The notes under the pieces were generated by a model, which was not told where the DNA came from, did no database searches, and saw only the letters and a program-made list of their open reading frames with translations. Of a DNA stretch of 64,000 nt, positions 1 to 64,000 are shown in pieces; the first letter of the stretch is position 1; each line of letters opens with the position of its first letter. The translations under genes were made by a program, and so were the position numbers. Source of the stretch: Toxonevra muliebris (taxonomy: Eukaryota > Arthropoda > Insecta > Diptera > Pallopteridae); contig OY829330.1 in NCBI GenBank assembly GCA_963691655.1, positions 186,001-250,000 of the forward strand. Direction: 5' to 3'.

Positions 1-26
1 AACGAGTTGTATCGTTTGTAGCGAAG

Positions 27-317
27 TTGTACAACTTCAACCGTTTTAGTTTCATTGTTTCATCAATTTTTATTGTTTTGATGAAAATGAGTGACAAAAT
101 GCCATTAATAGAAAATAATAAAACAACGTATAGAAGAGAATTAAAGAAAAAAGATGAAAGCAAAAGAAAAAGTAGTGCTGGGGTGGATAAAATTTGTGAG
201 TCCAGCTTATGGTATTTCGGCCCTCTAGAATTTCTCACTGATCTTGAGTTGCCTTCTAATCCCATTCGATTCATACATTTTCCCACTAGGTTGTTTGCAA
301 TACGAAGAACAAAGTAG
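27..317 (+). pseudogene. MADF/SANT-like protein fragment
   Basis: A 96-codon open frame whose second half (basic run, then SAGVDKICESSLWYFGPLEF, then LTDLELP) resembles the C-terminal half of MADF/SANT-type domains, where a Tyr/Trp-rich helix precedes a Leu-rich helix. Such domains occur in BESS/MADF regulators and in the second ORF of PIF/Harbinger transposons. There is no complete domain, no splice evidence, and it sits between two similar GTTGTATCG(T)TTGTAGC-like segments (1-23 and about 400-423), which suggests a mobile or duplicated fragment. Identification is by eye and weak. Confidence 0.3.
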
Positions 318-2635
318 TAATGAAATTGTACAACTCATTGTACAACGTGTTGGAAAGTGTGTATGAAAAAGCAGTTCAACTCATCGTCCTACGTGTTGTG
401 CAACAGGTTGTATCGTGTGTAGCCTGCATTAGATTCTATTCGAATTCTCTCAACTACAGAATGCTTCCTCTCTTATAAGAGGGGAAACATTGCCATATTT
501 TTCACACAAAAATCAAGTGCTGCCAGGTTTTAATACGAAAATACATGCATTTTTTTCGAGTTTTACTTTGTTTCTTTTTTCGATGATTTTAAATAAATAA
601 ATTTAATTAATGCAAAAGTTGTTTAAAATTGCAAAAATTTAATGTAAAAAACGAAATAGCCACCTCCAAAATTTATTTTTTAGATAGAGTCATTAGATAA
701 GCAATGTCCACCTAATTTCGACATTCATTCCAATTAAAACAGGCATCATTTTTATTGTATTTATTTATTATGTTCAGTTATATATTGTTTTTTTTTTCAG
801 CTTTGCTAAATATTTATATAATATTTGCTTTATTTTCATTTAAATTTTCTGCTTTTGTTGGTGGATTTCTAGTAATGAGTATATGATGGTGCATTCTAAG
901 TGCAAATTAAGCAAAAATTGTTTGTTTATTTTTTGTTTTGTTTTTAATTTTGTTGGTTTTTTTTTCAATTTTCTGCTGTCAAGTTATGCTAATCATAAAT
1001 TTTTATCAGCTTATATATAAATATATATACTTTTTTTTATATATGTATTTACATACATACATGTATATATTTGTTTCATATATGTATGTATTTGTTTCAA
1101 ACTTGATATTATTCTTTATGCATTTATTTCAAGTTAAAATAAAAAATTTTTGTTTTATATAAATTGCAAAAATGAGTTACATATGTTTTGTTTTAAGAAT
1201 TACCTTATTTTTTGTAAAATAAATCAACTTTCTTTTAATATTTATGTATTTAATAGGCTAATTATATATGTATGTATTGCAACAAGTACTTTGGTTGTCG
1301 CCTTTTTATTTTGGTTTTGTTTTATATCTACATATGTACTACACTCCAATACGTTAATAAACGTATGCCTAACATATATATGCATATGTACGCCCGATTC
1401 CGGCCCTAACACGCAAGGCAGTATTGTAGGTTGTTACACAAGGGCTGGAATTTATAAGAACCCAATTTATTTTTTATGTAATATTATAGTTTTAAACTAT
1501 TTAAAGATTGTAATTGAAAAGGTCTATATATGACAAGAAAATATCTTTGGACTTAAACAAAATTAAATTTTATAAATAGTATTTTACTAATACAATGAAG
1601 ATAAGAGTGGCTTATTTCTTCCCAAAACCATACCTTAAACAGAAATGTTTGCTACAAGTACACTGAGGGAAAAATGCTGTTATATCAAACGGAAGGATAT
1701 TAAACCAACAGATTTTGCTGTTAAATCCATCCAAAAGTGAACTCTGTTATATTAACAGACAATGTGCTGTTGATGTTGCACCGCTTCGAAAAACAAAAGT
1801 ACAAAATAGTAACTGCCAAAATTCCTCACGGTATAGCCTTGTAGTCTAGTGCGCAAGCAAGCACGCAGCCACTTGTGACTAAAGTTCAAGTCCCACAAAT
1901 TTCTTTTTATATTTTTTTTTTAATAATTTTCAAAATCAAAAAAAATTTTTTTATTCTTAAATTATTTTTTTCTATTTGTTTTTTGTTCAATTTATTTTTT
2001 ATTTAATATTATCGTTTTAAATTATTTTCTCTTGAATTGCTTTTTCCCAGGCTCGAACGTGGCCGAAAAACAACTGTGGCACATAACCAAATTTACTTCC
2101 TATGGATTTTGTTTGTTTTACTCTTTCAATGTTTCAAGCACTAATTACTGTTTTTTTACTCTTTGAGGCACACGATTTTAAAGAAAATAAAAACTCCAGT
2201 CGCGCAGATTTTTTTTTTGGTTTATAGCATTGACAACTGAATGAGAAACTGGAAACAAAATGTTAAACTATATGGCTATAAGTAATTTCAACTTTTCGAG
2301 GTGAGTTAAACTATATCCGACCGTGCATAAAAAACTAAGCAAAAGTTGGGACAATTTTTACCCTACCTAACCTTAAGCAGTTAACTATGTAAGGGAGAGT
2401 AAGATACACAAATTTGAAATACTCAACCAAGCTTTCTTTATCATTATTTCTAAAAATAGACCGTATAAAATTTTGAAATTGTGTTAGCGAAAGCCAAAAA
2501 TTTTGTTACTGTATTGGAGTTTCCATTGTCCCTGTCTGGCAGGGTTATGAATTAAATATTCAACAGATAATTTCAACAGAAGAGATGTTACGAAAATTAT
2601 TCCTCTTCATCAGCTTCACTTCTATGTGAGAACAT

Positions 2636-3010
2636 ACCCAACGGGCCTGATTCTCAGCAGCTCGCCTGAGGAGTATAAGGTCAGTACTTTTTGTTTTGTT
2701 AACGAACACTTGCTGCTGAAAAACAATCGTTTCCGAATCAACAATATCATCGTAATTTAAAATAACAAAACTGCTGACTCAAAGATTTCGTAAGAGGTAT
2801 TTTGAAGTATTTCGAAAAGAAGAAGAACTGCTAACGCAAAGATCTCGCGAGAGGACTTTCGAAGCACTCCAAAGGAAGCGTAAACGGAGTGCTTTTTTGC
2901 AATGATATGCAATGTTAAAAACGTAATGGTGTGTCATACGGAGAGGAAGCGCCTACAGCTGACTTGTCAACACTCTGAAAGTCCTTTTGGAGTGTTTTTT
3001 CCCGTTGGGT
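2636..3010. repeat. Possible MITE with 10-bp terminal inverted repeats
   Basis: ACCCAACGGG at 2636-2645 is mirrored by CCCGTTGGGT at 3001-3010. Inside are two similar segments starting near 2765 and 2825 (CTGCTxACxCAAAGAT..CG) and an imperfect inverted pair around the GGAGTG(C/T)TTTTTT motif. No target-site duplication was established and no coding sequence is present. Confidence 0.3.
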
Positions 3011-3624
3011 TGATTATGTCGGATGATAATATAATAATATTTAGAAATCTTGCGAATTTCAACTAAATCGGTTAACGGACACGCCCACTTCCCATATAAG
3101 CTGAATCAAAAAATTGCCATATCTCAAAAACTTTTGAAGTAATAAACTTTTACAAAAAAAAAGTTACAGAAGTTAGAAGTGAACCTACCAAAGTAGTCTT
3201 TGCTGCAAAAAAATGTCATTGTTGCAAATGCTCGACTTTCAATTCGTTTTTTTACGGCAAAATAAAAGTAATTTCCAAAATCCTTTTTAAGTTTATCTAA
3301 TTGAAGTATTTACAATTGAACTGCATTCAAATATTATCAATATTCGAATTTGACTTTTTTGAATTGTTGCCACATTCGTTACACTGTGCGGCGTGTCGTA
3401 ACATTGTTTTTCACTCAGTGTCTTTTTACTGTTTTTACCACGTTTATATTAACTCGCTTTCAACGGTGTCTGTCTGTCTGTCAGTCTGTTCGGTACAAAT
3501 TTTATAATCGATTTTAAACTAACTTCCCGATGAGCTAGAGACTTGAAATTTAAAATATAGTTCAGAACTGCAAGACAATGCAATATGAAGTATCTAAAAT
3601 ATACATAAATATAATAATATTTAA

Positions 3625-3712
3625 AATATTAGCATTGGAAGTTTTTCCATTTTTTTCATAGATCAAAGCATTGAATTCATCGTTGTTAAAATCATTGCTT
3701 TAGCGGGAGTAG
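3625..3712 (+). repeat. Dispersed repeat, copy 1
   Basis: This segment shares GGAAGTTTTTC, then GCATTGAATTCATCGTTG and an AAATCATTGCTT(T/A)AGCGG core with 11315-11405. The two copies are diverged by scattered substitutions, so this is an old interspersed repeat with no coding content. Confidence 0.5.
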
Positions 3713-4720
3713 AATATATGTATATGTGTATACATACACAAATTCAAAAACAAATGAGAGAGAGAACAACAATAACGAACTTTTCTTTTCGTTTTGTTTT
3801 GCTTACAAGAGTATAGATTGTAAAGAGATCGCAATTTGCTCTTGCTGGAATCGAAACAAAAAATCGTAGAAGCAGCAGCGAGGTGCAATACCGATGGTGT
3901 GGCAGCGACGGTTGTCAACACATCCAGCAGACAAAAATGTATGAATGGATGAGTTTGACGTGCTTGATGAAATAAATATTTAACATTTCTTTTAGCAAAT
4001 AACTTTCAACATTTACAGTATTTATATATTCTTTATATACAAATATGTGAACGTTTTGTTTTGATTTTATGAATTTTATATAAGTATTTTTAAATCTTTT
4101 TCTACTGATTTCATGAAATCAAAATGCGAAGAAATATTACCACTATTTTCAACATTGTACCTAAATATATGTATGTAAATAAGTATATTTAGCTAAAATG
4201 TTGGAACTTTTCATATTTTATATTTTAATATATAAATAAATTATTCTTCTTTTACATTTTTACATCCATAACAACAAATCTTCTTCTTACTATGTATTTG
4301 GCAAATGCCTTTATTTCATTTCTGTTTCAAAATGTAGAATCACAACGAGGTGCAATGTAAAAACAGTATTTATTGAGTACCCATTTATGTGAGAAGATAT
4401 AATTTGAATTCTGTTATATTTAATGAATAGGGCTATTCGCAGTCTGGGGAAAATGATCTTGCACGAGTCCAATAATTAATTGTGACATTGCTTAGACAAT
4501 TGGTTTTGATTCAATGTGTCAACAATTTCAAATTCCAATTGAGTTCAAGTGACTTCAAAACCTCAATTGACTTCAAGTCACTCCAATTTAGGTCAAATTG
4601 TCGGTTATTAACCATGACTTCAAGGTATTGCAATTAAATTGAATGTATTCTTTTACAGCTCTGGTCTTTACTTAAAAACGATTGCAAAATTTCATACACA
4701 CAAGACTAAAAAGTAAAAAT

Positions 4721-4947
4721 AATAATTTAAATAAAAAATATTTTTAATATACCACGTTTTTAAAATGGACTAAAAAGTATAAAATAATTTCTCCTAACCC
4801 CATACAGACAATTTTCAAGACAATCTGTATGGGATAAGGAATCTATATGTGGTTGTGAATCTGTATGGGGTTAGGAGAAATTATTTTATACTTTTTAGTC
4901 CATTTTAAAAACGTGGTATATTAAAAATATTTTTTATTTAAATTATT
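4721..4947. repeat. Near-perfect 87-bp palindrome with 53-bp loop
   Basis: The left arm 4721-4807 is the reverse complement of 4861-4947 with almost no mismatch. It can be traced through AATAATTTAAAT, the ACCACGTTTTTAAAATGG block and TCCTAACCCCATACAG. The loop is 4808-4860 and contains a further CAATCTGTATGGG copy, so the inner end has itself been partly duplicated. No ORF is present. It could be a foldback/MITE-type element or a snap-back duplication; there is no evidence of a small-RNA function. Confidence 0.8.
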
Positions 4948-5478
4948 TTTTATTTGAATTTCGTGCTTTTTACGCATTTGCTTTGATATATAGTGCTTTT
5001 TGGTTTCAAAAAGTTGACATCACTGGAGTTTACGTTTAGCATGATACCCGCGAGCATAGGCTTAAGTACGACTGTTTATACATATTTTATACATTCATTA
5101 AATAGATAATAAGTATGTAATATGTAAGAAAACCAAAATTAATGTGAACACAAAAAGAAAAGTAAAACCCCAAATTTTAAACAATTGTATTTCGCTTGTA
5201 ATATACATATATAATGTCCTTCTTTGCCTAAAAACACAATCGGATGAATAACATAAAAGAAAACAAACTTACTTTTTGGCTTTCTTGCTTTTATAATTTT
5301 TATTTAAATTTTAATTATTTATTTAATTTACATATGTAACAAATTTGCTTTTCAACAATTTTTGATAACAGTTAAAAAGAATTAAACTGTCAAAAAGCAT
5401 TCAAATAAGAAAGTACATCTACTCTCAGAGTTGCAGTTGCGTTGATCGGATATAAAGTTTAAGGTCAAATTGTGTTTA

Positions 5479-6884
5479 ACCAAAGAATATATAATACATA
5501 GAAGGTGCATCACGAACAAATTTATTTGCACAAAAATTTTGTTCTATGGAGCCATAACTGCCTCCAATTTACTCTCAAAATTCAGTTGTTCTCGTAAAAC
5601 CAATGAGTGGTTGAAATAGTTTGTTTCTCTTTGTTGTTGGCTTTGTTTAATGAGAGGTTCTTTTTCTTTCAGATTTTTTTTTTTTTTTTTGGTTTTCGTG
5701 CTAGTAATGAGCTGGTATTTTCATTATTTAGCAGAATTTATATCGCAAAGCCGGTGTGCTTTTATGTATGGCACAGATTATAAAATTCAAATCCCAAGTT
5801 GTGACTAGAAAAAATAGGTATTTTTCAAGATTTTTTTTCAGGTAAACTAATAAAGTTTTTTATAAAAACTATTTATTATCTAAAAGTACATGTATTGAAC
5901 TTAACTTTAACTAATCTCTATTCAAAAATATTTAAAACTTTATGAGTTATGAGCGATCCCGTCGACAAATCTAGAACATTTGAAATTCAAAAATGAAATG
6001 GATTTACTTTTATTATAAGATTATCTAGTGATTAATCGAAGGATGTGAAAAAATATGCACATTTAACAAAATCACCGACTGTCAAAGTTAACAGTTCAAT
6101 TTTAACTAAAAAACGCTGTTTCATTTGTAAAAAAAAAGTTTTCCTTCGATCAATCTAGATAGTAATCTAGATATTTAAAAAGTATATAAATTTTAAAAGA
6201 TTCGGTTTAGAAGTTGTTGAATAATCGTGGTCACCGACTTCAATGATAACTTTTTTGAGAAAAACTCGTTTAAAGTTTCAACTTACTTTAATGTCAAGAA
6301 GAAATTTTTTTTGCAAATAACAAAGAGTCAAAAATTTTCTGCGGATCAACTTAAAAATTTGTAGACATATTTTTGAAAACATATACTTTAAGCAAATGCA
6401 AAAAAGTAGATTTTTTAAAAGTTACAACGGGAGGTGCTCCCTTAAAAACTTTCTAAATCTATTGATTTCAACTTTTTATGCTTTTTCGAATACAAACAAA
6501 AAAAAAAAATATTACTAAAAAGAAATTTAGCTAAGACCATAATTTTGGGTCACAAATTGAAAAAAAAATTAATTAGGTTGGAAAGCAATATTGATACTCG
6601 ACAACAACGCAAAAAAAATAAACACATGTACCTACATATTGTCCGCAAAAAACCCATTCATATGAAACTATACGCCGTCTCACTTGGCAGTACTCTGTAA
6701 TGATATGTGAGAGCCTAAGAAAAAAAACACCATGAGAGTGTAGGGGAGAGAATAAAAGCAAAATAAATGAGTGGTTTTGCTCTTCCTCTTTACTGCGACC
6801 GCCCGCACCCGAAACGAAAGAAACATATTTTGAAAAAATTTTGAGAGATGCGCCTTCTATGTATTATATATTCTTTGGTTTAAC
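5479..6884. repeat. About 37-bp inverted repeat pair bounding 1.4 kb
   Basis: TTAACCAAAGAATATATAAT and the following ACATAGAAGGTGCATC at 5479-5515 return inverted at 6848-6884. A second weaker inverted match (AATGAGTGGTT near 5602 and AACCACTCAT, reverse complement in 6766-6778) supports a degenerate element. The interior has no coding frame. The rest of 4948-7189 shows nothing else recognisable. Confidence 0.4.
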
Positions 6885-7189
6885 GTTTTGCGTTCGTTTT
6901 ATTTTAAGGGGACATGTCTATTGCTCGAGTCGAAAGAAATGAAAACTTCAAAGTTGTATAAAAAAAATATACAATAGATAGACATTTTTTTTTAATTTGG
7001 TTCAATAGTTTTCCTGTAGATGGCGTCCAAAAAAAAAGCCATTTTAATCTGCGGATGTTATAGAAGTCCTCCGGGTGCTTCTAAACAAACAAAAAAAAAT
7101 CAATAAAAAACTGAAAATATACATAATTTTATGTATGTAGACTATTCTGAAGTCGTAGTAGTAAAAAATTACCCTTTAGTAAAGCTTTA

Positions 7190-7237
7190 ATTTCACAAAC
7201 AAATTTGCAGGTCACACTTTCCATGTAAGAAGTTCAT
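7190..7237. repeat. Long target-site duplication, left copy
   Basis: This 48-bp segment (ATTTCACAAACAAATTTGCA...GTTCAT) recurs at 8166-8213 with three mismatches and brackets the LINE fragment between them. Confidence 0.75.
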
Positions 7238-8165
7238 TATTATTTATTATTATATGTTTACGAGGAAAGCCCAAACAGGCAGGCACTGCGACTTGAAAGA
7301 TCTTTTGGGCCAACCCCACTTATGACAAAAGATGTTCAGCTTAACTAACGAAAGCAAAAACGTCGTTTGCTGAAGAGGATTTCATTTTGTTAATCATAGG
7401 AAAAGATGTACCAAAGATTCCTCCTCTGAGCCGAGCCAAGGCCGTACATTCGCACAGAATGTGAGCTGTCGTTTCATCATCTTCTAGACAAAGACGGTAC
7501 TCTGTCTCATTGGGCAGACCTAATTTGTTTAGGTGATATCTGAGCACATAGTGCCCAGACATATAGCCCACCAGCAGCCTAAGGTTGGATTTGGAGCAAG
7601 AGATGGGCTGATTGTGGGCAAGCGGAACGATAAGCGCTTTTGCCTGTCTTAAACCTGGGATAGAGTTCCAGTAATCAAGCCATATTGCCTTAGACCACTC
7701 CTCAACTATTGATTTCGTGGAGGCCCAGCCGACTCCACACAACGAAGCGAGGCCAATGTACTAAGTCGTTGAACCCTCCCTAGCCAGTTCACCGGCAACC
7801 TCATTACCATCAATGTTACAATAGCCGGGTACGCAACAAAAGGTAACTTTGTTATGGGTAAATAAGCGTTAGAGACTCTCAAAGCATTCTTTTACCAGTT
7901 TTGAGGAAAAACTACATGAAGAGAGAGCTAAGAGAGCCGCCTGGCTGTCTGAAAAAATTACAATTTCTTCGCCTTTTAGACCTTTGTGAAGGTTTAAACT
8001 AGCACAAGTCTCAATAGCGTATATTTCAGCTTGAAAAACACTCGGCCAAATACCCAGTGGGATTGAGATTCCAGGATTGGGTCCTGCAACGCCGGCACCA
8101 GAACCATCCATCCAATGAACCATCTTCGAGCCGTCTGTATACCAATTGAGAGCAAAGGGACCGAT
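7238..8165 (-). pseudogene. 5'-truncated RNase H-bearing non-LTR retrotransposon (LINE4)
   Basis: The minus strand encodes an RNase H domain (YTDGSK near 8150, FQAEIYAIE, FSDSQAALLAL, then a VPGY.NIDGNE relic of the conserved VPGH motif). The C-terminal region follows (LLVGYMSGHYVLRYHLNKLG, CLEDDETTAHILCECTAL), as in I/LOA-type elements that carry RNase H after the reverse transcriptase. There are stops near 7869 and 7743, and the reverse transcriptase and endonuclease are missing, so this is a dead 5'-truncated copy. The 3' end on the minus strand carries a TAA-rich tail (around 7238-7256), the tail type of I-clade LINEs. The final unique bases (AAGATCTTTCAAGTCGCAGT, minus) resemble the 3' tail of the SINE at 9521. 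Confidence 0.85.
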
Positions 8166-8213
8166 ATTTCACAAACAAATTTGCAGGAAACACTTTCCAT
8201 GTAAGACGTTCAT
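8166..8213. repeat. Long target-site duplication, right copy
   Basis: Partner of 7190-7237: 45 of 48 bases agree. It marks the 5' junction of the LINE4 insertion. Confidence 0.75.
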
Positions 8214-8850
8214 GTCATACTTCGATTTCATCTTTGCAAAAAAAATGTTTTCCCTACTTGCTTTCAGCCCAAAAGTATGCAACATATCAAAAATAGTTTG
8301 GAACATGGCAGAAGAATTAAGAAGGTAGATGCATTTTGATAAGTAAGAGGAACTTTGACAATTGGGAAAACATTTGTTTTGATACTATTCTTCTTTTTGC
8401 AAAATGTTGCTTTTTCATAGTTCAATTTTTAAGTGAGAATTTATAAGAAAATAATTTGCATACTATTGCATGTAGAATTAGTTGCTGCTTTTTATATTAT
8501 TTTTTTAACTCTTAACATGTTCAAAGTATTTGATAATAAAGAAAACAAAACTAAATAACATTATTTATACTTTTTTTATTATAAATAAAATTTATAATTT
8601 AGTACCAAGTAATAAAGGTAGTGTTAATAATCTACTACTAATGCTCTCATTTGTACCCATTTAAAAAAATGCATCTCTAAAATGTTCCTCTTACTTGTCA
8701 AAAATTCAAAATGGCTACTTTTTAAAAAATGCATCTACCTCTAAATACTTCTACTATACATATATATCAGAAATGGTTGTGAATATTTTTGCTGTATTTA
8801 AAAAAACTGTGCGCACTGTTGCATTTGTCAGTACTTTTGCCCATAAATTG
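8214..8850. other. Noncoding
   Basis: AT-rich sequence. The open frames here (for example 8146-8328) have no recognisable protein similarity. A partial local repetition of a GCATCTAC/TAAAAAATGCATCT motif is seen near 8328, 8668 and 8725. Confidence 0.5.
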
Positions 8851-8854
8851 TACA

Positions 8855-9305
8855 AGGCGTCAAGTATTGGGAGTAATTTGGACATTTATTGTGAAAAAAT
8901 TATTATAAATTTATTCTTTAAAGTATTGTCCATTGTTAGCCACAACCTTTTCTCATCTTTCTGGTAGCATACGGATTCTGCGTCGAAAGAACTCCTCATC
9001 TTTTGAGGCTATCCACGAATCGACCGCCTGAACGTTCCCTGTCGTTGACATCAAAATCACCACTTTTGAAACGGGCATACCACACCTGACACATTCTAAC
9101 GTCTATAGCACAGTCAGGATAAGCATCAGTGAGTAAACGATGTGCTTCAGTTGCGTTTTTCTTTAAATGGAAGAAGAAAATTAAAACTTCCCGCAAATGT
9201 TGTTTTGTTGGCACGAAATTCGACATTTTCAGCTATGGTAATACACTTTTGTAAAATTATGAAAATTATTTGACAGATCAATTCTTATAGTATTTTTGGC
9301 GCTCT
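8855..9305 (-). mobile_element. Internally deleted mariner element
   Basis: The minus-strand frame from 9226 starts MSNFVPTKQHLREVLIFFF and continues through the mariner N-terminal helix-turn-helix (KKNATEAHRLL, CQVWYARFKSGDFDVNDRER). After RSGG it jumps directly, with a frame change, to the transposase C-terminus (WIASKDEEFFRRRIRMLPER, then NNGQYF at about 8930-9010). The central DD34D catalytic core is gone, so this is a non-autonomous deletion derivative. Weak inverted termini (GGCGTCAAGTATTGGGAG near 8857 and its counterpart near 9283-9300) give approximate ends. Confidence 0.8.
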
Positions 9306-9520
9306 TCGAGATAGAATAGCTGTCATTGTCAAAAAAAATGGAGCGTATGATAGATATGAAGCTAGTCACAATTAAGAGTTTATACATTCATACTCCCAAT
9401 ATGTTATCACATCATGTGACGAGTGCAGAACGGATTCATTTTGTTTTTTTCTTTTTTTACTACTTATTTTTTCTTATTTGTTTCTCGAAAATGATTCATT
9501 TTAACTGAAGCGGACATTCT

Positions 9521-9757
9521 TTAAAACCCTAATTATAATCCAATCGGGATCTAAGGCTGATGTTTTTATTATTATTATTTGAATAAAAGACGACTCGAAA
9601 GTCAGGTACTGTGACCTATAAGATCTGTTGTACCAAAGCCCCAAGAAAGAAAGAAAGGAAGAGGGAAAGAAAGATAGATAAGAAACATACCCAATCCGAG
9701 AATCGATCTCGGGTCTCCAGAGACAAGAGTCTGGCACTCTGCCACTAGACCACAATG
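9521..9757 (-). mobile_element. tRNA-derived SINE (B) with LINE-like 3' tail
   Basis: Read on the minus strand, the head (9757 to about 9685) looks like a tRNA: an A box TGGTCTAGTGGCAGAGTG, an anticodon-arm-like CCAGA...TCTGG, and a B box GATCGATTCTCGG. It continues with a CTTTCTTTC tract and ends in a tail with AGATCTTATAGGTCACAGT and an (AAT)n run. That tail resembles the 3' end of LINE4 (7238-8165), the expected relationship when a SINE borrows a LINE's machinery. The mispaired anticodon arm rules out a functional tRNA. Confidence 0.65.
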
Positions 9758-9985
9758 GCGATGGTAGGGGACCTACAGTATAACGCCGATTCCGAACGGC
9801 TGTGCCAATTTTTTTATCAGCTCGGTGGTTTGGCCATTACCAACCAAGGTGTGTACTTGTACACATTCTTATAATTCTCATTTAAATTTTGTAAATTTAT
9901 GAGAATTAACCACCCGATCAAGACAGGAATCGAACTCGCAACCTTGTGGTTGAAAGTCTAGTGCACTATCCACTAGACTATGATA
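9758..9985 (-). mobile_element. tRNA-derived SINE (A)
   Basis: The minus strand begins near 9985 with a tRNA-Glu-like head (ATAGTCTAGTGGATAGTG, then ACTTTCAACCACAAGG and a B box GAGTTCGATTCCTG). A body follows with an AAATTTA-rich inverted segment, and the 3' end contains GGCACAGCCGTTCGGAATCG and TGTAGGTCCCC. It abuts SINE B, so the two lie head to tail on the minus strand. The 3' body differs from SINE B, so they are different families sharing a tRNA-like head. Confidence 0.55.
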
Positions 9986-10588
9986 GGCTGATGTTACACG
10001 GTCAATGTTTTCGGTTTTTACTCTCTTTTCATCGTTTTATTTGATGCCCTATTATACTATCAGTTTTTTGCTGAATGTTATTTTTTAATACTTTTATCTG
10101 CAACTATGTTTTTCCAACTAAAAAGTATTTAATTGTATTTTGGAAAATAGTTATAACGTTAACATGAGATTATAAGTATTATACAAAAAATATTGGATTT
10201 ATGAAAAACACAGAAAAATAATATTTAAAATTTGCGAACTATTAAAGTAAGCTCCACCACTTTGTTACTTGGCCATTGAATTACAATTTTTTTATAAAAA
10301 TTATAACCAAACGAAAGCCAAACAGCGCAAAGGTGGCAAAGGAAAAAAATGTATTTATAAACTAGTAAAAAGTGTACTATTTTCCATAAAATAATATTAT
10401 TTTCCAGTAAAATACAACAGTGTATCTTCGGCAACCCCATTTTATTTGAAGTGATGTAGGTTTTTCCGTCAGCAAAAAAATTTGAAGTAAAATGTGTTCA
10501 TCCTCTCTTTTGCTCAGTGTTCATTTTTCAAAGCAACACAATTACATTGTTTGACAATACAACAATTACATTGTTTAACATCACCCTA
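9986..10588. mobile_element. MITE copy 1 (GGCTGATGTTACACGGTCAA family)
   Basis: It starts GGCTGATGTTACACGGTCAA and runs parallel to the next copy through ACTCTCTTTTCATCGTTTT, TTTATCTGCAACTATG and TTTGCGAACTATTAAA. It ends at 10560-10588 with ACATTGTTTAACATCACCCT, a shortened right terminus. It carries extra sequence relative to copy 2 (about 10300-10480). No transposase is present. Confidence 0.65.
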
Positions 10589-11120
10589 AGGCTGATGTTA
10601 CACGGTCAATGTTTTGCTGTCAATGTTTTCTGTTTTTACTCTCTTTTCATCGTTTTGTTTGATGCCCTGTTACACTATCAGTTTTTTCCTGAATGTTTTT
10701 TTTTAATACTTTTATCTGCAACTATGTTTTTCCAACTAAAAAGTATTTTATTGTTTTTTGGAGTGAATGAAAATTCAACAGTTGGAATGGAAAATAATTA
10801 TAATGACAATATGAGATAATATTGGTGGAAATAGCAACAAATTATACAAAAAATATTGCATTTATATATGAAAAACGCAGAAAAATAATTTTTAAAATTT
10901 GCGAACTATTAAAATAAGCTCCGCCATTTTGTTATTGGCCATTGAACTACCACGTTTTTATAAAAATTATTAAGTAATTTTTTAAACAGGTTTTTTTCGA
11001 CAGTAAAAAAATTTGAAGTGAAATGGGTTCATCCTCTCGTTTGCTCAGTGTTCATTTTTCAAAGCAACAACAATTGCATTGTTTGACAGCAAAACATTGA
11101 TCGTGTAACATCGCCCTAAG
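10589..11120. mobile_element. MITE copy 2, intact terminal inverted repeats
   Basis: The left end (GGCTGATGTTACACGGTCAA, then TGTTTTGCTGTCAA) is the inverse of the right end at about 11082-11119 (TTGACAGCAAAACATTGATC, then GTGTAACATCGCCC), giving terminal repeats of about 37 bp. It directly abuts copy 1 and shares its CCCTAAG junction. It is non-coding; the apparent open frame at 10517-10819 crosses the junction and is not a gene. Confidence 0.75.
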
Positions 11121-12690
11121 AGATTTTTAAGTCCTTACTCGTACACAGTGAGAAACAATTTTTGGCTATGTGTAATCTATACATTTATTAGTGTAACTAC
11201 AAGTTTATTCCAGAAGAAGTGTTACGATATCATATAATATATCAATTTAAAGAGCTTGACGAGTAGGTTAGCGAAAAATTATCAGATTTAAAATCGGTTA
11301 AGCCAACTCCAAAATATTTGCGTCGGAAGTTTTTCAAAATTCGCTCATTGAATAAAGCATTGAATTCATCGTTGAAAAAATCATTGCTTAAGCGGTAGTA
11401 AATAATAAATAAGAGAAAGAGAGAAGACATGGGTAACGGCATCTGTCAGAATTATCTAACGTATTATTTGCATACACAAAGAACAAAACAAACTCCAACG
11501 AGTAGTTTGGTTCTTTTTTGTTATGTGTTTTTCATTGAGAGATTTCTTCCGCAAAAAAATAGCCTCAGTTACTGGGGCCTTACCGACTAGTAAAAATATA
11601 TTTGTGATCAATTCCTTAATCAGATAGTTTTTGACTTTTTTTTTTACTTTTTTTCAAGTCATTCGCAATGCACTCATGTCAATAAAAGTACATTCAGAAA
11701 CCGAAAAATAGTTACTTCAATATCGAAAGACCCGTAGAAGAGAAGCACCGTTGAAAATAGATTATAGCGATTTTCATCCCGGTTTTAAGAGCTTGTTCCG
11801 ATGAATGTTGCAGTTGTTCTTTAAAAAAAAAATGAAGAGGCAATTGTTAGGGGAAAAAATATATGCGTCGATAGAATCATAAATTAAATACGAACGTTGT
11901 TCAAAAGTAATTATGAACTTAGTACTTTAGATAGAACAGTAGAAAAATATATATTCAAAATATTTTTAACCAGTAGATAATAAAATAGACTGGTTTCGTA
12001 TTTCAGAATTAAAATTGATCTTTTAGAGGATTTTGTTGAATATATAGCATAATGATACCATGCTCCCCCGCTTTAAGGGACTGTTTGGGATTTGGTTATA
12101 AAGATAACCCATGCAGACTGAATATTGTCAGATCGACTGATTTTCTCTATTGATATATATAATGATATATATTTACAGTACCCGCTAGGTTATATAGACT
12201 CTTGTATATATGAACATCCAAACGAGTGAACAAAAAAAGTCCAACTTTTTTGTACACGAGGTTCTAAAGAGTGAACAAGGCTAATCTCTATTATGTGAAC
12301 AGTATTTTAATTTTACATGCTTTTATTTTCAAGTCCGGTTTTGTTTGTACCAATAAACATTATCCGATTTCAAAAATTCTTTTTGCATTATGTTTGTACT
12401 AGCAAGGACCAATAACAGAGCTGCGAAATTTGAAGAAATTTTAGGCCAACAAATTTTGAAAAATCTTAATTTTTTGTACTTTCAAATTGTACCTTTCTGA
12501 TTTCAAAAATTTGTTTACTGGATGTGTAGAAACTTAACTATACTGATATTTTTAATTTGATGCCATCTTTGGCTGTTTTACATGTCCCATAAAAGCCCCT
12601 TTGTTTGCTCAATTTTGTTACATACTGTATATATTTGCGTTTTCGGTTTGTGTTTCGAAGAAAAATATTCATAAATAATTTTTATGAAAC
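11121..12690. other. Noncoding, with dispersed repeat copy 2
   Basis: The segment 11315-11405 matches the repeat at 3625-3712. Nothing else here looks coding. TACAGTACCCGC at about 12176 and ACATACTGTA at about 12622-12631 could be ends of a pogo-like element, but this is not supported further. Confidence 0.5.
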
Positions 12691-13070
12691 TGGGTAGAAA
12701 TTTCTGAAATGTAACCCCAAAACTCAAACGCAAAATTTGAAATGTTACTATCACTGTTCCGGTAGTATTAGTGACTAAAAAACAAAATTAAAAAAAATTT
12801 TGTAAAATATTATTTTTCTTGTTTGTTATAAACAATTAAACTTTTACATAGCTGTTTTTTCAAATTGACATTTTTATTGAATGGCTTAATAAAAATTAAC
12901 CATTCTTAGCTCAAATTAATTATAAAAGATGGCTTTACAAAACATTAAAAGTTATTAACATAAAACTTTTTAAATATTACTAAGAAATCAGATTTTTATA
13001 AACAAAAGAATTTTTAACAATGTTCTGCGCCTCGCAAAAAAATTATTTCAAAATCATCATATCCGTTACT

Positions 13071-13752
13071 TATCGACAGAAATTTTGGTGTAAGATATCT
13101 CATGGCACTATATTAAGTCAAAAGTTATGATTTCTTGTGTAATGTGGGTATAATCGCGCCAAGCGCAGCGTTTTATAATGATAACACAGTGCAACGAAAT
13201 TTCAACATCTGCCTTATGCACGAGATTTACTAACGGTTTTATAAAAATTTATGGCCGCTGATTACGATTGCGTTCTCAGTTTTTCTCCATCACATCTAGT
13301 TCCTCCACAATTTATATCTGAAGTCGGAAAAATGGGGTATTCAGGGGCTATTAAGAAATTTCTTTATTTCAACAGATAACAATTGGATGTCTGAAGCAAA
13401 ATTGTTAACCGCAAAAAGATAAATAATTTTTGTCTATTCACTTTTCACCCGTCTCCTACCCTTCCATTTGAAAATGAGGGTTTTTGGATAAATAGCCAAT
13501 AAAACAAAAACCGTTGAGAAAACTATTATGCTGCAAAAATTTTTTCTTGTTAAAAACTATGAGGGGTCATAGAACATTGGAAATTAGAACGAGTAAATCT
13601 CGTGCATAAGACAGATGTTGAAATTTCGTTGCACTGTGTTATCAGTATAGAACGCTGCGCTTGGCGCGATTGTACCCACGTTACACAAGAAATCATAACT
13701 TATGACTTAATATAGTGCCATGAGATTTTTGACACAAAAATTTTTGTCGATA
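13071..13752. mobile_element. Inner long-TIR foldback element
   Basis: Arms 13071-13232 and 13592-13752 are inverted copies, traced by TATCGACAGAAATTTT, GCGCCAAGCGCAGCG, CAGTGCAACGAAATTTCAAC and GCACGAGATTTACT. The 360-bp centre is noncoding. It sits wholly inside the larger long-TIR element. Confidence 0.8.
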
Positions 13753-14028
13753 ACACTGGAATACAAAATTTCACTTTAAAAATATAATATGAACCAAAGT
13801 ATGTTTTCTAAACTAAATCGAGGACGCTGAATACGATTATCGTATATATATATATTAATTTTTTTTTCTATGGGTAAGTTTTGGAAATATGGCAAAATAA
13901 CGGTTTTTCAGGTTATAGTTTTACTTACAGTCTAATATCTATTTACCTATAGTATCGACCGATCCAAGTTGTGTATCATAGGAATTATAATTATATTACA
14001 CGTCTTATGTTGCTATGTTTGGTAAAAT

Positions 14029-15025
14029 CGGGTGACAATCGTAAAGTGACGCACACATTTCAGCAGTTATTTTCAAAAGGACGTACTTCCATTAAGTACA
14101 ATTAAGTGTTAACATTGCTGAATATATAAGCATTCATTTGAACCCCACCTCATTCAATATAACCTCCTTTAGCCTGCACACATGCCTTCAATCGATCCGG
14201 AAATCGTAGGACTGTTCGCCGCAGGACTTCCTGATCAATTTCAGTCCAGGCTTTCTCTAATGAATTTGTCAGCGACTCCAGTGGTGCTGAGATGCACAAG
14301 CCTTACTCTTTAAAATACCTTAACGGAAGCTGGCTTTTGAACTCGGCCAACAGTCCTATTTTGTTGCGATGGTGATGTTATCCACATTCAGTCATTTTGC
14401 GCATTGAAATGTTGTTCAACCGTGAAAATTTTTTCATCTGTAAAAAAGATATTTTCAACATTTTTTAACACGGAGGAGCGTAGCAACGCCTTGCATCTTT
14501 GCAGTCGCGAATCTTTCTTTTTTTGTGTCAGATCTTGAGCTTTTCGGAGCTTGTACGGCTTAAGATTAAGCTTTGATTTTGCAATGATTCGCACTGTTTC
14601 ACGGTTTACTCCCACTTCCTTAGCGATTTTTCTCATTGAGCGCCTGGGATTTCGCTTGATTCGTTTACGAATTTTTTCTGTTAAACCAGTAGTGGCAACT
14701 GTTGAAAATTTTCCCCGGTCTTTATCTCCAAAACCCCCAGTTTCATTATATCGAATAATAGCTCGGTCTACCGTACGACTTGACAAATTTAAAGCCTTTG
14801 CAATTTGACGGCTACTATAATTTGCCAAATGAAATTTTATAATTTCACGACGAATATTTTCCTTGTCCATTTTTATGGAAATTTCAAAATGTAATAACAA
14901 AAATTCTAATGAAATTAAAAGCAAAGCCAATGATGAATGAATTTGCTTTTTAAATTAAAGTAACGGTAAATGGCAAAGCTTGCTGCAGAGTATTAAACTT
15001 GCGTCACTTTACAATTGTCACCCTG
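14029..15025 (-). mobile_element. Tc1/mariner-superfamily element with internally deleted transposase
   Basis: Terminal repeats CGGGTGACAATCGTAAAGTG (14029) and the inverse of CACTTTACAATTGTCACCCT (about 15005-15024) flank it, with TA beyond the right end. The minus-strand frame (methionine at about 14868 for the MDKENIRREIIKFHLANYSS start; an upstream in-frame start at 14930 is less likely) encodes paired HTH domains (SSRQIAKALNLSSRTVDRAI; SMRKIAKEVGVNRETVRIIA) and FFTDEKIF with the first catalytic Asp. It then breaks at 14388. A transposase C-terminus (EKAWTEIDQEVLRR, FPDRLKACVQAKGG) is still visible at about 14160-14265, so the middle carrying the other catalytic acids has been deleted. 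Confidence 0.85.
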
Positions 15026-15871
15026 TAGATGTTGAAAGTTCAAAATTGCATCTTGGGAGGCATATTCGCACCTGAATTTTCGGAATTAAATTTATTTATT
15101 GTTGAATTAATGAATAAGAAATCAACTTTCAATTCACCGTCAATCAAACTTACCAATATCATTGTATTTTTCCAACATTACGTCGATGAGTTGGGCATGA
15201 TTGGCACTTTTATAATTTCTCAAAAAATTTTGAGCAACATTCGCAAATGCTTCCAATGCTTCTCGTATTGACTCTTTTTTTTTTTTTTGTTGGAACAGAC
15301 AAAAGAAGTATTCAAAAAAACAGCACTCAGACAAGTTTTACGTCCATTGTACTATATCCTGTGTTCCCTTTTGCTATTTTTTAAATCTACCCGATTTATT
15401 AATAAATCTTAGCATTGATTTTTTGTAATGGCAATTTCGGAAACCCTCTTTGTAATGATTTCATTGCGCTAGCGTTATTTTTCAACGCTCTAACGAAATT
15501 CTTTTTTATTTTATAGACCAGACCGAATTGTGAGAAACATTTCGAGTTTTCGAGAATATTTTATTTTTACTCAATCCTTGATTACTTTGTCATTTTTGAT
15601 CCGATTGCTATAATTTTATGCTTAAAATTTTTTAATGAAATGGTCTATCGATTCAAAAAATAAAACTTTGTGATTACTTTTTGTGAGAAAGAAAACTAAT
15701 AAACTAATACTATGTAAAAGTTTAATTGATTATAACAAACAAGAAAAATTATATTTTACAAAATGTTTTTTTAATTTTGTTTTTTAGTTACTAATACTAC
15801 CCGAACAGTGACAGTAACATTTCAAATTTTGCGTTTGAGTTTTGGTGTTACATTTCAGAAATTTCTACCCA

Positions 15872-18800
15872 ACTAATGTTTAAATACAATAAATTAAATA
15901 CGATGATGCATTTAATGGACCCTATCAGACTAGGGACAAAAGTGGATAAATATCTCGAAGATTTAGGAAAAATGCTTGTTTCCGAGTTTTTTTAATCTTA
16001 ACCTCCAAAAAAAATGGTCGAAAATAACAAAAAATTCACAAAATGATCAATTTAATTTTTTTTTTCAAATAAATTTTATTCAATGTGCATTCCAATGCAG
16101 TTTTGTTATCGTGAAGGACACAATTTCGATTAAATTATTGACTTGTCATTACTGATGATGTACCCAACCTCAAAAAAATTACCAAAAATGTCAAAAATAG
16201 TCAGAGGCTCATTTTTTTCAAATGTTTATTAGTGGGAATTTGGGCCATTATTAATGATAAGAAACCCAAATGAGGTTAGCATATATTCTCTTAACTCGTG
16301 TAGTCACAGCATTGAAAGAGATTTTCCGAGTCGGGGTACTCTGAGCAATAATGGGCTAAAGAATTAATTACATTTTAAGTTTGTCTCCTAAAACTGCTGA
16401 GAACGAATCTGTGGTCAAAAACTTCCCATCACATCACGATTTAGAATGGGATCGAAACCACTAAAAATAGCGTTTTTGGCCATTTTTGAAAAATACCTGA
16501 ACCCTAAAGTGTTACAAACTTCGAAATTAATAAATAAAAGACTGAATCATGCCTTTCGAAGGAGCCCTAAGCCAAATTGTTTACATGCGCCCTTAAAGCA
16601 GTGGATGTGTTTATGTCTAGGGATAAAGGAAAAAAATGTACACAGAATGGATTTTATCTTATTTACACCCACGGTCTGAGATAGTGAAAAGTGCAGTGGT
16701 CCAAAGTATTTTAAGGCCCGCTGGTTGCAGTCAGAATCCCCAAAACCTTCCCCCTAAATACAGCCTTGGTTGGGTATATTTGTTGGAACCAAATGCTGGT
16801 GCAAAAACATAGTAATATTCAACACAGTCCACAAAATATTCACCATTAACTAATTCGAAAGCCATAGCCATAGACGATATCCATACCACCAGGACAAGAA
16901 CAATGATCCTCAAAGTAGAGCTAAATCATTCTCATAATGAAATATTTAGAAAATGAAAAATTGAAAACATAAAGAATGAGATAGAAAAGGCAGTTCTCAA
17001 AATCATACGAACAATTTTGGAGGGTCTGTCAGCTCCTGTGATCACATAATTTTCTGTATGAGGATGCGGAGTCTTATTTGACTTTATGTCCCGGCGAAGT
17101 GTGGCTACTATAGCCAAAATGAGCAGTTTTAATAAATTTTAAGATTACTTAGTACAAACATGAAAGTTTATCCCTATTTTCATACCAAGCACTGCTATTT
17201 TTTTACAGTCATTATGGGTTGTGAGAGCCTTTTAGTTTTTATAATTCTGTTAAAGTTTTTAAGATAAAAATTATTTTTAAGTTGTTATTCATATCTAAAC
17301 ATTATATAAATATATTGATAAAAAAAAATATTGTTTGCGTGATATGAAACTTTTTCCTTATATCACTATCATTATTATGGTCACAAATAATGATAGTGAT
17401 ATGTATGCAAATACATGTATATTGGTTTTGGAAAATTTTGAAGGGATCCTCTAGTTTTCCCATTGAATTATTTTAATATCAAAAATTGAAGGAAGGAGGA
17501 AATCCTATTAATTTCATGTTATTTTTCTCAGAGTGCATAGACCACTTCACGGATATTTTGTGGTTATATGGCAGCGGCGGTAGCTGCAAAGACCCCACAT
17601 AATTACTGCAATGTATGCTGTACAGAAAACCTTGTAAAATATGATTTAACATATATATTTCATGTTGCTGAGGAAGGATAGTAGTCCTCCAGTTCTGACT
17701 ATAGATATTTCTCTAAAACAACCGCAGGATGACATACTAAGTTTAACCTGTCCGGCACTGAAGGAAACGGGTTTATTTAAATGGGAAGTACGCATTTATA
17801 TTTTCCTTCCTCGGGTCATTAAAACTGTTATCATGGATTTTTGACATTAGTTGTACTTTTTTAAATAGAGAATCCTGCGTAATGTATTTTATGTTTGGAT
17901 ATTTCATGCTAATAATGGGGATCTGTGTTTGTAGATATATAAATATGTGAGTATGATTTATTTACAATGTAATGTGCTTAGTTTTTTGCAGCATTGTGAA
18001 TTTTACAAACTTTTCAAAACTTAAACTAAAAACAAATAAATAAACACTTTTTTTTCTTTTGTTTAAACTAAATTGACTAGGTTTTGTTCTTGTCTTTTGA
18101 TTTTTATATTAAACTTACACAGAGTATTATAAATATATTAAATAAATGTATTTCATGTTATTTATAAACACAACAAAAAAATATAAACAAAAAAAGTATG
18201 TACAATAGCTAAGTTTGAATTTGACTAGGTAAAGTTTCCTTACATGCGTTTTGTATGTGTGTGTGTTTGTTAAGTAACTCAATACATATTAAATATCATT
18301 TTCATATTTTTGTTGGGTTTGCTTAGGTTATTTAATTTTGTTTAATTAAAATAATATTTTTATATTTAAATAACTAAATTATTTATTTTTGCATAGTCTA
18401 TTTTAAATAATTATGTTCCATTATATGTTTTTGTATTGCTGTTCTAAGATTATTATCAACAAAATTAATTTTTTTAATATTATTATTATTATTACATATA
18501 TTATTATGCATAATTGTATTTTCTCTTTCATTTTGGGTAAAGAAAATATGTGTTTCTTTTTCTTGTACAGAAAAAAGTAGAAAATTATTTATTTTTATGT
18601 ATTTAAAATATTTGTGTATTCTTTTAAATTATACATAGTTTAAAATTTTAGGTACATTTTTGCTCTTCCACTTCCACTAATTTTTCTACTTGTTTTTAAT
18701 TTTCCCTTTTTGCTTTTGCATAAGCGAAAATAATACAGCAATTCATTGAAGAAATGTTATTAATTCCTTGCTTTCGCTTTGAATTTTTTGCTTATTATTG

Positions 18801-18903
18801 GTTAAAATTTTTCTACATATATTCATATTTTCTTTAATAATTATTATTATATTTTGTTCTACAACATTTATTGCATTGTTCGCACTTTACATTTTGTGAT
18901 AAA
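15872..18903. other. Noncoding stretch
   Basis: No supported gene. A small perfect hairpin occurs at 17359-17402 (ATATCACTATCATTATT and its inverse around an 8-10 base loop). The open frame at 17662-17844 has a more protein-like composition than its neighbours but matches nothing recognised. 18000-18880 is extremely AT-rich. Confidence 0.5.
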
Positions 18904-19511
18904 GGCATGTGCAGGCACACGCGACTTTGTAGCAGTGTTGTTGCAGCGCTTCCGGTGCTGCAAAGTCTCAAACTTCGAAATCGCCCATTTGTGGCTCTGA
19001 AGTCGCAGATGCTGATCTCTTTTCATTAATTTTTCAGTGGCAGAAAAATTATTGTAAAAAAATGAAAAATTAGTAGCTTTACTGATTGCTTTAAATGAAG
19101 GAAATGTAGAGTCAAGGGATGCGTAGAAACACGCAGTATTGCCGTTTCTACAGAAGTTTTGAAAACGTTACATATTATGTTATACGAGCAACCACGTTCG
19201 AGCAAACCACTGTCGCAGAATTTGGCCCAAAACTTATCAAAAACGAAAAATTGATTGAAAATGTACGGAAACATCTTATAAAGGAAAAATAAATAAACTA
19301 CAATATCTTCTAAAGCAAAAACTAAATGCGTTAACCTGAGGGAAATTATATTATTACAACTTGTGCCACAGAAGAAAGAATAATAAAAAATCTTGCGTCG
19401 CGACCTCAGAACTGGAAAATCGCAAAGTGTGAAGTAACGTGTGATTTCGAAGTTTAAGAGCTTGTAGCACCGAAAACGATGCAACAGCGCTGCGACTTAT
19501 TCGCGCATGGC
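18904..19511. repeat. Foldback element with about 100-bp inverted arms
   Basis: The left arm (18904-19005: GTTGTTGCAGCGCTTCCGGT, then CTCAAACTTCGAAATCGC) returns inverted at about 19390-19511 (GATTTCGAAGTTTAAGAG, CGAAAACGATGCAACAGCGC). Similarity is about 75-80%. The open frame at 19026-19484 on the minus strand spans the interior and one arm and is not regarded as a gene. Confidence 0.6.
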
Positions 19512-20402
19512 TTAACTTTTATAGTATAAATAATATTTGAATACTCGTAATTTAAAACATCATATAAATCACTATACTTCTACATTTATGCTTCCGTACA
19601 TTTTCAATCACCTTTTCGTGATCGCTTATTTGTTCAGCACAGTTGCTTAGGTATGGGGGAAGAGGGGACAGGGGTTAAGGGAATAAATTCTCTCAGTAAT
19701 TCAGACAAAATTTAAAAAATTTTTAATATGTATTTAGTTATATTTTGAAAATAAAAAAAAATGGTTAAGCAATTTAAAAATTTTTTCGAATTTTTTCAAA
19801 ATTCATAACTACATATTGAATTGCTTGAAATTTATTGATTGCCAGAGCTGGAAAAGAATACATTCAATTTGATTTCATTCATTGAAGTTACAGTTAATGA
19901 ATACAGTCAGCGTTCGATAATGTGAACATCCACTAACGTGACCAAATTTTTTCTCCATTGACTAAACTAAAACAAGAACAAAAGTCTGAAAGCTTTATAA
20001 CGTGAACAAAATTTCTTAGAAATTGTGTATCAATTTTCATGATTTTAATAGTTTCGGGAATCCTTTAGATATGTTTACAATGAAAATTTTACGGTTTTTA
20101 AGTCATGACTGTTTTGAAGTCACTTAGATACATTCAAAGCCACTTGAAGTCATAAATCATATTAAGAAATCAAAAATTTCTAAAAATTTCCAAAAATAAC
20201 AAGGTTCTGAAAGTGAATTGTGATAGAACTCCAATATGAAATACATTTTTAGTTTAGAAAATACTTTTGAAAACACACTGCGTATAAAAGGTGAAAATTT
20301 GATACATTTTTGGAATTTGGATTTGTTTTTACAAAAAACAAGTTTACAGATTTTTGTTGTTCAGTGATCTATAATAAAATTTTATGGGCAACATATATAT
20401 TG
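19512..20402. other. Noncoding
   Basis: AT-rich sequence with no recognised protein similarity. A CAGTCAGCGTTCGATAATG sequence near 19905 could be a degenerate pogo-like end, but no partner terminus is seen. Confidence 0.4.
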
Positions 20403-20506
20403 AACATATTAACCCTCTATCAACCCTCGTAATGGATCAAAAATGTAACTTTTTTAGAAAGGGGGAAAAATACCCATAATGCTGTGGGCCAAAGGGTTAA
20501 TATGTT
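20403..20506. mobile_element. Tiny TTAA-flanked MITE
   Basis: AACATATTAACCCT (20403-20416) is the exact inverse of AGGGTTAATATGTT (20493-20506). TTAA at 20409-20412 and 20497-20500 would be the target duplication of an 84-bp piggyBac-type MITE with CCCT...AGGG ends. Confidence 0.5.
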
Positions 20507-21006
20507 GGAAGAAAATTCGACTATAAATTGCTGAACATACAAACAAGCTCTGATGCAAAACTAACAAGTTGTCTTATGGTTTATTATACTTAATCTCTTA
20601 GAAATGGGTAAACTTTAGGCTCGCGTAAAAAAAACTAAACGTGAGCTTTTAAAACGCCGAGACCCGTATAATTTTTTTCCGAATTCTATCAGAATCCACT
20701 TTCAAAACCTTGTTTTTTTGTTTGTTGAACTGTGTATTCGGTGAATAAGTTTCATGCGATAGTGAATGAGTTTGAAAAGGGACAAATTTGCACTAAATAA
20801 ACATCATAATAGAAAGTTTTTAATGAAATTTCATAAAAGTCGGAGTCTCATGATCCTTTTTTTAAATTTCTGATGTTTTTTGAATTCATGGCCAAATACA
20901 TGGGTAAAATTTTGTCTACCCTAATGGGGATTTCTATCGTGAGCTGCATCTTTGGCACGACAAAAAAACTGCGCATTTTCGAAAAACAGTCTACGACAAT
21001 CGGGGC

Positions 21007-21141
21007 GTTTCCCGGGTGCAATTCAGAAAAGCTGATTTCGAAGTGATTAATCAAAAATCAGTAATCGTCTTAGAAACGGCATGATGCATTAGTTTTTAAC
21101 ACACTTTCAAAGCAGCTTTTCTGATTTTGCACCCGGGAAAC
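21007..21141. repeat. Short foldback element, GTTTCCCGGGTGCAA arms
   Basis: GTTTCCCGGGTGCAATTCAG plus AAAAGCTG at 21007-21034 is inverted at 21113-21141 with one or two differences. The loop is about 78 bp. It is noncoding. 21142-22002 holds nothing else that I can identify. Confidence 0.7.
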
Positions 21142-22284
21142 ACACACAATGATGCGTTTGTGTGCGGCAGTTCATATAACAACATAAATTGCGTTTGTCT
21201 GCGCTTGCATTAATACTTTAGAAAAATTTATTAGAGTTATCGTTTTTGAACGTGTTGGGATATACAAATGTTCACGAACGGTCGACTCAACAAGTGGTTT
21301 ATAAACACATATTGCTCGGTTTACAAAAACCAAACGTGGAGTTAGTACGTGTAGGTAAAAGTTCGTGTATCGGCACGAATCTTAAAACCACCAAAACCAA
21401 CAACAACGATCATTACTAATTATCACCTGTGCGGCCTCTGATGCCTTGTAATCTTCACATACACATACTGATGACCAGAGCTCGGATTTTGTTGGCTTGC
21501 CATCTTAATAAACTCCGTTTAAGACCTTTAAATTCAAAATATGAAACGTTTTTAGATTATTTTTCGCTTTTTTGGCGTTTTTACTTTTTAAGTAAATTTT
21601 TTACCCAATTATATTAATTTTTTTCACATTTTGAAAGTGTGAAAATGGACATAAATTTTGAATTTTTCCAATACTAAAAAATGTGGCATTACCTTTTTGT
21701 ATTGGAAAAATTTTAAATTGGTCTTCTCCAACAAACATTTTGGTTTGAGATCAAAAAGGTCGTTTTTATTGTATGGTAATAATTATAGTTATCAAATTGA
21801 GAAAATTGTACTTCTCAACTGGAGTTCTAACGTAATTCTTTGAAGGCTACTACTTTTTCTTTTTTTTATTTCTAATTGTCTTTATAACGTAGGCGTCGTG
21901 TCCATTATCATGCCAATTCATTTCCAACAAAATGTCAGGCTCTTCATTTCTGACAATTCGCTCGCTCTGCTCTGTTTTTGTTTTGGGAGTGTGTTAGTGC
22001 TTGGGTGCGATTCTGTAACTCGTTAGCGACAGTTTTCGGATCTCTAAGTGCGATTCTGTAACAAATTTTTAGCGATATTTGTCGCAAAGTTTGAAATTTC
22101 GCTTACGACAATTATCGTTAACTTTGCGATGAAAAATTTTGTGTCGTTAAGCTTTGCGACAATAATCGAAACACATTTGTAGTGAAATTTAGAAGCGATT
22201 TTGTGAAATATTTAAGGTAAATTGTTTAATTAATTAAAAAAAACAGACAAATTTATTTATTTATTTTTCCTACTCCAGAAGAAT

Positions 22285-22488
22285 GCATTTAAATATTTGG
22301 TGTACGACATAATCACAATAGCAAATGACAACGTTGTAGTAGATCGGGCAAATTTTCGTCTTGTTGATGGCCTTTTCCATTTAGATGACGAGGAGTTTAA
22401 AAAGATGTACCGCATTACTCTCGACTTTGTACAAACTGTTATTAGCGAAATCACGGAGAAACTGAAAGGGCACCGAATTACTGCATAA
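22285..22488 (+). pseudogene. Harbinger transposase N-terminal fragment
   Basis: The frame reads FRLVDGLFHLDDEEFKKMYR, then ITLDFVQTVISEITEKLKGH. This matches the N-terminal region of Harbinger nucleases, where a FKKRFRLSKxTV-type segment precedes the DDE core. It stops at 22488 after HRITA, and the sequence to 23180 does not continue the protein. Confidence 0.65.
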
Positions 22489-23329
22489 TTTGCGGAAAAG
22501 CAAGTAAAAATTTGTAGAAAACTAGCTGACATGGCAAACTTTGTTGTGCCCAAGTTATGTTATTTGTTTTTAATCCAAATTCTCCCAGAATAAAACGAAT
22601 TAAAAAGTCCGAAATAACATAAATTCTGTAGTTTGTGGCGTGATGCTATTACATACATCACACACAGTGCTATCGCTGTCACTTCAATTGAAGTTTTTCA
22701 CTTCATTTTCAAGCCTGACACTTCGTCACTTCCTCTTTCATAAAAACACTTCGGTTTCTCAGTTTCAATGAAAGACTAAAATCGATAAAAAAAAAAATCT
22801 AAATATGCTCATCTCTGTAATATTCTCCGACTGTAGTCAGATCGGTGTGTTTGAATTTATATCCCCTATAAAAAGTAAAAAGATACCATTTAGAATACAT
22901 CCTTTAGTATATTCTGAGACCTTTTGTGTTTCTTTAAATACCTATGTAGCAACACTGATGACGCACTGTCATATAATTTATTAGAATTTGATTGAAAATT
23001 AAGAGGTAGACGAAGAATTCTGCCATTTTGTTTTTGGCTTGAAAAATTCCCTAAAACAAATTATGTACCCTCTTTCAAAAAGTTTTGTCGGAGCCTTATT
23101 GTGTCTGCCACACAGTAGCGCTCCACCGAAAGTTTTTTTTTTCGCAAACTAAGCACATAAAACCAGATAAATTGTGAAAATATGTGAGTTTCTTATTACG
23201 CATCAAAAAACACTTCACTTTTTTAAAAATCATTTCGATTTTTTTCACTTCACAAAAAAATTTCAAAACGACAGCCCTGATCACACATATGATTTTATAT
23301 AAGATGTTATATGGAGATCGAACTAATAC

Positions 23330-23621
23330 AAAATCTATAGGTATTTGCTGCTCTACTACATGCTACCAGCGGTCGGTTGGTAAGCAGTGGGGCATTTCGA
23401 TAAGTCAGCCGTTGATATGTCGAAGCATCCATGGGGTAACAGACACAATCAACAAAAATATGATACGGGAGTATGTTCTTATTCCCATGACTCCAGTAGA
23501 GCGGCATGCTGCCAAAGCTAAATGTATACCTATGCGCAGTCCTTTCGAATATGCCAACTGTTCAATTGACTGTAGCTTTGTTGCTGTTCGGGACCATACG
23601 ATTACGAAGAAGCATATGTAA
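23330..23621 (+). pseudogene. Harbinger transposase DDE-core fragment
   Basis: The frame contains ISQPLICRSIHGVTDTINKN, MIREYVLIPMTPVERHAAKA, FEYANCSIDCSFVAVRDH. The SQPxxxRxIxxVTDxI and GxIDCTF/VAI patterns, with the first catalytic Asp in SIDCS, are characteristic of PIF/Harbinger nucleases. It ends at a stop at 23621; the later catalytic residues are absent. Confidence 0.75.
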
Positions 23622-23887
23622 ATTGCCATGGATATAACTCTTTTTATATTTTTAATCTTAATTTAAATATTTTAAATTAATAAATTAAAAACAATAACAG
23701 AAATGTCACTTGCCAACGTTGCCACTTTTTTCACTTTTCTTAGCGAAAATTTGTAGCTAAGAATTTTCAGCGATAATTGTCGCTAACACAGAGTTACAGA
23801 ATCAGTGCATCGTTAGTGCAAGTGATAAAATCGCAAATTGCGATAGCGATTGTCGGTCGCTAAGAAAGTTACAGAATCGCACCTCTT

Positions 23888-24981
23888 GCATGCCAGCACT
23901 GGCAGGTGTAGACGCTGGGTAAAACAAAAATAATTCAGGGTTGTCTGTGATAAAAGCTGCAGAAAAGCTTTAAGTACCCTATCAATGCAACCCTAAATTA
24001 TGATTTGCTCCACTGAACATACGCCTTTGACATAAGAAATTTTTCTTCTTTTTTTCAAAATTTGTTTCCAACAGAGGTTCAGGTGGTTTCCACTAGACGA
24101 TGAAGTGATGACGCAGGAGTGGGTGAGCACAGAGATCAAATTCGCGGAGCTGCAAGAAATGCAAGCAGAAACATTTGCTTTTAGGCTTAACTATAATATG
24201 AGGCATTTCATGTGAAGCAAACAACGTAAAAAAATGTAAAGTTCTGAAATTCGGCCTAATCGAACTTATAGAAAATATGAATGAGGACACATAATTTTTT
24301 TTTTCTATGAAGTTTATTTGCCAAGTTATGGGTTTTTAAAGAATTGACGTAATTGAAATATGAATTTTTCAAAAGTAATTTTTAAAATCAAACAAATATG
24401 CAATAAAATATTAGACATGGTAATTTAAATAGGAAATTTACTGCTCTTTTCAATTATGGTGTCAGACTGGAGACTAAAATTTTTTTCATGCACCAAACCG
24501 GAAGTAAAAGTTTAAAATCAGAATTTTAATAACTTCCACCATTTAAAAAAAAAATTATTTTACAAAATTTAGCTTAATGTATTTAAATAATACCCTTAAA
24601 ATTTCAAAATGGGATCTACATTAGTTTAGGAGATAGATACGTAGGTGTCGCACTGAGCGTGATAGTTATGTATTTAATTCATGTATGAATGTAATTGTAA
24701 AGGTTTAGTATCACATAGTTACTTAAAAATAGTCAAATATTTTGTTTCCTTTTTCATTCAAGTGTGTAAATACGTCTATTGACTTATTAAATTCATGTAC
24801 TTGTAGTTACGACTTTTAGATTTTAGATGACGATTTGATATTTGTTAAATGTGCCCCTTTGGTAAAAGTCAAATGTGCCTCAAAAGCTCTTCATAATTTT
24901 TTTCTTTTTTTTCAATTCATTTCACACATACATTTCACAAAATGCTCTTTTATTTTGCTAACATTAAAGAGCAGTGCTTAC
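23888..24981. other. Noncoding
   Basis: No recognisable gene or repeat. The minus-strand open frame 24093-24290 has no protein similarity that I can recognise. Confidence 0.5.
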
Positions 24982-26919
24982 AAATTCTGTTAGGTTAGGT
25001 TAGGTTGGAGTTGCAGCCTTGAAAGCACACTTAAGCACATTTAGGCTCATTGTGATACCACAGTACGGCGCGACTCCCCCATTTACGGATTGGAGAACCA
25101 TGAGGATTCCATAATGAATCTGGCTATGTCCTTAATATTTACGGATGATAGCTCGGACAGACTAGTGAAGAAAGGTGAGCCCAGGAGTTTCAGTCTCCTC
25201 CTGGCCAGGGATGGGCATTCGCACATGAAACGGAGGACTGTTTCTTCCTCCTCCTCAGAGCCGCAGCCAGGACAGAAGTCATTGAATGGCAGTCCTAGTC
25301 GTGCAGCATGTCTCCCCATTATGTAGTGTCCCGTGAGCACCGTAGTCGTAATGCTGATGGAGTTTCTGCTGAGGTTGAATAGCTGTCTAGTTCGTATATT
25401 GTCCATAGTGGTCCATGTTAGCCTGGTAATACCACAGGTATGCTCGGCTACCCAGGTTTTTTTTTGCTTTCTCAAGGTAGTTTTGCTTAATGGCTAATTT
25501 AATACACGTAAGAGGGACACCAATTGTGCAGGAAGGTGATATATCTGTAAGCTGCGAGCCCTGTTTTGATAACTCGTCGGCATTGCAGTTACCTGAAATA
25601 TCCATATGTCCAGGCACCCAATATAGGTGGACCTGAGAGTGACTCGACAAAATGTTGAGTGAAGATCGGCAGTCGAGAACAAGCTTTGATGTAGTGAAAA
25701 CACCGGCAAGGGACTTGATTGCTGCTTGGCTGTCCGTGTAGATGCAGATATTCTTATCGAATGAATCGTTGCGAATAAGCCACTTGGACGCTTGATAGAT
25801 AGCCATTACTTCCGCCTGAAAGACGCTGCAATGGTCAGGAAGTCGGAAAGAGAGTCTGAGATCTAACTTACTAGAGAAGATGCCACGGTCGACTCTTTCC
25901 TCCGATTTGGATCCATCTGTATAGATGTCAATTGAATTGTCAGTGACCACCTCGTCATTAGCCCATTCCTCTCTACTGGGGATATGGATGAAGAACGTGT
26001 GGTTTAAATTAGAGGTAGAGCAAATGTAGTCTACGTTAGTTGGTACGGACATATCGTGGATTAAAATCTTGGCATGGCCCAGGTTTGACCGGGTCCAGCG
26101 AGTTAGGGCACTGAGTCTGGCAGCAGAGCACTTAGCTTGTTGCTTAACCAGAAGTGAAGTTGGCAACCAATGAAGGATTGCGAAGAGAGCTTTTGTGGAG
26201 GTAGTACGGAGGGCCCCAGTAATCAATATGGCTGCCGCTCTTCTAACCTTATCCAGTGGTTTAAGGTTGACCGCCTTTGCAGTACCTGGCCACCAGAAGA
26301 CTGATCCATAAAGAAGATTAGGCTTGACCACTGCTGAATAAAGCCAGGAAGTGACTCGAGGTTGAAGACCCCATCTTGTTCCTAATGCCCTCTTACAGCA
26401 GTAGAGAGCGCAAGAGACTTTCCGTACTCTGTCTGCTATATTAGCTTTCCATTGAAGTTTAGGATCAAGAACAAGTCCTAAATATTTGACGCGCTAGCTA
26501 AGGCAAAGCGAGGTACCATTAATTTTGGGTAGGGCAAAAGTTGGTATTTTATACTTTCTAGTAAAAAGCATAACCTCTGTTTTGGCAGGATTAACATTAA
26601 GACCGAATTCACGGCACCAGTGAGACAGAATGCTAAGTGAGTGATTTAGCCGTTCTGAAAGAGTAGCAACGTATTTGCCGGATACTGCAATAGCAATGTC
26701 ATCTGCATAAGCTATTATTTTGCAGCTGGTTTGGTCTAATCTGTTTAATAGTATGTTCACCACAAGATTCCAAATAAGAGGCGATAAAACACCTCCTTGT
26801 GGTGTGCCCCTATTGACAACCTTTTTGACTTTATCATTTCCGATAGAGGAGCTGATGATACGTGTTTTAAGTAGTTGTCCTGTATGGGACGCCTTCCCTT
26901 CATACCCAAAATTTTGTTA
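24982..26919 (-). pseudogene. 5'-truncated RNase H-bearing LINE (LINE3)
   Basis: The minus strand encodes, in order: reverse transcriptase motifs (NRGTPQGGVLSPLIWN near 26810, AYADDIAIAV at about 26690-26720, FGLNVNPAKTEVMLFTRKYK); the thumb (RVKYLGLVLDP, LYGSVFWWPGT); RNase H (IDIYTDGSKSEE, VFQAEVMAIYQASK, IYTDSQAAIKSL, VHLYWVPGHMDISGN); and a Cys-rich C-terminus (CPGCGSEEEEETVLRFMCEC). Stops and shifts occur near 26494, 26332 and 25475. It ends with an (AACCT)n tail at 24990-25007 on the minus strand. AAATTCTGTTA (24982-24992) and AAATTTTGTTA (26909-26919) look like its target duplication with one mismatch. It is one of the best-preserved LINE copies here. Confidence 0.9.
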
Positions 26920-27100
26920 CTCTTTATACAGTTACTATTAATTCAGAAAACGCTTACGTATATACTGGTTGTCGAAAATTACATACCGTTAGCAAATTTA
27001 CAAAAAGACGTGTTAATCCAAGAAGAGTTAAAGTAGAACTGTCAAAGTCCATAACGTTTCTTTAAATCAAATTAAGCTTTTTTCTCCATTTAGCAATATA
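26920..27100. other. Noncoding spacer
   Basis: Nothing recognised between LINE3 and the following MITE. Confidence 0.4.
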
Positions 27101-27571
27101 TTAAGTCCGTTCCCGTACTTTTTGGGTAAAGTCTTCTAAACTGAGAGTAAACGAAAAATGCTCTCTCTGATACACAAAAATGCACAAAAGTACGGGAACG
27201 CACAAAACCACTTTTCTTGCGCGAAACAAAACGTCAAATTTTAACGACAGTTAAATTCAAAAAACAAAGTTTCTGTGATATTTAATAAAATAAAAACTGT
27301 TAAATCTTACAAGAAAATAAATAAATAATGAAAAAATTAAACATAAATTATTCAATATATTTCCACAAAAGCAAAACAGCAGATTGTTTGACACTTTTAA
27401 CATTTTTACCGAAACATTTCGTGAAAAAAGAAGAGATTTTCGTGAAAAAAGAAGAAGACAATTACTCTCTCATCTCTGCTCTCATTTGCAAGTTTTTTGA
27501 GTACGGGAACGCTTTCTGGGCTGTTTTGGGCGTACACGTTCACCCGCGTTGTAGTACGGGAACGGACCTAA
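27101..27571. mobile_element. MITE with GTCCGTTCCCGTACT termini
   Basis: The left end TTAAGTCCGTTCCCGTACTT is mirrored by AGTACGGGAACGGACCTAA at 27553-27571. The core GTACGGGAACG also recurs internally at about 27191 and 27500, so four copies of the terminal motif exist in 470 bp. Open frames crossing it (27328-27609) are incidental. Confidence 0.7.
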
Positions 27572-28106
27572 TGAAGCAATTTCAGGTTGATATAAGCTTT
27601 TCAACTTAATTTAATATATGGACGTATTTTAACCAGGGAGCGGAAAAAATGAAAATAAAATTAATTATCTACAGTATCCTTTTTTTCATAAGCGACAGTC
27701 ACAAATACGAAAATCTTGAATTTGAAATTTCAAAATCAATGCAAACTTTCCCCCGCTCCCTGCTTTTTACTTTTAAGTATTTTCTTTTCTATAAAAATCT
27801 CTTATTTAAAAGCATTTTTAGAGGATGTGACTTTTTCCGTCCTACAACTATAAAGTGTAATTCTACAGACGACGATATTTTTGACCGATCGAATGAATCT
27901 GGACTTTGTCTCGTTTCTCTGTCTCGCAGTCATTCTGCTTAGGGCAATATTTGGATCATTAATTGATTTTGCCTTACTTTAGTTACTACTTCTAATTTTC
28001 GTTTATACAAATACAGAAACAAGTAATTGTTACCGTGTTCGGTTATTTTTTTCAATAGACGATTGCCCAAAAACAAACATCTATACAACGAAAATTATAA
28101 AATGTT
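27572..28106. other. Noncoding
   Basis: An open frame at 27649-27942 gives an F/K/S-rich translation with no recognised similarity. Nothing else is seen. Confidence 0.4.
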
Positions 28107-28771
28107 AGTTTTTTAGGAGACTATGAAAATTAAATCTAGAGGTTAATTTTCAAAGTCATGACTTAAGTTCATGTCAATTTCGTTATTTGAAGTTATATAT
28201 AAGCAGGTTAATGAACAAATGTAGCCATCACAACAACGATGTATATAGAGACGGGCAAATCAGACGGCCGTTTCGGAATCCGCCACAATTCGTCATCAGT
28301 GATCTTAGTGATAGTTCTTAATCTTTCAATATCCTATATAAGCTACTGATTTGATTCCAAATATCTTCACGGAATAGAACTTAAGTCTTGACTTTGAAAA
28401 TTAACCTCTAGATTTAATTTTCATAGTCTCCTAAAAAACTATCATGAACTGATCGAATGGGGACCGTTCAGAAAAAAAAAATGACACCTAGAATCATTTT
28501 CTCACAAACACACACACATTCTAATGTACTAGACTTTCAAATAACGAACTGTTTTGCAAACTAGCTACAATGGGGAAAAAACAACAACATAAGTGTATAG
28601 AACGGTAGTGGTAGTTTCTTTCAATATCTCTATTCAGTGAAGATATTTAGAATCAAATCTGTAATTCTGGGTTATGATTTCTTTCAAATATTAGTAGCTT
28701 ATATAGGATATAGAAAGATTAAGAACTATCACTTAGATCACTGATGAGGAATTGTGGCGGATTCTGAAACA
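28107..28771. repeat. Two interlocked inverted repeats
   Basis: Pair 1: about 28107-28171 (TTTTTTAGGAGACTATGAAA, TAAATCTAGAGGTTAATTTT) returns inverted at about 28377-28441. Pair 2: about 28265-28379 (TCGGAATCCGCCACAATTCG, TTCTTAATCTTTCAATATCC) returns inverted at about 28628-28770. The right arm of pair 1 begins where the left arm of pair 2 ends, so the two cannot form simple nested hairpins. It lies downstream of the onecut coding region and may fall in its 3' UTR or just beyond. Confidence 0.65.
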
Positions 28772-28806
28772 GTAAAACATTTATGAAAATTCATTTTTAA
28801 AGGAGC

Positions 28807-28812
28807 TTTATT
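28807..28812 (-). terminator. Candidate onecut polyadenylation signal
   Basis: AATAAA on the minus strand about 330 bases beyond the last possible onecut stop. In AT-rich DNA such hexamers are common, so this is only a candidate. Confidence 0.2.
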
Positions 28813-29138
28813 AATTTGTACCTAATTTCAAATATTCCTAATCAGTTCGGTTATAAGAAGATCAAACTAGAGTAGGTTTCCATAAGGAAGTCTTATATCG
28901 GACCTCAAGAAATGAAATGCTTGAAAATAATGGATCTTTCGTAAAGATCTTCTACAATTTGTCAAGAAGATGCTTAACACAAAATGAAATGGGTTCTTAA
29001 CTATCGACGTCATGTTGCACTCATAAGCTTGCAAATTGAGTTAAACGAATACATATATACAAAGTGCTTCCTTTACCTTTTGAGAAGCATAATAATTATA
29101 CGAGTATATCTCCACCCATTGGTTTGATATAACTTTAG

Positions 29139-30713
29139 CTAGCACACGATCATTACTTTCAAATCTTCAAGATCATCATTTAAATATTCCACACAATCAT
29201 TGTCATTAATGTTGTTCATACAAATAGGTAAAACATTCGATTTACTGTAATTTCCTTCAGGTTGTTTTTGCTGCTGCTGTTGTTGCTCCTGATGGTGGGG
29301 TAAATGTGGTTGTTGTTGGTGTTGCAAAATGTTGCTCATGACCTGTTGTTGTTCATCTGTCGCTGTGGCATCGTAAATTGTTAATGGGGAAGTAAGAATT
29401 TCAGATGATGATAAATTTTCGTCTTGTTGCTGCCGAAGTTGATATTTTTGAAAAAATTTAAATTTATTATCGCTCATGTTGACATCATCATCAATAACAT
29501 TGCCATCATTATCGATGTTATGATGATTGTTGTGATCATCATTAGCATAATCAATATCGTTAATAACTACCACAACAGATTTCAGTGCTTCATTGTTATC
29601 GTCATCGTTAATCATATTGTCGCCATTGTCGTTGGCATCAACAATGCAAGTGACAGATGCAGCTGTTGCATCTTCATCATTAATGTCTGTTACGTATGGA
29701 ACATCCGGAGATAATTGTAAATGTTGATTAATATCACCATCATCATTGCAACTGTCGATTAATATATCACGAGAGTTATCGTTCTTCAATATGAATTCTG
29801 TTACCATTTTATTATTGTCTATGTGATGAGTATTCTGATTAACGATATTAACATAATCATTATTATCAGCAATGCCGGTAATCCGACGTTGATGCTGATG
29901 CTGTCGCATAGTAATATGTTGTTTTAGATTCAAATGTTTAGCTTCATGTTGCTGCTGCTCCTGCTGGTGATGTAGAAAGTATTGGTCCATGGTATTTTCA
30001 AGTGGTGCTGCTGCTGTTTCTGTTGTTGTGATTATTTTCCTAGCATTGTGTCTTTGATGCTCATAAAAGTTGCGGCTCAGTTTGTTGTCATGCAATTGTA
30101 ATTGTTGTTGCTGTTTATGATTTTTATTATTATTGCTTAAGTTAGTTTTTGGTGCTGTTGATTTCCGTATCAAAATACTTTTAAATGACTTATGTATTGT
30201 ATTTAATTTAACAATATTGCCGTTATTATTTATATTACTCGAATTATTACAGTTATTTTTCTTATTAGTGGTATTGCTATTCTGATTGCTGCCGTCATTT
30301 TTATTGTTGCTGTTCATTATATGCAGCATTTTCACTTTACTGAATTTATTAACATTCGGAGCAGAAATAACTTTAAATAAATTGTAATTGTCTTTTAGTG
30401 TTGTTAGTACTGCAGTATCAATTTTTTGTTTTTTAATTACAGTTATTTTATTATTTGTCAATACATTGCTAGCATGTACAACAGCAGCTGATAATGTAGT
30501 TGTGGTTGACGGTGTTATTGGCTTTAATGTTTTTTTACTGCGGTTTTCGCTTTCATTTTGCATTGCTACTATATCATCGGTTAATGCATCTAAAAATTGT
30601 TGTTGCTGGTGCTGCTGTTTATTATTACTATTGCAATTATTCTGCTGCTGTTCCTGTTGCCTAATTTGAATCTCACGCTGTTGTTCGGCTTTTATTATTT
30701 GCTCTGTATTATG
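29139..30713 (-). CDS. onecut: onecut: in-frame readthrough extension after UGA
   Basis: From the base after the onecut UGA (30716-30714) the same frame stays open for 524 sense codons to a UAG at 29141-29139. The sequence begins HNTEQIIKAEQQREIQIRQQ. It keeps the Q/N/H/D-rich character of onecut (polyQ near 29270, N-rich 30215-30310, NDDDNN-type acidic runs) and has more complex stretches such as FLDALTDDIVAMQNES, LTNNKITVIKKQKIDTAVLT and NYNLFKVISAPNVNKFSKVK. An open frame of this length is very unlikely by chance in DNA this AT-rich, where stops should occur every few tens of codons, and no acceptor splice site is needed to reach it. UGA followed by C is a known leaky stop context, and long readthrough extensions are documented in fly regulatory genes. 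A reading gap, a recent nonsense mutation or an alternative splice removing the stop cannot be excluded. An internal methionine exists at 30563, but independent initiation is unlikely. Confidence 0.75.
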   Translation of the reverse strand, partial: HNTEQIIKAEQQREIQIRQQEQQQNNCNSNNKQQHQQQQFLDALTDDIVAMQNESENRSKKTLKPITPSTTTTLSAAVVHASNVLTNNKITVIKKQKIDTAVLTTLKDNYNLFKVISAPNVNKFSKVKMLHIMNSNNKNDGSNQNSNTTNKKNNCNNSSNINNNGNIVKLNTIHKSFKSILIRKSTAPKTNLSNNNKNHKQQQQLQLHDNKLSRNFYEHQRHNARKIITTTETAAAPLENTMDQYFLHHQQEQQQHEAKHLNLKQHITMRQHQHQRRITGIADNNDYVNIVNQNTHHIDNNKMVTEFILKNDNSRDILIDSCNDDGDINQHLQLSPDVPYVTDINDEDATAASVTCIVDANDNGDNMINDDDNNEALKSVVVVINDIDYANDDHNNHHNIDNDGNVIDDDVNMSDNKFKFFQKYQLRQQQDENLSSSEILTSPLTIYDATATDEQQQVMSNILQHQQQPHLPHHQEQQQQQQKQPEGNYSKSNVLPICMNNINDNDCVEYLNDDLEDLKVMIVC

Positions 30714-31049
30714 TCACAACATATCGTCGTTATCGTGTTCATTATCATGATCACCATCCAAATCAAAATCATCATGTCCCAAATCTAAATCCATATCACC
30801 AACATCATCTAAATCCAATGAATGTTGATTACCAGGCGATAGCGATGTCTGGTGATGATTATTAATACTTAGATGATGACTAGTAGAATTATTGCCATGA
30901 TTGTTGTTAATATTCTTTGAATCATCATCACGCCATTTGTCCATCGATCTTCGTCGCGCATTCATAAAGAAATTTCCAACCGTTGTCGGCTCCAAACCAA
31001 GTTGACGTGCGATTGTCACTTGCATTTCTTTTGAAGGCCTCTTTGTTTC
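30714..31049 (-). CDS. onecut: onecut coding exon 3: homeodomain helices 2-3, acidic tail and first stop
   Basis: The exon starts at 31049 directly after a TTTATGTAG acceptor and in phase 0 with exon 2. It encodes ETKRPSKEMQVTIARQLGLE, then PTTVGNFFMNARRRSMDKW: the second half of the homeodomain. The recognition helix has Phe at position 48 and Met at 50 (NFFMNARRR), the F-M pair that marks the ONECUT/HNF6 class. An N/H/S-rich linker and an acidic stretch (DLDLDDVGDMDLDLGHDDFD) follow, ending DDML then UGA at 30716-30714 with C as the next base. Terminating here gives a 1,082-residue protein; readthrough adds the 29139-30713 segment. Confidence 0.93.
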   Translation of the reverse strand, partial: ETKRPSKEMQVTIARQLGLEPTTVGNFFMNARRRSMDKWRDDDSKNINNNHGNNSTSHHLSINNHHQTSLSPGNQHSLDLDDVGDMDLDLGHDDFDLDGDHDNEHDNDDML

Positions 31050-31639
31050 CTACATAAACAAAGAAACGGGGAAATGGAGAACGGTAAAATTAAAATTATC
31101 TTTCAATTTGACAATCTAAACTGCAATTGTTCAATAGATTATTTTTTTTCAATTGGGGAATTGTTTTCGGTAAAATCAGGAACGCTGACCACTAATCTGG
31201 CTTTGAATTTGCAGGATAGATATTTGGATGAACCGCTATTTTTCAACCAGAATAATCGACCTTGTGAGCATTTTTAATTTTTAACACCACATTGATGATT
31301 GCATGTTAAAATTGGTGTCTAAAGGTACTGACGGTAAAAACGGCAAATGCATGTTTTTACTGGGCATCTCAAAAGTGAAATGATGAAGTTATCTTTACGA
31401 ATCCTGAAATTTCCTCTAAAATGGCATTCAATCGTTAGTGCATATTTTACAATAAATACATATTTTTGGGAAACTGTGCATGTTTTTGCATATTTTACAA
31501 TAAATGCATGTTTTTCGCATTTTTTTTTTTTTTAATTCACATATTTTTAATTTTTTAATAATTTTGTTAACTTTATTATTTGACGGAAAATTTCCTGGGA
31601 TACCTTCATAGCCACTGATAACAAGTGTGGGGAACATGG

Positions 31640-31990
31640 CTTAATGCAGTCAAATATTACGCACAAAACTCCGAGGAATTCGGTAAAATAGTGAAAAAAC
31701 TTGACGATACTAATTCGACATTAGTTAAAATTGTAAAAGAATTTTAAGAGTTGCCATCCCTCAAATCTTAACTGATTTTTGTATACAGGAATTATGGGGT
31801 TTTATGTGAAGTATTCACAAAATTAGAAGGAAATAATTCTTTGAAAGATGTAGCAGATTTAGTCAATAAAGCTTTAAAAAACATGCCCAAAAAATTATTG
31901 AAAAATTAGATTTTGTTCTCTAAAAATACAAAGGTTTCTCTTAAATAAGGCAACTTGCGAGTATTTTGGAATTTAATGAAGAAAATTGTT
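31640..31990 (+). pseudogene. Degraded hAT-type transposon ORF fragment
   Basis: The plus strand translates, with stops and shifts, as WLNAVKYYAQNSEEFGKIVK, KLDDTNSTLVKIVKEF, then NYGVLCEVFTKLEGNNSLKD and VADLVNKALKNMPKKLL. This resembles the C-terminal end of CGBP1/hAT-like transposon proteins of arthropods, where a WxxAxxYY...F..VV..L-D motif is followed by F..L...I..LE...L. It is short, broken and identified by eye only. The upstream 31280-31540 contains repeated GCATGTTTTT/ATTTTACAATAAATGCAT motifs, probably from the same element. Confidence 0.4.
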
Positions 31991-32159
31991 TTACAAACAA
32001 CTGTTCTATGAATGAATTGTGTGCCTTTAACCCTTTCATGTCAGAATTTGAACGGAACTTGATAGAAACCTTTTGTACTTAAATTACGGTTACTTAGGAC
32101 CTAACAAAATTGCATAGCTATCTTTCTCTATAGATAGAACCCACGAAATCGTTGATCCA

Positions 32160-33232
32160 ACGCATGATCTCCCCAGAACTTACGCCAAGAAAAGATTCCG
32201 GACCACATTAACTAGAAAAAGAAAAAAGTACTTGGTCTCATCGTCCAAGTACCAACCGGATCCAGTAGGGAGGAAGTCAAACAACGCATTGAGGACATCA
32301 CTAGATGTAGTACACATTGCACCAGTGATACCCAGACACACACTTCTGTGAAGCCTAGTCAGAAAGGATACTGTGGACTTAACCAAAGTTCGTCGCCACC
32401 ATACTACAATAGGTCTCACAAGAGCAATATATACCCAGAATAACAGAGCTGGATTCAGACCACAACGTTGACCGTAACACTGTCTCCGTTTTCTCCCCCC
32501 GTGATAACCAGCCGTTTGGATAGCATGGCATGAATCCAGCGAATGACGATTTCTTCAACACCATATTGTCTGGCCGAAGAGCACATGGAGTCGAAAGTAG
32601 CGTTGTCAAAAGCCCCTTCGGTATTGACAAACACTCCCAGGGTGTAGCTCCTTTCTCCTAGCTCCAGCCCATGTTCAACTGTATTAACATAGTCGTGAAG
32701 AGCTGATTAACAGGATTTTCACTCTGATAAGCATGTTGTCGAGAATTGAGAGGGGTTTGGCTTATAACCTTCAGCCTGATGTGCTTCTCGACCATTCGTT
32801 CCAGACTTTTAAGCAAAAACGATGTCAGGCTTAACGGTCGGACACTTTTCGGTAGAGCGTAGTTATCCCTTCCCAGTTTAGGAATAAATACAACTTTAAT
32901 CGAGCGCCAAAGACGTGGAATATTCCGTGAGCGAGACAAGCCGTGAAGATCCTTTCCAGAACCTTCATAAGATTTGTCCCTCCCCGCTTTAGCATGATTG
33001 GATAAATGCCGTTGGGTCCAGGGGACTTAAAGTCATCGAATGACGAAAAGGCAAACCTTAACGTCTCTTCGGTGACTATCCTAGAGGCTATAAACCAATC
33101 GAGCCTTCTGGTACAAGAGCCAATCTGACAAGAAGTATTGTTAACGCTCTGAGGAGTAGCTACCTTGCAACCCGGGAAGTGCGAACCCTTCTGATCTACC
33201 ATTTCATTGCGAAAATTCCTATAAGAGTCCAG
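32160..33232 (-). pseudogene. LINE1, 3' segment (reverse transcriptase)
   Basis: Minus-strand frames give SYRNFRNEMVDQKGSHFPGC near 33200, then the linker, FKSPGPNGIYPIMLKRGG (fingers; 33030-32985), WRSIKVVFIPKLGRDNY, VRPLSLTSFLLKSLERMVEK, TPLNSRQHAYQSENPVNQLF and GVFVNTEGAFDNATFDSMC (motif A with N replacing the catalytic Asp). It then jumps to RPIVVWWRRT...VCLGITGAMCTTS, so motifs B and C (the YADD box) are deleted. Many frameshifts are present. Its 5' part continues at 52093-52680 beyond the nested insertions. Confidence 0.85.
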
Positions 33233-33236
33233 TTAA

Positions 33237-33649
33237 CCCTTCGGAGGGCGCGCTCTGAAAAGTTACACGAGAGGGCTCGCCGCAAGGTAAATTTCATACT
33301 ATCAACTGCAACTTTTCTTATTTATAGCAAAAAAAATCATTAAAATAAAACGATTGATTGCTTTCTAGTGATATTAAAATATATTTTTAGTTATATTGAA
33401 ATATATTTTAAGCATTTATTTTTAAATGTTTATTCGTCATCGTTTTAACTTTGAAAAAATTTCATCAAGCAACACTTGAATTTTTTTGTTACACGAGAGG
33501 GCACGTCGCGGCATATTAGTCACAAAAGCGAGATACCGATTTCAAACACAAATAGCACCTGAACGATGTAACGCAAAAACCAACGGCTAACGGTAAACCA
33601 CGCTGCATCTCAAAACTTACAAACTCAATTGAGTGGCAGCGGTCGGCTA
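33237..33649. mobile_element. TTAA-targeting MITE, left part (split element)
   Basis: TTAA at 33233-33236 is followed by CCCTTCGGAGGGCGCGC. The matching inverted end GCGCGCCCTCCGAAAGG plus TTAA is at 52072-52092. The two halves together form a roughly 480-bp piggyBac-type MITE inserted in LINE1, later opened by LINE2 at the AGCGGTCGGCTA site. Internally, GTTACACGAGAGGGC occurs twice (about 33262 and 33489). Confidence 0.75.
33638..33649. repeat. LINE2 target-site duplication, left copy
   Basis: AGCGGTCGGCTA, identical to 52007-52018. It lies immediately before the (AACCT)-type tail of LINE2 on one side and immediately beyond its truncated 5' end on the other. Confidence 0.8.
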
Positions 33650-34876
33650 GGTTAGGTAAGGTTATAGAAGAGGGTGTGCTACGCACTTCAACTCGGAAAC
33701 CTTATTAGGCTCATTGTGATGCCCTTCATTTTATATTTGGGTGACCTTCCCTATCTGTTCGGTTCCCTGCGGATCCAGACTGGATCCTTTGGAAACCACC
33801 CAGTCTTGACGAGAAAGCTGTTTAAATCTGAAATCTGTGCATCAGCTATGTCTGTTAGTCCGTCAAAGAACCTTGCCCCGATAGTTCGGAGCGGTCGTTC
33901 CTGAAATGAGGGACAATGGCATAGGAGATGCTCGACCGATTCCACAGCGTCCTCGTCTCCACATATCGTTGGTCGATAGCCGCCATTTGCATAACATTAC
34001 GCCCACAGCACAGTGACCGGTGATAACACCCGACACCATGTACACAGCATGTGTATCGAGTCGCAAAATACTTTTCGTCCTTTTAATGCTTAGTCGTGGC
34101 CACAAGGTACGTGCAATCCTGCAATCTTCCCTGGCCGACCAAGCTCTGTTTGTGGATGCAGTTAACCACTCTCCTATTGTCCCTGCTGTTTCACAAAACG
34201 GTGGTAGTAGCGTGCTGATTGCGTCACTGGCAGGCATTGATGACCCTGCGCGGGCAAGTTCGTTCGCCATGTCGTTCCCTTCAATATTGCTATGTCCGGG
34301 AACCCAACGTAAACTTACCTTACAGTGTCTTATGCTGCTCAAAACGTTACGACAATCTTGGACTACCTTTGATTTTATGACAGTGGAACCGATAGCTTTC
34401 AAGGCAGCTTGACTATCCATACAGACTACAGCTTCCCTAAAGAAGGTGCTTTTTATGTGTTCCGCTGCCTTCATGATGGCAAAAACCTCCGATTGGAAAA
34501 CGCTACAGTAATCCGTGTAGTCTATATGACCTTCGGGTTTGTTGCATTTCACAAAAAATTCCCCCCCCAGTTCCTCCATCTGTCTTCGATCCGTAAGAAA
34601 AGTAGACTGTTGAAAGGTCTTCAACATCAGGCTATAGCCAGTTGTCTCTGGAGAGAGCTTTGAGTACCGAATTATCCCAAAATATTTGGTCTCTTTTAAT
34701 AGGTTCAGAGTGAACCCTTCGATTTTAGGAAGTATGATCTGCTGAATTTTCCTTTTCTTGATGAATAGGACTAGTTTAGTCTTCGCAGGATTAACTCCAA
34801 GACCATTGCGCCTTGCCCACCTTGAAAGGTGGGCAAGCACCGAGTCGTGGTGCATCGGCATTTCTATAATTAAAAA
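33650..34876 (-). pseudogene. LINE2, 3' segment (end of RT, RNase H, C-terminus)
   Basis: The minus-strand frame 34861-33863 gives LSRWARRNGLGVNPAKTKLV (just after the RT YADD region), then RNase H (VFQSEVFAIMKAAEHIKSTF, VCMDSQAALKAIGS, VSLRWVPGHSNIEGNDMANE). The normal YTDGSK active-site segment is missing. 33945-33751 adds VEHLLCHCPSFQERPLRTIG, the Cys/His C-terminus. The 3' end carries an AACCTTACCTAACCT-like tail (33651-33663, minus). The 5' portion is at 51586-52006; the RT palm between them (roughly 300 codons) is absent. Confidence 0.88.
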
Positions 34877-35490
34877 ATTTTAAATTTTTACTTTTGTTGT
34901 GTCGCTAACTTGTAGCGATAGTGTTAGAGTAATTTTTAGCCGGGTTACTCGCGTGTTTTTTTTTTATTTTAACTTTCGGGAATTTATTTTTTGGGTCGCG
35001 ATCCTTGTGCGCGAATATAGAAGGGTTCATAAACCCATTAACCCAGGGAGTACCATTTTATCTTTATATTATTTTTTTTTGTGGTCACTTTTTGGCAGTT
35101 GGTGCTAACTGCAGGTGACTATTTTGTTTGTGGAGTAGGCTTCTCCTACTATTAACTTTATTTTCTCTCCTTTCTTCTAAAATTTGTGAAAGTCCGTTTG
35201 TGTGCTCGTGCGCCCAGCAGGTTGTGCGGGTGAAATTTAATTTTACATTTTGTAAAATTGTGTGGTAGCTCAGTATTGAGCTACAGAAATCGAGCGTTTC
35301 AAAAAAATATATATGTTTTTTTCATTTTATTGTGAAGGTGCGACCACTTCTCCACTGAGATAGCTGGCAACGTAGGCTTTGTTATCCGGTTTCGTTTGTT
35401 TGAACTTTATATCGTTTGTAAAGTAGAGTCGCGGTAATTATTATCATTATTTTTTTTATAAAATTTACAGAGGCAAAAGTGACGGTGACA
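34877..35490 (+). repeat. LTR element A, left LTR
   Basis: 614 bp matching 51033-51585, from ATTTTAAATTTTTACTTTTG to AGTGACGGTGACA. The main difference is a segment of about 60 bp (35287-35347) absent from the other copy. After it comes AATTGGCGCCCAACGTACGG (35491), a primer-binding-site-like sequence of the tRNA-Lys type used by gypsy elements, so the element reads left to right. The exact left edge is uncertain. Confidence 0.8.
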
Positions 35491-36013
35491 AATTGGCGCC
35501 CAACGTACGGCATTCATTTATTAAGTGATTTAAAAGTGGGAATCGGAAGTCTCACGAACGCGTATTTTTTGTGTTTTTTTTTTTATATTTTAGTGAATGT
35601 GTCACTAATAATTTTTTTCCACTTCCAGAAGAAAATTACTTTGAGTTCCAGCGGTTTGAACATCAGCAGTCGGAAGAAAAAAATTGTGTGCCCAACTTTG
35701 TCCGAAAAACTTGGTTGGTGGTTTTGGTGTTGCGTTCGGTGAGTCCATTTATTATTACTTTTTTTAATTCGGTTTATTAAATTAAACTTTTTGATGTGTA
35801 AACATTTTAGCTCACGGTATGGGCAAAATTTCAAATGTGTAAAATGTAAGAATAACTGTATCGTAAGATGTAAGATAACTGTAACGTCCAGTTCCCCTCT
35901 CGCTCGCACTACTGCGCGGCATGACTGTGCTACTCTAAACAACAAAGAGAAGAGAAGAAGAGAGGGAGAAATTAAAATACGAGCGGAGTTTGTTTGTTTA
36001 TGTTTTGATGAAA

Positions 36014-36542
36014 TTACTCACTCATATATGTACATACGAAAACAAAATGTGTGTGTACATTTATTCGTGGCAGAATTATTTGTTGGTATTAAAAGTATGA
36101 AGATCGACTGTACAAGCAGAGAAGTCGCCGTAGCAAACACAGGCGTTTGATAGGTTTTACATTCGGATAATTAGATTGGATTAAAATTAAATATCTTTTA
36201 AAATATAAAAATAATACAAAATGATAAGTAATAAAGAATCTAGGATATTTTCACTAGGATATTTTCTTTCCTATTTCCTTTTCATTCTATACGATCCACA
36301 AAAAGCTCATCTTACTCACTCATATATGTACATACGAAAACAAAATGTGTGTGTACATTTATTCGTGGCAGAATTATTTGTTGGTATTAAAAGTATGAAG
36401 ATCGACTGTACAAGCAGAGAAGTCGCCGTAGCAAACACAGGCGTTTGATAGGTTTTACATTCGGATAATTAGATTGGATTAAAATTAAATATCTTTTAAA
36501 ATATAAAAATAATACAAAATGATAAGTAATAAAGAATCTAGG
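36014..36542 (+). repeat. 231-bp direct duplication with LTR-derived filler
   Basis: 36014-36244 and 36312-36542 are essentially identical 231-bp copies. The bases between include 36251-36314, which match 38471-38534 inside the LTR of element B (TCACTAGGATATTTTCTTTC ... AAAAGCTCATCTTA). The overlap CTAGGATATTTTC at the first junction looks like microhomology. Confidence 0.85.
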
Positions 36543-36621
36543 TTTCAATAAATGTATAAACAAAATGTAGTGATAATGATAGCAAACCACGGCATTATAC
36601 AAATTTTGCTTTGTGCATTAA

Positions 36622-36826
36622 CCTTAGAAAGGCAACACTTTTTTATCTATGTAAATAGCAAATATGTTAAACAGAAAAAGTCAAACTTATTTATTATAAA
36701 ATCACTTATTTACTTCAATAAAAATACATTGTTTCTTATTTTTATTAAATGCAGTTGAGGTAAATCTCTTTACGGTGCTTTTAAAAAGTAGTGGGGTGAT
36801 TGGTCACCCCTGTTGCCTTTCTAAGG
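36622..36826. mobile_element. piggyBac-type MITE, 205 bp
   Basis: Ends CCTTAGAAAGGCAAC and GTTGCCTTTCTAAGG are perfect 15-bp inverted repeats. TTAA (36618-36621) and TTAG (36827-36830) flank them, fitting a TTAA target with one later change. A second perfect hairpin (GGGGTGA TTGG TCACCCC, 36793-36810) lies next to the right end. Noncoding. Confidence 0.75.
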
Positions 36827-36899
36827 TTAGATGCGGAAAGCAGTTATCATCGCCTGAGAATTGATTTACAGCTGAGTTGTTTTAATTTAAATTATTAAC

Positions 36900-38781
36900 T
36901 GTTATTACCCCTTGTCATCGTACCTGATGTGGCCTTCCAGCTAGCTCAAAGTGTTCGGGTGGGGGTTTCTTAACCCGCCACACCAGGTCGAGGGGATAAC
37001 AATAAGTGTGTCTGCGGCACAGGTCACACTCATACAACTCAATAAATTGTTTTCCTCTCTATCCTGCAGTTCCGCTCCTACTTCCTTATTCGCCCTCACA
37101 ACCTTCGCTACATTATCATTGCCTCGTTATCCTTTTTGTAGCGCCCTTAATTGGCCTATTAACCTTTTGCCCCCCCCCCCCCCCCCCCTTCACCTTTCAC
37201 TCATCTCATTTCTCTTCCAACCATCGATCCACCACCGTTATCCATAAAAAAATTACCAATTCATACGATTACCTTGTTTCATACAGATATATTTGAATTT
37301 GGCATATTTGAAAATACATAAAAAAAAAATCTTACTTAAATCCTAATATTAACTTAACTCAACATTGACCACAAAAAAATATCAAAAAAAAAACTTACTC
37401 CTCGAACTTTAGCACTTTCCTTTGTTTTGTACTAGGATTAACTCAATTTTCAGACCTTGGTACCAGATACCCTAAATAGCCGTTTGGTTTTTCGGCCTCA
37501 AGAAAATTTAACCGACACTTCACCCTACCTAACAGAGCTCTATTAAATATGGTCTCAGTATTTTACGCAATAGGCGTTATCCGGATAATCTTGTACTAAG
37601 TACGGGTATTTGGTTTGCCTGGCTTACGAAAATTTTCCAATTGGGTTGTTTCAAAAAAAAAGGAATGCAAAAAAAAAAATGCTAAAATTTTGTAGGATCA
37701 CAAAATCTCTCACAAAAAAAACTTTAAATAAAAATAACAAAAAAAAACTAAATATATATATATAAATAAATTAATAATGATCTTAATATTAAATAATGGT
37801 ATACGTCTCTTGGTTCGAATATTCTACATGCAACACAAAAGACTTAGCAGAAACGTAACGTCACTACGTGCACTTTAAAATTATTTCGTTACATACAACT
37901 TCGCTGATCTGTTTATGTGTGTATATGTGCTTCTTTATATAAATATTCACCATCCCCTTAGAATATGGGTTGCTGTGTTATCGTGCGGGAGGCCGGAACT
38001 CTGGATCCTCAATACCTTTATCGTAGCTCGAGTCCCTAATGCTTTCAAGAGTACACAGACTATTCTGTTATTATGTGGAGTCACTTCAGCTACCCGTACT
38101 TATTTTGGGTCTCTACCAAATACACAAAAAAAAACTTCTAATACGTTCTCTTAATTACTTTACATACACTATCACTCACATTACTTGGTGCATAGATCCC
38201 TCGATAAATTTTCCTGGAGATGCCCACACGTTGACGATACAGCTCACTTAAAATTAATTTCTCACTTTTTTTTACATAACACTGCACACTTAACTCCTGG
38301 CACTATGGCCTTCCCGCACTTAATTCTCAGACAGTAATAATCCGTTTCTCTAGTTCTACCCTAATATATAACCTAATATTTCTATATACTTAAATTTAAA
38401 CAAAACAGTTTTCTCTTAATTCCTATATATAAAACATAATCGTACCTTTTCCTTAGCAACCCCAACGGAATCACTAGGATATTTTCTTTCCTATTTCCTT
38501 TTCATTCTATACGATCCACAAAAAGCTCATCTTACATCCACACATGATCCAGCCCTACCTTATCCAATCATTCCTGGTCTATTCCTACCACAAGCTCCAC
38601 GCATTTGACGTTTCGTGTTTTTGTTGTTGTTGTGGCTTTCCAACCACAACAGCGGCATCAAAAATTAACCAAAAAAAAAAAAATAAAAATAGATAAAAAT
38701 AAAAAAACATGCCGTCTATTTAGGCGACCTGTGCCGCTTAAGGGCCCAACGTAGGCTTTCGCCCACGCCCTGTCCATAACA
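36900..38781 (-). repeat. Element B 3' LTR (about 1.88 kb)
   Basis: Begins TGTTATTACCCC and ends CATAACA, with TGTTA/TAACA inverted tips. It is almost identical to 44710-46588; differences are mainly poly-C length near 37170, a few substitutions and a small AATTTTC duplication. Short open frames inside are proline- or poly-C-driven and not genes. In element orientation (minus strand) it is the downstream LTR. Confidence 0.9.
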
Positions 38782-38845
38782 GTGTCTCCTGCCACAGTGA
38801 GAGCTGCCGGGCCTACCCTCTGGCAAGTCTTATTATTTATACGTT

Positions 38846-40504
38846 TTATTGTTTTATGTCTTTGACGTGTGAAGGACCTAAGTTTCTCCCGTTTAGAGTT
38901 TCTAATTCATACATGTTGTTGCCCAGGGCTTTTACTACACGACATTTGGTAAATTTGCGACAAAATTTTGCATTGATATTGTTTTTGAAATCGCTAAGCA
39001 CGAAGTTCCGCTTAAAAACTTCTTGCCCCGGCTTAAACGTCACTTCACGTTTCTTTTTGTTATATCGAACCGCACTTTTTTCAAAGGCTCTGTGCAGATT
39101 TTGTCTAATTTTATCGCGTATTAGTTGTAATCTGTCTTGTGGACTTAATATGCACATTTCATGGTCATTTAAAGAATTCAAACGTCGCGCTAAATGATAA
39201 TCCTCACCACTCGTGAACATGTTCTGACCGAACAGAGCGAAAAATGGTGTCACTCCCGTTGCCGTGTGCACAGAACTACGTAGTGCGCATTCAATCTCGG
39301 ACAGATAGAGATCCCAATCTCGATGATCTTCTTTCAAATACGCTCTTACCGCAGTCAGAACCGACTGATTCACCCTCTCGGCACTTGTAAATTGTTTTCC
39401 GTTGTCGGAGTGTATCGTTTCCGGCACCCCGAATTTATGAAACACTTCCTGCACAAGGAAGTCCACCACATTCGCGGTCGTCGCGTCACGCATCGCTCTT
39501 AAAAACATAAATTTTGAAAAATGATCTACAACAATAAAAATGTAGGCATTACCCTTCTTTGACCGCGGATATTTACCCAGAAAATCGATATAGATTTTCT
39601 GGAAGGGTCTTACTGTTATTACTTCCTGACCGATTCCCGGACGCATGTCGCGATTATGATGCTTTGTTTCTTTGCATACTATGCATTCTCGAATAAAATT
39701 ACGCACCGGCACTACCATGTTTGGCCAGTAAAACCATTGGCGCAATCGGTGGAGCGTTTTTGCTATACCTCCATGAGACTTCGTTTCCGGTTCATGAGCC
39801 TTTGCTATAAGGGTCAATGTCACGGCTGCGGGGATCCATAGTTTCCATGTTGTTTCTTCTCTCAACTCGTCATCTCGATCGAATCGTGTGCGCTTATACA
39901 CGTATCCATCTTCCACTTTTAAATCAGGTAATTTTTCCGCGTTCTTTTTAACTGTTTCTATCAATTCCAGATATTCCCGCGATTCGAACTCTGTCGTTTC
40001 CATGTCTACTAGGGGACCTGAGGTATCGATTTCTTCCACCATTCTCGACAGCGTGTCGGCCACGATATTTTCGGAGCCTTTTCGATGCTCTACCTGGAAA
40101 TCATAGGACTGCAACTGCAATGACCACCTCGCAAGCCTGCCGCTTAGGTCTTTTAGAGACATCAACCATTTAAGGCTAGCGTGATCCGTGACTACGGTAA
40201 ATGCCATCATCTCAATGTATGGTCGGAATCTCTTAATAGCTAATACTGCTGCCAAACATTCTTTCTCAGTTACAGAGTAATTTCGCTGGCAATCGTTTAG
40301 CTTCTGTGAGAAATATGCCACTGGTCGCTCTGTTCCGTCCTGATCCTTCTGATACAACACCGCACCTACTCCTAAATCAGATGCATCACATTGCACCCAG
40401 AAACGTTTTGAAAAATCTGGATGCCGCAAAACTGGCGCTGTTGTCATGGCCCGCTTCAGCTCCTGAACTGCTTCTGTTGCTGCTTCCGTCATGGTAAACT
40501 TCAC
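38846..40504 (-). pseudogene. pol: Element B Pol: RNase H and integrase
   Basis: RNase H motifs come first (FWVQCDASDLGVGAVLYQKD, FSQKLNDCQRNYSVTEKECL, VVTDHASLKWLM, VADTLSRM). The integrase follows: the HHCC zinc finger (KSHGGIAKTLHRLRQWFYWP, CIVCKETKHH), IDFLG with the first catalytic Asp, HSDNGKQF with the second, then TGVTPFFALFGQNMF and a C-terminal FKPGQEVFKRNF. Between SDNGKQFTS and ERVNQSV about 30 residues of the usual core are missing, an in-frame deletion. The last residues IKQ stop 65 bp before the 3' LTR. The frame is offset from the RT frame with a deletion at about 40500. Confidence 0.9.
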
Positions 40505-41123
40505 CCCTTTTTTTAGTGTATCGTTTAAAGGAGCTGACAGCTGTACCTAAAAAACTGCGCACTTGTTTTGCCGTTTTGGGTAATGGCATGTTTTGTATCG
40601 CTGATACCTTTCGCGGATCGGTTTTCAACGCTCCGCCCCCGATTATATACCCCAGATATCGTAACTCTTTGAAACAAAATTTAGATTTTTCTAGACCAAT
40701 GGTCAGGTTTGCTCTTTTAAAGCACTCAGCTACTTCATTAAGCACTCGTACATGGGATTCAAAATCTGGCGTTATCACTAACAAATCGTCTAGGTATACG
40801 AACACGTTCGATTTTAATTTGTTTGGCACGACCTTGTCCATCAACCTACATAGACGCTGGGCCGCATTGCAGAGGCCGAACGGCATGACAGTGAATTGGT
40901 ATAGTGGCCGGCCGGGAACTGTAAAAGCGGTGTATTCCTTACTTTTTTCATCCAGCGCGATTTGCCAAAATGCATACTTCAGATCTACACTACTAATGTA
41001 CTGCGTGTAATCTATACGACTTAATATGTCTTCTATGTTTTGCAATGGATACGCATCTTTTACTGTAAGAGTATTCAATTTTCGGGCATCCAAACAGAAC
41101 CTATTTTTACCAGGCCTACGCAC
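40386..41123 (-). pseudogene. pol: Element B Pol: reverse transcriptase
   Basis: Shows KNRFCLDARKLNTLTVKDAY, PLQNIEDILSRIDYTQYISS, VDLKYAFWQIALDEKSKEYT (motif A), MPFGLCNAAQRLCRLMD (motif B), VFVYLDDLLVI (motif C, YLDD), then LEKSKFCFKELRYLGYIIGG and KQVRSFLGTA. This is a classical Ty3/gypsy-class RT. It is shifted relative to the protease frame at about 41110 and to the RNase H frame at about 40500, where part of the connection domain is missing. The copy is therefore inactive despite young-looking LTRs. Confidence 0.9.
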
Positions 41124-41641
41124 AATCGTAGATTTTGCACAGCAGGAGATACTGGGTAGTGTCGATCTTTCACCGGCACCGCATTATCTACGAGTTTTAT
41201 AGTATGCACCTCAAGAGATGTTCGCCCTAGACCGTGTTCCTCAAAGGAGATGAATCGCTTTTTTACCGTCTCTATTTGTTGCACCTGCAACTCAGATAAA
41301 TCATGCATTATCGGATCTCTCTTCTCTGCGTCTACTGTACCATTGGGCAAATTTTCTATGCTTACTTCGGCCACTCCTACTACATCGGGAGCTAGATGAA
41401 AACTACGCCAGAAATCCCGTCCCAGGTAAATATTTTGAAATAAATCCGGACATAAATAAAAAGTAATGTTTTGTGTTTCACTTTTATACGTTACAGGCAC
41501 CGTGACCCTCCCCAATATTCTGTGGCTCCGATTCGATGCTGTACTAATCGTACCATAATATGGATCTACTCTTAAACTTAATTCTTCTACGAGTTCGCGA
41601 CAGCCATGCCCTAGTACAGAAGCCGATGCACCGGTGTCCAA
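41075..41641 (-). pseudogene. pol: Element B Pol: aspartic protease region
   Basis: Starts at MDTGASASVLGHGCRELVEE, which holds the D-T-G-A active-site motif of retroelement proteases. ILGRVTVPVTYKSE and NIYLGRDFWRSFHL (flap and ILG-like second motif) follow, then the linker into RT (KDRHYPVSPAVQNL). The ATG may not be a true start, because protease is normally made from a Gag-Pol fusion. Confidence 0.85.
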
Positions 41642-41780
41642 TAGCCCCCTGAGAGATTTGGATTGAATTTCAAACTCAGCATATACACCATCGGAATGAT
41701 TTTGATTATCTGCTTTGCGAACTGCTGCTGCTACTATCTGTCTAATTCTTTTTCTATCCTTATATCGTCTCCTGGCTTTT

Positions 41781-42189
41781 TTAATTTTTTTTGGACACTA
41801 CTCGCATGCCGTTCAATGTTCCTTCCTCAAAAATTCTTCTGCGCACCTCATAATAGTTTTGGAGTCGCTGCTCTATTGGTTTTGTAATTATCTTATCTTT
41901 ATCATTTAATCTTGTTTTATTTTTTTGTAGTCTTTCTAATAAACTTATTTTGCCTTTCTTTACAGGTACCTCATCTTCCCCATTTTCTTGGGCTATTCCT
42001 ATAGTCATTGTGGACGCGTCCACCTTTACTCGGGGGTTTGAGTGGAGCGTGATTCCCCCGCTCTCATCACGTTCCTCTTCGCGTTTCCCGTCCCACATTT
42101 TGGGCAATTTGGAGTTATTACATCATCACGACCGCACTTGTAACAAAAGATGTTACGTTGTAGAGACATACAATCTTGAAAGGAGTGTC
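41781..42189 (-). pseudogene. gag: Element B Gag C-terminus with zinc knuckle, frame-broken
   Basis: Immediately after the gag frame stops at 42190, another minus frame reads GHSFQDC...FCYKCGRDDVITPNCPKCG, a Cys/His zinc-knuckle array expected at the end of Gag. Beyond it, 42107-41781 continues as a charged linker. Gag has thus been split by a frameshift or stop near 42190. Confidence 0.6.
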
Positions 42190-43563
42190 CTATCTGTATA
42201 ACCATTTCGCCGCATTATTTCGTTTACCCGTATGCTGCAATTCGTCAATCCCTATATCTCCCAGATATTCTTCCTCTTCATCGTTCACTACCACCCTGTT
42301 TACATTATACGAACGTTGAGTTGGATATTTTACATTTTGTTGTGGCATTGCTCGTAGATCACGCCGAGGGTAATTCCTTTCCACTTCTTTGCATTCTAAA
42401 CGAAGTTGATCTACATTGTAGACTACCATAGGGTAAACCATGCGCGCCAAGCTATCACGCAAATTGTGCTTTATGATTTTAATTGCGTCATACTCTGGAA
42501 TAGGAGTTTGAAGTCGCGACCGAAGGGTACACATTGCATGGAAGAATGCATCTACCGATTCGCTGGGGAGTTGCTTCCTCTCAACTAACTCTCTCATACA
42601 TTCAAAGTTGTTACGACCATTTCCGAACTGACGAGTCAGTGCATGGCGCAGGGACTCCCAATCATCTACCCTGTGCGTTTTAATGTGTAACCAGTACCAT
42701 TCTCTAGCCTCACCTACTAATAATAAATGAAAGTCTCTAATAATTTCAGACCAATCACATCCATATTGTGCTTGCATGTGCTCTATTCTGAAAATGTAAT
42801 CTTCTATTGTGATTACATCTCGATGTCCTTCATACTTTATGCCCCATTTATCTAATTTTAAAATCTTTTTGTAATTGATATTTTGACTTTCGTTGTTTTC
42901 TAGTCTATGTGGATGCGGACTTATTTGACGTGGGTGTGGATCATCTGGGAGGAAAAGATTGTATTGACCTTGTCGGGGTAACTGATTGTGGGTTTGCCTA
43001 TCGCGTTGTGATTGAAACATGTGTGGCCTATTCTCTTTACGCTGCCCCTGTCTTTGCTGCTGATAATGCTGTAAATATTGTTTTTCTCGTGAGTTAGTAC
43101 TACTACTAGAACTTTTTGGTTTATTTTGTGAACTAGGTAAGTTTTGGATATCATAACTATTCACTCTCGGATTCTCGAAATCTTGCGTATTAAGCCTATT
43201 TGGTTGTTGCTGCCTATTAATATTGGGTGGCATTATATTATCTGTGCTTCCTATGGTGAGACGCTGCATCATTTCAGCATAACCCGACCTTAACCCTTCT
43301 ACTATTTGTTTTTCAATGTGGGCCTCGAAAGAAATACGTTGCTGTTCCTGGGATTTCGAAATGGTACTTATGATTTGATTTAACTGTTCTTCAGAGAGAG
43401 CGCCAGTATTTGGCCTACTTTGACCTTGAGGATCCCCAACCTGAGTTGACCTTGCTTCGGATAAAATAGGTAAGTTTAATTTGGTATTAACACATTGTTT
43501 TGTTTTAGGTATGGCACCTTGACTAACTGCTGCACCAGATTCCTTTTGTATCTGCGCACTCAT
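42190..43563 (-). CDS. gag: Element B Gag (capsid region)
   Basis: A 457-codon frame from a methionine at 43563. The first half is Q/N/S-rich (QQRQGQRKENRPHMFQSQRD and similar). The second half is the gypsy-class capsid: ITIEDYIFRIEHMQAQYGCD, AREWYWLHIKTHRVDDWESL, RHALTRQFGNGRNNFECMRE, FFHAMCTLRSRL. It structurally packages element RNA. The long LTRs and this capsid recall the Osvaldo/Ulysses lineage, but I cannot verify the family. It stops at KWLYR before the zinc knuckles. Confidence 0.85.
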   Translation of the reverse strand: MSAQIQKESGAAVSQGAIPKTKQCVNTKLNLPILSEARSTQVGDPQGQSRPNTGALSEEQLNQIISTISKSQEQQRISFEAHIEKQIVEGLRSGYAEMMQRLTIGSTDNIMPPNINRQQQPNRLNTQDFENPRVNSYDIQNLPSSQNKPKSSSSSTNSREKQYLQHYQQQRQGQRKENRPHMFQSQRDRQTHNQLPRQGQYNLFLPDDPHPRQISPHPHRLENNESQNINYKKILKLDKWGIKYEGHRDVITIEDYIFRIEHMQAQYGCDWSEIIRDFHLLLVGEAREWYWLHIKTHRVDDWESLRHALTRQFGNGRNNFECMRELVERKQLPSESVDAFFHAMCTLRSRLQTPIPEYDAIKIIKHNLRDSLARMVYPMVVYNVDQLRLECKEVERNYPRRDLRAMPQQNVKYPTQRSYNVNRVVVNDEEEEYLGDIGIDELQHTGKRNNAAKWLYR

Positions 43564-44709
43564 TATTTTGTGGTTTGATCCTCACCCCTAACATCTATCG
43601 ATGCCGATAGGTCATGAAAAAAAGTCTCGCCCCCACCGGTTCGGGTGCTTTCCTTTGGGGTATGGAACATTTTGTGCTTTTCAGACGTTTGTCTCGTATT
43701 ATACTGGTGTGTGTTTCGATTAGTATCCAACTGTAATTTTCGTTGTGCCGCCTGCTCTGCGCGGATTTTTCTGCACTACTCATTTATATTTATTACTATT
43801 ATACCGATTAGTTGATTTAAATTACTAATAAATAAATTTATTCAAAATTGCAATTAAATGTTTTTTTTTTTTTTTTTTTATGGAAGATTATGAGATATGT
43901 AGGTAATGGTGGTTTCACGACAGCTATAAAAATAAAAAAAATGAGTTTCGTGATATGAGTTGGAATGGTAATAGGATATTTAATTCTAGGTTCAGGAGTT
44001 TCACTGCAGGGTTTGAATGGATACACACCCCAGACATTAAATACATAACCTTATACTTGTATAAGACTGTTATTTTTTTTTTTTTGAAATGTACACCCTT
44101 ATGCACTCGTGTTCAGAACATAAGACTCCCGACGTGCTACAGAATTCTTATTCGATTCATTGCTGGTCACGCGGTGCATAACATATTCTGAAACGAACTA
44201 GGCCATTTGCTACCTACACAAGGACCTTGCACTATCACGAACGCATCTACTATATAAAGTACGGAAACTAAAAACTTTAAAATTATGAATTAGGTATATA
44301 TGACGATAGTTATGCAATTTGTTCTTTCTGATATGGAAAGACGACAAAGTCACTGCTACGTTCATCTACACAAAAAAAATTTACTAAAAAAAATGTGGAC
44401 TGAGAGGATATTGAATTATTCTTGAAGAGTCGATGCTTTTTACGATTACTTATAGATACGTAAAGCCATCAATGTAACTCCCCTTTCTACGGTTCGGTGT
44501 CGTAAAACTCCTCTATTTAGTGCTATTACCCTTCATTATATAAAACATGGTAAGTCACCGAAATATGGACGTTTCTCGAAACTGACCGTACTACTTATAA
44601 ATATTTTTGTTGTAAGTTTATTATTCTTTTTTTTTTTTTTTTTTTTTATATTCAGATCCATACTGTTACATATGAACCGTGGTGTTATTAGTTCTTGGGC
44701 GCCATATAT
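43564..44709 (-). other. Element B 5' untranslated leader and primer site
   Basis: Between the 5' LTR and gag. On the minus strand the LTR tip TAACA is followed by ATATATGGCGCCCAAGAACT, whose TGGCGCC core matches the 3' ends of tRNA-Lys-type primers. The remainder is noncoding with long T/A tracts (43859-43880, 44628-44648). Confidence 0.65.
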
Positions 44710-46588
44710 TGTTATTACCCCTTGTCATCGTACCTGATGTGGCCTTCCAGCTAGCTCAAAGTTTTCGGGTGGGGGTTTCTTAACCCGCCACACCAGGTCG
44801 AGGGGATAACAATAAGTGTGTCTGCGGCACAGGTCACACTCATACAACTCAATAAATTGTTTTCCTCTCTATCCTGCAGTTCCGCTCCTACTTCCTTATT
44901 CGCCCTCACAACCTTCGCTACATTATCATTGCCTCGTTATCCTTTTTGTAGCGCCCTTAATTGGCCTATTAACCTTTCCCCCCCCCCCCCCCCCCTTCAC
45001 CTTTCACTCATCTCATTTCTCTTCCAACCATCGATCCACCACCGTTATCCATAAAAAAATTACCAATTCATTCGATTACCTTGTTTCATACAGATATATT
45101 TGAATTTGGCATATTTGAAAATACATAAAAAAAAAATCTTACTTAAATCCTAATATTAACTTAACTCAACATTGACCACAAAAAAATATCAAAAAAAAAC
45201 TTACTCCTCGAACTTTAGCACTTTCCTTTGTTTTGTACTAGGATTAACTCAATTTTCAATTTTCAGACCTTGGTACCAGATACCCTAAATAGCCGTTTGG
45301 TTTTTCGGCCTCAAGAAAATTTAACCGACACTTCACCCTACCTAACAGAGCTCTATTAAATATGGTCTCAGTATTTTACGCAATAGGCGTTATCCGGATA
45401 ATCTTGTACTAAGTACGGGTATTTGGTTTGCCTGGCTTACGAAAATTTTCCAATTGGGTTGTTTCAAAAAAAAAGGAATGCAAAAAAAAAATGCTAAAAT
45501 TTTGTAGGATCACAAAATCTCTCACAAAAAAAACTTTAAATAAAAATAACAAAAAAAAACTAAATATATATATATAAATAAATTAATAATGATCTTAATA
45601 TTAAATAATGGTATACGTCTCTTGGTTCGAATATTCTACATGCAACACAAAAGACTTAGCAGAAACGTGACGTCACTACGTGCACTTTAAAATTATTTCG
45701 TTACATACAACTTCGCTGATCTGTTTATGTGTGTATATGTGCTTCTTTATATAAATATTCACCATCCCCTTAGAATATGGGTTGCTGTGTTATCGTGCGG
45801 GAGGCCGGAACTCTGGATCCTCAATACCTTTATCGTAGCTCGAGTCCCTAATGCTTTCAAGAGTACGCAGACTATTCTGTTATTATGTGGAGTCACTTCA
45901 GCTACCCGTACTTATTTTGGGTCTCTACCAAATACACTAAAAAAAACTTCTAATACGTTCTCTTAACTACTTTACATACACTATCACTCACATTACTTGG
46001 TGCATAGATCCCTCGATAAATTTTCCTGGAGATGCCCACACGTTGACGATACAGCTCACTTAAAATTAATTTCTCACTTTTTTTTACATAACACTGCACA
46101 CTTAACTCCTGGCACTATGGCCTTCCCGCACTTAATTCTCAGACAGTAATAATCCGTTTCTCTAGTTCTACCCTAATATATAACCTAATATTTCTATATA
46201 CTTAAATTTAAACAAAACAGTTTTCTCTTAATTCCTATATATAAAACATAATCGTACCTTTTCCTTAGCAACCCCAACGGAATCACTAGGATATTTTCTT
46301 TCCTATTTCCTTTTCATTCTATACGATCCACAAAAAGCTCATCTTACATCCACACATGATCCAGCCCTACCTTATCCATTCATTCCTGGTCTATTCCTAC
46401 CACAAGCTCCACGCATTTGACGTTTCGTGTTTTTGTTGTTGTTGTGGCTTTCCAACCACAACAGCGGCATCAAAAATTAACCAAAAAAAAATTAAAAATA
46501 GATAAAAATAAAAAAACATGCCGTCTATTTAGGCGACCTGTGCCGCTTAAGGGCCCAACGTAGGCTTTCGCCCACGCCCTGTCCATAA
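44710..46588 (-). repeat. Element B 5' LTR (about 1.88 kb)
   Basis: Near-identical partner of 36900-38781, beginning TGTTATTACCCC. Its outer tip reads CATAA before AATAACC, so the terminal CA has changed or been lost. In element orientation it is the promoter-bearing upstream LTR. Confidence 0.9.
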
Positions 46589-46746
46589 AATAACCTAGCA
46601 TATAGATTATACATAAAATCCTAATATGTGAGTTTATGTACATGGCATTCAGCTGGCTTAACTGTTTACACATCAAATATCGTGCGTGCCTTGCACACAT
46701 CCTTTTTTTTACTTTAATTTTTTAAAACAAAACTTTTTTTATTTTT
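46589..46746. other. Interval between element B and the Penelope-like element
   Basis: Remnant of the host sequence of these insertions, probably element A. AAAACTTTTTTTATT near 46733 recurs at about 50779-50793, just past the Penelope-like element, and may be its target duplication. Confidence 0.4.
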
Positions 46747-47877
46747 AATTTTCTATTAGACCAATTTATGTATTGTTAACGAGATTATAATGACATGCTT
46801 TTTGGTCGAAATTTTCATACGCAAATAGTTAACTATTTCATACTTTTTTCCCAACGTTTCGGCGCAAATTTTAGGCCTTCTTCAGGGGGTTTTTATTTAT
46901 TTATCTGTTTTTTGAGAAAATTTACATATTTTTAAAAAACTATAATTATTACAAAGATATCTTAACATTTTAACACTTACAGTAAATATTATTTGTAAAA
47001 CATTCAGTCAAGTAATTAAATTAAATAAAATATAGTCCTTAATTCACAAAAGACAAAAAAACACGAAAAAAACTTTACAAAACACGTAACATTTTTTAAC
47101 GCCGAATATTATTGATTGCCACACTGTAGCTGCAGCTTATATTGTCTTTGTCTTCTTTGGTGTTCATCGTTTTTCTTAGTTTTTTCTATATATGTAGGCT
47201 CTCTAGTGTGTATCTTGTGCTCTCTCTTTTTTCTCTGTCCAGTATTTGTACTTGTTTAAAATTTGCAGTGTGGTGTTTTTCTAACATATGTTGTGCTAGT
47301 GCTGTTGTTGTTTTTTCCCTCTTTATGTCTGCCTGATGTTCCGCTATTCTGGTTCCAAAAGTCTTTTTGTTGTGCCTATGTATACAAGATTACATTTCTC
47401 GCTCTCATTCCCATTACAGCCGATCTCGTAAACAACATTGCATTGTTGCTCTTTTGTTGTTGGAGTTTTAGTGTTCGTAAAAATTGTGCTGACCGTGTGA
47501 TTGGGTCTGTGAGCGGATGTTGGGGTTTGTTGTTGTTTTATTATTGAGTGCAGTATTTTGCTTTCCGTTAGTGTTGGTATGTATGGAACTCCAAAATATT
47601 TTTTTGTGCTGCCAGATTTAAGTGATTTGTCAATTATTTGGGGGATTTTTGTGTTAAGTTTAAATACGTTATTTCTTATCAACGTATTTACTATTTGTAG
47701 TGGGTAGTCATTAATTTTGAGTATTGTTTTAATTTTGTTTATGTTGTCCTTGTGAAATTGTTTATCGCTTAAAGATAGTACCTTTGCTATTAAATTGTCT
47801 GCTGTGTTGATTTTTTGTGTGATTGGTTGTGTTGAAAAATAGTTTATTATTCGTCCTGATAAATAAATAAAAATCCC
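46747..47877 (-). pseudogene. Penelope-like element, inverted 5'-truncated copy
   Basis: On the minus strand it encodes the C-terminal third of the Penelope protein (from about 47860: INYFSTQPITQKTNTADNLI through YFGVPYIPTLTESK and the GIY-YIG motif NLVYIGTTKR). The 3' sequence and a terminal repeat with the ribozyme-like core follow. It lies head-to-head with the longer copy that starts at 47878. Penelope elements are known to insert as such inverted partial-plus-long arrangements. Confidence 0.88.
46857..46885 (-). ncRNA. Hammerhead-ribozyme-like core in Penelope terminal repeat (copy 1)
   Basis: On the minus strand CTGAAGA is followed by AGGCCTAAAATTTGCGCC and GAAAC. This matches the hammerhead CUGANGA / stem II / GAAA core, with stem II closed by GGC-GCC. 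Hammerhead motifs are documented in Penelope-like element terminal repeats. Stems I and III were not resolved by eye. Confidence 0.55.
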
Positions 47878-47907
47878 CTGAAGAAGGCCTAAAATTTGCG
47901 CCGAAAC
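47878..47907 (+). ncRNA. Hammerhead-ribozyme-like core (copy 2)
   Basis: CTGAAGA at 47878-47884, stem II GGC...GCC, GAAA at 47903-47906. It stands at the junction where the inverted partial copy meets the long copy, i.e. in the upstream terminal repeat of the plus-strand element. Confidence 0.55.
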
Positions 47908-48113
47908 GTTGGGAAAAAGTATGAAATAGTTAACTATTTGCGTAAGAAAATTTCGACCAAAAAGCCTGTCATTATAACCTCGTTAACAATACATAAATTG
48001 GTCTAATAGAAATTAAAAATATTAAATTATCGGAGGGCACACCGAAGTAAAATTAGCAACATCAATCTATTTATAATCAAAGTTTGAGTAAAATGAAATA
48101 GTTTTTTCAACAC
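47908..48113 (+). other. Penelope-like element 5' untranslated region
   Basis: Terminal-repeat sequence continues (AGTATGAAATAGTTAACTAT, AATTGGTCTAATAGAAATT) and leads to the ORF start at 48114. The same sequence, inverted, forms the left end of the partial copy. Confidence 0.6.
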
Positions 48114-50303
48114 ATGAAAATGAAATATAGCATTGAAACATGTATTAAACTAAAGAATTACTGCACACACAACAAAAAACTTATAAAACAAAAAGAAACA
48201 TTAAGATTCCTGTTAACATGCAAAAATTACGGAATCCTACCAAAACACGTTACAAACATGACATCAAAAGTCACACAAAACTTTACAGCTAATATATTAA
48301 ACAGAAAACTTGAGACAATAAGACACAATTTCCATATAAAAATACTAAATCTAGAAATAAAACAATGCAATATAAATATCCGAATAACACAAGAGAACAT
48401 AGATCAGACAGATCTTTGCATGAAAACTATACTAAACGTAGACGAATACAAAACCTTTGTACAATCCCAAATTCATATGTATAATTGCATAGCAACAACA
48501 ACAAAACAGACACAGTCGTCCAAATTGGAGGTACTAGTAAACCAACAAATAAATAATCTGTGTTTCACATATAATGAGAGTTGGTTCGTGAACACAACAG
48601 AGATAGTTTTCCCAATAACTAGTAAATGGTTTCTCTCATTGGGGAAGAAATTCGCTCTCCCCATTAGCACTAACAATTTTTCTCCAATCCGTATCCTAGC
48701 AGACGTAGAACAATGCATACAAAAGTTGCATGATGAACGGGAAAAGGAGGTTGCCAGATCTCAACTTGCAAACAAAACCGTGACGTATAACAAAAACATA
48801 AGGAATACACAACGTGAAATATTCATCATAAAAACATATCAAGAAACTCATAAATTTCTGCGAAAATATGGAAAAGAAATAATAATAACTAATGCAGACA
48901 AAAGAAATAAAACTGTGATTATATATAAAACGGACTATGAAAACAAAATGCTTAAATTATTGGAAGACAAGAACACATATAAAACAGTAAGAACGGACCC
49001 AACTGGGAAACTGCAAAGAACAAACAACAGCATTATAATTCACAAACCCGATATTCCACTAAGGCCGATCTCGTCATCGGTAAATGTACCATGCTATAAG
49101 TTAGCTAAATATATTGGTGGAATTCTGAAAAACGTAATATCTAAAGATTACAACATCAAAAACTCAACAGACTTTAAAAACAAACTAAAAACTATAACTT
49201 TGGACGACGACGAAATACTCATCTCTCTTGACGTGGTATCATTATTCACTAACATACCTACAAATCTTGCCATAAAAAATATTATGTTTTATATTATATT
49301 ATCATTATTCACTAACATACCTACAAATCTTGCCATAAAAAATTTTATGGCACAATGGGACAATATAAAAAATATCACAAGTATACCCAAAACGCAATTT
49401 TTAAAAATGCTTGACTTCTGTTTAAAGGACAATAACTATTTCGTATTTGGAAATAAAGTATACAACCAAACGTATGGCATGCCAATGGGCAACCCACTAT
49501 CGCCAACAATAGCTGACATAGTTCTTGACAACTTACTAGACCACGCAATAAAAGAGTTGAACAAAAAAGGAATAAAAATAAAGTTCATAGTTAAATACGT
49601 AGATGACATAATGGCAATAATTAATGGAAAAGATAAAGATGACATCATAAAAGAATTTAATAACTATCATAAAAAACTACAGTTCACAATGGAAATTGAA
49701 AAAGACAGCAAAATATCATATCTTGACACAAAATTATACAGACGAAATAAAAATATAGCTTTGAACTGGTACATGAAACCAACAGCATCAGGACGAATAA
49801 TAAACTATTTTTCAACACAACCAATCACACAAAAAACCAACACAGCAGACAATTTAATAGCAAAGGTACTATCTTTAAGCGATAAACAATTTCACAAGGA
49901 CAACATAAACAAAATTAAAACAATACTCAAAATTAATGACTACCCACTACAAATAGTAAATACGTTGATAAGAAATAACGTATTTAAACTTAACACAAAA
50001 ATCCCCCAAATAATTGACAAATCACTTAAATCTGGCAGCACAAAAAAATATTTTGGAGTTCCATACATACCAACACTAACGGAAAGCAAAATACTGCACT
50101 CAATAATAAAACAACAACAAACCACAACATCCGCTCACAGATCCAACCACACGCTCAGCACAATTTTTACGAACACTAAAACTCCAACAACAAAAGAGCA
50201 GCAATGCAATGTTGTTTACGAGATCGGCTGTAATGGGAATGAGAGCGAGAAATGTAATCTTGTATACATAGGCACAACAAAAAGACTTTTGGAACCAGAA
50301 TAG
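48114..50303 (+). CDS. Penelope-like element reverse transcriptase ORF
   Basis: 729 codons. An N-terminal K/N-rich region is followed by ITNADKRNKTVIIYKTDYEN, DIPLRPISSSVNVPCYKLAK, EILISLDVVSLFTNIPTNLA (motif A), YGMPMGNPLSPTIADIVLDN (motif B), FIVKYVDDIMAII (motif C, YVDD) and ISYLDTKLYR. These are characteristic of Penelope-type RT, related to telomerase. A 19-codon in-frame tandem duplication after motif A (SLFTNIPTNLAIKN twice, about 49244-49350) probably harms function. The frame ends RLLEPE at 50303 because one base is missing in a T run; the endonuclease continues in another frame. Length is close to the usual 700-850 residues once that is included. Confidence 0.92.
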   Translation: MKMKYSIETCIKLKNYCTHNKKLIKQKETLRFLLTCKNYGILPKHVTNMTSKVTQNFTANILNRKLETIRHNFHIKILNLEIKQCNINIRITQENIDQTDLCMKTILNVDEYKTFVQSQIHMYNCIATTTKQTQSSKLEVLVNQQINNLCFTYNESWFVNTTEIVFPITSKWFLSLGKKFALPISTNNFSPIRILADVEQCIQKLHDEREKEVARSQLANKTVTYNKNIRNTQREIFIIKTYQETHKFLRKYGKEIIITNADKRNKTVIIYKTDYENKMLKLLEDKNTYKTVRTDPTGKLQRTNNSIIIHKPDIPLRPISSSVNVPCYKLAKYIGGILKNVISKDYNIKNSTDFKNKLKTITLDDDEILISLDVVSLFTNIPTNLAIKNIMFYIILSLFTNIPTNLAIKNFMAQWDNIKNITSIPKTQFLKMLDFCLKDNNYFVFGNKVYNQTYGMPMGNPLSPTIADIVLDNLLDHAIKELNKKGIKIKFIVKYVDDIMAIINGKDKDDIIKEFNNYHKKLQFTMEIEKDSKISYLDTKLYRRNKNIALNWYMKPTASGRIINYFSTQPITQKTNTADNLIAKVLSLSDKQFHKDNINKIKTILKINDYPLQIVNTLIRNNVFKLNTKIPQIIDKSLKSGSTKKYFGVPYIPTLTESKILHSIIKQQQTTTSAHRSNHTLSTIFTNTKTPTTKEQQCNVVYEIGCNGNESEKCNLVYIGTTKRLLEPE

Positions 50304-50551
50304 CGGAACATCAGGCAGACATAAAGAGGGAAAAAACAACAACAGCACTAGCACAACATATGTTAGAAAAACACCACACTGCAAATTTTAAACAAGTACA
50401 AATACTGGACAGAAAAAAAAGAGAGAGCACAAGATACACACTAGAGAGCCTACATATACAGAAAAAACTAAGAAAAACGATGAACACCAAAGAAGACAAA
50501 GACAATATAAGCTGCAGCTACAGTGTGGCAATCAATAATATTCGGCGTTAA
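50210..50551 (+). pseudogene. Penelope GIY-YIG endonuclease, split by a frameshift
   Basis: The first half is in the RT frame (VVYEIGCNGNESEKCNLVYI, GTTKR). The second half is in the next frame from about 50285 (GTRIAEHQADIKREKTTTAL, AQHMLEKHHTANFKQVQILD, TLESLHIQKKL) to a stop at 50551. Together they form the GIY-YIG domain with its R..EH and the late Glu of TLES. The break is between AAAAGACTTTT and GGAACC. Confidence 0.85.
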
Positions 50552-50783
50552 AAAATGTTTTTTATTTTATTTAATTTAATTACTTGACTGAATGTTTTAC
50601 AAATAATATTTACTGTAAGTGTTAAAATGTTAAGATATCTTTGTAATAATTATAGTTTTTTAAAAATATGTAAATTTTCTCAAAAAACAGATAAATAAAT
50701 AAAAACCCCCTGAAGAAGGCCTAAAATTTGCGTCGAAACGTTGGGAAAAAAGTATGAAATAGTTAACTATTTGCGTATGAAAA
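50552..50783 (+). ncRNA. Penelope 3' region with third hammerhead-like core
   Basis: The 3' sequence ends in a terminal repeat with CTGAAGA at 50710-50716, stem II GGC...GTC (a G-U wobble variant of the other copies), and GAAA at 50735-50738, then AGTATGAAATAGTTAACTAT. The wobble substitution keeps pairing in stem II. Confidence 0.55.
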
Positions 50784-51032
50784 CTTTTTTTATTCAATTT
50801 TTTAAATTTTTTTTAATTTTTAATTATATTTGTTTATTTTTTTCACTAAATTTTTCTTTAATTTGATTTTGCTTTTATAATTTAAAATTAAAGTTAATTT
50901 AAAGTAAATTTTTTTTGTTTTTCGGTTCCTCGTTTTATTAAAAAATTTCATTTTAATTTTTGCGTTAATATTTTTTTTTAATTTTGCGTTATTTTTTTAT
51001 TATTATTTGTTATAGTTATTATTTTTACAAAC
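50784..51032. other. AT-rich remnant between Penelope-like element and right LTR of element A
   Basis: Long T/A-rich sequence without genes; presumably the interior of element A. Confidence 0.4.
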
Positions 51033-51585
51033 ATTTTAAATTTTTACTTTTGTTGTCTCACTAACTTGTAGCGATAGTGTTAGAATAATTTTTAGCCGGG
51101 TTACTCGCGTGTTTTTTTTTTATTTTAACTTTCGGGAATTTATTTTTCGGGTCGCGATCCTTGTGCGCGAATATAGAAGGGTTCATAAACCCATTAACCC
51201 AGGGAGTACCATTTTATCTTTATATTATTTTTTTTGTGGTCACTTTTTGGCAGTTGGTGTTAACTGCAGGTGACTATTTTGTTTGTGGAGTAGGCTTCTC
51301 CTACTATTAACTTTATTTTCTCTCCTTTCTTCTAAAATTTGTGAAAGTCCGTTTGTGTGCTCGTGAGCCCAGCAGGTTGTGCGGGTGAAATTTAATTTTA
51401 CATTTTGTAAAATTGTGTGGTAGCTCAGTATTGAGCTACACTTCTCCACTGAGATAGCTGGCAACGTAGGCTTTGTTATCCGGTTTCGTTTGTTTTAATT
51501 TTATATCGTTTGTAAAGTAGAGTCGCGGTAATTATTATCATTATTTTTTTTTATAAAATTTACAGAGGCGAAAGTGACGGTGACA
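51033..51585 (+). repeat. LTR element A, right LTR
   Basis: Partner of 34877-35490, ending AAAGTGACGGTGACA at 51585. It lacks about 60 bp present in the left LTR (jump at GAGCTACA to CTTCTCCACTG near 51440). Right after it the LINE2 coding sequence resumes. No matching target duplication could be found between the outer flanks of the two LTRs. Confidence 0.8.
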
Positions 51586-52006
51586 CGTCCTTGAGCCGTC
51601 TGGCTTGCGGATACAACTAAAACCGCAGTGTTCCTAACAGTATCTTCCTAAGCCTGGCCGACTCATTGACGCAATCTATGGATTCGCAAAAGTCTCGCCA
51701 CGAATTTCTCGTTGCAATAAAGATTGCTCTCTTGAAGTTGTTGAAACTGCATCGGTATACGTTCCAGTCTCTTTCTTCTCTACTTATTTTTGCTATATTA
51801 AACAGTCGACTTGTCTCATGTCGAAGCTGCCGAAGCTCTGTAGTCCACCAGCTTGCGTTTGGTTTCTTTTTGGCACGGTTTATCCGACACGAGATTTTGA
51901 ATGCCTTGTTCAACGTACTCGTAAGAAAGTCAACTGAGTTCTCTATGCATGTTCTGTCAGTGGCAAGATCGAAGTTCTTCGATCTTAGTCTTGATCGAAC
52001 ACTGTT
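51586..52006 (-). pseudogene. LINE2, 5' segment (endonuclease-RT linker)
   Basis: The minus strand reads LRSKNFDLATDRTCIENSVD, then KAFKISCRINRAKKKPNASW, WTTELRQLRHETSRLFNIAK, SWRDFCESIDCVNESARLRK. This is the typical linker between the endonuclease and reverse transcriptase of RNase H-bearing insect LINEs. It begins at a 12-bp target duplication (52007-52018), so LINE2 inserted as a 5'-truncated copy. Confidence 0.85.
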
Positions 52007-52018
52007 AGCGGTCGGCTA
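52007..52018. repeat. LINE2 target-site duplication, right copy
   Basis: AGCGGTCGGCTA, identical to 33638-33649 across 18.4 kb of intervening insertions. Confidence 0.8.
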
Positions 52019-52088
52019 CTATGATTTGTATTTTAAAAACAAATTAAACGATTCGCGGCTAATTTGCCGCGGCGCGCCCTCCGAAAGG
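52019..52088. mobile_element. TTAA-targeting MITE, right part (split element)
   Basis: Ends GCGGCGCGCCCTCCGAAAGG followed by TTAA (52089-52092), the inverse of the left end at 33237 with one mismatch in 17. It completes the MITE opened by LINE2. Confidence 0.75.
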
Positions 52089-52092
52089 TTAA

Positions 52093-52680
52093 ATATTTCA
52101 CTTTCTTCTTAAGGTCTTTTTGCAGCTGACGGAAGGCAGTCCAGTCCGCTTCCAACCGAGATTTAAGGGCTCGATTCAAAAGCTTCCTGGAGTTTTTCCT
52201 TAGTTTCGAAAGCTCAGCGTTCCACCAAGGAACCGCCTTACCTTGTCTACTCCTACGTTCCGAACACACCATCTCATAGCAATCAACCAAGAGTCGCCCT
52301 AATGTATTAGAGGCTTCCTCGATTGACTCTATTGTCCGGAGTTTAGGAACGTCGCGAATTCTTTTTTCACCCAGCTCACAGAATCGTGTCCAATCCGTTT
52401 TTCGAGGATTTCGGCCGGTAGGAATAAATTCTAGCCCAGCTGCAAGCCGAAACTCTTTGTAACGGTATCATCTCCGAAAGGAGTCATCTCTAAGAACTCG
52501 CTATCCGGTGATTTGATCAGCCACAATACTGTTTGATAGTGTCTGATCAATCACCTCCTGTCTCCTACTAGTAACAAAAGCCGGGCTGGTGCCAACATAT
52601 TGAATTACCAGTCGGGATGACAGAATGATATCCAACAGCTTATTCCCCCTGAAGTTACACTTAAAAATATCCTCCTTTCG
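52093..52680 (-). pseudogene. LINE1, 5' segment (endonuclease end and linker)
   Basis: Minus-strand frames read RGNKLLDIILSSRLVIQYVG, TSPAFVTSRRQEVIDQTLSN (apurinic endonuclease C-terminal motifs), then FIPTGRNPRKTDWTRFCELG and RSRQGKAVPWWNAELSKLRK up to KKKVKYLT. There the TTAA MITE interrupts it; the protein resumes at 33232. The 5' end is truncated near 52680. Frameshifts near 52440 and 52290. Confidence 0.85.
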
Positions 52681-53294
52681 ATGTTATAACAGCAGCCCTT
52701 ATTTTGTGCATCCTTTCAAATACAGATAATGTTCTACCTACTTTTTTATATAGAGAAACACACAAAAATAATGGAAAATGAAAAGCTTGAGAGAATTATT
52801 GCACTACAAAGATGTAGCACGCGGTATTTAATATTGTGATGTGACTCTGTTTTTAGTGTATTTTTAGCAATAAGCAATACCTCGATGGACAAATATTTCA
52901 ACATGCTAATATTGAAAAATAATAAAAAATCTGCTACTCATAATTTGTACATTTGTATAAAGGTCTATTACTCTTCCAAAAAAATTTTGAAACCGGTTGA
53001 AAAATAGCGGAGTTATGACTTATCATAGACAAGAACCTTGCAAATAACGAAAACTATAGTCAATTCAGCAAATTCAACACCAGATTCGTGCACAGCGACC
53101 CCAAAACTCAAAGAAACAATACTTTGGTGAAGGACGCAGACATTTTTCAAAAAAATTTTACTTGTCTTATCCATTATTTTGATAATTGTACACATATCGT
53201 TAGGAGGGCCTGCTTGTATTTACGCCGACTTTTCGGGGGATAGTTCTGAGATCATAATGTACTCAAATATATGCATTTGTAGGTAAATACTTAC
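52681..53294 (-). other. Intron 2 sequence next to the exon 2 donor
   Basis: No gene or TE motif recognised. It ends at the donor GTAAGTAT (53294 downward). Confidence 0.5.
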
Positions 53295-53488
53295 TTTGAA
53301 TATTGCTTTCAATGTACGTCTTTGCAAATCTGTAAATACCAGCCGTGGCTTCTTTGGTTGTGACATATGCTCAATATGTGGTTCATCCTTACGGCGGCAA
53401 ACAGACACAGTACCACCACCCGCAGCACCAACGCCAACACTTGCTCCTCCTCCTCCACCACCACTATTTCTACCACTTCCATTTGCAC
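53295..53488 (-). CDS. onecut: onecut coding exon 2: start of homeodomain
   Basis: 194 bp. It is bounded by an acceptor (TCATCTCTTGTAG, AG at 53490-53489) and a donor (AAA then GTAAGTAT). It encodes a Gly/Ala-rich linker (ANGSGRNSGGGGGGASVGVG), then CRRKDEPHIEHMSQPKKPRL and VFTDLQRRTLKAIFK, the homeodomain N-terminal arm and helix 1. It enters in phase 1 (its first two bases GT complete the Gly codon begun in exon 1) and leaves in phase 0, both matching the adjoining exons. Confidence 0.93.
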
Positions 53489-53623
53489 CTACAAGAGATG
53501 AAGTATGTGGTGTTTTTAGTTCAAGTACAACTAGTTATTAAAGAAAAATAAAGGAAAAATTCATGTCAAGAGTTAAATCAAAAATCGTTAGTTAACATTA
53601 AGTAGTTTTTTGCTAACACTTAC
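53489..53623 (-). other. onecut: onecut intron 1 (135 bp)
   Basis: Donor GTAAGTGTTAG at 53623 downward and acceptor TTGTAG ending at 53489. It joins the linker after the CUT domain to the homeodomain exon. Confidence 0.9.
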
Positions 53624-56342
53624 CGTTACTGTTTCCACCACTACCACCCCCACCACGTTGAGGTATTTGTGCTGCTGCCATGCGCAAGGCTGACATGCGT
53701 TGAAATTCAGGCTCTTGCAACCATTTGAACATACGTCGAAAAGTTTCACGTCCAGATTTTAGTTTTGACCATGGTTTTGGATTTCGTAGCAAATCGGAGA
53801 GGGTACCCTGTGAACGACAGAGTACGCGCTGAGCGAATATTGCTTGTGGTATGCTGTAACGTTTAAGTTCTGCTGATATGCGGTGCGCAAGCTCTTTAGT
53901 ATTTATCTCTTCCAAGTCGCCTCCAATACCATTACCACAATTGGTAATGCCTGAAGTACCACCACCCCCTCCACTACTCCCGCTACCGCTATTTGAGTTA
54001 TTATTGGTGTTTACAACCGTATTACTGCCCGACACGTGTGTTATATTCAATTGCAATTGTTGTTGTTGCTGGTGGCTAATATTGCACATATTTGTGAAGT
54101 TGCCGACAACATTACTAAGACGTATGCAGTTGTTGTTCAAGCTAATGTTTAAATTGCAGTCGCTAGTGACTGAATGTGATTTAATATTTTGCTGTCCCAC
54201 TAATTGCAACTCCTGCTGCGCAAGACGAGTACTAGTTAAATTGGTTGCGTTAATCTGCTGTTGTTGTTGCTGCTCTTGGTGATGCTGATTTTGGTGCTGC
54301 TGCTGCTGATGTATAGTCAACAACGTGGTTGCCGTGCCAATATCAGTGGGTGGAGGCGATGGTGTTAGAGAAACTACAACAGCACCATGCTGCAATGTTG
54401 ATATATCAACAATGCCACTACTCGCATTTGTCAACGATGCAGCCGATAATGTAGCCATTGTGCTATTTATGGGAGGTAGTGACGAAATTGATTGATTCAT
54501 AATGCTGCAACCGCCGGGAGAATGTATCGAAACTGAACCCGCCGATACTGAATGCGGACTTAGTGCTGGGCTATGTTGAAGTTGCAATTGTGAATTACGC
54601 CCGTCTGAATGGCAGGATGATGATGGCGGCGTTGTTGTCACAATTAGATCACTTTGATGTGTACCGTAAGGGGATTCGTAACCGGTGACGACATTCTCGC
54701 CCACAACTGTGCCATTGCCATCAATTGCTGCTGGCGACAGGCATATGACTTGTTTCTGTGGTGTTGCTTGATGTGATTTCATATTTGTTGTACTACTGCT
54801 TGTAGCCTTGCATGCCGATGACAATGGTGGTGACTGTAATTCTGTCGAATGACTGTACGCTGATTGTGGTGAGAGTGCACCACAATGACTTGGTGATGCA
54901 GTATGTAATTCACATGCCACAACCATTCCCGATAATGTATGCGAAGGTGAGTTGGCATAGTTATGTGGAGGCGACATAGACATACCCATTGATGGCAGCT
55001 TATCATATGATGAATAAGGTGATTGCACACTGCTAAGGCTACTTAAACTTAATCCACCAAGGCTGCTTTGATGTGGCATAACAGTAAACGATCCAACACC
55101 GCCAGATGATGAGTTACTATTGCTACCGGTGCCACCGCCACTGCCACTGCCGCTAACCCCACCACCACTTAAGTGACTGCCAGTTATGTGGCCGCCATAG
55201 GCAAACTTATCTGACATCGTGGATATAGGCGGCAAAGGCTGCAAGGGTGTAAGTGTGGCGTACGATGATGTTGGACTAAATCCAGGTGGTGACATGCGTT
55301 CATTTACTACAGACGTTAGTGTTTGGTAGGTGGTAGGCTCTAGTGAATTATCCCCCACTACTCCAACAACTCCCAATTCTGGACTCAACAATTGCGTCGT
55401 TGAGTCACGTGAGTCCTCGTGTGGCTGAACAATAACTGACAGAGCTTCATGGTGTGGCGTATGATGATGACTTGAATGATTTGAGTCCGCATGTGAGTGA
55501 TGATGATGATTATGATGACGTTGATGGTGGTGCGAGGACTGCTGCTGATGATGATGGTGGTGTGAATGCTGTTGCTGATTGCAGTAGTGCTGCTGCTGTT
55601 GAGTATGTTGATGATGATGCTGATTCAATGTTACTTCCACTGCATCCGACGACAAATCATCCATAACACCAACATTCGATACATCAATGCTATTGGACGT
55701 GCTATGTGTATGATTATCACCACAGATTCCACTGCTGCTGCTATTGTTGTTGTTATTATGGTTAACAATAACAAGCCTATGTTCCTGCTTTACGGCAATA
55801 ATATGCCCTGCTGTTGAACTGGATGAAGAGCCCACAGATAGTGCATCTAATGTAACATCCGATCCAACAAAGTCGACAGGGCTACTTGCGCTTAAACGAG
55901 GATGTTGGTGGTGTTGATGAGTCTGCTGCTGCTGAAGGTGCCGCTGATGATGATGCCCATTTGTAGAGACTTGCAATAGTTGTTGGTGATGTTGATTATA
56001 GTTATTATGATGATGCTGATGATTTTGCGATGATGGTTGATATAATGATTGTACAGGGCTATGACTAAGACCGTCAATAATTGTGCGCACCATTACCACG
56101 GAACCAACAGCATCAACATCTGCAACAGTGCCATTGCTCGTCGAAAAGACATGATGTGCAACGACGTCGTTCTCATCTCGCGATGGCGTACGCTCCACCA
56201 GTGATGAACTAACCGATCCTGAATGACCAGTTATGATTTCGCTTGTATCATCAACCAGGTGGCTGGCAAGTGTTTGATGTTCGATGATTTCACTGATTGA
56301 TTCCATGCTCATTTTAATAATTGAATTACGTAAGTTTTTCAT
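53624..56342 (-). CDS. onecut: onecut coding exon 1: N-terminal regulatory region and CUT domain
   Basis: 906 codons plus one base. onecut is a sequence-specific DNA-binding transcription factor, used in fly neurons and the eye. The single CUT domain is at about residues 811-891 (EEINTKELAHRISAELKRYS, IPQAIFAQRVLCRSQGTLSD, LLRNPKPWSKLKSGRETFRR, MFKWLQEPEFQRM). Upstream is long low-complexity sequence: His/Gln runs (about residues 240-300), Gly/Ser runs and a Ser/Pro-rich section (about 340-520). The start could be Met1 (56342), Met11 (56312, good AAAATG context) or Met13 (56306; MESISEIIEHQTLASHLVDD); the two later ones look more natural, because the first ten residues are not obviously conserved-looking. 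It ends at donor G|GTAAGT. The first 26 or so codons also exist in a downstream duplicate (57370-57449). Confidence 0.95.
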
Positions 56343-57369
56343 TATAAAATATTAAGTTGTTAATTATATAATTAATTAACGTATTTGTATGTTGTTGACT
56401 TTAATTTAATGCTCTTGCTTGCAAGTGTCGTCGAAATTGTGCAGACTGACGTCCTTAAAGGCGTCGGTTGCGTAAAAAACCATACGGTAACTTATTATTA
56501 TACGGCAACATTGTACAAAGTGTTTGATTTTGACCAGAACATTAATCCTGAAAGAAGAAAATTTTTGTAAATTGGTGTAATCCTGTTATGAGAGAACTAG
56601 CAGAAGATAAATTAAAATTTATTCAATTGCTTAAGCTAATATTCTTATGCCCTTCATACTCTGTGTATAGGGTATATTGGTTTTGATCATGTAACGGGTT
56701 TTTATAACGCACGTAATTAAGCGTCAAGGTGTGGACATTATGGTGGGTAAATTCTGCTTCCTAAATCGGATGTGCGATAAAGTTGTTGTACAAAAAACTT
56801 TTTTAACTTTGCTGAAGGAAGTTTAAGTCCTCTAAGGGTTTAAATTGGAAATTTAAACTACATATCGACAATTAATTAATAAATTTCATTTTTATCACCC
56901 AGCATTAAACTATATTTATACCATGCTTAAGACCCCAATATTGCTCATTTAAATACAGCACACGGTTGCATTAATGAACCGCTGTTTTGAACAATCAACA
57001 AAAAAGAACGAGGAAATACAAGTGTTTGTAGAAAATAAAAAGATAAGTAATTTAAAAAATGGATACCGACAATAGGGACGAAGAATACGAAATATTTTTA
57101 AATATAATAATAAATTGACGTCCACAGAGAATAAGTGACCGCCGGCATTTTTTCATGTGTTTCGATGCAAAAGATTTCCGGGATAGATTCCGTATGAGCA
57201 AAGAACCTCCATGAATGGTGTTAGAGTTAATTCGATTTAAAATTTTATATAAAATCATTTGGTAAAGTAATTTTTAATGTTTTTATTTATTTTATGAACA
57301 TATGGTTACTGATTTTGAATCCATTCGTTGTACAATTGCAGCAAAAAGGCATATGGGCCATGGCCTACG
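56263..57369. repeat. 1.1-kb tandem duplication, copy 1 (contains onecut start)
   Basis: From CTGGCAAGTGTTTGATGTTC (inside onecut codons 24-27) to GGGCCATGGCCTACG. It is repeated at 57370-58461 at about 98% identity. It includes the onecut start codon region and about 930 bp of upstream sequence ending in a LINE RT scrap. Confidence 0.92.
57287..57369 (+). pseudogene. LINE RT scrap inside duplication copy 1
   Basis: The plus strand reads LILNPFVVQLQQKGIWAMAY then A, and is cut before the ADD motif by the duplication junction. Confidence 0.6.
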
Positions 57370-58461
57370 CTGGCAAGTGTTTGATGTTCGATGATTTCAC
57401 TGATTGACTCCATGCTCATTTTAATAATTGAATTACGTAAGTTTTTCATTATAAAATATTAAGTTGTTAATTATATAATTAATTAACGTATTTGTATGTT
57501 GTTGACTTTAATTTAATGCTCTTGCTTGCAAGTGTCGTCGAAATTGTGCAGGCGTCGGTTGCGTAAAAAACCATACGGTAACTTATTCGTTGCAACATTG
57601 TACAAAGTGTTTGATTTTGACCAGAACATTAATCCTGAAAGAAGAAAATTTTTGTAAATTGGTGTAATCCTGTTATGAGAGAACTAGCAGAAGATAAATT
57701 AAAATTTATTCAATTGCTTAAGCTAATATTCTTATGCCCTTCATACTCTGTGTATAGGGTATATTGGTTTTGATCATGTAACGGGTTTTTATAACGCACG
57801 TAATTAAGCGTCAAGGTGTGGACATTATGGTGGGTAAATTCTGCTTCCTAAATCGGATGTGCGATAAAGTTGTTGTACAAAAAACTCGTTTTAACTTTGC
57901 TGAAGGAAGTTTAAGTCCTCTAAGGGTTTAAATTGGAAATTTAAACTACATATCGACAATTAATTAATAAATTTCATTTTTATCACCCAGCATTAAACTG
58001 TATTTATACCATGCTTAAGACCCCAATATTGCTCATTTAAATACAGCACACGGTTGCATTAATGAACCGCTGTTTTGAACAATCAACAAAAAAGAACGAG
58101 GAAATACAAGTGTTTGTAGAAAATAAAAAGATAAGTAATTTAAAAAATGGATACCGACAATAGGGACGAAGAATACGAAATATTTTTAAATATAATAATA
58201 AATTGACGTCCACAGAGAATAAGTGACCGCCGGCATTTTTTCATGTGTTTCGATGCAAAAGATTTCCGGGATAGATTCCGTATGAGCAAAGAACCTCCAT
58301 GAATGGTGTTAGAGTTAATTCGATTTAAAATTTTATATAAAATCATTTGGTAAAGTAATTTTTAATGTTTTTATTTATTTTATGAACATATGGTTACTGA
58401 TTTTGAATCCAATCGTTGTACAATTGCAGCAAAAAGGCATATGGGCCATGGCCTACGCTGA
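57370..58461. repeat. 1.1-kb tandem duplication, copy 2
   Basis: Second copy, carrying the first 26 or so onecut codons (MSMESISEIIEHQTLAS) fused at 57370 to unrelated sequence. The coding part has one synonymous change (GAA/GAG Glu). Two small deletions occur relative to copy 1 near 57552 and 57588. The onecut reading frame in this copy is truncated, so it is a dead partial copy, but it also duplicates any 5' UTR or promoter-proximal sequence. Confidence 0.92.
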
Positions 58462-58590
58462 TGATGTAGTTTTTTCCCAAAATTGTAAGTTTATTCAAAA
58501 CTGGCATTTTGAGTGGAAATGTGTGTGTATTTTTGAATATAAACTGGGGTGTCAGAACATGACAAAGTCTTAAATCCATCAAAAGATACC
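58382..58590 (+). pseudogene. LINE reverse transcriptase fragment
   Basis: The plus strand reads LILNPIVVQLQQKGIWAMAY, ADDVVFSQNCKFIQ, then a shifted remnant ending SLNPSK. The AYADDVV box is RT motif C of non-LTR elements. A short, degenerate fragment. Confidence 0.7.
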
Positions 58591-58920
58591 CATTAAGGCT
58601 TTTGAGCGCGCTAATTCATCAGCTTTCTCATTCCCTTCAATGTTCCCATGGCCGGGAACTTAGATGAGAGTGATGTCAGCATAATAATTTAGCTCGCCCA
58701 GTACTTCCCTGCATTCTTTAATTAGCTTTGATTGTATGGTGGTGGATTGAAGCGAGTTTATTGCTGCCTGGCTGTCGATCAAAATAGCGACCTTACACCT
58801 ATCTGTGATATGACGCTTTATTAGTCGACAAGCTTCCCTAATAGCCAGAACATCAGCCTGAAAAACCGAAGCATCATTAGGTAAACGTAAAAATTTATTT
58901 ATTTCCACGTGCGGTAAAAA
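58591..58920 (-). pseudogene. LINE RNase H fragment
   Basis: The minus strand reads LRLPNDASVFQADVLAIREA, CRLIKRH, AILIDSQAAINSLQSTTIQS, KLIKECREVLGELNYYADIT, followed by a VPGHGNIEGNEKADEL-like stretch near 58605-58655 after a stop. It is part of an RNase H domain from an I/LOA-type LINE, opposite in orientation to the RT scrap next to it, so the two are separate fragments. Confidence 0.8.
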
Positions 58921-58998
58921 ACGGCTTAGTCAATTTGGAGATTAACTGTTGACCATGTAAAAAAAGTGAGTTTTCAGAAAAACATGTATAACACAGTG

Positions 58999-60081
58999 TG
59001 TGAGGACGCAAGTCGGTCCACCCCCTCGTTTGCGTCTCCCCAGTGGAGTTACTTTACATTTTATTTTTTTATATATTCCATTATTGTTTATTTTACTTCA
59101 TTATTTTCTTTTCTTACCATTAATTGTTTATTTTATTATATATTGAATTGTTTATTTTGGTTGTCTAATTGTTAAGTTTTTTATTATTTGCCCATGAAGG
59201 GACAGTTTGTATTATTAAATAACCTAAAAATTGCTAAATCTAAGTATTGTACATTAAAACGAAAATGCAACCGTTCAATTGCATAAATTAATAGTCGAGT
59301 GGTGAACACACTCATCTAGCTGAATGACGCCATGTTTCGAACTCAACGAAGGGGAAAAAACAACGAAACTACAAGCAGATGGCGGCGAACGGAAAAAACT
59401 CTTTCTTTTTCGGCGATCAACAGCGGCAGCAAGCAGACGTAGATTCAGGTGAGTGTCTCGCGACGGAACAGTGACTAGGAAAGCCATTTTTTTTACACAT
59501 CGACGCTCCTTGGTGCCACGCATCAGGAGGATCAGCGGGATAGGCCACGCCGTCCACCCCACAGTGTTTATAGAAAACAAAAATATAAAATTAAAGTTAA
59601 ATAAAAATAAAAGTAATATTAAAAAAAAAAAAAATGAATTAATAAATAAACCAAATATAAAAAAAAAGTGAAAACGAAGTGAGTGAGTGTTGCTCTTTTT
59701 TTTGTTCATCACCTTTTAGTGCTACGCACTAAAGGGTCCATTTGCCGGTTTCAGATCGACGCTCCTTTGTGCCACGCACTAGGAGAGATTCGAGTGATAG
59801 GCCACGCCATCGTCCAGCAGAATTTAAGGTGCAACGCACCATACGATAGTTTGTAAGTAGGTGCTCCATAGTGCCACGCACTGGGAGGAATCACAAGGCC
59901 ACGCCTTGAGGAAAAATAAAAAAAGTGAAATTCAGAAAAATAGAGGGGCAAGATCCCCAAGTGAGTGTTGTGTAGTGTCCGTAAATTGAAAATAGTTCAC
60001 CCCGGTCCCTGTAACAAATAAATTTCTGTAGCCTCGAACCCTGGACTCGGCGAGTGATACCCAGGCTAGAGCTTCGTTACA
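58999..60081 (+). repeat. LTR element C, 5' LTR (1083 bp)
   Basis: Starts TGTGAGGACGCAAGTCGG and ends GCTTCGTTACA. It is nearly identical to 62798-63880 (same length, differing at an A/T run near 59626). AGTG precedes it (58995-58998) and follows the second LTR (63881-63884), a 4-bp target duplication. The downstream third contains a series of GTGCnACGCAC mini-hairpins. Short open frames in it are not genes. Confidence 0.95.
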
Positions 60082-60082
60082 G

Positions 60083-60100
60083 TGGCGCCCGAGCAGGGAC
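60083..60100 (+). promoter_or_regulatory. Primer binding site, tRNA-Lys type
   Basis: TGGCGCCCGAGCAGGGAC lies one base after the LTR. It is one base different from the complement of the 3' end of animal tRNA-Lys(UUU), the primer of several retroelements. Confidence 0.85.
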
Positions 60101-60419
60101 CGCGTGGTCGACAAGGAATAGTTACAGCTACCAACTTAAAAAAAAAAAAAAGGGAAACACACTACCAACCAAAAAAAAAAAAAAAAAAAAAAAAATTTAA
60201 TTTTTTTTTTGTGAAATACTAGCAACCAAAAAAAAAAATAATATAAAATTTAATTTTTTTTTGTTGTGAAACATTACGAACAAAAGGAAAAAAAATTTTC
60301 TCGAGCTCCGGACAGTAACACATATTTGTTAATTAATTTTATATTCAGTTCCCAAAATTTTCGTGGCGAGCAAACGCATTAGCCCCTTTAATTACAGGTC
60401 TATTGTGGAGACAACAACC
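60101..60419 (+). other. Element C leader
   Basis: Dominated by A- and T-homopolymer tracts. No gene; the upstream open extension of gag (from 60363) lacks an ATG. Confidence 0.6.
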
Positions 60420-61622
60420 ATGGGAGGAAACGGAGGACCGGACACGCTTACGACATCATGGGTCTACTACCTCAAGTCAGCTGAACTCACCGCATATGCA
60501 CACGAACTGGGTGTGGAGTTAAATGGAACCGTGGAGGAACAGCGCAAACAGTTTTCACAATTTATCAGTGGTGGCAACCACACCGAAGGGAAACTGGCCC
60601 ATTTACAAGAACTACAGACCAAGCATACGAAGAAGAAAACAACGTCCCGGACGCCAAGTGAGACCCGCAATGGAGCTGACTCACTCAGGGTCCCTGGTGA
60701 AACCCACAATGACAGCTCCCTCGACGTTGATACCAAGAGCCCTACAAGACGAAACTGCTACCCGCTGATAATTCCAAGTCTCGGACAGGAAGCTGCAGTA
60801 AGTATTCAAGACCCCGTTTCGGTTGCCCATGGCACCGAAAAGGTCATGGAACAAATACAGAAGTGGTCCGCTAGGTATGACGGAGGTAAGGACTCATTAT
60901 TTTTTATTGAACGCGTTGAGGAATTGGCAGAGGCGTATGGCATACACCTTGATTCGCTCCCAAGGACCATGCCAGAGTTATTGCAAGACAAGGCCCTGGT
61001 CTGGTATAGGAACAACAACGCACATTGGTCTACGTGGGATTCGTTTAAACGTGACTTTAAATCTTTCTTTTTACCCCCTAGGTATTTCGATACAGTGGAT
61101 GACGAGATCCGGAAGCGGTACCAGCGACCTCAAGAGAGCTTCAAGGACTATGTCCTCGCATTACAAACTCTGATGCGCCACGCATCCTACACGGAAGAAC
61201 AAAAGCTAGAAAGGATTTACCGAAACTGCCACGCAGACTATCAATGGTATATCCGGCGCAAGGACTACCAGACGCTTGCCGACTTGCTCACACTCGCCGG
61301 AGATCTTGAAAGCATCCGCGAACGAGAAACACCACAAGTGGCTACGCCACCTGGATCTACACTTGTGTCTACGACACCAGCGCAACATCGCTTCTTGGAG
61401 CCCCGCCCAGCAGGATGTGTTAACCCCAGAACGGTATGCCACCGCTGTGGACAAGAGGGTCATCAAAAACAAACATGTACCAACCAGGTGAAACTATATT
61501 GCTGGGACTGCGGTCGAATCAATATTCGTACGAAAGAATGTTGCCGCAGACAGGGAAACGACGACGAGGCTCGCTCGCGAGGGACAGCGAGGCCTCCAAT
61601 TGCTCCCCCTCGCCCAAACTAA
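60420..61622 (+). CDS. gag: Element C Gag with zinc knuckles
   Basis: 400 codons from ATG at 60420 (MGGNGGPDTLTTSWVYYLKS). An N-terminal helical part and a basic linker precede the capsid region: IQKWSARYDGGKDSLFFIER, ALVWYRNNNAHWSTWDSFKR, DFKSFFLPPRYFDTVDDEIR, RYQRPQESFKDYVLALQTLM, typical of gypsy-class Gag. The first zinc knuckle is complete (CHRCGQEGHQKQTC). The second has Ile in place of His (CWDCGRINIRTKEC). The frame is intact, suggesting a recent element. Near its end, G GGA AAC at 61553-61559 is in the Gag frame and probably directs a -1 shift into protease. Confidence 0.92.
   Translation: MGGNGGPDTLTTSWVYYLKSAELTAYAHELGVELNGTVEEQRKQFSQFISGGNHTEGKLAHLQELQTKHTKKKTTSRTPSETRNGADSLRVPGETHNDSSLDVDTKSPTRRNCYPLIIPSLGQEAAVSIQDPVSVAHGTEKVMEQIQKWSARYDGGKDSLFFIERVEELAEAYGIHLDSLPRTMPELLQDKALVWYRNNNAHWSTWDSFKRDFKSFFLPPRYFDTVDDEIRKRYQRPQESFKDYVLALQTLMRHASYTEEQKLERIYRNCHADYQWYIRRKDYQTLADLLTLAGDLESIRERETPQVATPPGSTLVSTTPAQHRFLEPRPAGCVNPRTVCHRCGQEGHQKQTCTNQVKLYCWDCGRINIRTKECCRRQGNDDEARSRGTARPPIAPPRPN
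61553..61596 (+). promoter_or_regulatory. Programmed -1 frameshift signal between Gag and protease
   Basis: The slippery heptamer GGGAAAC (61553-61559) has codons GGA and AAC in the Gag frame. A 6-nt spacer (61560-61565) follows, then a stem: GAGG-CTCGCT (61566-61575) pairs with AGCGAG-(G bulge)-CCTC (61586-61596) around a 10-nt loop. A -1 slip leads directly into the protease frame (GKRRRGSLARDSEASN). Motif, phase, spacing and structure all fit known retroviral signals. Confidence 0.85.
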
Positions 61623-62668
61623 AACCACTACAGCACGATGACAAGAGAATCTTCGCCAATATCGTGATTGGCGGAGAACACGTGGCGGCGACTATCGATT
61701 CGGGTGCGACCCGAAGTTTCGTCAGCGCAGAATTCATGACACGATTAAGAGAGCGGTGTACGTGGATCCCCTACCGGGGTGATGTCACCTTAGCAGATGG
61801 TACGGTGTGTCTTCTCGAGCACGCCGTACAATTAAAAGTACAGTTGGGTAGTAATGAAAACACAGTTCGGTTTCTTCTCCTACCCGAGGCCACGGAAGAA
61901 GTAATCCTGGGCCTTGACTATCTGATCGCAGACGACAACAACAGCCGGCACAGCAACTACAGCCGCTCACGCCCAACGGCTTTCACACCAGCCCTGACAC
62001 CATATGGCAACAACAGCCTCTGTCAGCGGGCCACCGAGGCGCATCTTCAGCATCGCGCCCAGCGCCGCGTGCACCTGATAGCTCTCGCACCAGTCTTGAC
62101 CGCAGGTGGTCACACCAGCCTTTGTCAGCAGGCCCCCGAAACCCACTATCAGCATCACGCCCACAGCCGCGTGCACCTCACAGTTCTCACGACAGCTCCA
62201 ATACCAGACAACAACAACAGCCTCGGTCAACAGACTACCGAAATGGGCCTTCAGCATTACGCCCACAGCCGCGCGCACAAGACCATTCTCGCACCGACCC
62301 TGACTGCAAACAACCACAACAACCACCACAGCGACAACAGGCGCGTACGCCCATCGGCTCCTACGCCAGACGGCACCAACGGCCTCTGTCAGCAGGCACC
62401 AGAGGCGCACCTTCAGCATCGCGCCCACAGCCGCGTGTACCTCACGGCTCTCACTTCAGCCCCAATACCCGACCACAACAACGGCCTCTGGCAACAGACC
62501 ACCGAGATGCGCCACGTTCACAGCCGCGCGCACCTAATAGCCCTGAACACAGTCGACGGCAACCACCGGTACAGCGACAACAGACACGTGCGCCAGACAA
62601 CTCGCCTGTTGGCTCCGACGCCAGCAGCCTCGATGCAGAGACAATGCGGGAGATCCACGCCATCATGA
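61559..62668 (+). CDS. Element C protease (Gag-Pro frameshift product)
   Basis: Frame -1 relative to Gag. After a basic linker comes RIFANIVIGGEHVAATIDSG with the aspartic-protease triad D-S-G-A, then TRSFVSAEFMTRL, VTLADGTVCLLEHAVQLKVQ, FLLLPEATEEVILGLDYLIA (the ILGLDYL second motif). The protease domain ends near 61930. The frame then stays open through a repetitive region to 62668, but that part is probably the out-of-frame shadow of the next ORF. There is no reverse transcriptase, RNase H or integrase anywhere in the element. Confidence 0.85.
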   Translation, partial: RRRGSLARDSEASNCSPSPKLKPLQHDDKRIFANIVIGGEHVAATIDSGATRSFVSAEFMTRLRERCTWIPYRGDVTLADGTVCLLEHAVQLKVQLGSNENTVRFLLLPEATEEVILGLDYLIADDNNSRHSNYSRSRPTAFTPALTPYGNNSLCQRATEAHLQHRAQRRVHLIALAPVLTAGGHTSLCQQAPETHYQHHAHSRVHLTVLTTAPIPDNNNSLGQQTTEMGLQHYAHSRAHKTILAPTLTANNHNNHHSDNRRVRPSAPTPDGTNGLCQQAPEAHLQHRAHSRVYLTALTSAPIPDHNNGLWQQTTEMRHVHSRAHLIALNTVDGNHRYSDNRHVRQTTRLLAPTPAASMQRQCGRSTPS

Positions 62669-62802
62669 GGGCAAGCCAAGGCCCTGGCCGACGTCGGGCC
62701 TTCCTAGAATACGTCCGCGGCCACCGCATCAGTTTCCGCGTCACGGCCGAAGGCGTGGTGCGATGGAAGCTCGCGCCTTACCGAGGTGAGGGGGGTGTGT
62801 GA
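61918..62802 (+). CDS. Element C third ORF: P/Q/R-rich repeats with conserved-looking C-terminus
   Basis: Open from 61918 (just after a TGA at 61915) to a TGA at 62800-62802 that overlaps the first bases of the 3' LTR. It contains five degenerate 34-residue (102-bp) repeats starting near 62011, 62113, 62215, 62377 and 62479, with the theme QPLSAG.RG..SASRPQPRAP. It ends in a non-repetitive part (DAETMREIHAIMRASQGPGR, RRAFLEYVRGHRISFRVTAE, GVVRWKLAPYRGEGGV). That tail may be the last part of a former Pol, joined by deletion. It is again -1 relative to the protease frame. It has no good ATG, so expression would need a shift or fusion. Much richer in G+C than its surroundings. Confidence 0.55.
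   Translation, partial: LSDRRRQQQPAQQLQPLTPNGFHTSPDTIWQQQPLSAGHRGASSASRPAPRAPDSSRTSLDRRWSHQPLSAGPRNPLSASRPQPRAPHSSHDSSNTRQQQQPRSTDYRNGPSALRPQPRAQDHSRTDPDCKQPQQPPQRQQARTPIGSYARRHQRPLSAGTRGAPSASRPQPRVPHGSHFSPNTRPQQRPLATDHRDAPRSQPRAPNSPEHSRRQPPVQRQQTRAPDNSPVGSDASSLDAETMREIHAIMRASQGPGRRRAFLEYVRGHRISFRVTAEGVVRWKLAPYRGEGGV
62784..62797 (+). promoter_or_regulatory. Polypurine tract
   Basis: GAGGTGAGGGGGGTG-type purine run directly before the 3' LTR start at 62798, the expected plus-strand primer site. Confidence 0.7.
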
Positions 62803-63880
62803 GGACGCAAGTCGGTCCACCCCCTCGTTTGCGTCTCCCCAGTGGAGTTACTTTACATTTTATTTTTTTATATATTCCATTATTGTTTATTTTACTTCAT
62901 TATTTTCTTTTCTTACCATTAATTGTTTATTTTATTATATATTGAATTGTTTATTTTGGTTGTCTAATTGTTAAGTTTTTTATTATTTGCCCATGAAGGG
63001 ACAGTTTGTATTATTAAATAACCTAAAAATTGCTAAATCTAAGTATTGTACATTAAAACGAAAATGCAACCGTTCAATTGCATAAATTAATAGTCGAGTG
63101 GTGAACACACTCATCTAGCTGAATGACGCCATGTTTCGAACTCAACGAAGGGGAAAAAACAACGAAACTACAAGCAGATGGCGGCGAACGGAAAAAACTC
63201 TTTCTTTTTCGGCGATCAACAGCGGCAGCAAGCAGACGTAGATTCAGGTGAGTGTCTCGCGACGGAACAGTGACTAGGAAAGCCATTTTTTTTACACATC
63301 GACGCTCCTTGGTGCCACGCATCAGGAGGATCAGCGGGATAGGCCACGCCGTCCACCCCACAGTGTTTATAGAAAACAAAAATATAAAATTAAAGTTAAA
63401 TAAAAATAAAAGTAATATTTTAAAAAAAAAAAATGAATTAATAAATAAACCAAATATAAAAAAAAAGTGAAAACGAAGTGAGTGAGTGTTGCTCTTTTTT
63501 TTGTTCATCACCTTTTAGTGCTACGCACTAAAGGGTCCATTTGCCGGTTTCAGATCGACGCTCCTTTGTGCCACGCACTAGGAGAGATTCGAGTGATAGG
63601 CCACGCCATCGTCCAGCAGAATTTAAGGTGCAACGCACCATACGATAGTTTGTAAGTAGGTGCTCCATAGTGCCACGCACTGGGAGGAATCACAAGGCCA
63701 CGCCTTGAGGAAAAATAAAAAAAGTGAAATTCAGAAAAATAGAGGGGCAAGATCCCCAAGTGAGTGTTGTGTAGTGTCCGTAAATTGAAAATAGTTCACC
63801 CCGGTCCCTGTAACAAATAAATTTCTGTAGCCTCGAACCCTGGACTCGGCGAGTGATACCCAGGCTAGAGCTTCGTTACA
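62798..63880 (+). repeat. LTR element C, 3' LTR (1083 bp)
   Basis: Second copy of 58999-60081, followed by AGTG (63881-63884). The near identity of the LTRs indicates a recent insertion. Confidence 0.95.
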
Positions 63881-63884
63881 AGTG

Positions 63885-64000
63885 TTACAAAATTTAGTGA
63901 AGTAGAAATACCTGGGAAGTCATACTATTTTACTTGTAGGTCTTATCGAGTAAAACAAGAGTCTGTACTTGAAATTTTCCAAACACCAAAAAAGAAACTT
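63885..64000. other. Flanking sequence to window end
   Basis: 116 bases after the target duplication. No feature recognised. Confidence 0.4.

What the first reader, a model, noticed from the sequence alone, without database searches (positions are those of the whole stretch)
29139..30716. onecut appears to use stop-codon readthrough to add a 524-residue C-terminal extension
The onecut frame ends at UGA-C (30716-30714) after the acidic tail. The same frame then continues with no stop for 524 codons, keeping the N/Q/D-rich style of the protein and including non-repetitive stretches. In DNA this AT-rich, stops should appear every few tens of codons, so selection to keep the frame open is the simplest reading. 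UGA followed by C is a leaky context, and readthrough of long extensions is established in fly regulatory genes. Whether onecut is already on a published readthrough list I cannot say.
Basis: partly seen in the sequence, partly recalled or inferred. Interest (0 to 1): 0.88.

Follow-up and report, generated by a model that had tools for sequence, protein, structure and literature searches.

The report
Fly onecut gene with readthrough-type tail
In a fly related to the true fruit flies, the gene for the regulator onecut is followed, straight after its normal stop signal, by 524 more codons free of stops, so some ribosomes probably ignore that stop and make a much longer protein; this would be one more case of a process already common in flies.

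Summary
On the minus strand onecut (CUT domain plus homeodomain, 1082 aa) ends at TGA-C (30716-30714), and the same frame stays open for 524 codons to a TAG (29141-29139). This is not chance: 0 in-frame stops against 40 and 91 in the other sense frames, with 36-44 expected. Codon scores favour this frame in five of five segments. The stop is old: 35 of 36 fly-type relatives end at the same place, so it is neither a recent nonsense mutation nor a base error. A second collinear copy, 2.7 Mb away, keeps TGA-C, the open frame and the TAG; its three indels there are multiples of three and substitutions run at about half the nearby noncoding rate. Against this, amino-acid changes look nearly neutral (dN/dS about 0.84), protein searches found no relative of the extension, and no RNA or ribosome data were available. 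Splice sites that could remove the stop score poorly, and Rfam matched nothing there. Best reading: stop-codon readthrough, a long member of a known insect class. Whether onecut is on a published list could not be checked.

The parts
53624..56342 (-). onecut exon 1 coding part (first in-frame ATG at 56342; later candidate ATGs give 1072, 1070 or 999 aa), holds the CUT domain
53295..53488 (-). onecut exon 2, first half of the homeodomain
   Evidence: AG acceptor, GTAAGT donor
30714..31049 (-). onecut exon 3 up to and including the first stop: second half of the homeodomain and acidic tail ending DDML
30714..30716 (-). first stop codon, TGA followed by C; same place as the end of 35 of 36 fly-type relatives compared
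29142..30713 (-). 524-codon in-frame extension: net basic in its first half, acidic in its second
30534..30713 (-). first 60 residues of the extension, predicted as one long helix (pLDDT block means 61-90, single sequence, no alignment)
29139..29141 (-). second stop codon, TAG, kept in the second copy

Best explanation
The onecut mRNA is translated in two forms. Most ribosomes stop at UGA-C and give the usual ~1082-aa protein (inferred). A fraction decode the UGA with a near-cognate tRNA (inferred; mechanism recalled) and continue for 524 codons to the UAG, adding a largely disordered N/Q/D-rich tail that begins with a predicted helix and ends acidic. Shown here: the open frame, its coding signature, the age of the stop position, and its upkeep in two diverged copies. 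Inferred: that readthrough rather than another route lets ribosomes in. The role is a guess: the acidic second half, dotted with hydrophobic residues, could serve as an activation or protein-binding module on a minority of Onecut molecules.
For: 0 in-frame stops against 40 and 91 in the other sense frames, also outside low-complexity parts (0, 9, 28 over 176 codons). Codon log-odds (onecut exon 1 against local noncoding sequence): 0.14 bits per codon in frame against -0.56 and -1.11, best in five of five segments. The frame is open from the first codon after the UGA; the first Met is codon 51. 35 of 36 fly-type tails end at the same place. Second copy: TGA-C, TAG and open frame kept; 3 of 3 indels are multiples of three against 2 of 15 in noncoding parts (p 0.012); 34 of 1569 sites changed against 113 of 2882 noncoding (p 0.0015). 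TGA and a following C are typical of insect readthrough candidates, and CAGCAGCA, enriched in such regions (passages of PMC5100048), has 7 overlapping matches at 5 places here. Best in-exon donor scores 1.15 against 6.77 and 5.66 for the true donors.
Against: Amino-acid changes between the two copies are near the neutral ratio (25 N, 9 S; dN/dS 0.66-0.95 by ts/tv weight, 0.84 at weight 2), significantly more N-rich than onecut proper (21 N, 27 S; p 0.012). dS of the extension (0.026) and of exon 1 (0.029) both lie below the noncoding rate (0.039), so part of the lower rate may be regional. That none of the 34 changes made a stop has probability 0.24 by chance. No relative of the extension in the protein collection, and no best alignment of the 80 hits covers more than 53% of the query region, the share that lies before the stop. 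No unusually stable RNA fold around the stop (four stretches, z -0.09, 1.51, -1.35, 0.12). No expression data. CAGCAGCA may simply follow from glutamine runs.
Confidence: 0.72

Rival explanations
1. Alternative splicing removes the UGA: a donor inside the last exon joins an acceptor in the extension, giving a long isoform without readthrough.
For: Weak in-phase sites exist, for instance a donor at 30832 and an acceptor at 30703, both phase 1.
Against: Best donor 1.15 against 6.77 and 5.66 for the gene's true donors; best acceptor 2.53 against 4.81 and 5.68 (approximate matrices written from memory; donors scanned in 31049-30716 only, acceptors only down to about 30251). An intron from 30832 would cut out most of the acidic tail that fly onecuts share. 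The frame is open right from the UGA, which splicing further down would not require.
Confidence: 0.11
2. The extension is a separate coding sequence, started at its own ATG (codon 51 or later) on a dicistronic or separate transcript.
For: An ORF of 474 codons remains from the first Met, and in one genome readthrough and dicistronic cases are hard to tell apart.
Against: The first 50 codons after the UGA are open and in onecut's frame; at a stop density of about 0.083 per codon that has a chance of roughly 1% before counting the 1-in-3 frame match (my arithmetic). No substitution falls in the first 47 codons between the two copies, but at 2% divergence this is weak.
Confidence: 0.07
3. The extension was once coding but is now an unused relic, or is kept open only because occasional leakage through the stop is harmful if the tail is cut or misfolded.
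For: dN/dS 0.84 between copies; no relatives found.
Against: Both copies are intact, indels keep frame 3 of 3, and the rate is about half the nearby noncoding one. PMC5100048 (passage) argues that conserved leaky contexts speak against the pure toxicity-avoidance view.
Confidence: 0.07
4. The UGA is recoded otherwise: selenocysteine insertion or A-to-I editing to UGG.
For: UGA is the selenocysteine codon and flies edit many nerve transcripts (recalled).
Against: No Rfam family matches 27500-31100 even at E 1 (that Rfam holds SECIS models is recalled). The edited A would follow a G, a poor neighbour for the editing enzyme (recalled).
Confidence: 0.02

Closest known systems
Stop-codon readthrough candidates of Drosophila and Anopheles (PMC5100048, PMC4528330; passages seen)
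   Same: UGA followed by C, in-frame second ORF with coding signature, low-complexity extension with scattered complex stretches, CAGCAGCA copies, faster evolution of the extension than of the first ORF.
   Different: 524 codons is above the usual 8-300 aa, though cases up to more than 1000 aa are on record (passages of PMC4528330). Here there is no multi-species score and no expression evidence.
[quoted passage not shown] passages seen)
   Same: Transcription factor with a C-terminal extension behind a stop.
   Different: dfr uses UAG and its readthrough is promoted by a downstream stem-loop (abstract and passages of PMC13170385); here UGA-C and no stable stem-loop.
Homeobox protein onecut of flies
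   Same: Same CUT and homeodomain, same acidic tail and stop position.
   Different: None of the 80 records returned aligns past the stop (query region up to extension residue 227); annotation pipelines would hardly add it in any case (inference).

Membership tests
Insect programmed stop-codon readthrough genes | In-frame second ORF with protein-coding signature | tested here: met
   Stops 0/40/91 by frame; codon score; non-repetitive part
Insect programmed stop-codon readthrough genes | Coding signature across species (PhyloCSF-like) | tested here: inconclusive
   Only a second copy in the same genome: frame kept, rate about half of noncoding, but dN/dS 0.84. No other species' DNA available.
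Insect programmed stop-codon readthrough genes | First stop conserved between species | tested here: inconclusive
   Position shared by 35 of 36 fly-type proteins; codon identity seen only in the two copies here, both TGA
Insect programmed stop-codon readthrough genes | Leaky context, typically TGA followed by C | tested here: met
   TGA-C in both copies
Insect programmed stop-codon readthrough genes | Coding potential falls after the second stop | tested here: met
   Scores about -1.0 in all frames, though that stretch was part of the noncoding training set; stops frequent after 29139
Insect programmed stop-codon readthrough genes | No splice, dicistronic or selenocysteine explanation | tested here: inconclusive
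   Splice sites weak where scanned, no Rfam match; dicistronic start not excluded
Insect programmed stop-codon readthrough genes | RNA structure after the stop (a minority of members) | tested here: not met
   Folding no clearly better than shuffles; not a required feature: reported for 9% of candidates (PMC5100048 passage)
Insect programmed stop-codon readthrough genes | Footprints or peptides beyond the stop | not testable with these tools
   No expression data
onecut (CUT plus homeodomain) | CUT domain followed by a homeodomain | tested here: met
   CUT E 2.6e-34; Homeobox_KN 25.4 bits (cutoff 24) and Homeodomain 23.0 (cutoff 22.9) in the half on exon 3; tree groups it with tephritid onecuts, support 98/99

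The most novel reading that the evidence does not exclude
A lineage-specific readthrough isoform of Onecut about 1600 residues long, whose 524-residue basic-then-acidic tail arose behind an ancient stop in the tephritoid line and is held open mainly by selection on frame rather than on sequence: a large new protein region being born in a transcription factor through a leaky stop.
Probability: 0.3. Interest if true: 0.62.

Novelty: new member of a known kind. Interest (0 to 1): 0.45.

Why it matters
If true, a transcription factor known for its role in nerve cells (recalled) exists in two forms set by how often ribosomes ignore one stop. The case pairs an old, position-conserved stop with a long and fast-changing tail, which makes it a handy test of how readthrough regions are born and kept. 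It also suggests that gene models of other flies may miss up to a third of such a protein.

Tried and rejected
Chance open frame: rejected. Triplet-repeat artefact: rejected as the sole cause, since the non-repetitive codons carry the same signal. Recent nonsense mutation or sequencing error: rejected, since the stop position is shared by 35 of 36 fly-type tails (the exception, Ceratitis P0007, ends in what looks by eye like another frame) and by both copies here. Transposon or other repeat: rejected, since the only two matches found in the genome are the two onecut loci (18 candidates scored) and there is no Pfam match.

Led nowhere: protein searches with the extension, whole and residues 40-136 (word-based, so insensitive to fast-evolving tails; only the 7985 candidates sharing most words were scored); RNA folding; Rfam; structure prediction beyond one helix (mean pLDDT 40.9, single sequence); literature searches for onecut with readthrough and for readthrough in Tephritidae. 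The word 'onecut' has 0 occurrences in the held main text of PMC3840789, PMC5100048, PMC4528330, PMC4999894, PMC8417969 and PMC13170385 (passages seen, none read whole).

Dropped or left out before counts: intron 1 (1 change in 134 sites) is not in the 113 of 2882 noncoding substitutions, but its one indel is in the 2 of 15; with it the count would be 114 of 3016. The dN/dS of exon 1 uses 53624-56294, leaving out the first 16 codons. The noncoding rate comes only from the two aligned blocks that hold the exons (28770-32120 and 52865-57372). In one search only plus-strand matches over 500 bases and above 85% identity were kept. The tree used 20 of the 80 hits plus the window protein; the 36 tails are those of the 80 hits that carry the fly-type motif (35 named flies, 1 unnamed record), so fly records whose model lacks that exon, such as P0067 and P0070, are not counted. 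In one search the noncoding training set is the same intron and post-TAG sequence whose scores are quoted, so those scores are partly circular; the comparison between frames of the extension is not.

Full report
What is there. On the minus strand it holds onecut: a CUT-domain exon, an exon with the first half of the homeodomain, and, after a long intron (53294-31050), a last exon with the second half of the homeodomain and an acidic tail. The joined frame gives 1082 aa to a TGA at 30716-30714, and then 524 more codons to a TAG at 29141-29139. A tree of 21 onecut proteins (20 of 80 hits plus the window's) puts the window protein with the tephritid rows (support 98/99) and outside the seven tephritids sampled (support of those seven 99/98; midpoint root), so the fly is probably a tephritoid or a close ally; no species was identified.

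It is not chance. The extension has 0 in-frame stops, against 40 and 91 in the other sense frames and 26, 23 and 35 in the antisense frames; 0 of 3000 Markov simulations at each of four orders was stop-free (means 36-44). Low-complexity codons are common (N, Q, D, H runs), so I repeated the count on the 176 of 524 codons that are not low in trinucleotide entropy: 0, 9 and 28 stops by frame; at the noncoding stop density the chance of zero is about 1e-5. A codon score (onecut exon 1 against local noncoding sequence) favours the onecut frame in five of five segments (overall 0.14 bits per codon against -0.56 and -1.11); the intron and the sequence after the TAG score about -0.9 to -1.0 in every frame, but these served as the noncoding training set.

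The stop is old. Of the 80 proteins returned for the onecut C-terminus, 36 carry the fly form of the homeodomain end (35 named flies, one unnamed record); 35 of these stop right after a (D/E)-M-L, D-I-L or D-L-L ending at the same place. The window ends DDML. The stop is therefore the normal terminus in flies, not a new nonsense mutation or a base error, and the extension lies behind it.

A second copy gives an evolutionary test. The region has a collinear partner 2.7 Mb away on the same contig, traced over C5:2874000-2941587, nearly all that was fetched; the kept blocks (over 500 bases, above 85%) are 85-97% identical. It may be a real duplication or two haplotypes in one assembly; read depth would tell. 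In this copy the TGA-C, the open frame (525 codons) and the TAG are kept. The extension differs at 34 of 1569 sites (2.2%), against 113 of 2882 noncoding sites (3.9%; p 0.0015, intron 1 with 1 of 134 left out) and 48 of 3198 in onecut proper (1.5%; p 0.098 against the extension); its 3 indels are all multiples of three, against 2 of 15 in noncoding parts (p 0.012). The counter-evidence is plain. 25 changes are nonsynonymous and 9 synonymous, dN/dS about 0.84, against 0.31 in exon 1. dS of the extension (0.026) and of exon 1 (0.029) both lie below the noncoding rate, so part of the slower rate may be regional. And 34 random changes would avoid a stop about one time in four anyway. So the frame is kept, but the residues are barely constrained at this distance. 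[quoted passage not shown]

How ribosomes may get in. Splicing out the UGA would need a donor in the last exon; the best scores 1.15 against 6.77 and 5.66 for the gene's two real donors, and the best acceptor found between the stop and about 30251 scores 2.53 against 4.81 and 5.68 (approximate matrices from memory). A separate start is possible from codon 51, but the 50 codons before it are open in onecut's frame. No Rfam family matches 27500-31100 at E 1 or better. Readthrough remains: UGA with a following C is typical of insect readthrough candidates, and CAGCAGCA, enriched in their regions (PMC5100048 passages), has 7 overlapping matches at 5 places, although glutamine runs alone could give that. 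No clearly stable hairpin lies at the stop (four stretches folded, z -0.09, 1.51, -1.35, 0.12), as for most candidates.

What the tail may do. Net charge is +17 over residues 1-270 and -34 over 271-524. AlphaFold on the single sequence predicts a helix over residues 2-60 (block means of pLDDT 61-90) and little else of confidence (mean 40.9). A disordered tail with a helical start and an acidic end fits the described style of long fly extensions: low-complexity parts with scattered conserved stretches (passage of PMC4528330). A role in activation or binding is only a guess.

Known or new. Extensions of 4 to more than 1000 residues and 328 annotated genes are reported for D. melanogaster (passages of PMC4528330), so this is a long example of a known kind. 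The protein collection gave no relative of the extension that its word-based search could find.

Noticed in passing
window 1-64000 and C5:2874000-2941587: The onecut region exists twice on contig C5, 2.7 Mb apart, collinear and 85-97% identical in the kept blocks: a large duplication or two haplotypes left in one assembly.
   Followed up: partly
34140-51586: About 17 kb of onecut intron 2 in the window copy has only about 2 kb opposite it in the second copy; the stretch holds long retroelement-like ORFs (38846-43581 and 48102-50303, by eye), so it looks like insertions into one copy.
   Followed up: partly
29139-29141: The second stop (TAG) is itself followed by CTA and a further 21 open codons; too short to judge.
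   Followed up: no
14388-14954, 25387-26916, 60333-62802: ORFs that look like a mariner-type transposase, a non-LTR reverse transcriptase and a gag-like protein, by eye only.
   Followed up: no
P0007 (Ceratitis capitata protein): The only one of 36 fly-type tails that does not end in the shared acidic -ML/-IL/-LL form; its tail looks frame-shifted, perhaps a sequence error.
   Followed up: no
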